Shown here one piece after another: positions 1-64,000 of a stretch of DNA of 64,000 bases. Source of the DNA: Antedon mediterranea (taxonomy: Eukaryota; Echinodermata; Crinoidea; Comatulida; Antedonidae); the NCBI RefSeq assembly GCF_964355755.1, contig NC_092673.1, positions 12,281,001-12,345,000 of the forward strand. Reading direction: 5' to 3'. How positions within the stretch are numbered: the first letter of the stretch is position 1; each line of letters opens with the position of its first letter. Below the pieces are notes generated by a model that was not told the origin of the DNA, searched no databases, and saw only the letters and a program-made list of their open reading frames with translations. The position numbers were made by a program, and so were the translations under genes.

Positions 1-505
1 AATTTAAACTTCTTAAAATTGCGGATATCAATAGGTACCAAATTGGGCTTTTCATGTATAATGTTACTACTAATCAGGACGTGCGTTTTTCATCGCTCTT
101 TATTAAAAATGGTTCTTACCATTATTATAATACAAGATCTAAAGACAAAATGAGACTCAGAAAACGTAATCGTACTTCTACTAGTTTTACTGTGTCATGT
201 GTGGGACCTAAATTGTGGAATGACTTGAATTACGAACTACAAAGTACCAAATCAATATTTATATTTAAATCATTGTTTAAAGAACATTTATTATCATTTT
301 ACAAATAATTTTAAAATAATACTTGTTGCAGGATTTAGCTTTTTTTATCATTTATGTTTTAGTTTTAGGCTAGTTAGGGACGTAGGGGGACACAATTAAT
401 CAAGCTCTTTTGAGTTTTTATGTGTTTCCTTTTCATTTTTTTTTTTATGTTCTCATATATTGTTGTATATTTTCATGATTGATGATGAATAAAGAATATT
501 TGAAT
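1..505 (+). pseudogene. 3' end of a non-LTR (LINE) retrotransposon
   Basis: The reading frame at 54-308 encodes the C-terminal tail typical of jockey/CR1-group LINE reverse transcriptases: a YNTRSK motif near residue 26, then a basic stretch, GPKLWNDL near residue 51 and a terminal FK..F..HLL helix. It is followed by an AT-rich 3' UTR ending in AATAAAG and a short TTTGAAT microsatellite (about 488-512), the usual 3' tail of such elements. The 5' part lies outside the window. The same C-terminal layout recurs in the intact ORF ending at 23547, so it may be a related family. Not a host gene. Confidence 0.72.
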
Positions 506-512
506 TTGAATT

Positions 513-2010
513 TGTATTAAATAAAATCACCTGACTAAACACAGGTTATTACGTAAACCCACCAACCCCCTCACCCACCCCTTTTCAATTTACTTAATGT
601 AGCAATGTTGATAACATAGTATATACCACCATGCCAGGTTCTATGAATCATTAGAGACCTGGGTTGGAACAAACTACTGAGTATTAATTAATCAATGTGA
701 TTGTTTTGTGATTAGAAATTATAATATAAATATTGAACCCGGATACCACATATCTTTGCACCAGTAGTAACGTACTGTACTGTTACTACAGGAAGATTTT
801 TGTAACAATATAGACACATTATTAAGTTATAATCTAAAAACATAATAACCTAATATTAATATTTATAAATTTGTTATAAATGTAATATCTCAAGTATATG
901 TAGTGTTTCCCATGAAATGCAGTACCTCAAATGTACAGATGTGTAAAAAGTAAAAATGTTTATGGAGGGCAAAACAGCATAATTATGGCAGTAATTTTAA
1001 AAGTCTTGAAACTGACAATTACATCTGAATACATTATACACTTTAAGAACTGTAGTAAAGATCATAAGTTTATTAGAAAAAGAACAAAATCAATCTTTTA
1101 CAATTGTTTAAGATAGAAAATAAGTAAACAGATATATTAAATATCAATGGGTAGACATAATGACTTAACAAAAACAATTATAAAAGGTAAACAATATGTT
1201 TGTAAACAGTTGATATAACAGGAAATAATGTTAAAGGGTAGGCAATACATATAAACAATCTTTTTTTTAATGTTTAAAAAAACAATCTGAAGTTATTGAA
1301 TAATGAGGAATAGAAACAAATATGAATAATACGTTTAACAATGATTAAATAAATTAATGTTAAAATAGGAACTAATTAAAACAGCAATAATTTGAAAATA
1401 GTGTTGTATGACATACACTTTTAATGTTATAATTATTATGTACAATGTCTTGTAAAGAAGTGTAATAAATGAAGAAATAAAGTGGGATGAACCAAGAAAG
1501 GAAAAATATACATTATAAGTAGAAATTTTCGAAAGACCAGGTATCACATTATACTGTTTTCCAAAGATATATTACACCTTTTTTACACTTAACTATCAAT
1601 TTTTATGGTAAATTGGTTTTTTTTTAATTGTTCTTGTACGTAATACAACAATTTCTTTTAAAAATAGTATTAAAATATTGTATTAAAAAAATTCAAATGG
1701 CTCCAAAATTGAAAAGCTCTACTGAAGGGCATTCTATGTCCAATGCTACAGAACGGAGTCTAGGAATTGTGTGCCGGTATATTCCTTTTTAAAATTTATT
1801 CAAATGATATATATATTTGAAATTTGACTTTCGCGATTTCCAAAACTTTCAGGAGTGGGAGAATTCAGATGTAGGGATGAGATGAACAACTTTTTTTTAC
1901 ATGGCCTTATTCCATTTATTTTTTATAATAATTTATGTTAAAAATATACAATCACTTGAAAATTATCACAAACTATTTTGTACACTATTATATATTACAC
2001 ATATAACTGT
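513..2010. other. AT-rich intergenic, nothing recognised
   Basis: No ORF with family-like composition and no splice-consistent exon seen. Contains runs of A/T and scattered short palindromes only. Confidence 0.5.
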
Positions 2011-2395
2011 ATAGAGTTCATCTATATATAAATTTACGTAAGGGCAAAATTCGGTAAATCGCGCGTTATTTCTAGAATGTTTACTCGATGGTATATAAAG
2101 TTGGTTAGAACTCTCGGTACTGATTTTAACCACCTGATGTAACCCTGTTTACTAATTAAATTGAGTTAGATAATTAGTTATTGACAATTAAAACGAATTT
2201 AGGTTCAACGATTTGCCCCAAATAGGGGCGTTTTTCGATCGTGGTATACACTGTCTAATGGATGTCCGTCTTGAAAAATACCCACAGACAATAATACGAG
2301 GATGCTTCGCATTTTCCTATCTCCTCCTACGATAATTGTTTTTAATGGCTGAAAACCGGTTGAACAGCTCGAGTACAGCATCATAATGTTGAAGA
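2011..2395. repeat. Interspersed repeat, copy 1
   Basis: This stretch recurs at 40085-40700 with the same order of blocks: ATATATAAATTTACGTAAGG, a GGTATATAAAGTTGGTT block, TTAACCACCT, GATTTGCCCCAAATAGGGG and ACGAGGATGCTTCGCATT. No coding potential was recognised. Family unknown. Confidence 0.7.
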
Positions 2396-2624
2396 CAGGC
2401 CGCTTTTCTTTAAAAAATACTATTTTGATAGATTTAATATACGTTTATACAAATTTATTGATTTGCGATGAATGGAATATTCCAATCTTTGTTCCACAAG
2501 TGTCTATTCCCTCAGGCGTCGTAAAGGCAAGTACTGTATACTCATAACAGAAATTCGATCCATTTTTTTTTCAATCTGTGCTGCAGAGGTTGGATATAAT
2601 TTTTTTCTAACGGATAATGAGCTA

Positions 2625-2730
2625 CCCACAGACAATAATACGAGGATGCTTCGCATTTTCCTATCTCCTCCTACGATAATTGTTTTTAATGGCTGAAAAC
2701 CGGTTGAACAGCTTGAGTACAGCATCTTTC
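2625..2730. repeat. Partial tandem-like copy of the 2.0-2.4 kb repeat
   Basis: The block from CCCACAGACAATAATACGAG through ACCGGTTGAACAGC at about 2280-2385 is repeated almost perfectly here (one visible difference, CTCGAG versus CTTGAG). Only the distal third of the repeat is duplicated. Confidence 0.75.
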
Positions 2731-3381
2731 TAGTTACAAAAATTCATCAAAATACCTTATAATTCCTTGTTATTTTACAGAAGATACAATTACGTTTTAA
2801 CATTTGTAATAATTATGTTCCATATACTGATATTTTTTTGAATAAAATATTATTCTGGTTTTCCTGGGAAAATGTTTTGAAATAATTTGTAATATATGGA
2901 GAATCGAAAACTATTTATTATTTTATAATTTTGTTTACAAATTACTACAGGTACAGTATATTATTGTATTTTACAATCATGTATTTCATTTAATTTCATT
3001 TAAATTTCAAGGAAAAAAAAAACATTTTTGTTTTTTTTTTCGTATATTGGTAATGTTTGTTTTCTAAACCTAAGCAGTTTACATCCGCGTTATTTGTTAG
3101 GGCTGAGGTGAGAAAATGAACTACAAATAGTAAGCCAGAAATTTCACTCTTCTTATACTAACAATCACGGTAGTGGTAGGTAGGCTCAACATCAAGTGCA
3201 CATTTCGGGAGGTGGAATTAAATTAGGAAATGACATTTAGCTGCCTCATTGTTTTACATTGTTCTTTCCATGTTTTTGTTTGGCAAAAAAATAATAATGA
3301 TAGTTTGTGAAAAAAAATTGAATGTATAATAAATAATCTGCGCACAAAACATATACCTATATTCAATTTATATTAAATGAA
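2731..3381. other. Region 3' of MAN1B1
   Basis: Lies downstream of the MAN1B1 stop codon on the minus strand and probably includes its 3' UTR. An AATAAA on the minus strand is visible near 2914 but it was not possible to decide whether it is the signal used. No other gene seen. Confidence 0.35.
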
Positions 3382-6300
3382 TTATTGCACAATTTTTCCT
3401 TGTGAATCACGAATTGGTAAAGGATGAGCTTCCGTATTAAATACATACTTATCAAAAGAAATCAAGTTCTCATCGTCACTAAATAATAAGAAGAAGTATT
3501 TTAAGGTTTCTCCTAAAAAGAAGCTTTCCATTTTGTCGCGAATTCCTGGATCTTTCACATTCTGAACATTCCCTATTGATGAATAGCCATGGGGTAGTTT
3601 TGTATGCTTTTCAAAGGCTTGAAAGATTTCCCATCCCCATTTTCGGTAGATTTCATCACCTGTAATTCGATACATATATAGCAGACTTTCGACAGTCTCT
3701 GGTCTCAAAAGGTTGTGTGCATCAGCAGGCTGTTAAAACAAGAAAACAAATATTGAAACGAAATTCAACAGATACAGAAATCCGAGCCAGCTCACCGGTA
3801 CAAACAGTGGTAACTTTTAAACCTGCTTGAATAAAAGGAATGTATACCTAATGTGTGTACTTAGTGTTTGTCTACTGCATTTGAAACAGCGACTATACTA
3901 ACCAATTTATTCTTGAAAAAAGGCAATAAAGCTATACTTTAATCATGAACCCAAATTAGATTTGCCCACAATGCCCAACAAAAAATCGTCAATCGATTCT
4001 AATAAAAAAAAGTTGTTACAAACCTTAATAATTATATCATCTCCTTTTGTTCCAGGAACCATATTAAAATGTGAAATTTCTGGGCTTAGTTTGGTTGCTG
4101 TACGTGCATATGTTTGATAGCATGTATGGATAAGGTCTTTAGCCATCTGTAGATGCCATTCATCAAGACCATTTTTGTAGCCGAGAGCCAACGTTCCAGG
4201 TAAAAAACAAGCTAAGTGATCCTAGATAAAGCAAGTCATGATAAACAACAGGAAACATGTTACAAATCCACCAACCAAGATGAGACAGAAAAAGTGAAGA
4301 ACCACAAGAAGAGACGGACTTCCCTAGTCAAAAAATGTTTTAGAGATTGTTACTGAGAGACTTTCCAGGTATATGAACATTTCAATTGTCAAAGTGGACA
4401 TTCATGTTGGCAATGCCACTGAAAAAATTTGAAAGTCGATGTGCCAGTCAGCTTGCGTATATGCATATCATACAAATCACGTCAACAAAGTGGCCATGCA
4501 AATCAAGTCCCTATATGACCCCAAATCATAAATACAATACAATTTTAATAAAAAAAGTAATCACCATTTTCGCAGAAAATCTTTCTCCACTCAGTAGTTC
4601 TCCAATAAAAGTTAATTTACTTGGTTCTGAAGTTCGAACTAATTTTTCTTTGGCTCCATTCATAGCATTTAAATAGTCATCAAGAAACCTAAGAATAAAA
4701 GAACAATCAGTATAACTGTAGAAACAATTTATTAATAATAGTATACACTATAGAAGAACAGGTAATGTTAACAAATAGATATGAATTACACTTCTCATAG
4801 GCAATAAAAACAGTTTTAGTATTATCAATCAATAAAAAAAAAAGTAGAATAGAACCTCTATTGAAGGGAACCAAGAAAGTGTCTCCTAATATGGATTGGC
4901 TTTAGTGTTTATTAACTTCACAGGAATGTGTCCTTAACAGGTGTCCTCGTAATAGAACCGTCCCAAAAAAGAGACTACTACATATTACAGTACCTTCTAC
5001 CGTTTAAATCTACATTATAATTTGAGTAAGGGAAAAAAGGTTTGTTTGTAAAACTTGTTAGTGGGTGAACAGATGGCACTCTAATATATATGTAGTTCCA
5101 TGTAAAATTTTTGTATTTGTTTTTAAACGGTTTTAATTTTCATTCAATAACATAAATTTTACAAGAACACACAAAAACATACAACTAGGTGTACAAGCCC
5201 ACGCTATTCCATATGGTATTACTTTCTTCCCACCGGCAGGAGAGACACATTCTCCAAATCAGTCAGTTTTCAAGGTTTAGTTGGGTAAAGTTACACCACC
5301 ATTGTTGAATTTTGTTCTGATATCACAATTAACGCTACCCTTCCCCTCCCCTGTTTAATATAACACCAAATAATAAGATTTATGCAAAATCAAGCTAGAT
5401 GGATTTTAAAGCTCAAGAAAGGATTTCAGAAATGTGTTGAGATACAACCGCATGTACTTAACAAAATCTCACACAACCAAGAAAAACAGTTCTTGGCAGA
5501 TAGCAGTGCCGATCTATATACAGTCAAACAAAACGTAATGTTGTTTCAGTTTCTTTTTATACTGATATGGATATAACAATATATTCAAATATATTGAGGT
5601 GTAACTTCGCTTAGACCTGTATCAAACAAAAAGAAATTAGGTAAGAAAAACTTAGGTGCTCCGTCAAACATCTTTACATTTTTTTTAAAGGTATATAATT
5701 ACGATGTAAACCAATTGATTATATTCCACTCAATTTTATAATAAGATAGGGAAAGTTGATTGTGTTATGTTATAATAGGGGAGGGGATACTTTGTAGTGC
5801 ATCGTCATTTCCACGTCATTTGTTGTACGAAAATACTATCAAATTGTACACTGTAATTGTGTTTTATAAAACAAGATTAGAGCATTTAAATCTTTAATAC
5901 AAAATAATAATTATTCAATACTATACAGTAATAATAGGTTGTCCTACTTACATTGTTTCACTTTTACTTGTCTGAATCCACTGCTTTAGCAAATATTCAT
6001 AATAACTATCGCCTCGAGCACCAAAAGTAACGGTAGAGCGAGCACGAAACTGTCCATTGTTTGCATTGATGAAGATCGGTACAAGACCATTAGCTTTTGG
6101 AAGATTATGAATATGTGTACTGACTTTATCTACAGCCTCTTTATACCTCATATCTCCAGTTGTAAAACTTAAGTCTCTAAACTCCAACTGAATGGTAGTC
6201 ACCTCAGATACTGTGCTGTCTGGACCCCACTTAGGCGCCTTGGCAACTCCAGTCATTAAGTTCACATCTGCATATGGTATACTAGACTTGCTTCCAAAAC

Positions 6301-9300
6301 AAGGTAATAATTCATTTCCAAGTAATATCTGTTTAAAAATAAATTAGATACACTAAAAAGTACAGTGAAGTTTGTTCACACTGCCCAAAAAAAACATTAT
6401 ACTGGAGATCCACAATCTAAATGTTAATTACCTACAATATAGTCGAACAAAAAATTTTTAATTAAATCAAAAAATATTCATTAAAAGAATGTGTAAGAAA
6501 TATACCATTTTCAAAAGAATGTTTTCATTTTTTGAATTCAAAGAGTTGAAAGATCATGACTAAATTGCACAATTAATGAGTTTAAAGATGATTGGAGCAA
6601 GTTGAATTGACAGTATAAGACATAGACATTATAAAAACACATATTGTAATTACAAACGCTATTTCTATCTTGATTTAAATGTTGAAGGATACCTTTTAAA
6701 AGGCGGCCCATGTGGTCGGTTAATTTCAACAACATCAGAGGTAAAATTACAGTGTGTCTTGTTTTTATAATTTGTAAAATATTGTTTATCTTACCGCTTT
6801 TTCCAAAAATACAGGTTCATCAGACAAATGATAAGCTGATAATAATCCCCCTAAAACTCGTATTGTAGTTTCAAATAAATTCACATCCTTACGTGGCTTA
6901 ATATTCATATCATTAGCAACCCAATCTCTTGCCTCTAAAAACTCTGTTAAGTAAAATTTTCAATGAAAAACTGATTTTTCCAATAAACTATTGTTTTGTT
7001 TTTAAAATTTCATAATAATAATATACTATATTTTATATAATAAGTATTGATTGACAAGAGGCAATAGCACAAGGTTTTATAAAATTGCAAGATGATGCTT
7101 TACTTTTTTCTGCAAAAAATTAGGACAAACACAGGCTTGAAAGTCCTGCTATTCATTACTCTGCAGGGCATACAACTACTACGTTTCATTATAATATTCT
7201 AATCTGCTAAAAGAATAAAAGTTTAGTTTAGAATGTTGAATTACCTTTTTTTAATCCCAAAAGAATCATTGTATCTAAGGAGTCAATTAATGTCAAGCCT
7301 AGGTTAAACCATTCATTCCAAGACTTTGAGACTGGCTTGAGTTCATCATGTCCCCAAGCATAGGCTTTGTATGCCTTCCATGCATGTTGGAAGGCTGCTA
7401 GTACTGCTTCTTGCTTTTTATTTTGAGGGCCTAAATAAAAATAAAAAATTAGATTTTACCTTGATCACCTTGACGAATAAATTGGTAGGGTAAGAAAAGA
7501 GAAATCAAAGAATCTAATTTTCACCACTATGGCACTTGTGAATACTGTCCAGGCGGGCCTTGCGCCTTAAATTGCAGGGGAACAGTGCGGTGGTGTTTGA
7601 ATCATCTTTATTTTTTTGTCATTAACAGGTTGTCTTTAGTTAGCCTATTTCCTGTTCAGAGTCTAGATAAGTTTAATAATCAACAAACACTCAAATCGCT
7701 CTGATCTTTACAAAATAGCGCTATATAAATGTCGCATAGATAGAAAGATAGATTTTGACCAAATCAATCAATCAATTTTTTTATGCTGTAATTGCCAGTT
7801 ACCATTTATCTCTATTATAGTCGCTAAAAAAAAAACAGGTTGCTTAATTTCCAAGTCCCTTATCCATATTGTAATGTAATGATATAGATTTATAATTGAA
7901 GAATCAACCTTTGTATTAGAATTCAACAGATTAATTGTTTAAAAAGATTATTAATGATAAACAGATTAGTGGATCGCCAACACGATTCATAAAACGTTAT
8001 AATGTATATGCAAAAAGTTACTGATTTAATTTTGTTTGCAAGAATTTTTTATAACTATGACATTTCCTAATTAATGATAGCATAGTCTACGTGTTTGATG
8101 ACATTTGTTTAGTAATGATTTGATTTCAGTTAAAAGTGAATTGATTTATGATTAAGTTTTGATTTTGTAACAATTTTGATAATGATTAATTTTGAATTTT
8201 GATGATCAATATTGAAATATTTAATATTTTAAGTGATTAAGTTTGATAATTTGACTCAATTATTGATTTTAGGTTAATCAGCCACAGTTTATATTTAATT
8301 GATTGATTGATTTATGTTCAATAAAGGCCAATAAAATGCAATAAGTTGTTGAATATATATTCAATGTATCATATTATTCTTTAAGTTTTATATTTTTATT
8401 TTAACCGATTTATGTTTGATTTATGCAAATCCCATTATTATAGATTATAGTACATAATTAACAGAGTGGCCTTCCTGACCGATGTTCTTTAGGGAAACCC
8501 CACCGTTGTGATGTCTTATTTCTTATTGATCTTGAACAACACTTTTGTTTTTTATTCACCAAATTTGTTTCCAACCTTTGTAATCCTTGCATTTTTATAC
8601 CAAATTAATATTTTTAATTTTAACATTTTTTAAAAAAAGATAGAAGAGAGAGTGAAAGCGATAAGGTTACACTTCAGAGTCAATGGTTTTGACTAACTCA
8701 ATTTTGCTTATACAGTATGTATAATGCTTTTTTTCTTTTATATAACTTTAAGTTTGCATGCCACTATTATAACCATTTTTATATTTTAAATAGATTATTA
8801 CAAAAAAAAAGAGGAACCGGAGGGTTTTAATATGATGATATATTTATAATTGAAGAATCAACCTTTGTATCACAATTCAATTGAGTTCATCAATTTGTCC
8901 CAGAAAGGTCCAGAGAAGAGATTGTCCAATTAAGGTCCATTAGGCATAATAATTAGATCCCCAAAGAAAACAGTTGATTTGACCTATGATCTCTCCCATC
9001 GTTAAACTATTAGAGATTGTCACTTTTTAAGCAGATTCAACAGGGCCAATTCGTCAATGGTGGCGTCGTGCCGGTATCGTTAACGGCATATACCCATTCT
9101 CATCGGACTATCATGCCGGAAATATAACCGGTATATACCGGCTTTCTGTGAGAAAGGAGTCGGGCATATTCGGCCAATAAAAAGTTTCTGACAAAATAAT
9201 TATTGAGGGCGTCCTTTATTGTTATTATTTTTTTCTAGCGATATATGGCGGCGATTTTTAAGTTACAGATTATTATCTTCCTTTATAGCATATTTATGCA

Positions 9301-11746
9301 ATACATGCTATGTACAGTATATTGTGCATATATTATACAGGTACAGCAATTAATTAGCCGTCATCGGCAATCTGTAAAGCACCTTAGAAGGCTGTACAAT
9401 TTACAAGGCGACGAAGGGTCAGGCACCAACAAAGAGCTATGGCCTAGCCTAGGCCTATAGATTATGCTACAAATTTCTTCTTGTCCCCTTATTTAAGCAG
9501 TTCTCTTATCTCATTATCCCTCCAGTTCAACATTATTATTATTATTGTTAATTGAATTGAATCGGCGCCAAAGTGATACACTTGACCGCGCAAGGTGTCA
9601 AAGCCTCGACGGGGAATTAAATATAACGGCGTTACGTTCTCACAGAATGCCCGTCTGGCATTGCGGGGAATATCCCTAGAATATTACTAGGTCTAAAGCA
9701 GGTCATGTCGATGCCGGCATGATGCCAAGACGACCCGTTCTCACAGAAAACCATACTGGCATGGTAATGGTATATTCCCGCAATATTCCTGGCACACAGC
9801 TCTGTGAGAAAGGGGCTTATGTTACAGTTCTGATATAAGGCTGTGCGGGTTCTTTTGTTCGTTGTGTTTAAGCTCTTGCTATGTTCTTATTTTGTAAGTA
9901 CTAAGCTTAACTTGTATATATGTATAAGCAACTGATTTACCATATGTTAACTATAATCATGCTTACAATTAATGAAACTTGCATTTACTATATTTATCTT
10001 AGATTCAGAGGTATAATAGTCAGGAGTTGTTATCACGAGTTGATGCTGTGTCATATGTTTGGTGTTGTATAACTTGAGGTACTATTATATTGTGATTGTT
10101 CGTTGTTGGATTGGTACATTATTTACTTACTGATATAATTGACTGTTAGATACAGTGGTTGTTACTTGTTTATTCATATTTTGCAGGGCTTGAATTCTTG
10201 TATTTGAAATAATTTGTATAATGATTTGATGCTGGAGTACAATACGAAACTAATAAATCGGATAGAAGGAAAGAATCAAAGTGTATTCTCCTTTATTTGT
10301 TTGGAACCACGACATTACACCGTACTGAATAAGCAACTGTGATATTCAATCAACCAAGCGAGTAGAGTCTTTAATGCAGTTCAACCTCACACATTATATT
10401 CAATATAATCGCTTCTCTAGGAATTCCCTTAAAATGTTTCCTGTTGTTGAATTACACAGGTTTATTTTAGTAGCTTACCATATTTTGGTTGATGTTTGAT
10501 TGGAATTTTATGGTTCTCATTCTGCTTCTCATCTTCTCCATCATCTTCATCATCATCTCCACCAGGTTGATGAATCACTGGTTCATCGACATTATTATCT
10601 TGATCAACCTAAAAAATGTCACTTAAGTCTTAATCTCTGTCTACATGATGATGTCATATCGGTATAGGCACATCACATTTTTTTGTCAAACTTGTTTGAT
10701 AATCTGTATCAAAATTTATGTGACAAAAAATGTTACGTACTTATATAATGGACATGATGATGTCATATCACTACCATATTTGGTCATATCAATACCATAT
10801 TTGGGCATAACACAACTATATTTGGCAACATCACGTTTTTTTTAAACGTTAATATTGTTCCTGTCAAATCTGCCAACTCAACGCATCTCAACGATCGACA
10901 GGAAAACAGGCATTAAAGAATACAATAATATATGGGGTCTCTGTTTTAAAAATCTTGAAAATAAATCCATTTAGAACACATATTGAGAGTTTTAGATGGA
11001 TCTCTTCTCGATGAAAGAACTAGAACTTAGCTCAGCAGAGACAAAGCGCCTAAGATTTTTTTTTTTATAGTAAAATAAGATTTAACGAAATCAAGTTTGT
11101 AATCCAAAACCAAATTTGGCAATTTTAAGATCCTATCTTTCATATTATTTAATTAACGATTCTGACAAAATCAATCAATCAATACTGTATATCTTTTAAA
11201 AATCAATTATCTTTATTTAAATAAATATGCATATAACTGCTCATTCATCATAGTGACAACAATTCAAAATTAACAATTACCTCATTCACTGTATCTGGAT
11301 GGTTTACATTTGCTATATCTTCTTTGTTTCTGTCAGCCTTTTTACCAGGCTTTAAAAAAATGTAAAAAGATAGGCAAGTACAGTAAAAACAAAAGATAGG
11401 CAAGTACAGTAAAAACAAAAGATAGGCAAGTACAGTAAAAACAAAAGATAGGCAAGTACAGTAAAAACAAAGGCAATTGTTTTAATAGTAAATATAACCA
11501 TAACAAGTTTTAATTGCATTGAAGTTATTCCTATAGTGTATTAAAAAATTAACAAACCTGGCCATCATTCTCAAAATGAACATAATCTTCACCTACACCA
11601 TAATCCCAAGGTGGTGCTTTTACTGCATTTTCCATACCAGACGTTGATGCCTTTCTATGTAACAATATGTATATACATAAAACTATACCTATAGCTAACA
11701 GGAAGGAGATTATATTCTTCTGAAGTCGAGACATTCTGCGCCAAAC
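3382..11746 (-). CDS. MAN1B1: Endoplasmic reticulum mannosyl-oligosaccharide 1,2-alpha-mannosidase (GH47), 5' partial
   Basis: Type II ER membrane glycosidase that trims alpha-1,2-mannose from N-glycans in glycoprotein quality control. Nine phase-consistent exons join into 589 codons: 11746-11558, 11349-11281, 10608-10479, 7430-7245, 6943-6795, 6328-5952, 4688-4565, 4221-4024, 3729-3382. All have AG acceptors and GT donors. Seen: a membrane anchor ([15 protein letters not shown]), an acidic linker encoded by exons 2-3, then the GH47 domain with [19 protein letters not shown] (acid Glu and Arg), [13 protein letters not shown] (catalytic Asp), LRPETVES (base Glu) and the Ca2+ Thr in [11 protein letters not shown] just before the stop. 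GYSSIGNV and [14 protein letters not shown] favour MAN1B1 over Golgi MAN1A paralogues. The first listed exon follows a strong polypyrimidine-AAG acceptor, so it is probably internal; an ATG at 11734 could instead be the start. An upstream exon for the rest of the cytoplasmic tail was not found. Confidence 0.93.
7431..10478. other. Large MAN1B1 intron with repeat debris
   Basis: A 3 kb intron between the acidic-linker exon and the start of the GH47 domain. It holds a SINE/LINE-type tail (GCGCTATATAAATG near 7722), a ~40 bp block beginning ATAATTGAAGAATCAACC present twice (near 7890 and 8846), a TTCTCACAGAA repeat cluster (9040-9830) and otherwise AT-rich sequence. No gene seen. Confidence 0.55.
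9040..9830. repeat. Cluster of CCGGTAT-rich repeats with TTCTCACAGAA ends
   Basis: Several segments bounded by TTCTCACAGAA or its complement TTCTGTGAGAAAGG occur near 9150, 9632, 9752 and 9805. They enclose CCGG/GGCAT palindromes. Looks like one or more small MITEs, but exact ends could not be fixed. Confidence 0.45.
10636..10880. repeat. ATGATGATGTCATATC / TTTGACA-type repeat
   Basis: Contains ATGATGTCATATC twice plus CACATCACATTTTTTTGTCAAAC. The same words (CACATCACATTTTTGAT, TTTGACAAAAAAAGTGTGATG) form the compact palindromic MITE at 35667-35772, so this is probably a longer or composite relative. Lies in a MAN1B1 intron. Confidence 0.45.
11364..11475. repeat. 26 bp minisatellite
   Basis: About four near-perfect copies of GATAGGCAAGTACAGTAAAA plus a short A-rich end, period 26 bp, in the intron between the first two listed MAN1B1 exons. 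Confidence 0.9.
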
Positions 11747-11871
11747 CTTGAGAGAAGAAAAATATTTACTAATTCTCAATGCTATTTTTAATTGACAAAA
11801 TGTAAACTGGCTGTTTTAATACTTTATTGTATTGATTCAGCTAAGCTTGTTGTTTTTTTTAAAATTGTATC

Positions 11872-12371
11872 TCAGCCACTGGCTTGGGGTGAATGAATTA
11901 GGACGTGACGATCGGACATGTGGGGCAAGAAAGCCTTTAGAGTCCTTTCGACTGCCCAAAGTTCTAGGAGGTTGGTGTGGGCGCGCCTCCTTCGATGTCC
12001 AGACACTGGAGGCCCGTATTGCCTTGGAGCAACCGCCCGCCCTCTATGGATGTCCAGCATTGATTTTTTAATTGGCACTCCCAGCCATTCGTAAGCCGTC
12101 TGAGCACGAGCAGTGATTAGATTGCATACTGCACTCATTGCAGACACTATTCGTTGTTGGGATGGACACGGCATCCCCGTAACGAGAAAAAACCACGGCA
12201 GCATTCTTACCATGCATGTAAACATGCGAGGAGCCGTGAGGCCGAACGTGGATTCTGAAACTCAACCCGCATTGATCTGCCTCAGCGATATGGACGTGAA
12301 AGTATGTATCTTTCAGATCTATAAAGGCCGCCCAGTCTCCTCGTCTTAGCCCCAACAGGAAGGATGAGACC
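11872..12371 (-). pseudogene. DIRS/gypsy-like RT and RNase H relic, distal part
   Basis: Two overlapping minus-strand frames carry recognisable retroelement motifs: GDWAAFIDLKDTYFHVHI, a reverse transcriptase motif A region, then in another frame HTNLLELWAVERTLKAF followed by DRHVLI, the start of an RNase H-like domain. Frames shift between them, so it is inactive. It is separated from its proximal part (12776-13330) by an unrelated plus-strand LINE tail. The tyrosine recombinase that would prove DIRS rather than gypsy was not found. Confidence 0.6.
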
Positions 12372-12375
12372 GTCT

Positions 12376-12775
12376 CTGGGGTCTAGTTTGACAATTTTTA
12401 CGAACCTTATGTTTATGATTTAAGTTTTAAGTATAGAATACTAATATCACGCTTTAGATTATCGTGCCTTAATCTGTTGATTGAAAAGGGGCGACATTTA
12501 AAAATTAATCAATTATGTTTAGAAGATGAAAAACATCTTTTTTACTGTCCTTTTTATAAAAACATTAGGAAAAAATATGTGCCTTATTTAAATGTATACA
12601 TGTTAAAAAATATGTTTGTTTTATTTTAATGTATACATGTTAAAAAATATGTTTGTAAAATTCAAAAAGTCTTTTGCAACCTATTTATGTAAAGCTTATG
12701 AAAAGAGAAAAACCTTACGAAAATAATATAGATTATATTATGTGAAATGGGCCAGAGGCCATTGTTTATTGAATA
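12376..12775 (+). pseudogene. LINE C-terminal fragment inserted in the DIRS/gypsy-like relic
   Basis: Plus-strand translation from about 12415 gives SRFRLSCLNLLIEKGRHLKI, then CLEDEKHLFYCPFYKNIRKK. This is the terminal IE.GR ... C..EDE.H.L..C..Y..iR signature found at the 3' end of many LINE ORFs. A GAATAAATGG-type tail ends near 12775. A near-perfect ATGTATACATGTTAAAAAAT duplication occurs around 12590-12650. Confidence 0.6.
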
Positions 12776-13330
12776 AATGGAAGAAAAGAAAGTAAGGCCG
12801 TCCAGACGACCACAACTCTTTTGTGGCTCTGGCGGTATCCTTGTCGAGCGAGCTCCCCCAATTACCATATGTTTATTAACGCTAATACGATAGCTGTTTG
12901 CAATTGTGGAGAGAAACCACCTACTCTCCAGAAGGGTCTCCCACACTCAGGCAAACCATCTTAGGCGACCTCCCACTTGTCTGACCTTTGGAGGGACCAC
13001 CAGCACGTCACCAGTACTTGCAATCACTGTTACTTTGCAATCTTGGTGTTGGACATGCAGCCCTGTCTGATCCGCCTCGTGCAGGATAGAGATTATGGGC
13101 ATGAAAAAGGACTGAATTTTAAACAGACTTGTGGTGGCAGCCATGGAGGCTAATGATTGCACCCTCTTTTCATAGCAACCTCATCAGCAGCCAGCAGGGT
13201 ACAGGCCACATTACATCTGTGAGGGGAAAAGTCATGCGCCCACTATCGGTTGCTACCTTCAATATCCTGCTCAGCAAAGCATGCATAGTAACTGGAAATG
13301 ACCTTATTTCCGTAATCAACGATTGAGAAG
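12776..13330 (-). pseudogene. DIRS/gypsy-like relic, proximal RT part
   Basis: Minus-strand frames read QVGGRLRWFA, an in-frame stop, then VWETLLESRWFLSTIANSYR. The GGRL..F..W......W.L..I..GY pattern sits just before the RT palm in DIRS and gypsy elements. Upstream frames are broken. With 11872-12371 it forms one element split by a LINE tail. Confidence 0.5.
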
Positions 13331-13879
13331 CCTTTAAATTGTTTTTCTTATGAATAATAAATTCATTGAAGATAAGATATGGAATAACCATGTGACGATC
13401 TCTTTTAAACGAAACAGCCATTTCGAAGGTTTTAGATTAAACAGTTTTTTAGGATCGTTTTTTTTTCTGTGTAATTTTGCAGAAATATAAAATCAAAACC
13501 TAATTTTTTTAACAAGTAAATATCAATATAATAACTGTATACTACTGTATTTATATTTGAAAAAAAATCATGATGTTTAAGATCAATGTTTATTATTGTG
13601 ATTTTGTATACAATAATAATAAAAACATTTAGGCATATACCATATTATATAATTATAGCTGATTATTATACTAGCCTACGAAGAGGCCTAGGCCTTAGAC
13701 AGTTACGTAGTATCTATTATTAATACAGTATAGTATACCCAGCAGACAGACAATATAATAAAGGGTACTGTTTTATATTTTACAGATTGATCTGAGATTT
13801 TCTCTAATTAATATTGTATTATATTTAAATTTCAGCTGCTTTCGGCTTTTTGGGTGTTCGACCTCCTTAATTATTTCAG
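13331..13879. other. Intergenic, nothing recognised
   Basis: AT-rich, with an AGGCCTAGGCCTTAG palindrome near 13683. No coding sequence supported. Confidence 0.4.
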
Positions 13880-14792
13880 GGACATGGTATGCGCCTTCAT
13901 AATGGATGTCGCTCTGGTATTCTCATTGCACAAAATAATCGTTTCCTTCTGCATGTATGGACTCGCCTCCCTGCTCTCCTAGCAGTCCCAACTCAACTCC
14001 CTACTTCTTTATTGATGGCAGTACATGATCCTCAAGTAAGTGGAGCTTAGGGGATATTCTTTCATTCTATTGGTGAAAGTCGTCCATAAATCTGTATAAA
14101 TATAACATTATTTTAAATATTGATTACATTTGTTCTCATTCCATAATTTTACAACTCGTAAAGAAAACTTTATTTATATATAGTAGTTTGAAATCAAGAA
14201 AAATGATACCAATTGATTGGATGTCATCGGTTGTTACACCCTGCAATTGTTATTGCTGTTGTGTACTGCTGGGTATTTAGAGAGTAAGTTGATGTACTTT
14301 ACTTCAATCTAAGCTGCTTTCGTCATTGGCAGTTGTCCCTTACTAATGGACAAGAGATCTGCCTCTACAGTATACCAACCACTCTACAACCATTCTTGCA
14401 TAGGTCACGTAAGACTTTTATAAAAATAAATACAGTATTATAATAGTAGTAATAATAATATAAATAAGATTCATGTATATAAAGAGGCCTACTACTATTA
14501 TTTATTAAAATTAGAATAAATAATTCTACATACATAGCTTTAGTGCCTTGTGCACATGATTGCTATTGAATTGCCATTGGCATCAGCAACACTTACGATT
14601 TGTATCTCTGCTTTAAAACTTTCACCACCATGATCTCCACCAAACTTCAGCCATATCTCATTGTCGATGTATATTTAAAGTTTATTTTGCCTGTAAAATA
14701 TAATAACAATGTTATTCTTTTTTGACAGGAACAAAATGTGGGCACAGAATTTAGAAGATAAAATTATAAACTTATTGGTGGTACTCGTCAAG
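13880..14792 (+). CDS. Unidentified three-exon gene fragment
   Basis: Three candidate exons have matching phases: 13880-14035 (acceptor TTATTTCAG, donor CAA|GTAAGT), 14333-14403 (acceptor TTGGCAG, donor CATAG|GTCACG) and 14729-14792 (acceptor TTTGACAG, donor AAG|GTAATT). Joined, they give about 97 codons without a stop, including RSGILIAQNNRFLLHVWTRL and EICLYSIPTTLQPFLHR. The family was not recognised. No start codon exon was found, and the next possible acceptor (near 15214) leads quickly to a stop, so the gene may be broken or the exons may belong to an old insertion. The stronger donor at 14408 would break the phase. Confidence 0.33.
14570..14695 (-). pseudogene. Fragment of a repetitive GGDHGG-SFK type protein
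   Basis: Minus-strand translation reads IWLKFGGDHGGESFKAEIQI, ending at a GTAAGT. The word I/LKxGGDHGGxSFK is, from memory, characteristic of a protein of unknown function repeated in many invertebrate genomes and probably transposon-encoded. A stop lies just upstream in frame. The identification rests on this one motif. Confidence 0.35.
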
Positions 14793-15726
14793 GTAATTAA
14801 AACCAAAGCCTTTATATCTAGGATGTGAACAACAGCTACCTCTTTCAAACTGAGACCTTTGTGCTGACTGGAATAAACAACAGTTACTCATTTTTTTATT
14901 CCAACTCGCAAAGCAGTTCCTTCTAGCGTTCTCTCATTATCTTTTCTGACGGTATTAGTCCTGGAACATACCTGGACGTTTATTAATGCAAATAACTTAA
15001 TATAGGAGTGCCAACATAATAATATACTGTATTATATAGCATCTATATTTAATTAAAATACAACTCCTATTAAGGGGACACCTTCAGGACCTAAAAAATT
15101 GTCAGAAAAGAGGGCAATTCTATAGCATATGAATCATTGTTTTATCCATACAAATACAGTAGGTATATGTAGTTACATTACTTATTATTATTTTACCTTC
15201 TTATCTTCAACAGTTGATTCCATAGAACATTTGATCTGTCATCATCGCCAGCGCCTTATCAACTGTGATGCTTTTCCTTGCATTGATGCTTGCAGCCTAT
15301 AATGTTTGGGATGGTGTTGATTTTAGTAAGGCCATCTCCTGCTTATCTGAACAACTATTGCTGATCTGTTTTTGAGTGGGTTTTTACTGCATTTTTCCTA
15401 GGCTGTTAAACACGCGTGTTTATAATGTTTAGTGTATAGATTGGATTACCCAAAAATCTATAATAATTTTTAGAAGAATTTAACGCACTTGTCAATTGTA
15501 TGCCCATAACCACCACCTCCGCCCCTGCGGATGTGCGTCATATCCCAGCATAAAAAAGTGGATTACCTTAAGGTGACTATGTTTATGATAATTATGGTGG
15601 GTGGTAAAGTGACGGGCAATGACACACCAATGTTTGTCAAAAATTATTAGTAAATCATGCACCTCTCCCGGGGTTCATAAGTGGGTCATTCAATTGACAA
15701 ATGCATAAAAATGTATTTAATAATAG
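14793..15726. other. Intergenic, nothing firm
   Basis: No supported gene. A possible exon after CTTCAACAG near 15214 contains HLICHHRQRLINCDAF in one frame but is soon stopped. Confidence 0.35.
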
Positions 15727-16864
15727 TAGGCTAGTCAATCTAGCAAAAAAAACAGCCCAAAGTGAAACAAATTGCAAACAGAGATTTTTCTTTTTTAAAT
15801 GGTCATATATGATGAGGAGATCAAAATTTGAGCATCACACCTCTGTCACTCATCCCGATGATATGCAAATTAGCTTAAATATGCAAATTAGGGTGAAATT
15901 ACAGGGTTACCATATCTCAAAAACTACTAGTCCGAGAGAGTTGATTTTTTCACTGATCTATTCAAAAAGTATATATTTATATTTACTCTAATGAAACATT
16001 TTACGAAAAAATGACCGGAAGTACAACATTTGACCTTCGACCCCATTTCTCAATGTTTGCATACAATGTGACTAAAATGTCTGTAGAGACTTTATTTTGC
16101 CCTCAAATGACCCAGACATAGGTTCCTAATAGCCAGCATAGGATCACTTTGTAATTCCCAAAATCACACCTTTGTCACACACCTCGAAAGTATGCAAATT
16201 AGTAGTACAATTTAAATAAAATATGCAAATAAGGGGAAAAAATTACAGTTGTCCTATATCTCGAAAACCACTAATGCTAGAGAGCTGATTTTTTCACAGC
16301 CGTATTCAAAATGTACATATTTCTATTTGCTCCAATGAAACATTTTACAAAAAATTGACCGGAAGTATGACATTTGACCCTCGACCCCATTTCTCAATAC
16401 AGTATTGCATATATAAATGAAACTAAAATGTCTGTAGAGACTTTGTTTTGCCCTCAAATGACTCGGAGACAGGTTTCTAATAGCCAACATAGGAATGTTT
16501 AGTAAATCTCAAAATCACACCTGTATCACTCACCTTCAAAGTATGCAAATTATTAGTACAAGTTACATGAAATATGCAAATTAGAGGGTGAAATTAAAGG
16601 TTCCTATATATCGAAAACCACTAAGGCTAGAGAGTTGATTTTTTCAATAACTTGTTCAGAATGTACATATTTATATTTACTCTAATGAACCATTTTACGA
16701 AAAAATGACCGGAAATACAACAATTGACCCTCGACCCCATTTATCAATGTTTGCATACATAATGCGACTAAAATGTCTGTAGAGACTTTGTTTTGGACTC
16801 AAATAACTTGGACATGTTTCCTATAGTCAGCATAGGACCGCTTTGTAATTCCCAAAATCACGCT

Positions 16865-16978
16865 TTCGTTTTGGCATAGTTGGAATTCCCTTTTTTCGTA
16901 TTAGTTTATGTACAGCGCTTAGAGGTTTCACAACATTAGGCGCTATATAAATCCAGGATATTATTATTATTATTATTT
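16865..16978 (+). repeat. SINE/LINE tail fragment inserted in the left foldback arm
   Basis: Interrupts a 345 bp unit. It contains TACAGCGCTTAGAGG..., AGGCGCTATATAAATCCAGG and a (TTA)n tail. The GCGCTATATAAAT word recurs near 7722 and, inverted, near 41409, and is a common 3' end of marine invertebrate SINEs and LINEs. Confidence 0.6.
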
Positions 16979-18040
16979 CTCAATATTTGCATATAATGCA
17001 ACTAAAATGTATCTACAGACTTTGTTTTGGCCTCAAATGACTCGGATACAGGTTTTATATAGCCAGTAAGTCAAGCACCTCGAAAGTATGCAAATTAGTA
17101 GTACAAGCTATATGAAATATGCAAATTACAGTGAATTGCCTTATGTATCTCGAAAACGCTAATGACCGAGAGAGAAAGATATGGCAACTTTCTTGTACTA
17201 CTGATTTGCATACTTTCAAGCGAAGTAACAGAGGTGTGATTTTGAGAATTACTAATCAGTTCTATGCTGGCTATAGAAAAACCTGTATCTGGGTCATTAT
17301 TGAAAAAAAAAATTATCGAAAGTATGACATTTGACCCTCGAACCTATTTCTCAATATTTGCATATAATGCAACTAAAATGTATGTACAGACTTTGTTTTG
17401 GCCTCAAATGACTTGGATACAGGTTTTATATAGCCAGTATAGGATCGTTTAGAATTCCAAAAGTCAAGCAACTCGAAAGTATGCAAATTATTAGTACAAG
17501 TTATATGAAATATTCAAATTACAGCCTTATGTATCTCGAAAAACGCTAATGACCGATAGAGATATGGCAACTTTCACCTCTTGTACTACTAATTTGCATA
17601 TTTTCTAGGGAAGTAACAAAGGTGTGATTTTGAGAATTACTAACATTTCTATGCTGGCTATAGAAAACCTGTATCTGAGTCATTTGAGGCCAAAACAGTC
17701 TGTACAGATATTTTAGTTGAATTATATGAAAATATTGAGAAATAGGGTCAAGGGTCAAATGTCATAATTCAATCAAGACAATTTTTGCGTAAAATGTTTC
17801 ATTACACGAATATAAATATGTACATTCTGAATCAACTCTGAATTCAAATCAACTCTCTAGAATTAATGGTTTTTGAGATATGGGAAGACTGTAATTTCAC
17901 CCCTAATTTGCATATTTCATGTAACTTGTACTAATAATTTGCATACTTTCAAAGTATGTGACAAAGATGTGATTTTGGGAATTACAAAGAGGTCCTATGC
18001 TGACAATAGGAAAACTGTATCCGAGTCATTTGAGTCCAAA

Positions 18041-18845
18041 ACAAGACCAACAGCCATTAAGTCGCGTGCTACAATGCATAGTGATACCGGACCGACAGAA
18101 AAACAGACCGACAGACAGACAGACGGACCGACCGACATAGTGAACTATACTGACCGAAATTACTGAACATGTTTAAAAATGTTGAAATGTTTAAAAACAT
18201 TTATATTTTTTTAATTTACACGTGCGTAGCCTGTCACTTTTGACGTGCTCGTATAACGTAATTTCGAGTTGAAAAGTAAGTCAAGAAAACAGAAATCGGG
18301 TAGGAAGAGTGCGCAATAACATTTAACGCGCAGTGCGCGCGCAAAAATCTGCGCACTCATGGCAATTTTGTAAACGCTTAAAATTGCCTGAAACGTACTC
18401 TTATTTCATCGAAAATAAATTTTGAAAATTTTAAGCGCGCTTACGCATGCGTTACATGCGCTACGCACGTAATTGTATTGCCATATGATGATTTATGCCC
18501 TGAAATTTATGAGTACCAAATTTTATTTAACTGTGATTCATGGTTGTTAAGATATGATTACAAACGTGATTTCGTTAAATCGTGCGTAGACCGCGTAATT
18601 TTTTATTGCGCACCGTGAAAACATAACCACATCGATTCCTGGCCATAAGGAATATTCTGTGAAAAATTGACTTAGCTAGATTAAACTGATATCAAGATAA
18701 GGTCATAAAGCGATAAAACACATAGTGATACCGGACCGACAGACAGACAGACAGACAGACCGACAGACAGACCGACAGACAGACCGACAGACAGACAGAC
18801 CGACCGACATAGTGAACTATAGAGTCGCTTCCACGCGACTAAAAA
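18041..18845 (+). mobile_element. Hairpin-ended GACAGACA element, copy A
   Basis: One of four copies in the window. It starts with ACAAGACCAACAGCC, AAGTCGCGTG and a (CGACAGAC)n tract, then has TAGTGAACTATA, a unique core rich in GCGCGC and ACGCATGCG, a second copy of the GATACCGGACCGACAG...TAGTGAACTATA block, and a terminal hairpin (AGTCGCTTCCACGCGACT) followed by AAAAA. It interrupts a foldback unit between TCCAAAACA and TATCTACAGAC. No coding capacity seen. Confidence 0.75.
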
Positions 18846-19021
18846 TTATCTACAGACATTTTAGTCGCATTATGTATGCAAACATTGATAAATAGGGTCA
18901 AGGGTCAATTGTTGTATTTCCGTTCATTTTTTCGTAAAATGTTTCATTAGAGCAAATATAAATATATGTACATTCTGAACAAGTTTTTGAAAAAATCAAC
19001 TCTCTACCTTAGCGGTTTTCG

Positions 19022-19689
19022 ACACATCAGAACAACTTAATGGTAAACTAGATAAAGTCCTAGAAAATCAAAAAAACTACAACAAAAGGCTTACCAAACT
19101 GGAAACAACTGTCAAAGATCTAGAAAAAAGTGTGGAATATGCGCATGATTCAACTAACAAAACGAAGGAAGAAATAAAAAAAATTGGAAATGAAATCAAG
19201 AAAATGGAAGAGTATGAAAACAAAATGGCGGCTTATCAGGATAAAATGGCGGACATGGAAAATTCAATCCTAAAACAAGAAAGATACAGTAGGAGTTTTA
19301 ATCTAAGGTTTGGAGGAGTTATAGAAAATGCTACAGAAAACACCCAGGACTTATTGCAAAAAGTACTACGCGAAGAACTCGGACTCGAGGACATCGAAAT
19401 TGAAAATTGCCATCGCACCGGGAAACGCCGTTTAGATAACAAACCGAGGCATATAATAGCTAAATTTCTGTACCGTCCACAAAGAAACCAAGTCCTAAAA
19501 CTAGGAAAAGTAAAATTAAAAAGTAAATCACAAAACGTATTTATTACTGAAGATTTACCTGACGCGGACATGAAGAAAAAGAGAGAATTATCTACAATTA
19601 TGGCGCAGGCATATGCCGAAAAACGTAAGCCCGTATTCAGAAATGGACAACTGTTTATCGACGGTAAGCCATACAAGCCACTAAAATAA
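19022..19689 (+). CDS. LINE ORF1-type nucleic-acid chaperone, N-terminally truncated
   Basis: Open from the insertion junction to the TAA at 19687-19689, about 222 codons, with no initiating Met near the start; the first ATG in frame is at 19204. Residues 1-80 are a heptad-like coiled coil rich in K, E, L and N. Then come RSFNLRFGGVIENATEN, NCHRTGKRRLDNKPRHIIAKF and ITEDLPDADMKKKREL, which match in order the RRM-like and C-terminal domains of L1-type ORF1 proteins (transposase_22 family): RNA-binding, trimerising proteins that coat the element RNA. The reading frame is undamaged where present. The minus-strand ORF over it is a shadow. Confidence 0.75.
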
Positions 19690-20580
19690 CTATAATTAAG
19701 TCATTAAGCCAAATTAATTAATGTTCAATTGAACACAATTAATTAATGTTTATGAATTATATTTCATACCTACATTACCGCAGAGTCTATCATTGTCTTG
19801 TAGAACGTAGACTAATTATGTGATTGTAGTAGTATTTCTACCGTTATAAATTGTAAATAAACGAAGTTTGTTTGTTTATGTCGCGCACCTGGCTGTTAGT
19901 GTTATGTTCTGGATATCTCTGTCCATTCAAACTTTAATTCATGTGACCCACGGCAGGTGTGCGACGATAGTGTTACATAATGAGAAATACCAACAACAAT
20001 TAAGTGGCTGTTGACGATGTAAGTTTCAACGTAGTTGTTTACCGGTAATTCATCGATGAGTTACTGGGTTGATCAAACTCGTAAACGTTAAACACATCGT
20101 TTTAATAAAACACAACACAACTAAATGTATTTAAGTTATACTATCCGTACTTTACTAGTGATGTATAATGACAAATTATAACAAAATTAAGTGGCTGATG
20201 TGATTAATAAGTGAGCGCCGTTATTGAGACATCATGTTCTAGACCGTTTCAACGTAGCTGTTTACCGGCGATGTTTGACTTACCAGTGAGTAACGATAAC
20301 TTGCCATAATAATACATTCTGGACATCGGTGAGTTAGATTGATCAAAATCTTTCAAGTTAACCAAATACTTAATTGGCGTCCATGATCATCATTATTGTT
20401 TCACTGCCTGTCGTTTAGTTGTTGTTGGTATGTCATGATAAAACAATTCATATTACATTGTATATATTGTAATTTATTGTACATACTTGTTAACTTAGGC
20501 TATTATGTGTTAACTATTCTCTGCTGTAAGCAGCTTGCTCAATTTTATTCATTTGTCATTTCCTTTTCTGTCTAATTTAA
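19690..20580. other. Long inter-ORF region of the LINE
   Basis: Unusually long for a LINE inter-ORF spacer. It contains TAAATAAACGAAGTTTGTTTGTTT near 19855, resembling a polyadenylation signal plus 3' tail. After that are two diverged copies of a block with CAACGTAG(T/C)TGTTTACCGG (near 20028 and 20251) and TTGATCAAA (near 20069 and 20340), which could be tandem 5' UTR or promoter monomers for ORF2. Confidence 0.5.
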
Positions 20581-23547
20581 ATGTTTGAATGTGACCTTTT
20601 TGATAATGTAAATGTGAGCACAGAATATTTTAACGAAGATAACTTAATTTCTTCACTTGAACATTCTAATTTATCATCAAACTTTTCTATATTTGGACTA
20701 AACTGTCGTAGTGTTGTTAATAAGTTTGACTTAATCTCAAACTATTTAGACTCACTCGTACATGCCTTCTCCGTTATTGCCTTCAGTGAAACCTGGTTAA
20801 CCAAAAAAGATAATATTAATCTATACCAGTTACCAGGCTACAGTTTGATTCACAATGATAGGAAAGATAAGAGAGGTGGTGGGGTAGCGTTCTATGTTAC
20901 CAACAAACTAACATATATTATTAGAAATGATCTGTCATCTTGTATGACTGAAGCAGAGACTATTTTTATTGAGATTGAGTTAGAATCAGGAAATAATGTT
21001 ATTTGTGGTATAGTTTATAGACCACCCTCACGTTCCTTGCAAAAGTTTGATGATGAATTAACATGTGTAATGCAAATGATTAATCTAGAAAAAAAGAAAT
21101 CTTACCTTGTGGGAGACTATAACATAAACTTACTCCAACAATCTACCGACAACACTATCCAATCACACTTAGACACAATATTTTCTCAGTCATTTCAGCC
21201 AATCATAAAAAGTCCTACTAGAATATCCGATAATTGTGCTTCAATAATTGATAACATTTATTGCAACATCGATTCTTTTACTACGTCCCTTAAAAGTGGA
21301 ATACTTATTACTGATATTTCTGATCACTTCCCAATATTCTGTGTAGATACTTTGGAAAAACATAATAAGCAATATCCTCGATTTGTATATAAACGACAAT
21401 ACTCTCCTCAACAAACGGAGTATTTTTTGCAAGAATTACAAAGTAATCAGTGGAATGATGTGCTATTCTCAAATAATGCGAATGTTGCTTATCAAAATTT
21501 TACAAACACTTTAAATAAAACAATTGATAATTGTTTCCCTTTAAAACGAATTAGAAATAAGGCGAACAAGTTAAAATCTCCTTGGATCACAGCTGAAATT
21601 GCCAGAGCTATCTCTCAAAAACATAAATTATATAAAAAGTACAAACAAAATAACACCACTACTAATAAAAGTACGTACATACATTTTAGAAACAAGTTAA
21701 CCACTACTATTAGAAATCGGAAAAAAGAATATTATATGGTCCAGTTTGAACGAAATAAACAAGATATTAAAAAAACGTGGACAATCCTAAATGATATAAT
21801 GGGTAGGAAAAAGACTACCAATTTGCCTACAAAAATAAAATTGGGTACTGAGACTTTCTCTGATAATGATGAGAAAGCTGATGCATTCAACTCTTTTTTT
21901 ATTAATATTGGAGAAAAACTAAATAATAAATTTAGGCATGAATCTCAAAATGAAGAAATCACCCACAGAACTTTCTTAAAGGGAAATTTTACCTCTTCAA
22001 TGTTTTTTAAGCCTGTTACTGAACATGAACTTAACCACTATATTAAAAACACAAAGAATACTTCTCCTGGCCATGATGGTATAAGTGCCCAACTCATAAA
22101 ATCTGCTTCCCCGTTTATTTTAAAACCTTTATTGCATATTATTAATACGTCATTATCATCGGGCTGTGTCCCGGCTGATATAAAAATTGCTAAAGTTATC
22201 CCGGTATTTAAGAATGGTGACATCTCCGATATAAATAATTATCGGCCTATTTCCATTTTACCCTTTTTTTCCAAAATATTTGAGAGGATTGTGTATGATC
22301 AAACGATTTGTTACCTCTCAAAATATAACGTACTGAGTAAAACACAGTATGGATTTAGACAACACCATTCAACTAGTCATGCTTTAATACAATCGATTGA
22401 AAAAATCACAAACGCTATTGAGAATAAAGAGTTCACACTAGGAGTTTTCCTTGATTTATCAAAAGCGTTTGATACAATCGATCATGATATATTATTAGAT
22501 AAGTTAAGATTTTATGGTATAAGAGGAGTTCCGCTAAACTGGTTCTCAAACTATCTTAAAAAAAGACTACAATACACATTTATTGTTAATACTGCATCTA
22601 GTAAAATGACAGTAAACACTGGAGTTCCTCAGGGATCCATATTGGGTCCATTATTATTTCTTATATTCATTAATGATATTAGTCTAGCATGTAACCATGT
22701 AGACATGATTATGTATGCAGATGACACAAATGTGTTTTATAGTCACAATGATATTACTCAAGCTTTTGATACAATGAACCAGGAGTTATCTATACTTTCG
22801 GACTGGTTTATTGCTAACAAATTAACGCTAAATGTAAACAAATCAAAATATGTTATATTTAAGGCTAGAAATAAGTCAGCTGACACTACCTCACTAGAAT
22901 TGAGGATGGGAAATGAATGTATAGTAAAAGCTACTGAAGTTAAATTTCTAGGCTTATTTCTGGATGAAACTTTATCGTTTAATTTTCATGTAAATGAGGT
23001 AGCAAACAGTATTTCTAGAATAATTGGTGTCTTAAACAAAGTGAAGTCTATGTTATCAAGTAAAATCTTGTTAACGGTATACAATGCACTTATATTACCT
23101 AGAATAACGTATGCTATCACAGTATGGGGTGCTACTTCTGCTACAAACTTAAACCGTATACATATTCTCCAGAAAAAAGCACTTAGAAATATTTGTCATG
23201 TTCATTTTATGCATCCTTCTCATCCACTTTTTATTTCAACCCAAACATTAAATATTTTTGACCTTTATACGAAACACACTGCTATATTTATGTATCAATA
23301 TAAACATAATCTATTACCTGAATCATTTAATAACTTATTTAGTACATCTGCCTCATTCCATAATTACTCAACTAGAAACAGGTCAAACTACTGTCCACAA
23401 CTAAAACGCACCAAAGTCGGACAGCAATGTATTTCCTACCAAGGAACACATATTTGGAACAATTTAACAGACTATATAAAACAATCCCCCACTTTAAGTT
23501 TGTTTAAACAGAGATTAAAGCAATATTATAACAATAGAAATATTTAA
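20581..23547 (+). CDS. LINE ORF2: apurinic-type endonuclease plus reverse transcriptase (jockey/CR1 superfamily)
   Basis: 988 codons, no interruption. Residues ~30-260 form the endonuclease, with GLNCRSVVNK, AFSETWL (Glu), RGGGVAFYV, GIVYRPPS, VGDYNINL and the catalytic ISDHFPIF. Residues ~500-830 form the reverse transcriptase: KVIPVFKNGD..INNYRPISIL, motif A LDLSKAFDTIDH, motif B GVPQGSILGPLLF, motif C MYADDTN, then LNVNKSKYVIF and FLGLFLDETLSF. The C-terminus has YSTRNRSN, GTHIWNNL and a basic FKQRLKQYY end. All catalytic residues visible are intact, so the protein could be functional. It nicks DNA and primes reverse transcription at the target. GDYN replaces the more usual GDFN. Subfamily (Daphne/Crack/CR1) was not resolved. 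Confidence 0.95.
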   Translation: MFECDLFDNVNVSTEYFNEDNLISSLEHSNLSSNFSIFGLNCRSVVNKFDLISNYLDSLVHAFSVIAFSETWLTKKDNINLYQLPGYSLIHNDRKDKRGGGVAFYVTNKLTYIIRNDLSSCMTEAETIFIEIELESGNNVICGIVYRPPSRSLQKFDDELTCVMQMINLEKKKSYLVGDYNINLLQQSTDNTIQSHLDTIFSQSFQPIIKSPTRISDNCASIIDNIYCNIDSFTTSLKSGILITDISDHFPIFCVDTLEKHNKQYPRFVYKRQYSPQQTEYFLQELQSNQWNDVLFSNNANVAYQNFTNTLNKTIDNCFPLKRIRNKANKLKSPWITAEIARAISQKHKLYKKYKQNNTTTNKSTYIHFRNKLTTTIRNRKKEYYMVQFERNKQDIKKTWTILNDIMGRKKTTNLPTKIKLGTETFSDNDEKADAFNSFFINIGEKLNNKFRHESQNEEITHRTFLKGNFTSSMFFKPVTEHELNHYIKNTKNTSPGHDGISAQLIKSASPFILKPLLHIINTSLSSGCVPADIKIAKVIPVFKNGDISDINNYRPISILPFFSKIFERIVYDQTICYLSKYNVLSKTQYGFRQHHSTSHALIQSIEKITNAIENKEFTLGVFLDLSKAFDTIDHDILLDKLRFYGIRGVPLNWFSNYLKKRLQYTFIVNTASSKMTVNTGVPQGSILGPLLFLIFINDISLACNHVDMIMYADDTNVFYSHNDITQAFDTMNQELSILSDWFIANKLTLNVNKSKYVIFKARNKSADTTSLELRMGNECIVKATEVKFLGLFLDETLSFNFHVNEVANSISRIIGVLNKVKSMLSSKILLTVYNALILPRITYAITVWGATSATNLNRIHILQKKALRNICHVHFMHPSHPLFISTQTLNIFDLYTKHTAIFMYQYKHNLLPESFNNLFSTSASFHNYSTRNRSNYCPQLKRTKVGQQCISYQGTHIWNNLTDYIKQSPTLSLFKQRLKQYYNNRNI

Positions 23548-23552
23548 GTTAA

Positions 23553-24178
23553 AGCCCCATTCCCTACGTTTTTTAGATGTAATTTAAGATCACAAACTAT
23601 ATTTAATGTAAAAATAATACTATATGGTCCTATTCCGATAACTTTTTTCGTCTTTAAACGGTTAAAAATGTGAAAAATAAGTCGATTTTAATAATTATAG
23701 CGGCCCGCTATAAATCCCCAAATGCATTGCGCGCGGATTGATATTTTTGTTTTTCACCTGTAATTCGCCCACTTTTCGATCGATCGTGAGGCCAAAACAA
23801 ATGGAAGACTCCTAACTTTTCAGCGAAAATACCGGGTTTTCCCCAATTTGTATCAACGGAGTCTGGCAAAAATAGAAAGACAATTAATGCAGCAACTATA
23901 CAACGTCAGGCTAGGTATATAGCTAGCGTACGATGTTCGCACGTTACCGATGTTTACCAGCTAGGCCTACAAAACTAAGCATAGCCAGGCTAGGCCTAAG
24001 ACCGTCCACGAGAGGTCGATCGCCGCGAGCTACTTAGGTAGTGCATTGTTTCTCACTTTTTATCATAATTTACCATAGAACGTACATTTAAGACAAGGAA
24101 TGACATGGTTTAATGTTTTTAAAGTGATATATATGTATTATTTTCCAAAAAACGTCCAAAATTGCAGGGAAGGGGTCT
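23553..24178. mobile_element. TTAA-flanked MITE inserted just after the LINE ORF2 stop
   Basis: Flanked on both sides by TTAA (23549-23552 and 24179-24182). Ends are imperfect inverted repeats: AGCCCCATTCCCTACG at the left and AGACCCCTTCCCTGC at the right (reverse complement). A 626 bp non-coding interior contains AGGCCTA palindromes. TTAA duplications are typical of piggyBac and Kolobok elements; no transposase is present. Confidence 0.75.
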
Positions 24179-25224
24179 TTAAGTAAATCACATTATGTTA
24201 TTTTGGTTTGTTCTTTTTGTGTGTACTAATTGTTTGATCTTTTTGTTAGGGTTACATGCTTAAAGCACTTGTGCTTATTTTGTATCCCATTCCATTATCT
24301 TATTATTTGTATTGTATTTGTATATGTTTTTATTTTGATTATGGAATAAAAATGTCGATGAATTGAATTGAATTGAATTGATATAGGAACCTGTAATTTC
24401 ACCCCCTAATTTGCATATTTCATGTAACTTGTACTAATAAATTGCATACTTTGAAGGTGAGGTGAGATTTACTAAACATTCCTATGTTGGCTATTAGAAA
24501 CCTGTATCCGAGTCATTTGAGGGCAAAACAAAGTCTCTACAGACATTTTAGTTTCATTATATATGCAATATTGAGAAATGGGGTCGAGGGTCAAATGTCA
24601 TAGTTCCGGGCATTTTTTTGTAAAATGTCTCATTACAGTAAATATAAATATATACATTTTAAATATTTTAGTGAAAAAATCAACACTCTAGCATTAGCGG
24701 TTTTCGAGATATGGCAACGCTGTAATTTCACTCCCTAATTTGCATATTTAATATTACTTGTACTACTAATTTGCATACTTTCGAGGTGCATGACGAAGTT
24801 GTGATTTTAGGAATTATAATACAGTTCTATGGTGGGTATTGAAAAACAATATCCAAGTCATTGAGTCCAAAATAAAGTCTCTACAGACATTTTAATCACA
24901 TGTAAATATTGAGAAATGGGGTCAAGGGTCAAAATTTGGTACTTCCGGACATTTTAATGTAAAATGTCTCATTAGAGCAAATATAAATATATATATTCTG
25001 AACCAGACTGTGCAAAAATGAACTCTCTACGATTAGTAGTTTTTAAGATATGGTAACCCTGTAATTTCACCCTAATTTGCATATTTAAGCTAATTTGCAT
25101 ACCTTCGGGATGAGTGTCAGAGGTGTGATGCTCAAAAAATAATCACCTTATCATATGTAACCATTTAAAAAAAAAATGTCTGTTTGCAATTTGTTTCACT
25201 CAAAATGCTAGATTGACTAGCCTA

Positions 25225-25625
25225 TAGTGATTGATTACAAATATTTGGTGTTCTAAGGTATTTTACAAATCATCATTTTATTTAAATATTATATATACAG
25301 ACAACTATTCATTGCCATCCAGCTTAACTAGAAATACTGTACTATATGTACAATAATTATTTATCTATTAATTTTAAATAACTAAAAACCCACCTAGGAT
25401 TTTCTTTGTGTTATGAATGAATTATAACTATATTACAGTATATTGTATATTAACTATATATGAATAATATGGTATTACTTACTCTCCCATTTGTGGCCAT
25501 GAGTGTTTCCCGCCACCTTGTCGTAGTTGTGTAATGACCAATTTATCATTGTTGGGAAATAGCAGGAGGAATGTGAACATTCTTAATTAATGATTCTTTT
25601 AGAACTTTTGCATCTACAACAGTGT
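25225..25625. other. Intergenic, nothing recognised
   Basis: AT-rich spacer between the foldback element and the 40 bp minisatellite. Confidence 0.4.
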
Positions 25626-25850
25626 TGTCTTCTACCTTATATGCATTGCTCACGCATGTGTGGATATGTGTAGATTCGTATGTCATTGCTCACGCATGTG
25701 TGGATATGTGTAGATTCGTATTTCATTGCTCACGCATGTGTGGATATGTGCAGATTCGTATTTCATTGCTCACGCATGTGTGGATATGTGTAGATTCGTA
25801 TGTCATTGCTCACGCATGTGTGGATATGTGTGGATTTGCATTTCATTGCC
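25626..25850. repeat. 40 bp minisatellite
   Basis: Five to six copies of a unit beginning CATTGCTCACGCATGTGTGG, with starts at 25644, 25684, 25724, 25764, 25804 and a diverged 25844. The period is 40 bp, so the frame shifts each unit, and plus-strand ORFs here are artefacts. Read on the minus strand, the first unit continues the reading frame of the RAG1-like finger (THIHTC), suggesting the array grew from that coding segment. Confidence 0.92.
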
Positions 25851-26446
25851 AGATTACATGCCTTTACACCGTACAATTGACTCGTGTAAAGCCTTAGTTA
25901 AAATCTTTGGGAGAAATACTAATGAATCATGATGAACATTCTAATCACAAATTACACAATCAAAGGTAGATTTACGAAGAGCAGCGAAGACATAATTTAA
26001 ACAGGACGTACAATAAATGTGAGCACAGGGGGCTATACGGTGATCAAAACTTAAAATGTTTGAACACAATTTACAACAAAAAAGATCTGCCTGCCTCTTC
26101 ATCAGTAAGAAAGTTTGAACTTGAACCATGTGTTAACATAAACGGTTGAATTTTTAATGGACTGTACGGTTTCTGATGCTCTCGAAATAAAAACCTGCAA
26201 CAAAAGTTGGAGTATGATCAGTAAAAAAAAATTTACTTTGTACCGTGTCATTTCTTTTTGTACTGTCCAAAAGACAATAGCTGCAGACAGTTACAGGGAA
26301 GATGGACAATTTAAATAATTCAGATTTGTGATAAATTTTACTGATCAGCACCTTTCATTTGTTTTGATCTTCTTGCCACAAACACAGCAAATTGATTGTA
26401 GAGCACATAAATGATTTTTGCACATGTGACAGACTAAACAACCGCA
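25820..26446 (-). pseudogene. RAG1-like N-terminal zinc-binding region, decayed
   Basis: Read on the minus strand, in order: CGCLVCHMCKNHLC then ICCVCGKKIKTN (26446-26366); after one frameshift, SIFPVTVCSYC and FFFTDHTPTF; after two stops, a RING finger with CCKLCSNIL, APCAHIYCTSCLN and FDCVICD (26070-25944); an in-frame TAG; then ILTKALHESIVRC and, after another frameshift, CNLAMKC..THIHTC. RAG1 has the same order: CxxC finger, HP..FC..C, HTP..C..C, RING, then a C2H2 finger. The distance from the last RING cysteine to the first finger cysteine is 26 residues here and, from memory, also in RAG1. In RAG1 this region dimerises and acts as a ubiquitin ligase; the recombinase core was not found nearby. 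Could be a relic of a RAG-like transposon or another RING/zinc-finger gene. Confidence 0.5.
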
Positions 26447-26962
26447 CTACAGGCTGTTTAGGCATAAACAGCCTGCTAGGCTGCTATGATCTCGTGCGAT
26501 CGCCAAAAATATTGCCTATGTTCAGGATACAATAAAATAAAAATATCACCAATTTTATATTTTGGAAAATGAAAATAACAACATTAACAATTAATTCTTT
26601 TCAAAAATTTATTGAAAAATTAGTTTTCGATTTTAGCTTTAAAAGAAACAAAGTGAAATTACACTCCCTGGCTCATCGCCGTATAAGTTGGTTTGTTTAA
26701 ATTTCTAGAAATATCTAGGTTGTGTAAGGAAAAACATTTTTTTTTAATCTATTGCGCAAAATATTTGTGTCATACACAGACTACTAAAAAGCTGTGGCTG
26801 ATTTTAGCAATCAAAACGGCTCTCGGAACACTTAATTTCCATTTTTGCCTATTTGACGTTGATGTGAGGGTGGCCTGCTGCTTCTGTTTAACTGATAAGC
26901 AGTGTAGCCTTAAAGCTTCAAAGATTGACTGGGCTGTATGCTCCACATGAACATCAGCACAG
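26447..26962. other. Unassigned region upstream of the RAG1-like relic
   Basis: A minus-strand open frame at 26770-26962 reads HTAQSIFEALRLHCLSVKQK and PRAVLIAKISHSFLVVC. It lies in the right place to be a further N-terminal part of the same relic but matches nothing I recognise. Confidence 0.3.
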
Positions 26963-27660
26963 ATGGTACTGAATTTACCATGCACATGCATTACAAGGAA
27001 AGCTGAATATATTGTTAAAGATCTGTTGGTGCAGTTAGATGAAATATACATAGATTGGATAGTGAAGGCAGCTCATAAAATAATTAAGGATGTTGATCAT
27101 CCCCTTAGCAAATACTTTATTATCAAACGCAATGGTAGAATACATGTTCCAATAACTAAGACAAACAGATCGAGATATGCCTTTGTTGAAAATGCTATTC
27201 ATATAATTAATTCACGTCACCATCGATAAAATGTTACGTAATACAAGACTATGTAAACAATGAAACTTTTAAAACGTAAATTTTTTCAATTTATAAATGT
27301 TTTTATATTTTTAATATTTTTAAACGTTTTAAACATTTTTAGCATATTTGAAATTTTAGCAATTTATAAATTGTAAAGGTTTTAAGAACATTCTAATGGT
27401 TTGAATCCTTTTAAAGCTGTTTTTAATCCTTTTAAAGCTGTTTTAAACTATTTTAATCTCCTGAATCCTTCTCAATTTTTATACCTAGTCATTTTTACAC
27501 CGTGTTTCATAACAATGCAATTATGTGTGTGTACATAATATATTATATTGTATATCCATTTATTTTTGTACTAATAATTGTCAATCTTCAAGAAGAATTT
27601 CTGTTGTTATTTTATGATGATGATGGACAAATAAAGCATTTCAGTATTCAGTATTCAGTA
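26963..27660 (+). pseudogene. LINE 3' end fragment
   Basis: The plus-strand frame at 26963-27229 contains KAAHKIIKDVDHPLSKYF, RNGRIHVPITKTNRSRY and AFVENAIHIINS. The HPL..y....sGR....kT.R...F...AI...N pattern is the C-terminus of many LINE reverse transcriptases. An AT-rich 3' UTR follows, with ACAAATAAAGCATTTCAG and a (TATTCAG)n tail ending near 27660. Confidence 0.7.
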
Positions 27661-27728
27661 TGCAAAACATGTAGTCGGCCAGGCAACTCAAGGAGTCAGG
27701 CCGGAAGTCAAATTTTGAGATCTGGAGA

Positions 27729-27872
27729 GAGTGTCTATGACTCCTGGGGACCAGACCATTGAATGACAATGTCAATGTTAGGCTTCTTTCTCCAGTAAAA
27801 CAGAATGCCCAGTAATATTATGCAGCATGCAAAGACTGATATTCCCCCATAAAGGGGGTAAGTTTGTCCTGC
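27729..27872 (-). CDS. Candidate last exon of a single-pass membrane protein
   Basis: Minus strand: acceptor TTTTGCAG, then a frame reading QTYPLYGGISVF, a hydrophobic segment ACCIILLGILFYW, a basic stop-transfer RKKPN and a short tail IDIVIQWSGPQES ending in TAG. The layout (one membrane segment plus a short cytosolic tail) is what a terminal receptor exon looks like. The acceptor sequence itself lies in a repeat present again at about 28010-28050, so this may be chance. No upstream exon was identified. Confidence 0.28.
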
Positions 27873-28130
27873 AAAATTCAAGTCTAGGCCCCCTATTATG
27901 AGATGTGTGAATGATGCAAGATCTAAGTCATGCCTCTATCGAAATGTGTTAAACGATAACTCGGAAGGCCAGCCCAAACAGTAGTTTCGTAAGCAAGAGC
28001 CAGAGCTTCCACATAAAGGGGGTGAGCTTGTCCTGCAAAATCCAAGTATAGGCCCCCTATTATAAGATGCGTGAATGATAACTCAGAACGACAGCTCAAA
28101 AGGTAGGCCTAAACACTACAGTATGTTAGG
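27845..28130. repeat. ~162 bp tandem duplication with CATAAAGGGGGT
   Basis: The block CATAAAGGGGGT(A/G)AG(T/C)TTGTCCTGCAA...TAGGCCCCCTATTAT occurs at about 27848 and 28012. A diverged third copy of its first part lies near 29769 (CATAATGGTGGAAGCTTGACC). Confidence 0.75.
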
Positions 28131-28290
28131 CAGTACGCAAGAACAGGAGCTGCCCAGGATCTTCCCAACGCGGGGGCTACATTCCCCGACGAAGGGGCTA
28201 TGCGAGCGAAGCGAGCATCACTAGGCTGGGGGCCAGGGGCTGCTAAGGGCCCCTGGTGGGGGTCCAGGGGGCGAAGCCCCCGGAAGCAAC
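28131..28290. repeat. GC-rich hairpin-bearing island
   Basis: A GC-rich patch in AT-rich surroundings, with GGGGGCGAAGCCCCC forming a stable stem-loop, GCGAGCGAAGCGAGC, and CCCCGACGAAGGGG. The CCCCGAC word returns near 29338 and 29690. Composition differs sharply from neighbours, suggesting an inserted element. Confidence 0.55.
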
Positions 28291-29029
28291 GCGTTCTAGC
28301 GTCATTTGAGGTCATTTTAATCAGATTTAGGGTAGCCATTTTTTCCATTTTTTAAAATGCATAAATAAAATACTGCGTACAAAAAAACGATGCGCGATGA
28401 CTGTTTCAATCCATATTTTTCAATTTAAAAAATAAAAGTTCAAAGAAAATTTAGAAAAATAGAGTTGGAGGTCCCGGAAATTGGACTTATTATACTTCAA
28501 AACATGAAACAAAATATATAAGTCCCTATCATGGTTGTGACTGAGCTAAGAAATGTTTGAAAAATAGAGATGTTAGGTCCCGGAAAATGCACTTCTTGTA
28601 CTTCGAAATATGACCAGCTTTATTGTTGGGGCTGAGCTAAGAAAATGTTTAAAACTAGAGCTGCAGGTCTTCAAAAAATTGCATTTTATACTTTGGAAAC
28701 ATCAGGCCTAGAGGCTTAAAAAAACGCAAGCGTAGACCTTTTTCAGTCGGGGAAATAAGTTTATTCCTCCCAAGTGTATGCGTGCGTACCATCTGGACTT
28801 CCGAGTGGTGAGAAATTCATGACATACAGGACATTGAAAATGTAATAACTTAGCTATAATAAGATGTTGGCTAAGCGAAAATGGCATGTTTTTTTGTTTA
28901 GTAATGGATGAAAAATTTATTTTAGGTGGCCCACGGTACAGAAGGTTACTTGTAAATTAAAAAATTGGTGAACATACGAACAATTAACATAATTCGTTTT
29001 TGCTGTAGTGTAGTGTACGTCGACGCAGT
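28291..29029. other. Low-complexity spacer with weak internal repeats
   Basis: Contains three diverged copies of AGTT/AGAT..AGGTC(C/T)(C/T)GGAAA(A/T)T..CTT near 28465, 28570 and 28660. No gene recognised. Confidence 0.35.
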
Positions 29030-29690
29030 ACACGACGTAACCGTCAGTAAACTTTGCCTGGAAAATAACTACAGTACACATTTTGGTCCCTGGATGGAAC
29101 ATGATATCAAGCGTTTCGACCCAACGTTGAACGATTCGTACAAATGGATACCGCCAGACAAGTGCGAACCTAGCTATTGTTTTGTATAGTAAGTTAGATC
29201 GCTGGCAATAATGAATGCATATAAAGTGCATAATATCACTCTGACGTACTCTTACGGTCAATGAAACGTCGCGGTTTTCTAGGCGCTGAAGCTAGCTACG
29301 AAGTGAACGCGAACGCTTTTAACTGTATATTATATTCCCCGACAAAAAGTACCCGTGTTCCCTTCGGTAACCGTCGGTAAACTTCGCCTGGAAAATAACT
29401 ACATTAAACATTTTGGTCCCTGGATGGAACTTGATATCACGCGTCTCGACCCAACGTTGAACGATTCGTACAAAGGGATACCGCCAGACAAGTGCGTACC
29501 TAGCTAATGTTTAGTAGTAAGTTAGATCGCTGGCAATAAATGAATGCATAAAAGTGCATAATAGCCCTCTGACGTACTCTCACGGTCAATGGAACGTCAT
29601 GGTTTTCTAGGTGCTGAAGCTATATGAAGTGAACGCGAACGTTTTTTACTGTACTGTATATTATATTCCCCGACAAAAAGTACCCGTGTT
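29030..29690. repeat. Tandem duplication of a ~330 bp unit
   Basis: Two units: GTAACCGTCAGTAAACTTTGCC near 29037 and GTAACCGTCGGTAAACTTCGCC near 29368, both followed by CTGGAAAATAACTACA, TTTTGGTCCCTGGATGGAAC and later GCCAGACAAGTGCG, each ending CCCCGACAAAAAGTACCCGT. In copy 1 the plus strand is open (HFGPWMEHDIKRFDPTLNDS). In copy 2 several codons change non-conservatively and a stop appears, so no coding function is inferred. Confidence 0.85.
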
Positions 29691-29719
29691 CCCCGACGGG
29701 GGGGCTAGAGCCCCCGTAG

Positions 29720-29745
29720 CCCCCCCCCCCCCCCCCCCCCCCCCC
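29720..29745. repeat. Poly-C/poly-G tract (26 bp)
   Basis: Uninterrupted run of 26 C directly after a GGGGGGGCTAGAGCCCCC inverted repeat. A tract of this kind is prone to length error in assembly. A second, 13 bp poly-C run lies at 46318-46330. Confidence 0.95.
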
Positions 29746-29849
29746 GCTGGCGCCACCACTGGAGCTGCCCCATAATGGTGGAAGCTTGACCTGCAAGATC
29801 TAGCCTAAGTCAGCCCAAACAGAACTGTGGACCTAACCACTATGTTAGG

Positions 29850-30130
29850 CCGTAATGAGTGTTCTGAAATTTGTTGGGCACTTAACTTAGGCTAGCCTAC
29901 TAGGCCTAGGAAATTGACATTTGTTTGGAAAAAGAGTTTGGAATGTTCCATTCAGTTCAGAATCATTCAATCATTGCAACAATCATACCAATGATCCAAT
30001 CAGGGAATTGATATTGGCCATCAGCTAGGCCTGGTATACTAGAGGCTATTTAGACTAAGCCTAGGCCTAGTACAGGCCTACCTACATATACTGCAGGCCT
30101 AGGCTAATAAGACTAGCCTAGGCCTAGAGA
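29850..30130. repeat. AGGCCTAG-rich stretch
   Basis: Many overlapping TAGGCCTAG, CTAGGCCTA and GGCTAGCCTA palindromes, a composition feature scattered through the whole window but densest here. No gene seen. Confidence 0.6.
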
Positions 30131-30724
30131 GTAGAGAGACGCGGTATGGCGACCGAAATGTATTAAATCAGGACCGAAATGAAGTCTAAACATGGTCTAA
30201 ACTCACCCTCCAACATGATTGCCTTTTTATAGTTTTATCATCTTCTTTTGTAACCGTAAAAGAAATGAAATCGCGTTTTTGGGGGGAACCATACATCTTT
30301 GTATTCCTCTCTGTGTTAAACCTCCTCGCTCATACAAAATCTATATAAAACAACTAGACCTAGGCATAGAACTTGGGGTGCCTACGTACGCACAGGCCTC
30401 TCATTTTCAAGTTTCTTCAGCAAAAACAATCCAAGATTATTCTCTCTCTGCGCTGCATGCTGAGTATGTAATGTGTGGAGGGCGCCGCGTACGTCACATC
30501 AATAGTACACCAAAGATTTTATAAATCTCTCTGACAAACAACATCATGATTGTGTTATTTAGTACAATTTCAATTTCTTTTATTTCGGAAAAATGTCATC
30601 CATCAACAAAGGTACAAACAAAAAAAGAAAAACTATTTATTATTTCTACTTGCATTGTATTTTTTTCCTTACCTTTTTTGTCAGAGTTTGTAAATAAATA
30701 AATGTTATAAAATGTAAATGTTTA
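30131..30724. other. Unassigned
   Basis: Includes a 101-codon plus-strand frame (30219-30524) with no recognised domain and no support from composition or splicing. AGGACCGAAATG is repeated near 30148 and 30170. Confidence 0.3.
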
Positions 30725-32640
30725 AAATGTTGAATATTATTGGAATTACCGAAACGTGGGGTATAACCTCTTCCGAAGAGATCATGATGGTACAACCTCA
30801 GCAGGAGGAGTAATTATGTTATCTCACAAGTCATTGTGTCACAAGTAATATCTCCGTGTTATGTAGGCCTACTAATCAGTATAATGAAAGCTTCTTTTTT
30901 GTGGTCTTTTGTCATAAGTTTTGATTTTATGTATGTGAGAAAGAACAGAAAAGAAAGACAATAAAAATTATTATTATCTGAAACACTATTGGTTGGTGTA
31001 TGTCAACACAAACCAACAGAGCCCTAAGTATACTAATCCACGAAGCAGAATTTAACTCACCGACTGTTAAGCGGAGACTTTAATTATCCCAAGGTTAAGT
31101 GGGAGGAATATAGAGTAGAAGCTGAAGGCATAAATGGAGAAGATGCTGAAAGGTTTTATGAAACAACGCAAGATATACTTTTGCATCAGCATGTAACAGA
31201 GTCAACAAGACACAAGGAAGGAAAAAAACCATCATTACTCGACCTGATTTTTACAAATGATGAACAATCTATTGAAGAAATACGGGATTGTATGTGTAGC
31301 CAATTTGGGAAATGTGACCATGATGTATTGTGTTTTGAGTACTAGAAACCCTATGGGAAGTGATGAAAAAAGCAAAAGAACTATGCAAAAGGTGACTATA
31401 AGAAGCTAAATGATGCTTTTGGGATGCTTGACTGGGATGTCCTGTTTGATAATAAGGACTTTAACCAGGCATGGAAAACCTGTAAGGAAACTTACAACCA
31501 AGAGACTGATATCAGTACAAAGATTACATTGAATTCAAACAACAGAGAAATGTTGCAAGGGCAAATGCGAAAAAGGCACGTATAGAACATGAGAGAAAAC
31601 TACTGAAAAACTTTAAATCCTAAGCCAGTGTATAAGTACATTAGAGAACAACAAATGGTGAAAGAAGGCATATCAAAACTTGAAAAAGAAGATAGGAGTT
31701 TGACTGAAAATGACCAGGAAGCAGTTGAAATTTTAAGTACGTTTTTTTGAATCCGTGTATACCAAAAAACCCGATGGTGACCTGCCCCAGTTTGAAAACA
31801 GGTACGCACTTAACATTAACAAGGCCATATAGATGGCTGCAGTCGCGTGCTCGTTAGTGTTTATCGACCGACCAACCTACCAACTGACCGAAATTACTGA
31901 ACATGTTTAAAAATGTTGAAATGTTTAAAAACATTTATATTTTTTTAATTTACACGTGCGTAGCCTGTCACTTTTGACGTGCTCGTATAACGTAATTTCG
32001 AGTTGAAAAATAAGTCAAGAAAACAGAAATCGGGCAAAAAGAGTGCGCAATAACATTTAACGCGCAGTGCGCGCGCAAAAATCTGCGCACTCATGGCAAT
32101 TTTGTAAACGCTTAAAATTTCCTGAAACGTACTCTTATTTCATCGAAAATAAACTTTGAAAATTTTAAGCGCGCGTACGCATGCGTTACATGCGCTACGC
32201 ACGTAATTGTATTGCCATATGATGATTTATGCCCTGAAATTTATGAGTACCAAATGTTATTTAATTGTGATTCATGGTTGTGAAGATATGATTACAAACG
32301 TGATTTCGTTAAATCGTGCGTAGACCGCGTAATTTTTTATTGCGCACCGTGAAAACATAACCACATCGATTCCTGGCCATAAGGAACATACTGTGAAAAA
32401 TTGACTTAGCTAGATTAAACTGATATCAAGATAAGGTCAGAAAGCGATAAAACGCATAGTGATACCGGACCGACAGACAGACCGACCGACCGACCGACAT
32501 AGTGAACTATAGAGTCGCGTCCACGCGACTAAAAATGTTATGTTTTCAGTAGAAGATTATATTAATCAAACAGCAACCAAGCCAAGCCCCTGGGCCAGAC
32601 GGTATCCGTAAAATTAGGTGCAGTTATACAAATGGAAATC
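30725..32640 (+). pseudogene. Decayed LINE endonuclease/RT, interrupted by a hairpin-ended element
   Basis: Pieces in order: LNIIGITETWG and RRDHDGTTSAGGVI (about 30730-30830), the endonuclease E and GGGV motifs; SGDFNYPKVKWEEY, LLHQHVTESTRHKEGK and SLLDLIFTND (about 31065-31265); a broken SDH region with DHDVLCFEY; a basic linker; FFESVYTKKPDG (near 31750). Then comes the insertion at 31819-32535, after which VMFSVEDYINQTATK and PGPDGIR continue the linker-to-RT sequence. Several frameshifts and stops; inactive. The LINE is truncated at the start of the RT. Confidence 0.78.
31819..32535 (+). mobile_element. Hairpin-ended GACAGACA element, copy B
   Basis: Same core and right end as copy A: TAGTGAACTATAGAGTCGCG and TCCACGCGACTAAAAA. 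The left end is a variant, ACAAGGCCATATAGATGGCT then GCAGTCGCGTGCTCGTTAGT, and lacks the left (GACAGAC)n tract. It sits inside the 30.7-32.6 kb LINE relic, between codons that read continuously on either side. Confidence 0.8.
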
Positions 32641-33499
32641 ACATACATATCTAATGTCAAAAGTTAATGTTATCACTTTGTATGTATTTTTTATAATGAT
32701 TTTCCAAAAGAATTGTTAAATATGACAGCATAAAAGTAAAAGTTACTTTCTAGCTTTCAAATTAATTACTTTTTTTTACCTTTGAACTGAGATATCTAAA
32801 AAATGGGATTGAATAATAATATATTTTATCTTTTAGTAAGGTCGACAACATGTAAGGAAAACCTATATTACAATCGAAAAATTTACTCCCAATTCCATTC
32901 AGATCGACTGCATTTATTTTAAAAGCATCGAATGTGGGGCCAAAAAAGATCGAGTACTTTGTTATCGGAGCGAGCAATGTTCGGCTTGGAGTCATCAGCG
33001 GATTATTCTTTAAAAAAACATGAGACTAACTAACTAATTTGAAGAAGTATTCTTGTTTAAAAAATTAAGAACTGCTTCTTCTATTAAACCAACAGGTACA
33101 GTTGATGTGTTGTATTTAAATTTGATTAAATATCTTAAACTTTTTCATTAGTACTATATAAATATGTGTCGGTAACTGAATATAGGGAACTGGAATGCTT
33201 GTCAGGCTTGTCAAAAATAAACCGTCACTATCTATAGTATCTGTGCATGTACCGTATAGGCCTACAAAATGGGAATTTTATTTTTGTAAAAACCCAATAC
33301 TAGTAAAAAACCTAATACTAGTAGTATTGAATCATTTGCTTGGCCAAGGTTATATCATTGTTCTCTCTACAATAAGCTGTTTTGGATCATTGCGTCGTTG
33401 TAGTGTACCTATTTTCAGAATAAATTGTATATGCATACTACTGTATGCTAATTTGAATAACTATTACGTGCCGACGTTATTACTGAATGAAACAGTATC
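32641..33499. other. 5' flank of the MFSD6-like gene
   Basis: AT-rich; no TATA box or exon could be supported. A plus-strand frame at 33195-33530 is in a different frame from the gene. Confidence 0.35.
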
Positions 33500-36400
33500 A
33501 TGGCTCCATCAAACCTTTTTAGCAGGTTAAATGAATCATTATTACGTTTCAAGATACTGTATTTCACTAGCATTGGAATTGTGTCAACTCTGAAAACATA
33601 TATGCAGTTGTTTATGAAGCAGTTGGGCCTTAATCCATACCAGGTTGGTGTTTTACTGTGTATTACTCAACTTACAGGGTTCTGCCTATCAATTTGTGTT
33701 GGATTCATCGTGGACAGATTTAGAATACGCAAGCCATGTTTGATTACCGCCTTCACTATCATGATATTATCTTTATTAGGTTTATCTTTTGCATTCTCTT
33801 ACAACGTTGAAACTTCATGTGAAAATGTTCAAGCACAATTTAATCAAAGTTTTTCATTATATTGTCAACATCATTCTGAGTGTACAGAACAGGATTTCGT
33901 TGCTACTGATCGCTCTTGGCTGTATACAGAATACAGGATACGATATACGATGTACAAACTGTTTGTTTTCTTGTTACCGCTTGAAGTCTGCTTTATTTCC
34001 ACTTATGCTCTTCTTGACGTGTTTACAATGAACGTTCTCCAGAAGGATACTGACCAACTACCTTTTCAACGAGCATTTGGTGCACTTGGGTGGGGGTGTA
34101 TGTAAGTTACGTAACTATTTAATCAATTTTAATTAATAATGCAATATATATATATATAGGCCTATAGCCTATATTACATTTGTATACTTTAAATATGTAC
34201 GGCGAATAATGATCATTTCCACTGTTTCCAGTTCACCCTTGCACCATACGGTCTTTCTAAGTTTTAATAGGCAATATCTAAAAAAATATACTAACTGAAT
34301 TTGTATCATTTTATAGAAACTTTATAGCATCCTTCATTATGTCATTGACAAAATCAAACATCCAGTATTGTGGAATTGCAGTTAGTGTCGTGGATTTTTC
34401 ATATATGTTTATTTTCTTGATAATCATAATATCGATAACACTTCCACTAGTTGTTACAATAAAACCAATAGAGGTACGTTCCTAGATTTAGTTTTATAAT
34501 TATGTTGATTTTAAAATTATATTTCTCCATTAAGGAATTAACGAATTTATGCCTTATGAATAATATTAAAAGTTGTTTTGCATCAATGACACTATTCATT
34601 ATTACAATCCCTGTATTTTCGCAACATCCCGTGTTACTTTGTTTAATACGTATTAACATTTAAACAAAACTATATGTTCGAAATATTATTCGAATAAATG
34701 TTTTAAAATATCCATAGTAAATAGCAATAAGCTAGGCGATGGGACAATTGCCTTCCACCTATAAGGGCAGGCCCCATTACAACTCGCTTTGTAAGCAAAT
34801 GTTTCGTTTATCAATGCACTGACTTATTTATCTATACATAATGCCCAATGTGATAATATAGTATTAGTTATGTAGGTTTATTAGTGCCTTCACCAAGGTT
34901 TGAACCTATTTCTAAATACCGACTTCTTTTCATAGCACAATACAAACGCAAGCCATTCGTTACAACTAGACAATGACACTTTGAAAGGCATCACAAACTT
35001 CTTAAGAAACTGGCGTAACTTGATGTTCATACTAGGCGATGGAATTCTAGTTGGTACACTATATGGGTTTAAAATAGCTTTTGTTTTTTGGAGAGTAGAC
35101 GATCTTGGTAAACTCAATTGTTTTAATTATTATTAATCATTAGTTTAATTATTATTTAAATCAAGTAAATTAATTATTATCTGAAACCCTATGAAACCAT
35201 GTAGCAGCGTGTAACATACAAACTATGATTTATAATTGCTTTTATTGTATTACAGGCGGAGGCAAGAAACTTTTAGGTGTAGCCATCATTATTCATGGAG
35301 CCATGGAGTTTATCGTAGGAATACTTGGCTCAAAGCTTTTACAACTGTTTAGTTGTGTGCAGATCATAGCATTTGGTGCATTTATGTATGCTCTTGACTT
35401 CTTTGGATATGCTGTAATGCAAACCCCAATCTGGACATTAGTTTTACAAGCGATTGAAGGCAAGTCTACAGTACAGTTGGGTGATACGAAAGGCAGGCCT
35501 ACTTCGTATCACCATTGTTTTTTAGTTCTTTTTTTCCTCAGTTTATTCTCTCAATATAAGCGGCACATGCTCTTTTCTCGTACTATTTGTAGCGCATAGA
35601 CTTACATCTGAGCTAAAGTTGTGCAAGTGATTTTTTATGTACATGCATGATGTTGTGTTTGCTCTGTCTACACTATCAAACTAGTTTGACAAAAAAAGTG
35701 TGATGTCCCCAAATATGGTAGTGATATGATATCACCATATCAATGGGCACATCACATTTTTGATAATGTAGAAAAGGCTTCCCATGACACGATGACGTCA
35801 CATCACTACCATTATGAATTGCACTCTAAAACATAAAATTGAATTCAATGATAAAATGTATAAAATATATATAAAAAATTAAATATCAAGCACAAAAAAC
35901 CACAATTTGAAACATTTGAAAAAGTAATCAAAATGAAAGAGTATCAAAATATTACCGGTGAACCCTTGGAAAAATACACAATTTAGGATGGTTAACATTT
36001 AACAATTCTTTATTTCTTATCAAATTGCTAGGTGTGGCCTTTTTCTGTACATACATATTTGGTTTGGTATATATTGCGAATACGACTCATCCGAGAAGCC
36101 TGGCCTCAATCACATTTATGTTTAGTTCCAGTTACGTGTCGTTAGGACGCAGTATGGGTTCCAGTGTCGGAGGGACACTCGTTCAGAAGTTTGGAATACA
36201 AAATGCTTTTATGATGTATAGTGTTTTCGCTACAATTTTGTCCGTTCTTCTTGGAACAACAGATTTGGTTTGTATATATTTTTAATAAACCTACCGTATT
36301 GTTTCTTTTTATTTCAATCGAAAAGCGTAAATTCAAGATTGTACGGGCTTACCAATATATAAATAATATACACCTCTCTATCTAATATTTTCTAATATAT

Positions 36401-37644
36401 TAGGTAGGTGGTGCAGCATTGATGTTACCAGACTCCCATGTTCCAAGCGTCGCTATCACCTGAAATAATCTTTCTACAAAATACGGATCACATCTCTGAA
36501 ATGACCCACCAATTATTCAATCATATTTGTCGATCATCAACACTCAAAAATTTCAAAGATGTATTGTTTCACAAAACATTAAAAATGAAGATTAACAAAG
36601 TTACAAAATAAATCATTAAATTCAGATTTAGAATCGAAGTAAATAACTATTTTGGAACATAAAAATGGCATATTAAACAACAAAATTTAAAAAAATATAT
36701 ATTTTTCAGACGAAAAATGATGTACCACTTTGCTTTTGACAAATGCATAAATTAATATATTTTACAGTAGTCTAGCTAGAATATACATGCATTACTCTAG
36801 GCCTAGTAGTACAGTCATAATATAACATGCTTACCAAGGTTGTGCAAACTTCCTTCCTTCCCTACACTGAACAAAAGACAATAACAAATGACACAGCCCA
36901 CCTGGATGAACATGTAAATTGACTCAATAAAAGCTTAACCAATAGTGGCAGCAGACTAATTAAGTACAGATAAAGTATACGTGAACATAAAAGAAAAGTC
37001 ATTACAAAAATAAAAGTTAACACACAATAACTATATAAATTCTACACACATTATATAAAATTGAATATTCTATAAGAAACATTCAACAGATAACTATACA
37101 AATTCTATATAATTTATAGAAAAGAAAAAACATTGTATAGAACTATATAAATCAAATATAAATTCTATAAAATTATAAATTCTAAAGAAACAATGTATAG
37201 ATAACTAAATAAATTCTATAGAAATCCTATAAAATTGAAACATTCTACAGTATATAAATGGACATTTTTGTAAGGGATTATTAGGAAGATTTTCAATTTC
37301 CAAATCTGTATGACACATACTGTACTTTGATTTAGAGATTTGTTTGTTAGAGGATATAATTATCAAAGATGTGGAAAACAGTGCATCCATTTGAACCACA
37401 TTAAATTGTCCATTCTCTCAACATACTCATAGTTTTTCAAGATTTAAATAATAAACCAACTTTTCATTGATAAATTATACATATTTTTCAACACTTACAG
37501 CTTACACGAAAGAACCACAAACCTGAAGCTAATATTGATGATCGTGTCGGTAGTGACATCAGTCTAGATCAAACTGCATTGATTGGGCAGTTACCTGAAT
37601 CGGACAGTGAGCAGATGGCCAATTATGGCAGCAGCAACAATTAA
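33500..37644 (+). CDS. MFSD6-like major facilitator superfamily transporter
   Basis: Six phase-consistent exons: 33500-34101, 34317-34473, 34936-35107, 35256-35459, 36032-36267, 37501-37644, giving 504 aa. The ATG at 33500 is preceded in frame by TGA at 33488. The N-terminal half has FTSIGIVSTLKTYMQLFMKQ, LGLNPYQVGVLLCI and the loop signature GFIVDRFRIRKP (MFS D-R-x-x-R). A lumenal loop with NQS and several cysteines follows, then a second helix bundle with ILGDGILVGTLYG, GVAIIIHGAMEFIVG, and SLGRSMGSSVGG in the last exons. The order and the short N-terminus fit the MFSD6/MFS_1-like group; the substrate is unknown. It acts in a membrane. The C-terminal tail is polar and cytosolic. Intron 4 uses a GC donor (GAAG|GCAAGT). 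A possible alternative last exon (36404-36463, VGGAALMLPDSHVPS then TGA) also fits the phase. Confidence 0.87.
35667..35772. mobile_element. Short palindromic MITE in an MFSD6-like intron
   Basis: A ~106 bp near-palindrome: TCTACACTATCAAA at the left and TTTTTGATAATGTAGA at the right, with GTGTGATGTCCCC facing GGGCACATCACA inside and ATATGATATC at the centre. Words are shared with 10636-10880. Confidence 0.7.
36464..37500. other. Last MFSD6-like intron with ATAAATTCTA-type low-complexity repeats
   Basis: From about 37020 to 37240 the sequence is a degenerate array of ACTATA(T)AAATTCTATA words, 15-35 bp apart. No exon seen apart from the possible alternative exon just before it. Confidence 0.5.
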
Positions 37645-37951
37645 CAGGAATGCACCGTAAACATTTTCGAAAACTAACTCATAAGAATGCTGTAGGAACG
37701 TGCATCCAGCAATACACTGCGAAACTCGCCTAAGGTATCTTGCTGAATTAATAATGTTTTTAAACATTTTGGTGTCTGTAATACTGCAAACAAAGTTGGT
37801 TAGAGGTTTCATAATAATAAGCACAAAAACAATATATTGGCTGCAGTCATCGTTCAAATGTGGAATACAACCTCCAAGCAAACAGCATTATTCAAATAAT
37901 GCTGTTACAGTTACATTGTGTTTTAATTTTCACTAAGTATTAACGTACCTC

Positions 37952-37957
37952 AATAAA
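37952..37957 (+). terminator. Polyadenylation signal AATAAA for the MFSD6-like gene
   Basis: Canonical AATAAA 308 bp after the stop codon, followed by a G/T-rich stretch (AATGTTTATTTGCGG). It is a reasonable cleavage signal but is not proven. Confidence 0.5.
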
Positions 37958-37959
37958 AT

Positions 37960-38959
37960 TAGCAATGTTTATTTGCGGCTTTTTTTTTCCAAAGCTAAAG
38001 CAAGCATGTTAACCAACACAAACTTTATGAATAGAATAGTCTTTACTTGTTCGATATCTGTTTACAAATGTGATATCATAAGAATCATCCAATAATGAAA
38101 TATATATACATATATATTCTAAAGATTTTACTATCATATTGTGGTATGATATAAATAAAAACAAAACACATGAGAATTTAGACAAGTTTCAGTTTGTACA
38201 TAGTGTATTCTTGAAGATGACACTTAATATTATCTGTTCGTAATTTGTTAACAATATAATATTTATTTTTATATAACACCTAAATATATTCCTGTCATTT
38301 GATTGGACGATTGTGGGTCACATGGTGTACAACAGTACGCACTATTAAACGATCGTTTAATAGCACTTTTTAAACATTTTTGTGTACGAAAAAAAAATGT
38401 TTCTCGGATGAGAAAATAAATCTAGTGTACAAATTACTGTGAAATACAACAGCGCCACCTGTTGTCTTGCCTCTGTTTTGTTTTGTAAACACCACCGTGA
38501 GACATGCAGCAGCCGATTTTTGATGATTTGGAGATATGTACTAATTTCATTCAAAAAGGCATTTAAATTAGCTTTAGATCGTTTTATTGGGGACATTCCT
38601 ACAAGACGTGGAAACGTTGGAAAAAACATAATTAGGTGCGTTTATAAAATCCATATATATCCATATAAATAGTATTTAATATAATTATTAAAAACCAAAT
38701 CAATGTGAATCAAATATAGGCCTTTGGCTAGGCCTACTTTTTATTTGATTCAAATGACAAGAATCTATTTAGATGTTATATATAACAAATAATAAATCTT
38801 TTCGTTTTCATCATATTCGTGTCGCGCCTTGTTGAAATATAACATTTCCATCATTCACCTCATGCCATTATTTGTACCATTATACTCATAAACATTCATT
38901 ATTTGTATTATAGTCTCTAGTCTATCTGTATCCCAGGAGCAACGATGAGTGTGTAAGGC
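37960..38959. other. Intergenic between the MFSD6-like gene and a LINE relic
   Basis: A plus-strand frame near 38545-38640 reads SFKKAFKLALDRFIGDIPTR, which faintly resembles the FK..LD.F....P ending of LINE ORFs, but nothing else supports it. Remaining sequence is AT-rich. Confidence 0.3.
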
Positions 38960-39580
38960 TCTCTCTGCATAAATTCAAACCAAAGATTGTACTTCTTAAG
39001 GAAATTAAGAAACTTTAAGATTGGCAGAGATGCGCTGTCTCTATTCCATCAGGCTATGATACAGTCCATATTAACATTTTGCTATATTGTATGGCTAAAT
39101 AGTTTATCTAAGAATAATTCAAATAAATTACAGAGAATAAAAAAAATGGCTAAGAAGGTAATAGGTGAAAACGTCCCATCTATCCATGATATATGCGATA
39201 AGGTTATGGAGAAAAAACTAAAATGTATAATTAACGACCAGTCTCATCCTCTTTTTAACTTTATAAAATTCAGTAGATCCGGAAGGATGATCCCTTCAAT
39301 TAAGAAGACTGAGCGTCATAATAAATAATTTCTTCCGTGTGCAATCAGGCAACACAACAAGCAATTTAAAAGATAACTTGAGACGTTTTATATGTTATTC
39401 TATATATAGTGTTTTTATATTTATATTTTTACCATGTTTTATACATAAGCATATTTTCTTATATATAATCTTATCCATTGTATAGTATTGTAAGTTTTTG
39501 ACTGTTGTTATTTTAATTGTTATTTGAACCTTGGAAGGCAAATTTCATTTACTTGACAATAAATTTTAACTTGAACTTCA
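38960..39580 (+). pseudogene. LINE 3' end fragment
   Basis: The frame at 38987-39328 reads YFLRKLRNFKIGRDALSLFH, MIQSILTFCYIVWLN, KLQRIKKMAKKVIGE and HPLFNFIKFSRSGRMIPSIK. This is the post-RT connection and C-terminus of RTE/CR1-like LINEs. It degrades after a stop at 39326 and ends with CAATAAATTTTAACTTGAACTT near 39578. It lies just beyond the MED27 stop codon, in opposite orientation. Confidence 0.8.
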
Positions 39581-39757
39581 TGTTATTAAAGTACATATAT
39601 TGGTAAGATTATAAGTGACCTTGACCATAGAATAAATTGTTAACTTTTGGGGCAAAATAATTCCTAAGAATTTCATTGCCTTCTTATTGTTATGTAATCA
39701 ATGCAAAATTGTATTACATCTTGTAAATAAAATTGAGTGATCATTATCACAATTTTC

Positions 39758-42700
39758 TCATCTACATGTCTCATGATATGCTTCCAACTTTCTCAGGTCA
39801 CGGTGCGTTGGGGGCAAGTTATCCTGCAGGTATTTTCCACATCGCTTGCAAGGTGTTGAAAATAGCTTGTTATAACTTCTTAACCAATTCTGTAGAAAAC
39901 AGAAAAAATGTTCGAATACCCCTAAATGATACAGTGAAAGAGTGCAATATAATTTATAATGATTAAAGTGTAGTGAATGGGAGAACGCTGGTGCATGTGA
40001 TTAATAATTATTAAAAATGATACACAGTTAATACTGTATATTACTGTTATAATAATAAAACTTGGTGTTATAGCAGCAGATAAAGCATCTATATATAAAT
40101 TTGCGTAAGGGCAAAATTTGGTAAATCGTGTAACTTCTGAAATTTTTCTCAAAGGTATATAAAGTTGGTTCATACTTTTGTATACGTACTGATTTTAACC
40201 ACCTAATTTAACCTTGGTTACTAATTAAATTTAGTTAGATAATTAGTTATTGACAATTTGATTAGGCCTATGTATATATTTAATGATTAGGCCTATGTAT
40301 ATATTTAATATACTTTTATATATATATTTTTTAATTTATTTGACTTAAACTTAACTTTGGAATTTTGGTATATAATATATTATGATGGTATTTTCATTGC
40401 TTGTGAAACTGGGTGAGTGGGGAACACAGGCTTAGGATTAGGTTCGCTTTTGTGTCCCCAGCCAGCTCACTCAGTTGGTTCTATTGTTTTTTTTGTATAT
40501 TGTGTTCTTCATGTATTTTATATTTGGCAATAAAAGAATAAGAATAAGAATAATAACAATTGACGATTTGCCCCAAATAGGGGTGATTTCTGGTCGTGGT
40601 ATACACTGTCTATGGATGTCAATCTTGAGTAATACCCGCACACACTAATACGAGGATGCTTCGCATTTACCTATCTCCTTCTACGATCATTGTTTTTAAC
40701 ACAAGTAAATAAATTTATGGGCCCTTGGTGGATAAACTTAAAACCTTTAGGTCTTATAGTAGGCCTATTGCAATACTGTAATTAGTTATCAGTGTTTTTG
40801 GTAGCAATTTGAAGCACAAATGTCTTACTGTGAGTGTGGGTACTGTAGATATAAACACATATACAAATAAACTTTATTACTGACACTCGGTGGCAGTTAC
40901 TTAACATTTGTATTGATTAATGATGACACAAACTATAAATGTCATACGTAGTGGTGATCGTTACTATTTCAATCGACTATGACAGTGACAGTATTAAATT
41001 GCAAATTTATAAAACATAAAAAAACAAATATATCGCGAGTGGATAAAGAATATAAATTGTTCCTCTTTGCACCCATTCTCTTCCTCATTCCTCAACCCTA
41101 ATGTTACATACAAACACAAATTGTGTTTATTTAAATTTGCATTAAAAATTTGGACTAATTTTATGATTTTGTGACAAGTTTCTCTTTCGGAAGTAATTCC
41201 CAGGTGTGTCAATTTTAGTTGACTACATAAATCACAGTGTCTATTTATTCTTTTCTGTAAACGACAATGTATTATAGTCCTGTGGTACTGTACGTGTCGT
41301 ACATTTAAAATCATCAGTTTTTTTACGCTGAAATTACTATTTACTCGAGAACCACTGGTGTATAGTAATTTAGGATTACATTGAGTATATAATAATGCGA
41401 CATTTATATAGCGCTATTTCGTATATACTGCACTTGACTTACATGCAACAACATTATAAAGAAAGTTCACTGTGGTACTTTAATACTATAATTCTGTTGT
41501 AACTATTGATTTAAACACAAACTGGCTTTTTATAATGCAAATGTGACTTACCATAAATTGTTTAAGTGCCATATCTGGTGAATTTGGATAATGGTAGTGC
41601 AGCATTGTAGATGTCACATGGTCTGTAATCTAAAAACAAATTTGTTGAAATTTAGGGCCTAAATGAAAATCAAACACCTTTAATTTGAATATTTATTTAA
41701 ATTTCTTTACACCGATGACATAAAAACATTCAATAAATATTTGTATTCTAAATCAACATTAAATATGTTCAAGTGGCTAGTTTCTGCGTGAGAAAATATT
41801 GTTAAAAAAGTTTGATTAAATAGTAAACTCGGCATCCATTATAGTACTTTATGTTGTTTTCTGGTGGCGACTATAGCTTCAAGAAACGGATTTTGACTTG
41901 ATTAGATTGTAATACTGGAGACTTTTCATAAATGCTACAACACATTTTCATACACGAACTGCGAGAGAGGAAAATCTGCGCACTATTTGATTACTATGAT
42001 TAGTCAGTTTAATACCAGGCCAATACATGCATGCGCATTAACAACTCAGGACATCTCAGAACAAAAACAGGCCTCTCATCAGTGTGATGTTCTACCAAGA
42101 TTTCCTCAAAATTGTCTTCACACTATGCAAACCTAGTTCTAGTTGGTAATTTTTAGTCGCGTGGACGCGACTCTATAGTTCACTATGTCAGTCGGTCGGT
42201 CTGTCTGTCTGTCGGTCCGGTATCACTATGCGTTTTATCGCTTTCTGACCTTATCTTGATATCAGTTTAATCTAGCTAAGTCAATTTTTCACAGTATATT
42301 CCTTATGGCGAGGAATCGATGTGGTTATGTTTTCACGGTGCGCAATAAAAAATTACGCGGTCTACGTACGATTTAACGAAATCATGTTTGTAATCATATC
42401 TTCACAACCATGAATCACAATTAAATTTGGTACTCATAAATTTCAGGGCATAAATCATCATATGGCAATACAATATACGTGCGTAGCGCATGTAACACAT
42501 GCGTACGCGCGCTTACAATTTTCAAAATTTATTTTCGGTGAAATAAGAGTACGTTTCAGGCAATTTTAAGCGTTTACAAAATTGCAATGAGTGTGCGCGC
42601 GCTGCGCGTTAAATGTTATTGCGCACTCTTTTTGCCCGATTTCTGTTTTCTTGACTTACTTCTCAACTCAAAATTACGTTATACGAGTACGTCAAAAGTG

Positions 42701-45700
42701 ACAGGCTACGCACGTGTAAATTAAAAAAATATAAATGTTTTTAAACATTTCAACATTTTTAAACATGTTCAGTAATTTCGGTCAGTTGATAGGTTGGTCG
42801 GTCGGTAAACACTAATGAGCACGCGACTGCAGCCATCTATATGGCCTTGTTTATTTTAGGTTGGATAAATTCATTAATCCAACTATTAAACAATAAAAAT
42901 AATATAAGTAATTATAATATAACCTAACCATGAAAATGTTATTTACCTTTTGAAAGACAAGATATTTTGAGGGGGTCCAGCAATCAGGCTAAAAACAATG
43001 ATACATAAACATATAAAGAATCAATTAACAAGTATTGTTGTTCCTTTATAGTGAAAACTAAACTTAAATCAATACAATGTCAAAAAAGAAATTTAAATTG
43101 CAATCAATGTTGGTTGATACACACCTGGGAAGAGATTGATATATTTTTTTGAAAATTAATAAAAGACGTGTCAGAAACAAAACATACACCTCCCCAAAGG
43201 CCCCGTTTCTGCTGCCAAAAATATACCGTATATATACGGTATATTTTATATACGGTATATTTTATATACGGTATATTTTATATACGGTATATTTTTTGTC
43301 AGCAGAAATGGGTCTCATAAAAAATATACCGTATATATATGCGGTATATATACCGCATAAATATCCCCATCGTTTGTGGATATTATACGGTATATTCCAA
43401 AATATACCGTATATTTCGTACCCCGTTTCTGCTGCACTCAAAATATACCGTATACGTGACCCGGCCCATGACACGAGGTCAAAAACTAACAGAGCGTGAC
43501 GCGTTTGTTTGGTTTTTCTGCTGCATTGACACACACGTGTATAATAAATAAGCAAGCAACAGATCAAAATATCACTGTGGACTGAAGAAATAACTATTTT
43601 TGCAATTCAATTGTGGGGAGAAGCGAAAGTTGGGGGGAGACTACATGGCAACAGAAGAGATACCGAGATTTACAAAAGTATCTCAAACAAAATAAAAGCA
43701 GAATTTGTGGTAGACTTAATAACGCCAAAGTTATCGGCAAACGCCGTCGTCTTCTTTGCATAAATGTAGTCAATGCCCATTCTACATTTCTAGATTGTTT
43801 GTGCGATGTAAATTCATTGCCACTTCCAGGGCCCACTTCTGATCATTAGATTTAAAATAGAAAGCAATGCTAAGACGTTTTGAGAAACCATCATTGTTTT
43901 GTTTTTGTCATGTAACCTCACTACACGAGACTCTAGGTCAATCCATACTTCCGTCTCACAAAATGCATTTTGGGTATATGAAAGCCAACTTTTTTTACAG
44001 CCCACCCACGAAGTATGTGCAGCGGAAACGGTGCACGAATTTTATATACGGTATATATACGGTATATTTATACGGTATATTTATACGGTATATTTATACG
44101 GTATATTTGGGATTGGCAGCAGAAACAGGGCCTAAGAGTGCTTTCAAGCTGAGTGGCCACAAATGGGCAACCACTAATATTATGAAAGTTAATAGGTTAT
44201 TTATTCAAGTAGAGTTGTCAAGCTGTTAAGGCAATGGCGTCGCAAGTCATAGCCACATTTTTGACATTGTATTGATTTAAGTTTTGTTTTACAGTATGGC
44301 GAGTGGTCAAGCATTTAAGACACTCCATGGTTCTGGTGGTAGAACGAGTCTTCTCGGATAAGGACTATAAACTGTAGGCCCAGTTTACACATCTTTCATG
44401 TGCACTTTAAAGAACCTAGTACCATCTTTTGAGACGAGTACAGTAGGGGGTTACCCCGGTGTACTAGTTCACACACAGCCACTGTCACAAACTCATCATA
44501 TTATATAATAAATAACAATATTCAGCAAATGCTCAAGGCACTCCTCGACCATAGTTCTAATGACCACGCCCTTCTTAGATAAGGACATAAACTGGAAGTC
44601 CAGTGTACATATATGGCTCATGTGCACTTAAAAGAACCCAGTGCATCTGCCGTTTGTGGTAGGTGCAGCACTGTAACTGCTGTGGATCTGTAAAGAACCT
44701 AATCCGAATTGAAGATTAATATTGATACAAGATACAGATATGTACACTGCACTAGTTTTGAATCAGTGGTTTTTATAATAATTTCAATACATCATGTATT
44801 GCCTTTCTGTAGTGTAACTAGAATATCTACAAACAACAAAGGCATGATTGGGAAGAATTAAACTTGTATGATTAACCCATAAAATCCAATTTATGAAAGG
44901 GTGAAATTGTTGATTTAAATTCTTTCTGAATTACTGAAATTAAGCATTAAACTTACTGATCCATCTTCTCTTGTTTCCTTTTCGTGTGTTGCCCTGACAA
45001 CGACCCTCTCTATCAACAAACCACGAAGCACTATGATGGCTTTGAATGTTCTGCTTACTGTTACCTAATAATATTCAACAGTGGATAATAAGAAAAATAC
45101 TTACCAAAAACATACAGCAATTTAAGATTGCTTATTTTACTGTAATAAAGTTGTTGATCCAATGCAGGATTTTTAATATCGTATGATCTACATTCAATAT
45201 TACAATCACTACAATTTCAGCATGCAACATTGTTCACATTTGAAAATCTTTTCAAATTTGTTTTATAACTTTACAATTTATCCTTTAACCGACAGATGGA
45301 TGCTTAAAAACAATGACCTCAATAACTGGTGTTTAAGGTGTAGTCAATGACAACATGCTGGGGAAAATCCCTGTATACAAAAGACTCAATTTGTCTGTAT
45401 TCTCACCTGAAGAACATAGGGGGATGTCTGCTTCCTATGAACAGTAAGATCTGCAAAATACTGATCTATACTTAAGATTATTGAATCAACATTACTGAAA
45501 ATAAATAAATGTATCCTACATTATATTATATAACATGCACCTGAGTGTAATGCTCAATATCTGATTGGTTAATTTCACATGACATTCAGTATTAGTTTAA
45601 CTGAACCGGAGTGTGGTTCTTATTGATGTAGGTTTTTGTAAATATGTGAATGGTCTGTAATCCAAGGTTGGTACAGTAAATATAAACTGTTCTACTTCTT

Positions 45701-48700
45701 GAACAATGACTTTTTTTTCATTAGTTGAAATTTTAAATAAACATTTTCCTTTGTTGTAATTGATGGACATAAAACAGAAAAAAACATTTTTTTTTATTCC
45801 TCAGCCTCAGGTGTTTACCCAGTATTAAAAATTGGACATACAACAAATATATAATATAATGTGTTTTACCTACCGAGTATACTAAAAAAATATCAATTCA
45901 AATTTTATGACCGATAATTCATTATATATTGAAACATTCAAAATGGAGAAAATAGTGTTGTTGATGGCAAACATAAGAACTTACTCAGGAGCAATGGCAT
46001 GGCTTCCAATACTAGGCTTCTTCCTCTTGCTAGCATGGTGTCCAAAGTTGGATGAACGTTTGATTTGTGACAACAACATTGCAGACAAGTTACAATGATC
46101 TCGCATCTTAGCATTGAAAATAAAATCATTTCAAATGATGATAATTTTAAATTTCGAGTAAGCATAAATAAATAAAGCAATAGGAATCATGGAAATGGAG
46201 TATGTTGGCCTTGGTTTTAGCAGAGTTGGTTGCAGGATTTGCAAACAAACTTCATCATTTGTTTGTTGCACAGATAATATTACTCATATTTCAAAATTTA
46301 AATACTGTACTGTAAATCCCCCCCCCCCCCACCCAATAAATTGAATTAATTGTGTAACCTTTGAATGAATTTTCCTTAGATGCGTACAGTAGGTACATTT
46401 CCAATGGCATGCAAATATGTTTTACAACAAATACTGCACAAGTGAAAAAGAATTTGTTCTCTCTTTTGTGGTGTAATTTTTGCATTTCTTTCAATAAAAT
46501 ACTAAATTTAATATTCTAAATTCTAAATGTGTTACCTTGTCAGACCATTTGTAGGCATCTAAAGCTTCACGGTAGAATGACATTCTGTCAGTAATTGGGT
46601 CAAGAGACAGTAAACTTGTGTTACCTAGTGGTGGTACTTCAGTCCATTTAGGTAACAATGCCGCCTGCTTTTCAAAATGCCTTTTAATTAGGAAAATGTT
46701 CATTTATTTTTTTCTGCAGCGAAAAATCACAAATTATAGGATGCCTTAAAAATATTTAGATATAAATATATGTAAAAACACATGATATACAAAAATTAAA
46801 TAGCTTTAAGAACTTTCGATTTATCTCTAATGGAAATTGAATTGTAAAGCTTGGATAATCTTTGAATAAAACTACAAAGGTCAGTGTTTTGACTAAAAAA
46901 TAGGAGATTGTTAAAAAAATAGGATATTTTTCAAACATTGATTGTTTAAAAGTGTGCTGCATGTGATTAGACTAATTGCACTACATCCTTGTGAATTTGT
47001 GTTTGGTATAAAAGTTATATCTAACCAGCCTTTCACAGTAGGGATCATCGGTTCATTATTTATTAATTTGTTATGATATATTTTAAAAAAATAATAATTG
47101 TTTGTGACGTGACTAGGAACCAGATACAAAATGTGGCCTGTAGGTAGTAAATATAAATAAAATAGTATTTTGTGGAGTGTGACCTTGACCCTTCAACATC
47201 GAACTCTGGCAAGATTTTTCGTCACAGATCATTGTGCCCAAGTTTGGTGAGATTCTGATAAAAACTGTGGCCGCTAATATGCTCTTCATAGTTACACACA
47301 CATCACACACAAACATGTGGGTGAAAAAGCATACATGGCGGTTCATAATCATAAATAAATACAGAGGTGAAAACATAACCTTCTTGGCAGAGTTGATACA
47401 TGTAGATTGAGAGATAATGTGTGTGTATTCTATTTTTTATATTACAGTATATATATATCTGTTTATAATTTTGAAGTCACATTGTCTCTCAGGACTAATA
47501 AACTATTGACACTCTTCGAATGAGGTTACAGTAAATAAATACTAGGCCTAATCATTTAATATCATATTTTATTGAATTTTACAATGTTAATATACCAAAA
47601 ATTTTATTAAAAAACATGATTTTATGTAATTATTTTACCAAAAAATGCTGAATTCATATAACTGCCGACTGAGAGGGCAATATGTTTACGTCATTTTTGG
47701 CTAAAACCGATCACTTTCGGCGATGTTTTAGACCGTATGCGCAAAAGTCAAAGAAAACCCTACGAAATGTTAGTGTGCACAAAATAAATAACTAAAAATC
47801 GTACAATCAATCAATAATAACACCGCATTTACTTACAGAATCTATCAAAATATTTTGATTTAAGTCTTTTGATTTTTGATCAAGTAACCAACGCATTTAC
47901 TCCTCACATTAATTGTGAATATGTTAATCCATAGTCAATAGAAAGTAAATTGACTATGGTTGCGCTGATTCTGTGACTCAGTAGATCTAGCAATGTTGAA
48001 TTCGTCCATAGTTACTATAAGAGGGGAGGGTTTTATTTTTTATTCCAAATGGTCTTTATTTGGATGGTGACCATAAACAAAAAGCAAATGCGGACAATAA
48101 AGGGGCCCTCAAATACTATGATTTAGACAGTAGGCCTAGCCCCAGGGTTGAGTAACAGAAATCAGCACACACATGCAGCTGGAACAGCTTGGCAAACAAA
48201 ATCAGATACTGAGCGGAGGCTATAGGTATAGCATGGTTATATACGTAGTAGCCCTCTTTTGAAACGGTTTTCTGTATTCTAGAATTAAATTATTCTAGAA
48301 TTAAAATCAACATGTTTTGGCCTTTCAATAATAACAGACGTACCCCTAGGCTACATTTAGTTTCACACGACGGCGATAATAGCGATAAATGAAGCATAAA
48401 GAAAATGTTAAACCGCCGCCGGTTGATCACTGTTCGCGATATGAACAAAAATCCAAAGTCCTTATATGATGACGTCACACACGTACCAGCTGATTGGCTG
48501 ATTATGACGTAATGCAATTTTACAGTACCTTTAGCAAACGGAAGTTAGGATACGATACCGTATCTTTAGCAACGGCATATAGATTTTGTAAGTGTAAATG
48601 TAGTCTACGGTGTATATCATTATCATTGAATTTATACGATTTCCACAAGTCTGTATTTTCAGACAAAAAATCTAAATAATAAAAAATAAGAATACAGACT

Positions 48701-51700
48701 TGGGGCAAGTCTAAACAGTAGAACTTGGCCTACTAATCCTATATACGCGCGCCTAGCTAGACCCTCCTAGTCTAGCCTACTAGGCCTAGCCCTATTTTTT
48801 TTTCGCCGTGGCTAAAGATACGGTACCGTATCCTAACTTCCGTCTACTAAAGGTACGGTAAAATTGCATTACGTCATAATCAGCCAATGGGGTGCTGGTA
48901 CGTGTGTTACGTTATCGTATAAGGACTTTAGATTTTTTTTTCACATCGCGTATGTAGAGAGAATTGCCTATTGACGGCACCAGGCTGCATGGATGTGTGC
49001 GCTGATGATTCTGTGACTCAGCCTCGGGGTTAGACCTAGCAATGTTGAATCCAGAATCGTCGATGCTGTAGTAATAGAGCAAGATCATGTGGTTGGTGGA
49101 CGTTACATAAAGCGTTTAAAATATGCACTCAATCTCAAATATTATTTCATTATACAACATTTTACACTACACTACAGTAGAAATATGTTTATAGCCAAAT
49201 TAGAAGTAAAGGAATTATAATTCAATGTTGGAAATTGTGTTGCGTCAAAGAATATATATTCTTTGGTTGCGTCTAGTTCATTCGTCCATAGTTACTACGA
49301 GGGTTTTATTTTTATTCCAAATGGCCTATATTTTTTAATAAACTTTGTTAATAAACAAAAAGCAAATGCGGACAATAAAGGGGCCCTCAAATACTATGAT
49401 TTAGACAATAGGCCTAGCCCCAGGTCTTAGTCACAGAAATCAGCGCACACATGCAGCTGGCCCCAGCTTGGCAAAAAAACTCATATACCAAGGCTATAGG
49501 TTATAGCATGGTTATAGTACGTAGTAGGTGCCTCTTTTGAAACGGTAAATTTCTGTATTCTAGAATTAAAATCAACATGTTTTGGCCTATCAATAATAAC
49601 GGACGTAGGCCTAGGCTACATTTAGTTTTTGTCACACGACGGGGATATTTTATAATAGCGATAAATGAAGCATAAAGCAAATGTTAAGCCGCCGGTTGAT
49701 CACTGTTTTTATTTCGCGATATAAAAAAAAATCGTTATGGCTAAAGATACGGTACCGTATCCATACTTTTAAAAACTAAAGGTACGGTAATTATAGAGGG
49801 CACTATGTAATGTGGATGTTAATCAAATAGGTTATTGCATTGGTTTTCTGCAAGCCAGCTGTGTAGCCTAGTGGGCATGTGATGAGGCTTTGGCTTAAGG
49901 GGTTGGAGGTTCGATACTCTTCTTGACGTCTTTTTTAAATTTTTTTTTAGTTTTTAATTTAAGAGAGATTATTTAGAGGGTTAGGTTTTTAATATTTAGG
50001 AAGGAGTTTAATTTAATATTTAGGAAGGAGTTTTATATTTAGGAACGAATTTTATATTTAGGTACGAGTTTTAGGAATGCAATTTTACCGTACTTTTAGC
50101 AAACGGAAGCGCTCTCTATAATTACCGTATCTTTAGTTTTTAACAGCATGGATACGGTACCGTATCTTTAGCAACGGCGAAAAAAATCCCAAGTCCTCAT
50201 ACGATGACGTCACACACGTACCAGTACCCCATTGGCTGATTATGACGTAATGCAATTTTACCGTACCTTTAGCAAACGGAAGTTAGGATACGGTACCGTA
50301 TCTTTAGGCACAGCGTTTTTTTTTAGTATTACTAACTAGGCCTACTAATAGCGACCGCAATTTGCTACCGCGCATCGTTTCTGCGCATCAATATACTCGG
50401 TTCAGTTCGCTGTGCAAAATCTTGGTTTTAGTTGACGCCGCCAGCGGTTGTTTACCTTGTACCGTTCAAACGGTTTTTATGGTGCATTGTGGGTGTATAT
50501 GTCACCTTTTTAATCGTTTACCTTCGCCATCTTTTTTTTCCGATCGGTTTAAAAAAAAATTTATCAAGATCCGTTTATTATAAGCAAAGTTATTGATTTC
50601 AGAATAGGTAAGTAATATTGAGTGATAAAAAAATGATTTTTAACCTAATTTTTCGAATATAATGGTTATAGACCCATTAAAAACAATATGAAAAACGGAA
50701 AGAACAGGTTGTCTTTGACTTGAATGCAATAATTTCAAGCAGATTAAATGCGACGCTTCCCGACGCCAACGACTTTCTTAGACCAAGTCTAGGTCATTTG
50801 AAGGTCACTTGGCCTAGCTTTTTGTTAATCAATAAAACCATAATAAAATCATTTAGTATATTAATAAATAACGTTTGTTGCCATTGTAAATTTAATTGTT
50901 GATGTATATTTAAAGTTTTCTAGAATTTTGAGTTATTTAAATACCGTAAATTAAATAATATTACTGTATTGATATTTTTAATTACAGAGGATGTTAGCCT
51001 AGTTGTTAACACCGCCGTGTGCAGTCCCTTGATTATTAAGTTTGCTGTTCTATCTGGTAGGTTTACTCCTTCTATTATATAGTGTTTTTTGTTAATTATA
51101 TGTTTTGTTGATTATTTGTTGTTTTTATTGTTCAATATTGTCTTCTAATGAAAATATTTTATTTTAACGTTAATTTTGTTATTTATATATAAAATTATTA
51201 ATATCGATACTAATTGTTTTTTTTTATTTTTCTAATTTCAGATTCAATATAAATACCCGCACCAGTTACCAATCTGATATTTTAACCAATAAGAAATATA
51301 TAAATTCCACAAATCATAGTTTAATTAGTAGTTTATCATACTATATAGTATAATTTAATTATGAAAATGAATTTGAGCTATACTGATCAAGACAAACATA
51401 AGAATATTACATATAAACCATGTATAAACACGCATTTATTAAAATCTGCTATACTGTAGACTACATTAACTCGCTTACTTTTAAATAAATGTGTTGCAAA
51501 CAAAAAATAAATGAATGTATTTTTTGTATTACTGTTGACTGCTTTGGTTTTATTACTGCTGGTGATTTGATGATGTGTTGAAGAAAAAACAAAATGATCA
51601 TTAGTGTTGGACGCCCAATTTTTTGTTTACATTAATTCTGGTTGCCATGGTAACTTATTAGTAACATACACAATCATTTTTTTCTTCAAAAATGTTGTTG

Positions 51701-53192
51701 TTGAGACTTGGTAAGTACCTACAGTATTGGTGAAAAAAACAATGAAGAAATTAAGTTTTATATTCTACTCTTGTTTACCTTTTTAAAGCAACATCTTTTT
51801 GCGCATCATAATATATATTGTATATAAATTATTAGTAAACAAATTAATGTTTGTTGCTATGGTAACTGTTCGTCTTAAAAAAGTTAAAAATTATATAGTT
51901 TGCTGACAATTTGTTAAAACTAAGAGAATAACTTTGTTTTTGTATGCAAACACTCCTAAATATCGAGTTAAATCCTATTGTTTATTTTCTTGTTTACATA
52001 AATGCTGGTTGCCATGGTAACTTATTTCTACCACATAATCATATTTGTTTTAATGTGGTTGTTGTCACTTGGTATTAATAGTACCTATTGGTGAAAAAAA
52101 CAAGTTTTATATATATTCTGTACACTTGTTTACCTTTTTATAGGTTGACATCTTTTTGCGCATCACATTCAAATTATTAGTAAACAAATTAAAGTCTTGT
52201 TGCTATGGTAACTGTTCATCTTATGAAATTAAAAATTATTTAGTTTGTTGACAATTTATTGAAACTAACATAATAACTTTGTTTTAGTAATAAAATATGC
52301 TTAAACATTGAGTTAAATCCATTTGTTTATTTTCTTGTTTACACAAATTCTGGTTGTCATGGTAACATATTCGCAATGTCGAATATAATAAAAATTTTGC
52401 CAAAATGGGGTCGTTGAGACTTGAGGTACCTATAGGTGAAAAAACATGAAGAAACTATGTTTCATATAGATTTTACATTTGTTTAAAGTTGTTTACCTTT
52501 TATGAATATTTAATTAGCTTGATAACTACCTGTATATACATCTGTTTTGACCAATATTCCTCATATACAAGATTAACGAAAAATCATGATTTTTCAAATT
52601 TTCAAATTGCGATAACTCTGGAACCCAATGTCCAAATTGACTAAGGGAGGTGGCAAATAAAAGCTATAATCCTACCCTTTCTTACTATGCTAAAATAAAG
52701 TGAATTCAATGCCTTTAAATTTTTCATGAAATGTTGCTACTACTAAAAGGCCTAGGGTAGACTATTATTGAGTATTATTTATGAAATAAAGCCCAGCTCA
52801 GTCAGTCAAAGACAGGCTTCTTTTCGAAAAGGTAGACTAGAGTACTCTTAGGCGTAATGAAGTCTTCTAGCCTAGGCTAGAAGGGATGCTGTATAAGTCT
52901 AGGCGTCCCGTCTAGCTAGGCCTGGGTTGTTTCGCCCCAGTATTACAATTTATAAAGCGGGAGAAAAAAAAACACTTGTGTGTGTAACTCACTCATATTC
53001 AATAGTAACAAGCATCAGCCCAGCCTGCAAGTCAGATAAAAAAGCTCGCTTCTTCGTATCATTACCGTGTGCTGGCGTCTTTTTCCCATCTTTCAAATGA
53101 TCAAAAACATTGGTAACACTTCCACGAAGTTTCTGTATAGCTTCAATTGCAAGGGAAAATGCTATGCTATTTTTCTCGTGTACCTCCACCAT
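39758..53192 (-). CDS. MED27: Mediator of RNA polymerase II transcription subunit 27
   Basis: Nuclear subunit of the Mediator tail/upper-middle region linking activators to RNA polymerase II. Eight phase-consistent exons total 304 aa (human about 311): 53192-52993, 46680-46536, 46106-45985, 45494-45407, 45064-44957, 42988-42947, 41629-41552, 39889-39758. The start ATG at 53192 opens MVEVHEKNSIAFSLAIEAIQ and LRGSVTNVFDHLKDG. The middle contains LLSLDPITDRMSFYREALDA, YKWSDK and a basic ASKRKKP. The C-terminal Med27 domain has PDCWTPSKYLVFQK, ITDHVTSTMLHYHYP, then NWLRSYNKLF and the zinc-like PCKRCGKYLQDNLPP ending LEAYHETCR. All junctions are AG/GT. Intron 1 is 6.3 kb and repeat-filled. The intron after exon 7 contains an interspersed repeat carrying a 5'-truncated insertion; a hairpin-ended element (copy C) lies between exons 6 and 7. 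Confidence 0.95.
40085..40700. repeat. Interspersed repeat, copy 2, split by a 5'-truncated insertion
   Basis: Matches 2011-2340 in order up to TTATTGACAATTTG (40260) and resumes at ATTGACGATTTGCCCC (40560). The ~295 bp in between ends with GGCAATAAAAGAATAAGAAT (an AATAAG tail), and ATTGAC(A/G)ATTTG flanks both sides as a likely target duplication. This marks a short retroposon insertion. Confidence 0.65.
41000..41310 (-). other. Unrecognised 106-codon frame
   Basis: A minus-strand frame with RHCDLCSQLKLTHLGI and several basic residues. It resembles the cysteine-bearing tail of some LINE proteins but is not convincing. Lies in a MED27 intron. Confidence 0.2.
42149..42851 (-). mobile_element. 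Hairpin-ended GACAGACA element, copy C
   Basis: Inverse orientation to the other copies: starts TTTTTAGTCGCGTGGACGCG and GACTCTATAGTTCACTATG on the plus strand and ends ATAGATGGCC then TTGT near 42850. It uses the same left-end variant as copy B (GGCCATATAGATGGCTGCAG). Located in the MED27 intron between exons 6 and 7. Confidence 0.8.
43199..44132. mobile_element. TATACGGTATA palindrome cluster with GTTTCTGCTG ends (Harbinger-like MITE complex)
   Basis: Outer ends are inverted: GGCCCCGTTTCTGCTGCC (43199) and GGCAGCAGAAACAGGGCC (to 44132). Further ends lie inside (GTCAGCAGAAATGGG near 43302; CCCCGTTTCTGCTGCA near 43422), so two or more nested palindromic elements are present. The arms consist of repeated AATATACCGTAT and TATACGGTATA words. 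The interior encodes a Myb/SANT-like fragment (43578-43763), which suggests the PIF/Harbinger superfamily; no transposase seen. Lies in a MED27 intron. Confidence 0.65.
43578..43763 (+). pseudogene. Myb/SANT-like (trihelix) DNA-binding domain fragment
   Basis: Frame reading WTEEITIFAIQLWGEAKVGG, RLHGNRRDTEIYKSISNKI, then leaving the family pattern. The W-T-E-E, LWGE and N/R..YK.I..K spacing fits the Myb/SANT-like domain carried by PIF/Harbinger elements and their domesticated MSANTD relatives. No ATG nearby and the end of the domain is lost, so it is a relic inside the palindromic element. Confidence 0.5.
44290..44440 (+). mobile_element. tRNA-derived SINE, copy 1
   Basis: ACTCCATGGTTCTGGTGGTA, GAACGAGTCTTCTCGGATAA and GGACTATAAACTGTAGGCC match, in opposite orientation, the SINE at 56781-56960. 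The tRNA-like head here is shortened (GGCGAGTGGTCAAGCATTTA). A TGTGCACTTTAAAGAACC block follows. Confidence 0.65.
44520..44730 (+). mobile_element. tRNA-derived SINE, diverged copy 2
   Basis: Diverged repeat of the same body: CTTAGATAAGGACATAAACT and CATGTGCACTTAAAAGAACC, with TGTAAAGAACCTAATCC near its end. Confidence 0.5.
47130..47390. repeat. Interspersed repeat with TGACCTTGACCC core
   Basis: Contains GTGTGACCTTGACCCTTC, CCAAGTTTGGTGAGATTCTG and a CACACACATCACACAC tract, a word set I associate with dispersed repeats in marine invertebrates. Lies in MED27 intron 1. Confidence 0.4.
47985..48450. repeat. Direct duplication, copy 1 (partner at 49275)
   Basis: Shared blocks with 49275-49735: TTCGTCCATAGTTACTA, GCAAATGCGGACAATAAAGG, GGGCCCTCAAATACTATGAT, ACACATGCAGCTGG, AATCAACATGTTTTGGCCT and GCCGGTTGATCACTG. 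Spacing about 1.29 kb, with small indels. Confidence 0.85.
48451..48932. mobile_element. Inverted-repeat element with CRE and CCAAT-like motifs, copy 1
   Basis: The arm at 48451-48588 (GATGACGTCACACACGTACC, GATTGGCTGATTATGACGTA, AATGCAATTTTACAGTACC, ATACGATACCGTATC) is the inverse of 48804-48932 (GATACGGTACCGTATCCTAA, GTACGGTAAAATTGCATTAC, GTCATAATCAGCCAATGG). The loop is ~215 bp. TGACGTCA at 48470 is a perfect CRE. Confidence 0.75.
49275..49735. repeat. Direct duplication, copy 2
   Basis: Partner of 47985-48450; see shared blocks there. Copy 2 has extra AT stretches and lacks a few short words. Confidence 0.85.
49738..50320. mobile_element. Inverted-repeat element with CRE motif, copy 2
   Basis: The left arm fragment 49738-49800 (GATACGGTACCGTATCCATA, AAAGGTACGGTAATTATAGA) faces 50069-50170. 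A further full arm at 50190-50320 repeats GATGACGTCACACACGTACC, CCATTGGCTGATTATGACGT and GATACGGTACCGTATCTTTA. TGACGTCA at 50205. Inside (49960-50060) is a GGAAGGAGTTTTATATTTA repeat. Confidence 0.65.
50362..51520 (+). ncRNA. Candidate three-exon non-coding RNA antisense in MED27 intron 1
   Basis: Exon 1 ends AGAATAG|GTAAGTAAT (about 50607). Exon 2, 50988-51057, is bounded by TTTTTAATTACAG and CTATCTG|GTAGG. Exon 3 starts after TTTTTCTAATTTCAG at 51242, with an AATAAA near 51506. These junctions are strong and evenly ordered on the plus strand, opposite to MED27. The joined sequence has no ATG-started frame: exons 2-3 read EDVSLVVNTAVCSPLIIKF then stop, open upstream only to a TAA without Met. 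The exon 1 start is unknown. Confidence 0.33.
51620..52500. repeat. ~350 bp tandem repeat carrying RFX X-box palindromes
   Basis: About two and a half units. GTTGCCATGGTAAC occurs at 51641 and 52008, GTTGTCATGGTAAC at 52353, and GTTGCTATGGTAAC at 51853 and 52199. Other shared words: CTTTTTGCGCATCA, TTATTAGTAAACAAATTAA, GAGTTAAATCC and TTTTCTTGTTTACA. Units differ by substitutions and small indels, but the palindromes are nearly unchanged. Lies in MED27 intron 1. Confidence 0.88.
52501..52992. other. Intron sequence next to MED27 exon 1
   Basis: AT-rich, with an AGGCCTA/CTAGGCTAG-rich patch (52745-52925). No element recognised. Confidence 0.35.
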
Positions 53193-53239
53193 CTTTTTTT
53201 ATACAACAAGTACAAAACTGTACTGCAGCGCAGCATGAG

Positions 53240-53420
53240 CGAGATGCGCCATCTATTTATTATGCTGCGGCTCTCTCTACTATGGAACGCCGTTACTGCC
53301 TTCTTCGGCTCTTTTACCATTCGGCCCTTTACAATTTGGCTCTTGCACCATTTTATACGGCTCTTTTCCCATTACGTTCGGCACTTTTACCATTTCATAT
53401 GGCACTTGAATTTTAGCTTA
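53240..53420. repeat. Degenerate tandem repeat upstream of MED27
   Basis: Repeats of CGGCTCTTTTACCATT, CGGCCCTTTACAATTTGG, GGCTCTTGCACCATTTTA, CGGCTCTTTTCCCATTACG, CGGCACTTTTACCATTTC and GGCACTTGAATT, about 20-24 bp apart. Located 100-220 bp upstream of the MED27 start codon, so it overlaps the probable promoter. No TATA box is evident. Confidence 0.65.
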
Positions 53421-53949
53421 AATTATGTATTGGTGCGAGGAATGATTTGTTTAATCCTTTAGTGGGATTATTGTGAAGTGAACATTAATTAATTTTCACA
53501 GACAAAAAGCAAACACTTAATGATCACTAATTGGAAAGTTCTGCATGTGAGGTCTAAACTGAAACCAAATATCAGGTCCCCACGGCCGGGGGCAGTCATC
53601 TCACTGTCCGTTTTCTGTTGACACATCCGACATGCCCATAATTCTCTATAGGCCTACACAAAGAGGATAATATACTAAAAAAACGAATTTTAAAAATTGC
53701 TTTACACTGTACTACTACAGTAGCTTGTGAATTATCAGATCCTGTTTTTTTATGACACCGCTATAACGCGACTACCCTATCAATAATGGAAACGTAAATA
53801 AAATTGATATGATTCATTATGAATTTTATTTGCAACGAGATCAGTTAAAATATAAGTGCCCTGTTAAAATCAATTTTCACCATTTTAAAATTTAAAAAAA
53901 ACCAAGCGCTGCCTGATTGGACAGGAATAAAACAAATACAACAACAACG
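53421..53949. other. Intergenic spacer
   Basis: No gene or repeat recognised between the MED27 upstream repeat and the minisatellite. Confidence 0.35.
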
Positions 53950-54022
53950 GGCTGGTGAATAGAGGGTGGTGGAGAGAGGGTGGTGGAGAGAGGGTGGTGG
54001 AGAGAGGGTGGTGGAGAGAGTA
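53950..54022. repeat. 16 bp minisatellite
   Basis: Four or more copies of GAGAGAGGGTGGTGGA in tandem, directly 5' of the Penelope-like element. Confidence 0.92.
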
Positions 54023-54080
54023 AGGGTAGAAAACAAAGAACATAGCTTGGTAGATATAAACAATTAGGAATAGAACTAAA

Positions 54081-55835
54081 AAACAGCTAAAATATTGGTT
54101 AATATTGAAACTTAATGTTTACGAACTGCTAAAACGTAATCCAACACAAAACTATAAACGAAAAGTGGTCAACATCATAGGCAGGTTGTTCAAAGAAAAG
54201 AAAATCAACTACAGAGAGAAAGAATGGCTGTTTCCCACGGCTGAAATTGTACCTAGGTTGTATTGTCTTCGGAAGATACATAAACCAAATTGGCCATTAA
54301 GACCTATAGTAGATAACATCAACACCGTTTTTTACACCGTTGCACAATTCCTCACCAAAATCCTGGGTCCGCTTGTCGGAAACACAGAACATCATGTAAC
54401 TTACTCAGGAGAGTTGGCGAGTGAACTAAAAGAAATAATAGTCAAACCAAGTGAAACATTTGTCTCGTTTGACGTAGTATCTCTGTTTACAAAAACACCA
54501 GTAGAAGAGGCCCTCAAAGTTGTCGAAAATCGCCTAACAACAGATCCGACACTTCTGGATAGAACTAAACTACATGTGACAGACATAATGGAGCTCCTCG
54601 GTTTAATTGTGAACAAAACCTATATCTCGTTCAATGGTAACATTTATAGGCAAATACAAGGCATTGCTATGGGAAGCCCAATAAGTCCTATATTGGCGAA
54701 CTTGTATCTAGAGTGGCTCGAACATCAAGCCATAAACACGGCACCCACTAACATCAAGCCTGTGTATTGGAAACGATACGTTGATGATGTATTAGCTATC
54801 ATCCCCATAGGTACAGTACATACATTTAACACACATCTTAATAACATCGATATAACTGACAATATCAAGTTCACCACAGAATCGATGACAAACAACACAA
54901 TACCTTTCCTGGACATGCTCATCACACTCAATGACAATGGAACAGTTACCACCTCAGTCTATCGGAAGCCCACTCACACAGACCAATATTTACATTTCAA
55001 CTCACATCATCCACTCGAACACAAACTGGGGCTTATAAACACGCTTGTGGACAGAGCTGAGAAGGTAGTGGGAGATATGGATTTGAGGAAAGTTGAGATG
55101 GATAACATCAAGAAAGCGTTACACAACTGCCAGTATCCAGAGTGGTCCTTCCAGAGAGTTATGGAAAACCGAAAAAGAAAAAAGAACAAAGGACACGAAC
55201 CACAGAAGGAAAAGATCAAGATGCGAGGTAGCATAGGAATCCCCTATGTAAAAGGAATGGCAGAAAGAATACGACGCACTCTCTCCTGTCACAATGTCGG
55301 AACCTATTTCCTACCCCAAAATAAAATCAAGAATAGCCTCGTCCACCCAAAAGACAAAATCGAGAAGATGGATACATGTGGAGTAATCTACGAAGTCACC
55401 TGCCGCAACTGTCCACAAGTTTACATTGGGGAAACAGGGAGGGCATTACAAACACGAATTAATGATCACAAAAAAGATGTTACAACAAACACGGGGGGAG
55501 TAATGACTAGGGCCTCCAGAACATCCACATCTTCGATCATACACAAATCTGCGATTACAGAACATGTCATAAAACACAATCATGTACCGAACTGGGAGGC
55601 TACCATCTTAACCAAAGAGCCTAAACGCAAAGACAGACAGATTAGAGAATCATTACATATAAGGAGAAATAAGGAGAAGACCATGAACCGGGACACTGGA
55701 GCCCACAAACTCTCGCATTTGTACAATGATTTGATAGACACATCACCTGGCCGAGCCCCGCACAACCTCCAACCTACAACCGGAGGCGTACGACGTCATC
55801 AACAGATGACGTCAAGAATGACCAAGCTGCATTAA
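54081..55835 (+). CDS. Penelope-like element reverse transcriptase with GIY-YIG endonuclease, N-terminally truncated
   Basis: The frame is open from just after a TAA at 54078 to the TAA at 55833, about 584 codons without an early Met. RT motifs in order: PRLYCLRKIHKPNWPLRPIV (fingers), FVSFDVVSLFTKTPVEEAL (motif A), QGIAMGSPISPILANLYLEW (motif B), YVDDVLAI (motif C), TIPFLDMLITL and SVYRKPTHTDQYLHF. A basic KRKKNK linker follows, then CNVGT-type spacing and the GIY-YIG nuclease: CGVIYEVTC, QVYIGETGRALQTRINDHK (Arg and Tyr present) and HVIKHNH. All these residues look intact. Penelope-like ORFs are usually 700 or more residues, so the N-terminal region is missing. Retrotransposes by target-primed synthesis. 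Vs host: no related host gene. Confidence 0.92.
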   Translation, partial: KQLKYWLILKLNVYELLKRNPTQNYKRKVVNIIGRLFKEKKINYREKEWLFPTAEIVPRLYCLRKIHKPNWPLRPIVDNINTVFYTVAQFLTKILGPLVGNTEHHVTYSGELASELKEIIVKPSETFVSFDVVSLFTKTPVEEALKVVENRLTTDPTLLDRTKLHVTDIMELLGLIVNKTYISFNGNIYRQIQGIAMGSPISPILANLYLEWLEHQAINTAPTNIKPVYWKRYVDDVLAIIPIGTVHTFNTHLNNIDITDNIKFTTESMTNNTIPFLDMLITLNDNGTVTTSVYRKPTHTDQYLHFNSHHPLEHKLGLINTLVDRAEKVVGDMDLRKVEMDNIKKALHNCQYPEWSFQRVMENRKRKKNKGHEPQKEKIKMRGSIGIPYVKGMAERIRRTLSCHNVGTYFLPQNKIKNSLVHPKDKIEKMDTCGVIYEVTCRNCPQVYIGETGRALQTRINDHKKDVTTNTGGVMTRASRTSTSSIIHKSAITEHVIKHNHVPNWEATILTKEPKRKDRQIRESLHIRRNKEKTMNRDTGAHKLSHLYNDLIDTSPGRAPHNLQPTTGGVRRHQQMTSRMTKLH

Positions 55836-56780
55836 CACTCCGCAGTCAGTTGAGAAGGATCTCTGATAGAGATCGAAACGTTCGAGTAAGTACTCCGTTA
55901 ACTTGTCCTTTTCAAAAACGAAATTTGTCATCTATACAAAATCGAAGCTAAATGAAATTCTTTCAAGATTAAATTTAGGTAGTCAATTCAATGGAATAAT
56001 TTTACCGATCTGATAGTCGAGTATGTTCCTAATGTCCAAAAGTAGTAATTCCCAGTGGTTTTCTTTGTTTTCGGCGCTCCATTTTACATTGTGGTCTATT
56101 GCACTGATCTGTGTTGTGTCATTCCCTCATACGGAGCGTGTTTTTTGTTTCCCCGACGTACTGTTTACCACAAATATTACAGTATATGAGATAGGCCTAA
56201 ATGACGTTTTTGGTTAGACATTTGATTGTCTTATCCGAAAAATGCGGTCAGTTACTCTTAAATTTTTCAATAGAGTCAACAAATGAACAAATTTGCCGCA
56301 AAGGTGACTGTCATGAGAGTTAATTTCACTCTTAAATTTGGATCTTACTAATATATCACGGAGGTTTGGAGGTCTACGAAATGCAATATAGACCGGCAGC
56401 CCAGAGACATTTGGTTAGATGAGCTAGGTACCAATATCTGACTATTTAAGTGTGTTGGGGTCACTTGAAGTCAATGAAAATGGGAGTCTGCCGGGTACCC
56501 TCTGCTGCGTCTAGACCCAGGGGACCCCGAAAGGTGCTAAAAATTGACCCAGGTTAGATGAGAGAGATACCACCTAATTTTACCACCATGGGATGCCCAT
56601 TGGCATCCTTATACCAGTATCACAAACGACAGAATGACTTTTTGTCTGCTGCAATAGGCCCGCCAGACCCCCGAGGGAGGGCCTAAAATGGGGATAGCAT
56701 AGATGAGTGAGGTACCACTCAAAATTAATGCCAAATGAACAAGTTGTGTTCATTATACAACACTAAATGGATAACAACAG
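55836..56780. other. Penelope-like 3' flank and unassigned sequence
   Basis: The first ~120 bp (GATCTCTGATAGAGATCGAA, ACGTTCGAGTAAG) is typical of Penelope 3' ends. Beyond ~55960 there is GC-richer sequence with GGTACCAATAT, GGGGACCCCG and GATGAG(C/A)...GGTACC words repeated near 56420, 56565 and 56703 (AGATGAG..GAGGTACCAC). No gene recognised. Confidence 0.4.
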
Positions 56781-56960
56781 ACTAATTGTCTGCTGCAGTG
56801 TGTGTACACTGGGCCTACGGTTATAGTCCTTATCCGAGAAGACTCGTTCTACCACCAGAACAACCATGGAGTGAGTGAGCCTCGAACCCCTGCCGATGTT
56901 ATGGCTACGTAATTACGGTTCCACTGTCTTAACCGCTCGGCCACTCACTCACTCTGTAAG
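56781..56960 (-). mobile_element. tRNA-derived SINE, copy 3
   Basis: On the minus strand: GAGTGGCCGAGCGGTTAAGA is a class II (Ser/Leu-like) tRNA A-box region and GGGGTTCGAGGCTC a B-box. The body follows with CCATGGTTGTTCTGGTGGTA, GAACGAGTCTTCTCGGATAA and GGACTATAACCGTAGGCC. It matches 44290-44440. Internal A and B boxes would be the RNA polymerase III promoter. Not a functional tRNA: no foldable acceptor stem and it continues into the SINE body. Confidence 0.8.
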
Positions 56961-57094
56961 GTATTAGATGTAATATCAATACCATAATCTACTTATATAA
57001 GGTGGCTGCCCCTTTATTATTGTTACATTAGTTTTACATTATATATTTAGTTATTTCGTCATTTAATAATAAATGACATTTTCCATCCATTTCG

Positions 57095-59860
57095 GTGTTT
57101 TGTTTCCTTTGTTTTGTCTTGGACTTTGTTGACACAAATTCATTTCTTAAACGGCCCACAACCCGTAAAACTGTAAGAAAAAGTCGAAACCTAAAACAAA
57201 TTGATTTTGAGAAATTCAAAAATGACATTCAAGCTTGTGTGTCTAATATAACCGATGTAAGTGTGATTCTTGAAGATAGTGTAGAAAACTGTTCTCATCT
57301 CAGAGCTGTACTTGATTTACATGCGCCAGTTCAGAAAAAAACAATTAGGCAAAAGGAAGCTACACCGTGGTATGCAGATGAAATTCGATCTGAAAGGAAA
57401 TTACGTCGTCAACTTGAACGTAAGTGGATGAAATCAAAGCTTCTTAAGGATAGACAGGAATACTGTGACCAAAGATGTATTGTAAATGGACTGATTGAAA
57501 AGGCCAAGACGCGGTATTACTCAAAAGAAACTTTTCGATTTAGTAAATAAACTTTTACATCGTTCCAAGTCATCAGTCCTTCCTTCGTCTGTCTCAGATG
57601 AAGCTCTTGCTGAAAGATTTTCTGTATTTTTTATAAATAAAATTAAATCAATTCGTGATTCACTAGAAAATGAAAATACTGCAGAAGTTACAACTGCTTC
57701 TGATAAATGTATAAATATAAATAAATCTTATGATTTAACTAGGTCCATACAGTTTTCTCAGTTCGAACCTGCCAGTGAGGAGGAAATTTTAAATATTGTC
57801 AAAAATTCTCCCTCAAAATCGTATGCACTTGACCCGGTACCAACTTCACTGACAAAGAAATGTACTTCTGCATTTATTCAATTAATCACACATATTGTAA
57901 ATAAGTCTCTTGAAAGGGGTTCTTTCCCAGAGTCTCTTAAAGTCACTCATGTTCGACCCACATTGAAAAAAACAGGTCTAGATCCCGAGATTCTGAAAAA
58001 AATCAGATCTATCTCAAATCTTAGTTTTTTAGGAAAAATAATTGAGAAGGTTGTTTCTAAACGGATATTGTCGCATGTAAAAAACCATAGTCTACTTGAT
58101 CCGTATCAATCTGCCTACAAAGTGCATCATAGTAATGAAACTGCATTACTTCGTGTAAATAACGATATCCTACGTGCAATGGATGATGGAAAGCTAACTG
58201 CTCTAGTATTATTAGACTTAAGTGCAGCATTTGATACGGTTGACCATTCCGTGTTGTTAAATAGACTCAATACGTATATTGGTATTGAAGGAAAAGCACT
58301 TGATTGGTGTCGGTCATATTTGGAAAAAAGGCCTCAACACGTATGTATTGGTGATGCTATCTCAAAAGCTTCTTTTTTAAACTTTTCGGTACCACAAGGA
58401 TCTGTTCTTGGGCCGCAATGGTTCACAATTTATTTACACCCAATACGGGATATCATTAGTAAATATGATCTGTACTATCATGTTGACGCTGATGATACTC
58501 AGATTGATATTTCTTTTAAACCTACAATGACACATAGTGACATTTCTTTGGAACTGTATCCATGAATTGCGTGTCTGGATGAAAAACAACTTTCTTAAAT
58601 TAAATGATGAAAAAACAGAATATATTCTCTTTGGATCAAAGCTGTTGGAAAAACTGCCACCAAGTTTTATTTACATTGGTGAAACCCAAATAGACCCGGC
58701 TAGGCAGGTTAGAAATCTAGGGGTTGAAATGGATGCGGGTATGACTATGATTTCTCATATCTCAAAAACTATTTCTACGTCGTCTTTTCACTTACGAAAC
58801 ATCCGAAGGATTCGAAAGTTTATTAATGAGGCAGCAGCTAAACAACTTGTTCATGATTTTGTCACTTCACGACTGGATATGGGAAACTCATTGCTATATG
58901 GGCTACCACAAAAACAACTCCACAGACTTCAGCTGATTCAAAATACAGCGGCACGAGTTGTTAAAAAACTACCAAGATATGCACACATATCAAATACCTT
59001 GGAAACTTTGCATTGGCTTCCTATTAGGTACCGCATTGTTTTTAAAATATTACTCTTGTTCATGATTTTGTCACTTCACGACTGGATATGGGAAACTCAT
59101 TGCTATATGGGCTACCACAAAAACAACTCCACAGACTTCAGCTGATTCAAAATACAGCGGCACGAGTTGTTAAAAAACTACCAAGATATGCACACATATC
59201 AAATACCTTGGAAACTCTTTGTTTTAAAGTCTATTAATGGCATGGCTCCTGACATGCTTAGGCTGTATGTTCCCAGACGGAATCTGCGTTCTAGTGATAC
59301 GCTGCTTCTACATCAACCTAAAGCCTGGTTTCCATAAAATCGCTACACCGTGTCGCCGACTGCTGTCTCATCATCACTCATGGGGAGACAGAGCTTTCAT
59401 CGTTACTCCTCCTCGTCTATGGAATGCTCTACCGAGCTCTATCAGATTTTGCAAAACTGTTGATACTTTTAAAAAATTATTAAAAACACATTTATTCATT
59501 ATAGGCATATGGAAATCATGAGGTTTGTTAAAGTTCTAGAATTGTATAGTATACTTTTTCCTGACCAGCATTATCTTTGGGGTGCCTCTGTCTTGGTTGT
59601 TGTCTCTGAGCACCCGGTCGTCTGTGGCAAGGCAAATGTGTATCCTGCTCCTTTGTTTGGTCACCTAGGTAGGGGTCCGGGACCGCGACAGAACGAGAAC
59701 GGATGGGGACCCTCCAAAGAAATTGCATTTTATTTGTCAGGCATTTGTATGATTTGTTTTTATTTTTTTGAATGCGCCTTGAGCACTTGAGTGGTATGTG
59801 CGCTATAAAAGTCTTTTTATTATATGTTATTATGTTATATGTTTTTTTAAAGGGAATGAT
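57095..59860 (+). pseudogene. Decayed LINE (CR1/L2-like): RT and C-terminus, 5' truncated
   Basis: Frames in order: 57095-57550 (DLHAPVQKKTIRQK, EATPWYADEIRSERKLRRQL), 57495-58565 (PVPTSLTKKCT, LLDLSAAFDTVDHSVLLNRL as motif A, VPQGSVLGPQWFTIYL as motif B, YYHVDADDTQ as motif C), 58537-59145 (WMKNNFLKLNDEKTEYILFG) and 59237-59521 (RAFIVTPPRLWNALPSSIR, FKKLLKTHLF). Three frameshifts and an internal duplication disable it. Motif C has Asp in place of the aromatic before ADD. The 3' UTR ends with GAGCACTTGAGTGGTATGTG, GCGCTATAAAAGTC and a TTATTATATG tail near 59850. Confidence 0.88.
58846..59216 (+). repeat. 162 bp perfect direct repeat inside the LINE
   Basis: 58846-59007 is repeated at 59055-59216 (offset 209), from CTTGTTCATGATTTTGTCAC to CCTTGGAAACT, with no visible difference. 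47 bp (59008-59054) lie between the copies, and the normal LINE sequence resumes after the second copy (CTTTGTTTTAAAGTC). Confidence 0.95.
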
Positions 59861-60019
59861 TTTAGGACTTAAAAAGTCAGATTTAGCGTGGAATGTATTT
59901 TCCGGGTGGTCAGTACTGAAGAATCCAATATATAAACAATTCACTACATAAAAACCTTGGACTACGAATATACGAATAAATTGAAAACAATTCTCTGTGA
60001 CTTCTTTGATATTTTATAG

Positions 60020-60085
60020 ATGACATGAGAGATTTGGAGGAGGAAGAAGAGGTAACTGAGGAAAGGAAGCGAAGAAAAAGGAAAG
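60020..60085 (+). CDS. Candidate exon, acidic then basic (unidentified gene)
   Basis: 66 bp between GATATTTTATAG and AAAG|GTATGTGG. Translation: DMRDLEEEEEVTEERKRRKR, an acidic run followed by a nuclear-localisation-like basic cluster. A diverged copy of the exon and flanks lies at 62713. Family unknown; no partner exon with matching phase was proven. Confidence 0.33.
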
Positions 60086-60299
60086 GTATGTGGGAATATG
60101 TGCTGTTTGTGTTTTAAATGTGGCTAAATATTTTTCAATTTGGCAAAAGAAACCAAACTTTAGTTAAATCTTTGTCTAGAGTATGAGCGACGCCACTACT
60201 ACAATAGAGTACATAGAAACGTTGCTAGCAACCCCGTCCTTCATCAGGCCTGGTTCACTATCTAATATGACTTAGGAATATATGAATAAAAAATTCTTG

Positions 60300-62682
60300 G
60301 GACGATAACATTGTTAATTTGAAAAAAAACTTTACAGTTATGGAAAAAAAGACACTTATCTTTCTTTGGAAAAATAATAATAATTAAAACTCTAGCTATA
60401 TCTAAGCTCATTTACAATGCTAGTGTAATAAATGTACCAACATATATCTTTCCTATTGTTGAAAAGGAAATTTATAATTTTTTATGGAGCGGAAATATGG
60501 AAAAAATTAAAAGAACAACACTTATTAATAAAATCAAAGACGGAGGTCTCAACATGGTTGATTTCAATGCATTAGTGAAGTCTCTAAAACTGAGCTAGGT
60601 TAAGCGTTTGCTAAGCCCAGATCCTGGAAAATGGAAATTTATCCCGAGACATTATGTACCCAATAGAATGTACACTTAAGATTAGTAAAATTAATACTGA
60701 AAATCATACAATTTTAAAAGATATGCCAGTGTTCTATCAACAATTATTAAAAGCTGTTGTGATTCTAAATAACATATTAAGTACAGAACCACACACTGTA
60801 AACGAAATTAAATCTCAACAATTATGGGAAAACAAATATGTAACATTGAATGGCAAATCAATGTACTTCTGCTGCTGGTTAAATTCTGGTATCAAAACAA
60901 TCAATGATATAATTGTTGATAATGAACTGATAAAAACAAGGCCAACAGCCATTAAGTCGCGTGCTACAATGCATAGTGATACCGGACCGACAGACAGACT
61001 GACAGACAGACCGACAGACAGACAGACAGACCGACCGACCGACATAGTGAACTATACTGACCGAAATTACTGAACATGTTTAAAAATTTTGAAATGTTTA
61101 AAAACATTTATATTTTTTTAATTTACACGTGGGTAGTCACTTTTGACGTGCTCGTATAACGTAATTTCGAGTTGAAAAGTAAGTCAAGAAAACAGAAATT
61201 GCCATATGATGATTTATGCCCTGAAATTTATGAGTACCAAATTTTATTTAATTGTGATTCATGGTTGTGAAGATATGATTACAAACGTGATTTCGTTAAA
61301 TCGTGCGTAGACCGCGTAATTTTTTATTGCGCACCGTGAAAACATAACCACATTGATTCCTGGCCATAAGGAATATACTGTGAAAAATTGACCTAGCTAG
61401 ATTAAACTGATATCAAGATAAGGTCAGAAAGCGATAAAACGCATAGTGATACCGGACCGACAGACCGACCGACCGACATAGTGAACTATAGAGTCGCTTC
61501 CACGCGACTAAAAACGGGTTAATTGAATACTTTGCTGTTATCAATGCCATACCGCATCAATGGAGAACAATTGTTAAGACACCGAATGCTGAAAATTAAA
61601 TAGATAAAACCTTTGACATGCTTACATTCTATAAACAAAATAAATCATCTACGTTTTATAGATATCTTATTAATAGTAAAGTCTCTATCCTAAGATAACA
61701 AGTGAAATGGGAACAGGAATTTGGTGTTGATTTAAATTGGTACGCAATATGGTGTAATAAAGTTTTAAACACCAAACATATTGAAAAAGTTGCCCAATTC
61801 AACTTTAAATTGTTACACAGAATTAAAGCATGTAAGAAAAAAATTAAAACTATGGAAATTAGCTGATATAGTGATATATGCCAAAAATGTAAAATAGAAG
61901 TAGAAAACGAAAAACATATGCTTTATCCATGTAATACAATTCAGTCAGTCTGGAGAAAGTTCAATTCAATGATCGTTAAGTGAATGAAATAATGAATGAT
62001 GATTTAATTTCTTTTTTTTTGTTTTTTAATATATAAATCATGTATAACATATAAAATAATGTTGAAAAACGAAAATGTACAAAAAAATGATATGGAACCT
62101 ATACAGAATAGAACTTTTTAATTTAATTAAGAATGAATACGCATGTAACATTATCAATGCTAGAAAAAATTTTTTTCAGTAAGCCTTAATGGAAATAAAG
62201 TATATTGTCTGTATGTATGCGTATACTATACTTTTAATTTGTGTATATACATTTCCATTTTATTACTTTTCCGTTTTTATAGGTTTTTTATGCCCGTATA
62301 GGTTTAATGTATTATATTTGTGTACTTTTTTTTATCGTTTTTGGTTTTAATGTTAATTTTATGCATATGTGTATATATTGTATGGGTACGGTATATATGT
62401 GTGTATGTATATATATATTTACTTATATATGTATTTCTATATATATGCGTGAATGTGTGAATGTATTGATATTATATGTATATACAAATATATAAACTGA
62501 AAGACACACAAATTATGATAACAAACGTTTCATAAGTAAACAACTTTATATTAAATATGCAATAGATAACAAAAAATATACATACATACATATAGGCCTA
62601 ATATGAGTTCTGTAATTGTTTTTTATGTAACATTGAATGAATAAAGATGGTGGTTAACCACAAAAGATTTAAAAAAAAAAGA
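60300..62682 (+). pseudogene. Decayed L1/Tx1-like LINE, C-terminal half with poly-A
   Basis: Pieces in order: KTLAISKLIYNASVINVPTY, FLWSGNMEKIKRTTLINKIK, DGGLNMVDFNALVKSLKLS (about 60385-60597); then YGKWKF/IPRHY and LWENKYVTLNGKSMYF, GIKTINDIIVDNELIKT (about 60830-60935); element D; GLIEYFAVINAIPHQW (from 61516); QFNFKLLHRIKACKKKIKTM and CQKCKIEVENEKHMLYPC (about 61790-61930). These are the post-RT and C..C...H....C motifs of L1/Tx1 LINEs. Many stops. It ends in ATGAATAAAGATGG and an A-run at 62671-62681. Confidence 0.78.
60936..61515 (+). mobile_element. Hairpin-ended GACAGACA element, copy D (internally deleted)
   Basis: Left end as in copy A (ACAAGGCCAACAGCCATTAA, GTCGCGTGCTACAATGCATA); right end GAGTCGCTTCCACGCGACTA. 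About 185 bp of the core (the GCGCGC-rich part, 18297-18480 in copy A) is missing, joined at ACAGAAAT|TGCCATATG. Inserted in the Tx1-like LINE between codons for NELIKT and GLIEYF; TAAAAAC flanks both sides (candidate 7 bp duplication). Confidence 0.85.
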
Positions 62683-62712
62683 ATTCTCTATGACTTCTTT
62701 GATATTTTACAG

Positions 62713-62785
62713 ATGACATGATGGATTCGGAGGAGGAAGGGGAGAAAATTGAAAGAGGGAAAAGTTTGAAAAAATATGCGGGAAT
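62713..62785 (+). pseudogene. Decayed duplicate of the 60.02 kb exon
   Basis: After GATATTTTACAG: DMMDSEEEGEKIERGKSLKK; the donor GT is lost (TATGCGGG in place of GTATGTGGG). Flanks match the first copy through GTGGCTAAATATTTTTCAAT and AATAGAGTACATAGAAACGT. The two copies bracket the L1/Tx1-like LINE. Confidence 0.45.
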
Positions 62786-63143
62786 ATTTGTGTTTAAATG
62801 TGGCTAAATATTTTTCAATTTAACAAAAAGAAATCAAACCAATAATTAATGTTGAGTATATAGCGTTTGAGTGACTACAATAGAGTACATAGAAACGTCG
62901 GACCCCGTCAATCAAGGTCTTTGTTCTTGATTTCTATTTTTTAAGGAAATGCAAACACCAGGGAAGAGCTGTAAACACTAAACAAATTAACGCTTAGCTT
63001 TATACATGTTTTTTGCTTGAAATGTCCTGAATTTTTGAGAAAATAATTATGATGTAGGCCTATTGTTTAAATTGTTACCCTCTTTTAAACTAACATATTT
63101 TTCATTGCAAATGAGTAAAGTAACAAAATGCTTTTGGTTACAG

Positions 63144-63228
63144 GGAGAATGTACACAAAATGATGAAAGAAACTTAAAGAAACACTTCAATGACATAATA
63201 ATTGGTACAGCAAATAAGACCATACCTT
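63144..63228 (+). CDS. Candidate exon of an unidentified gene
   Basis: Bounded by TTTTGGTTACAG and CCTT|GTGAGT. The one open frame reads GECTQNDERNLKKHFNDIII, then GTANKTIP, with composition like real protein. The other two frames stop. It may belong with the 60.02 kb exon, but the phase (1 versus 0) does not match directly. Continues beyond the window if real. Confidence 0.35.
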
Positions 63229-63280
63229 GTGAGTTATATGTAACAGTAACATTAAACCGTTATTGCCAAGTATGTTAATC

Positions 63281-63307
63281 TGTTTGTTTGTTTGTTTGTT
63301 TGTTTGT
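63281..63307. repeat. (GTTT)n microsatellite
   Basis: Uninterrupted TGTTTGTTTG run of about 27 bp. Confidence 0.95.
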
Positions 63308-64000
63308 CATCACTCTAGCGTTTACAATTTTGATTCCAATAACTCCAATTAATGTCGGCTGGTGCAAGGACAACACTGCCCAATTTTAGTGCAAATCCGG
63401 ACCACGGTTCCAATTCTGTACCACTTTTTAGAATTTTTTTTAGACCTGCTAATGTTAAGAAATAGGACAGAATTTTCACAAGACGGTGAGCAGTCTTGGA
63501 ATTGCATTTTCGCGAGAACTACTTGTCCAAAAAACTTCATTTTTGTACAAGAGGCAAGAGTTATTATTTGTGATTTGTAATTTTGAAACATAATTAGACT
63601 TATTGTACACGGTTTTGATGCGAGTAATTTAAAAAACCTATTTCTTTTCAATTCTCCCGTTTGATTTTCGCGTTGCTGTTCTATTGTTAGTCAACTGAAG
63701 CTATTGTTAATTGAAAGGCTTGTTACATACACCAAACTCGCATACACATGCTTGTAGTGAAATTAGCCTAAATCACACACAGCATTAAGACACACACATA
63801 TAATTATATATATATAAATCATACTGTAAATTATAGAAACAGTGCTCATAATTATATATATACATATTTTCCCGGAAAAATCTTATGTAGGAGAATTTTA
63901 CAGTAGGCGGAGGTATGCACTCTCGGAGTGGGCTTCTAGTAGATAATTAAATCACTTTAATTTGTGTTTAAATCCCTTTAATTTGTGTACAGTCTTACAG
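63308..64000. other. Intergenic or intronic, nothing firm
   Basis: A 100-codon minus-strand frame (63349-63651) has no recognisable domain. A CACACAC/TATATA-rich patch lies at 63760-63860. Confidence 0.35.

Follow-up and report, generated by a model that had tools for sequence, protein, structure and literature searches.

Chapaev elements in which a Chapa domain is followed by a RING finger, the order also found in RAG1, make up two of the Chapaev subgroups (PMC4411706, citing Kapitonov and Jurka 2007). The hallmarks by which a Chapaev is recognised, among them the C(2)C, LH and H(4)H motifs, are taken here as given in PMC4079192. Similar N-terminal domains occur in other systems as well: as described in PMC7204232, the RAG1L proteins of molluscs and amphioxus carry C1-C3 fingers and a RING, and N-RAG-TP of Aplysia (Panchin and Moroz 2008), as summarised in PMC8355894, is a mobile element encoding only a RAG1-N-terminus-like protein. 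The latter source also presents a fusion scenario, in which RAG1 gained its N-terminus when an N-RAG-TP joined a Transib, and gives the target duplication of Transib and RAG elements as 5 bp.

The window analysed in this study is a 64,000-nt stretch of the Antedon mediterranea genome (NC_092673.1, 12,281,001-12,345,000 of the forward strand; GCF_964355755.1), and all positions below are window coordinates. An initial annotation had described a decayed RAG1-like N-terminal zinc region on the minus strand at 25820-26446. We searched the genome to which the window belongs (G000; 354 Mb, 18 contigs), whose loci are given L-numbers. L012, which lies on the same contig as the window element at a distance of 2.07 Mb, served as the main reference copy; the segment C4:10.23-10.34 Mb of G000 holds L012, L026 and L027. 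Multi-exon proteins of the relatives were pieced together manually from open frames alone, and in some of them certain exons are missing. Six such joined transposases form alignment A1, and a profile was built from these six rows. Very probably, the region is the first exon of a cut-and-paste DNA transposon of the Chapaev type (CMC superfamily) that is no longer active (Table 1), an assignment based on published hallmarks (motifs, ends and target duplication). Chapaevs with Chapa and RING domains have already been published (PMC4411706), and the window element is one more such transposon.

Table 1. Features of the putative Chapaev element in window coordinates
Feature	Position	Strand	Remarks
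Whole decayed element, probable Chapaev	13207..26866	-	13,660 bp including nested insert; 5′ end CACATCAACG at 26866, 3′ end AATGTG at 13207
5′ target-site duplication CCCT	26867..26870	-	
5′ terminal region	26767..26866	-	101 bp, 96% identical to L012
Exon 1 (broken): Chapa zinc domain, RING, C2HC finger	25483..26423	-	several frame-breaking gaps relative to L012
Open piece, first Chapa knuckle ICCVCGKK	26345..26446	-	C12 and C15 of A1
Open piece, second Chapa knuckle PVTVCSYC and H in TDHTPTF	26154..26354	-	
Open piece, RING finger CKLC / PCAHIYCTSC / CVIC	25941..26132	-	63 aa
Open piece, second half of C2HC finger (KAC...THIHTC)	25763..25897	-	other frame than RING
40-bp minisatellite, grown within exon 1	25640..25849	-	5.3 copies; overlaps THIHTC
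Splice donor GTAAGT, end of exon 1	25477..25482	-	same GR/GT end in intact relatives
Nested insert in intron 1	15729..25222	.	9,494 bp; non-LTR retrotransposon inside; 17-bp perfect terminal inverted repeat
Exon 2 remnant	15196..15368	-	E 2.9e-17 with L012 exon 2; one in-frame stop, one frame change
Exon 3 remnant	14798..14973	-	E 0.004; blastn 89% to L012
Remains of exon 4 with KFGGDHGG (putative first catalytic Asp)	14555..14671	-	E 6.6e-9; 3′ part gone
Deletion junction	14570..14575	-	about 1.43 kb of L012 length missing
3′ part colinear with L012, ends in exon 9	13577..14570	-	76.6%
Remains of exon 9 containing H(4)H and EQGGE (putative catalytic Glu)	13830..14090	-	E 3.8e-11; stop-broken
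3′ target-site duplication GCCT	13203..13206	-	3 of 4 bases agree with CCCT

All of the annotated Cys/His motifs were present on the minus strand in the order of the RAG1 N-terminus, spread over four open pieces that occupy two frames and are separated by stops and a frame change. The start codon of L012 exon 1 is absent from the window exon 1, and the last C-x2-C pair of the Chapa domain is unreadable in the piece 26154..26354, where FVAGF stands instead. The relatives that were read showed the pattern M-[ED]-[FY]-H...C-x2-C-G...C-x2-C...H...C-x2-C, then the RING, then C-x2-C...H-x-C, and their exon 1 closed with G-R immediately before a GT donor; one row had a shortened finger after the RING. 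The Cys/His positions were invariant in six of six A1 rows and, for the Chapa part, in eight of eight rows of a separate alignment.

The first Cys of the C2HC finger (VRC) lies in the frame of the RING, beyond a stop, in a stretch readable up to 25863. Read through this one stop, the last RING Cys and the first Cys of the next finger are 26 residues apart in the window, as they are in row 1 of A1 (C172 to C199) and in the aligned RAG1 chain, which bears out the annotated agreement with RAG1. In L012, where 33 bp are missing at this point, the spacing is 15. The annotation of the THIHTC finger needs one correction: it sits in a 40-bp tandem repeat, and THIHTC recurs in the window because 160 additional bases are minisatellite units. 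L012 has a single unit, reading IHACV, and thus the finger ligands are genuine and the additional copies in the window are a later expansion. Between window and L012 exon 1, 663 of 747 ungapped positions were identical. The gaps on the window side measure 5, 1, 3, 1, 2, 1, 3, 3, 2 and 1 bases, and those on the L012 side measure 33, 1 and 160 bases. Because L012 is frame-shifted too, the window copy is not the site of every break.

When the 63-aa RING piece was searched against the genome, 27 matches with E ≤ 0.001 were obtained, representing 26 distinct loci including the window, with a best value outside the window of 9.3e-17. This recurrence indicates that the window motifs are not due to chance. 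Copies better preserved than that in the window exist elsewhere in the genome: an unbroken frame of 283-306 aa surrounds the match at 16 of the 26 exon-1 loci. Exon 9, which carries the putative catalytic Glu, was found on the same strand no more than 14 kb downstream at at least 21 of the 26 loci, the window included, and at least 20 of these had it within 5.4 kb (40 of the 82 exon-9 matches were used for this count). Two stretches shared by L009 and L010 showed identities of 98.5% and 95.7%, indicating that this transposon group moved recently.

Exon proteins of the relatives matched the window downstream of exon 1, on the same strand and in the correct order. Exons 2, 3, 4 and 9 were located at 15.4-13.8 kb, about 10 kb downstream of exon 1, and the earlier statement that no catalytic core lies next to the zinc region therefore does not hold. 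Protein searches of the window gave no convincing match to exons 5 to 8 of the relatives. By blastn, the window was colinear with L012 from 26867 to 13227 at 70-96% identity, interrupted by the insert, by a single large deletion and by some minor gaps. The deletion takes the rest of exon 4 and exons 4b, 5 and 6, plus the sequence up to the next L012 match; the colinear segment 13577..14570 probably includes remains of the exon preceding exon 9, for which there was no protein match.

The window keeps the first Asp, the Glu and H(4)H, and the second Asp, C(2)C and LH fall in the deletion. Among the relatives, D412 and E794 were present in all six A1 rows, as were C(2)C and H(4)H; GDYxF was found in six of the eight relatives read, and LH was seen in those in which exon 6 was found (exon 6 of L031 was not found). 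By our own reading of the alignment, we take KFGGD, GDYxF, C(2)C, H(4)H and EQGGE to be the counterparts of RAG1 D600, D708, C727/C730, H937/H942 and E962; KFGGD, which lies outside the part of the alignment displayed, is presumably D600. With the second catalytic Asp missing from its transposase and several exons broken, the window copy must be inactive.

The insert in intron 1 has long satellite-like inverted arms (15761-16609 and 25200-24381, 85%). The non-LTR retrotransposon within it has open frames at 18991-19689 and 20581-23547, the latter of 988 aa with an RVT_1 match at 2.1e-35. A dispersed repeat of about 600-730 bp occurs four times in the window (18149-18765, 31808-32536, 42149-42861 and 60933-61514), with about 92-97% identity between the long pieces.

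The 5′ end, CACATCAACG, lies at 26866, and L012 and the other repeats read begin at the same point. The first ~82 bp of the terminal region were common (80-89%) to other repeats, including a 2.3-kb non-autonomous family, and a search with the 5′ end found at least 38 places besides the window and L012 (40 of 56 candidates scored). The terminal 101 bp (26767-26867) were 96% identical to L012, compared with 70-89% for the remaining long pieces; either conversion or constraint on the ends that the transposase binds could account for this. The L012 element measures 6,279 bp and has TTGT on either side, and the same site is empty in L029 (GCGCTTGTCGG). L026 and L027, which have the 3′ flank of L012, end in GAATTGAATGTG; the 3′ end is thus GTG in two of the three copies with the common flank and GTT in L012. 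The non-autonomous family (L036 and L037) has the ends CACATCCACG and GGTGAATTGAGTGTG and the duplications AACT and ATCT, shares both ends with the window element and contained no 120-aa frame in two fully read copies. From the ends in L026, L027 and the non-autonomous copies, we placed the end of the window element at 13207 (AATGTG). When the window 3′ end was compared with the last 19 nt of L026, 3 of 1000 shuffles matched equally well. A candidate 3′ end at a CCCT nearer the element body was replaced by AATGTG/GCCT on the basis of L026, L027 and the non-autonomous copies.

The ends are of the CAC...GTG type that is a Chapaev hallmark (CACATC...AATGTG in the window) and not the CACTRTG-type terminal repeats that the initial annotation had proposed to look for. 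Terminal inverted repetition is limited to about 5-8 nt (CACAT(T)CAA-like), and over 60 nt of the L012 ends, 97 of 300 shuffles scored as well. Target duplications of 4 bp (3-4 bp in Chapaev) were seen as TTGT, AACT and ATCT, and in the window as CCCT/GCCT with three of four bases agreeing. The annotated view of a decayed RAG1-N-terminus-like region is supported, and the region is part of a transposon relic.

L012, L026 and L027 share a GC-rich ORF as their 3′ flank. A paralogue of this ORF is open in L029 (241-2385), where it encodes 714 aa with a weak Pkinase match (5e-4). The flank ORF may be virus-derived; a scan of IMG/VR viral contigs with the 714-aa ORF revealed no relative, and a scan of IMG/VR with the transposase profile likewise revealed none.

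An intact element would encode one multi-exon transposase, with the Chapa zinc domain, RING and C2HC finger in exon 1 and a RAG1/Transib-like DDE nuclease supplied by the later exons, marked by KFGGDxGG (first Asp), GDYxF (second Asp), a C(2)C...H(4)H zinc site and EQGGE (Glu). This protein would bind the element ends (CACATC...GTG), excise the element and reinsert it elsewhere with a 4-bp target duplication. A later 9.5-kb insertion into intron 1 moved exon 1 and the core apart. The DNA itself shows the order of the exons, the termini, the decay of this copy, near-identical copies elsewhere, the catalytic motifs of the relatives and, at one relative, a target duplication matched by an empty site; splicing of the exons and a DDE cut-and-paste mechanism are what we infer for the element, and the DDE residues would be catalytic to judge from their position. 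By analogy with RAG1, the RING may serve as a ubiquitin ligase or a dimerisation module.

When PDB was searched with the A1 profile (best 60 of the 108 sequences at E ≤ 1 inspected), the top three were RAG1 (3jbw, 3.6e-8; 6dbi, 1.7e-7; 6dbv, 1.8e-7), matched via the RING and the next finger. Next came BRCA1 (3.5e-6) and TRAF6 (4.9e-6), level with the RAG1 chains 1rmd (5e-6) and 6cg0 (8.1e-6). The RING itself is therefore not exclusive to RAG1. The refuting outcome named in the initial annotation, best profile hits to an unrelated RING/TRIM or TRAF family, was not clearly obtained. Pfam analysis of the window RING piece alone gave generic RING/MIZ families as best, with all values below the cut-off and no RAG1 family listed. 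Pfam RAG1_imp_bd was matched by two of the six relatives (best 0.0015, no cut-off shown) and DUF1280 by all six.

A separate RAG1 N-terminal chain (21wb) matched A1 positions 4-69 (0.036). With the Chapa part alone, a RAG1 N-terminal chain was top in PDB (0.005), with Fin, an unrelated zinc protein, level with it (0.0055); hhalign gave 86.6% for RAG1 versus 87.7% for Fin, and none of 500 Cys/His-preserving shuffles reached either. The Chapa domain alone is thus insufficient as proof of RAG1 kinship. RAG1 and Fin were told apart by alignment reach, which was 81 columns for RAG1 versus 52 for Fin, and not by Chapa score. Three RAG1 stretches matched the A1 profile in order with 34.6 bits as a test construct, compared with 10.7 bits for Fin. 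The RAG1 core scored 4.8 bits against the profile in the PDB search and 6.4 bits alone, a value reached by none of 500 shuffles. Taken together, these comparisons make a distant kinship to RAG1 across the whole length likely. Membership in RAG1/RAGL is not supported. Searches of the genome with PF12940 (RAG1) and PF03089 (RAG2) gave no match, nor did these families match in 14 control genomes, and a 306-aa RAG1 core query, run without a positive control, gave no match in the genome.

Three other origins were considered. The suggestion in the initial annotation of an N-RAG type element, that is, a transposon whose only gene is RAG1-N-terminus-like and which has no core, is highly improbable. 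Exon 1 does stand isolated for 10 kb in the window, and 5 of the 26 exon-1 loci had no same-strand exon 9 within 14 kb (among 40 of the 82 exon-9 matches), but these five are weak matches (E 3.0e-5 to 9.4e-4), the core exons lie downstream in the window, and the exon with the putative catalytic Glu is present at at least 20 other loci. In addition, the element ends lie outside the core in both the window and L012, and for the window copy the colinearity with L012 and the position of the termini refute an N-terminus-only element.

It is extremely improbable that the region is the relic of a true RAG-like transposon (RAGL, TransibSU or ProtoRAG) with a RAG1L core and RAG2L. Although the N-terminal domain order is that of RAG1, and fingers with a RING are shared by the RAG1L described from molluscs and amphioxus (PMC7204232), the window core is of the type of its relatives (LLGEQGGESIHA), and against the profile of these relatives the RAG1 core scores just 4.8 bits. 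The target duplication is 4 bp rather than the 5 bp stated for Transib/RAG (PMC8355894), the ends read CACATCAACG rather than CACTRTG, and the genome gave no RAG1 core or RAG2 match in searches that had no working positive control. A host gene turned pseudogene, either a TRIM/TRAF-like E3 ligase or a domesticated N-RAG gene, would agree with the match of RING families to the fragment alone, but the chance of such an origin is negligible given the 26 loci, at least 21 of them with the last exon of the transposase, and the element ends in the window and in the relatives read for ends.

The dead Chapaev copy in the window is of an ordinary kind and mildly interesting for the history of RAG1. It offers a clean example of a transposase with the front-end order of RAG1, and a warning that an intron and a nested insert can mimic a free-standing RAG1 N-terminus. 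Conservation of the RING and Chapa ligands across all aligned diverged relatives suggests that selection acts on the N-terminus within the transposon, which bears on the role of the RAG1 RING before adaptive immunity. Tentatively, and with more doubt than confidence, we raise the possibility that N-RAG-TP is itself exon 1 of a multi-exon RING-Chapaev whose core was missed past an intron, and that the front and core of RAG1 were inherited together. If so, the Chapa-RING front and the core of RAG1 would come from one Chapaev/Transib-type ancestor, as proposed in PMC4411706, and the near-identical copies in this genome would allow tests of the role of the RING in transposition.

Compared with vertebrate RAG1, the element has a Chapa-like zinc region, a RING and a finger at 26 residues in the same order, and core D, D, CxxC, HxxxxH and E residues that we take to be in matching order. 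It differs from RAG1 in its weak similarity beyond the RING and next finger, its 4-bp duplication, its nature as a transposon and the lack of a visible RAG2 partner. N-RAG-TP of Aplysia is likewise mobile with a RAG1-N-terminus-like protein, but its description, as summarised in PMC8355894, covers an N-terminus only, whereas a core is present here. In RAGL, ProtoRAG and TransibSU, RAG1L likewise has fingers and a RING, but the ends and the duplication length differ from those of the window element. What sets the window copy apart from Chapaevs with Chapa and RING domains is its inactivity, the 9.5-kb insert that divides it, the loss of exons 4b-6 and its minimal inverted repeats. Taken with its relatives, it has in common with those elements the domain order, the DDE core, the C(2)C/LH/H(4)H motifs, the CAC...GTG ends and the 4-bp duplication.
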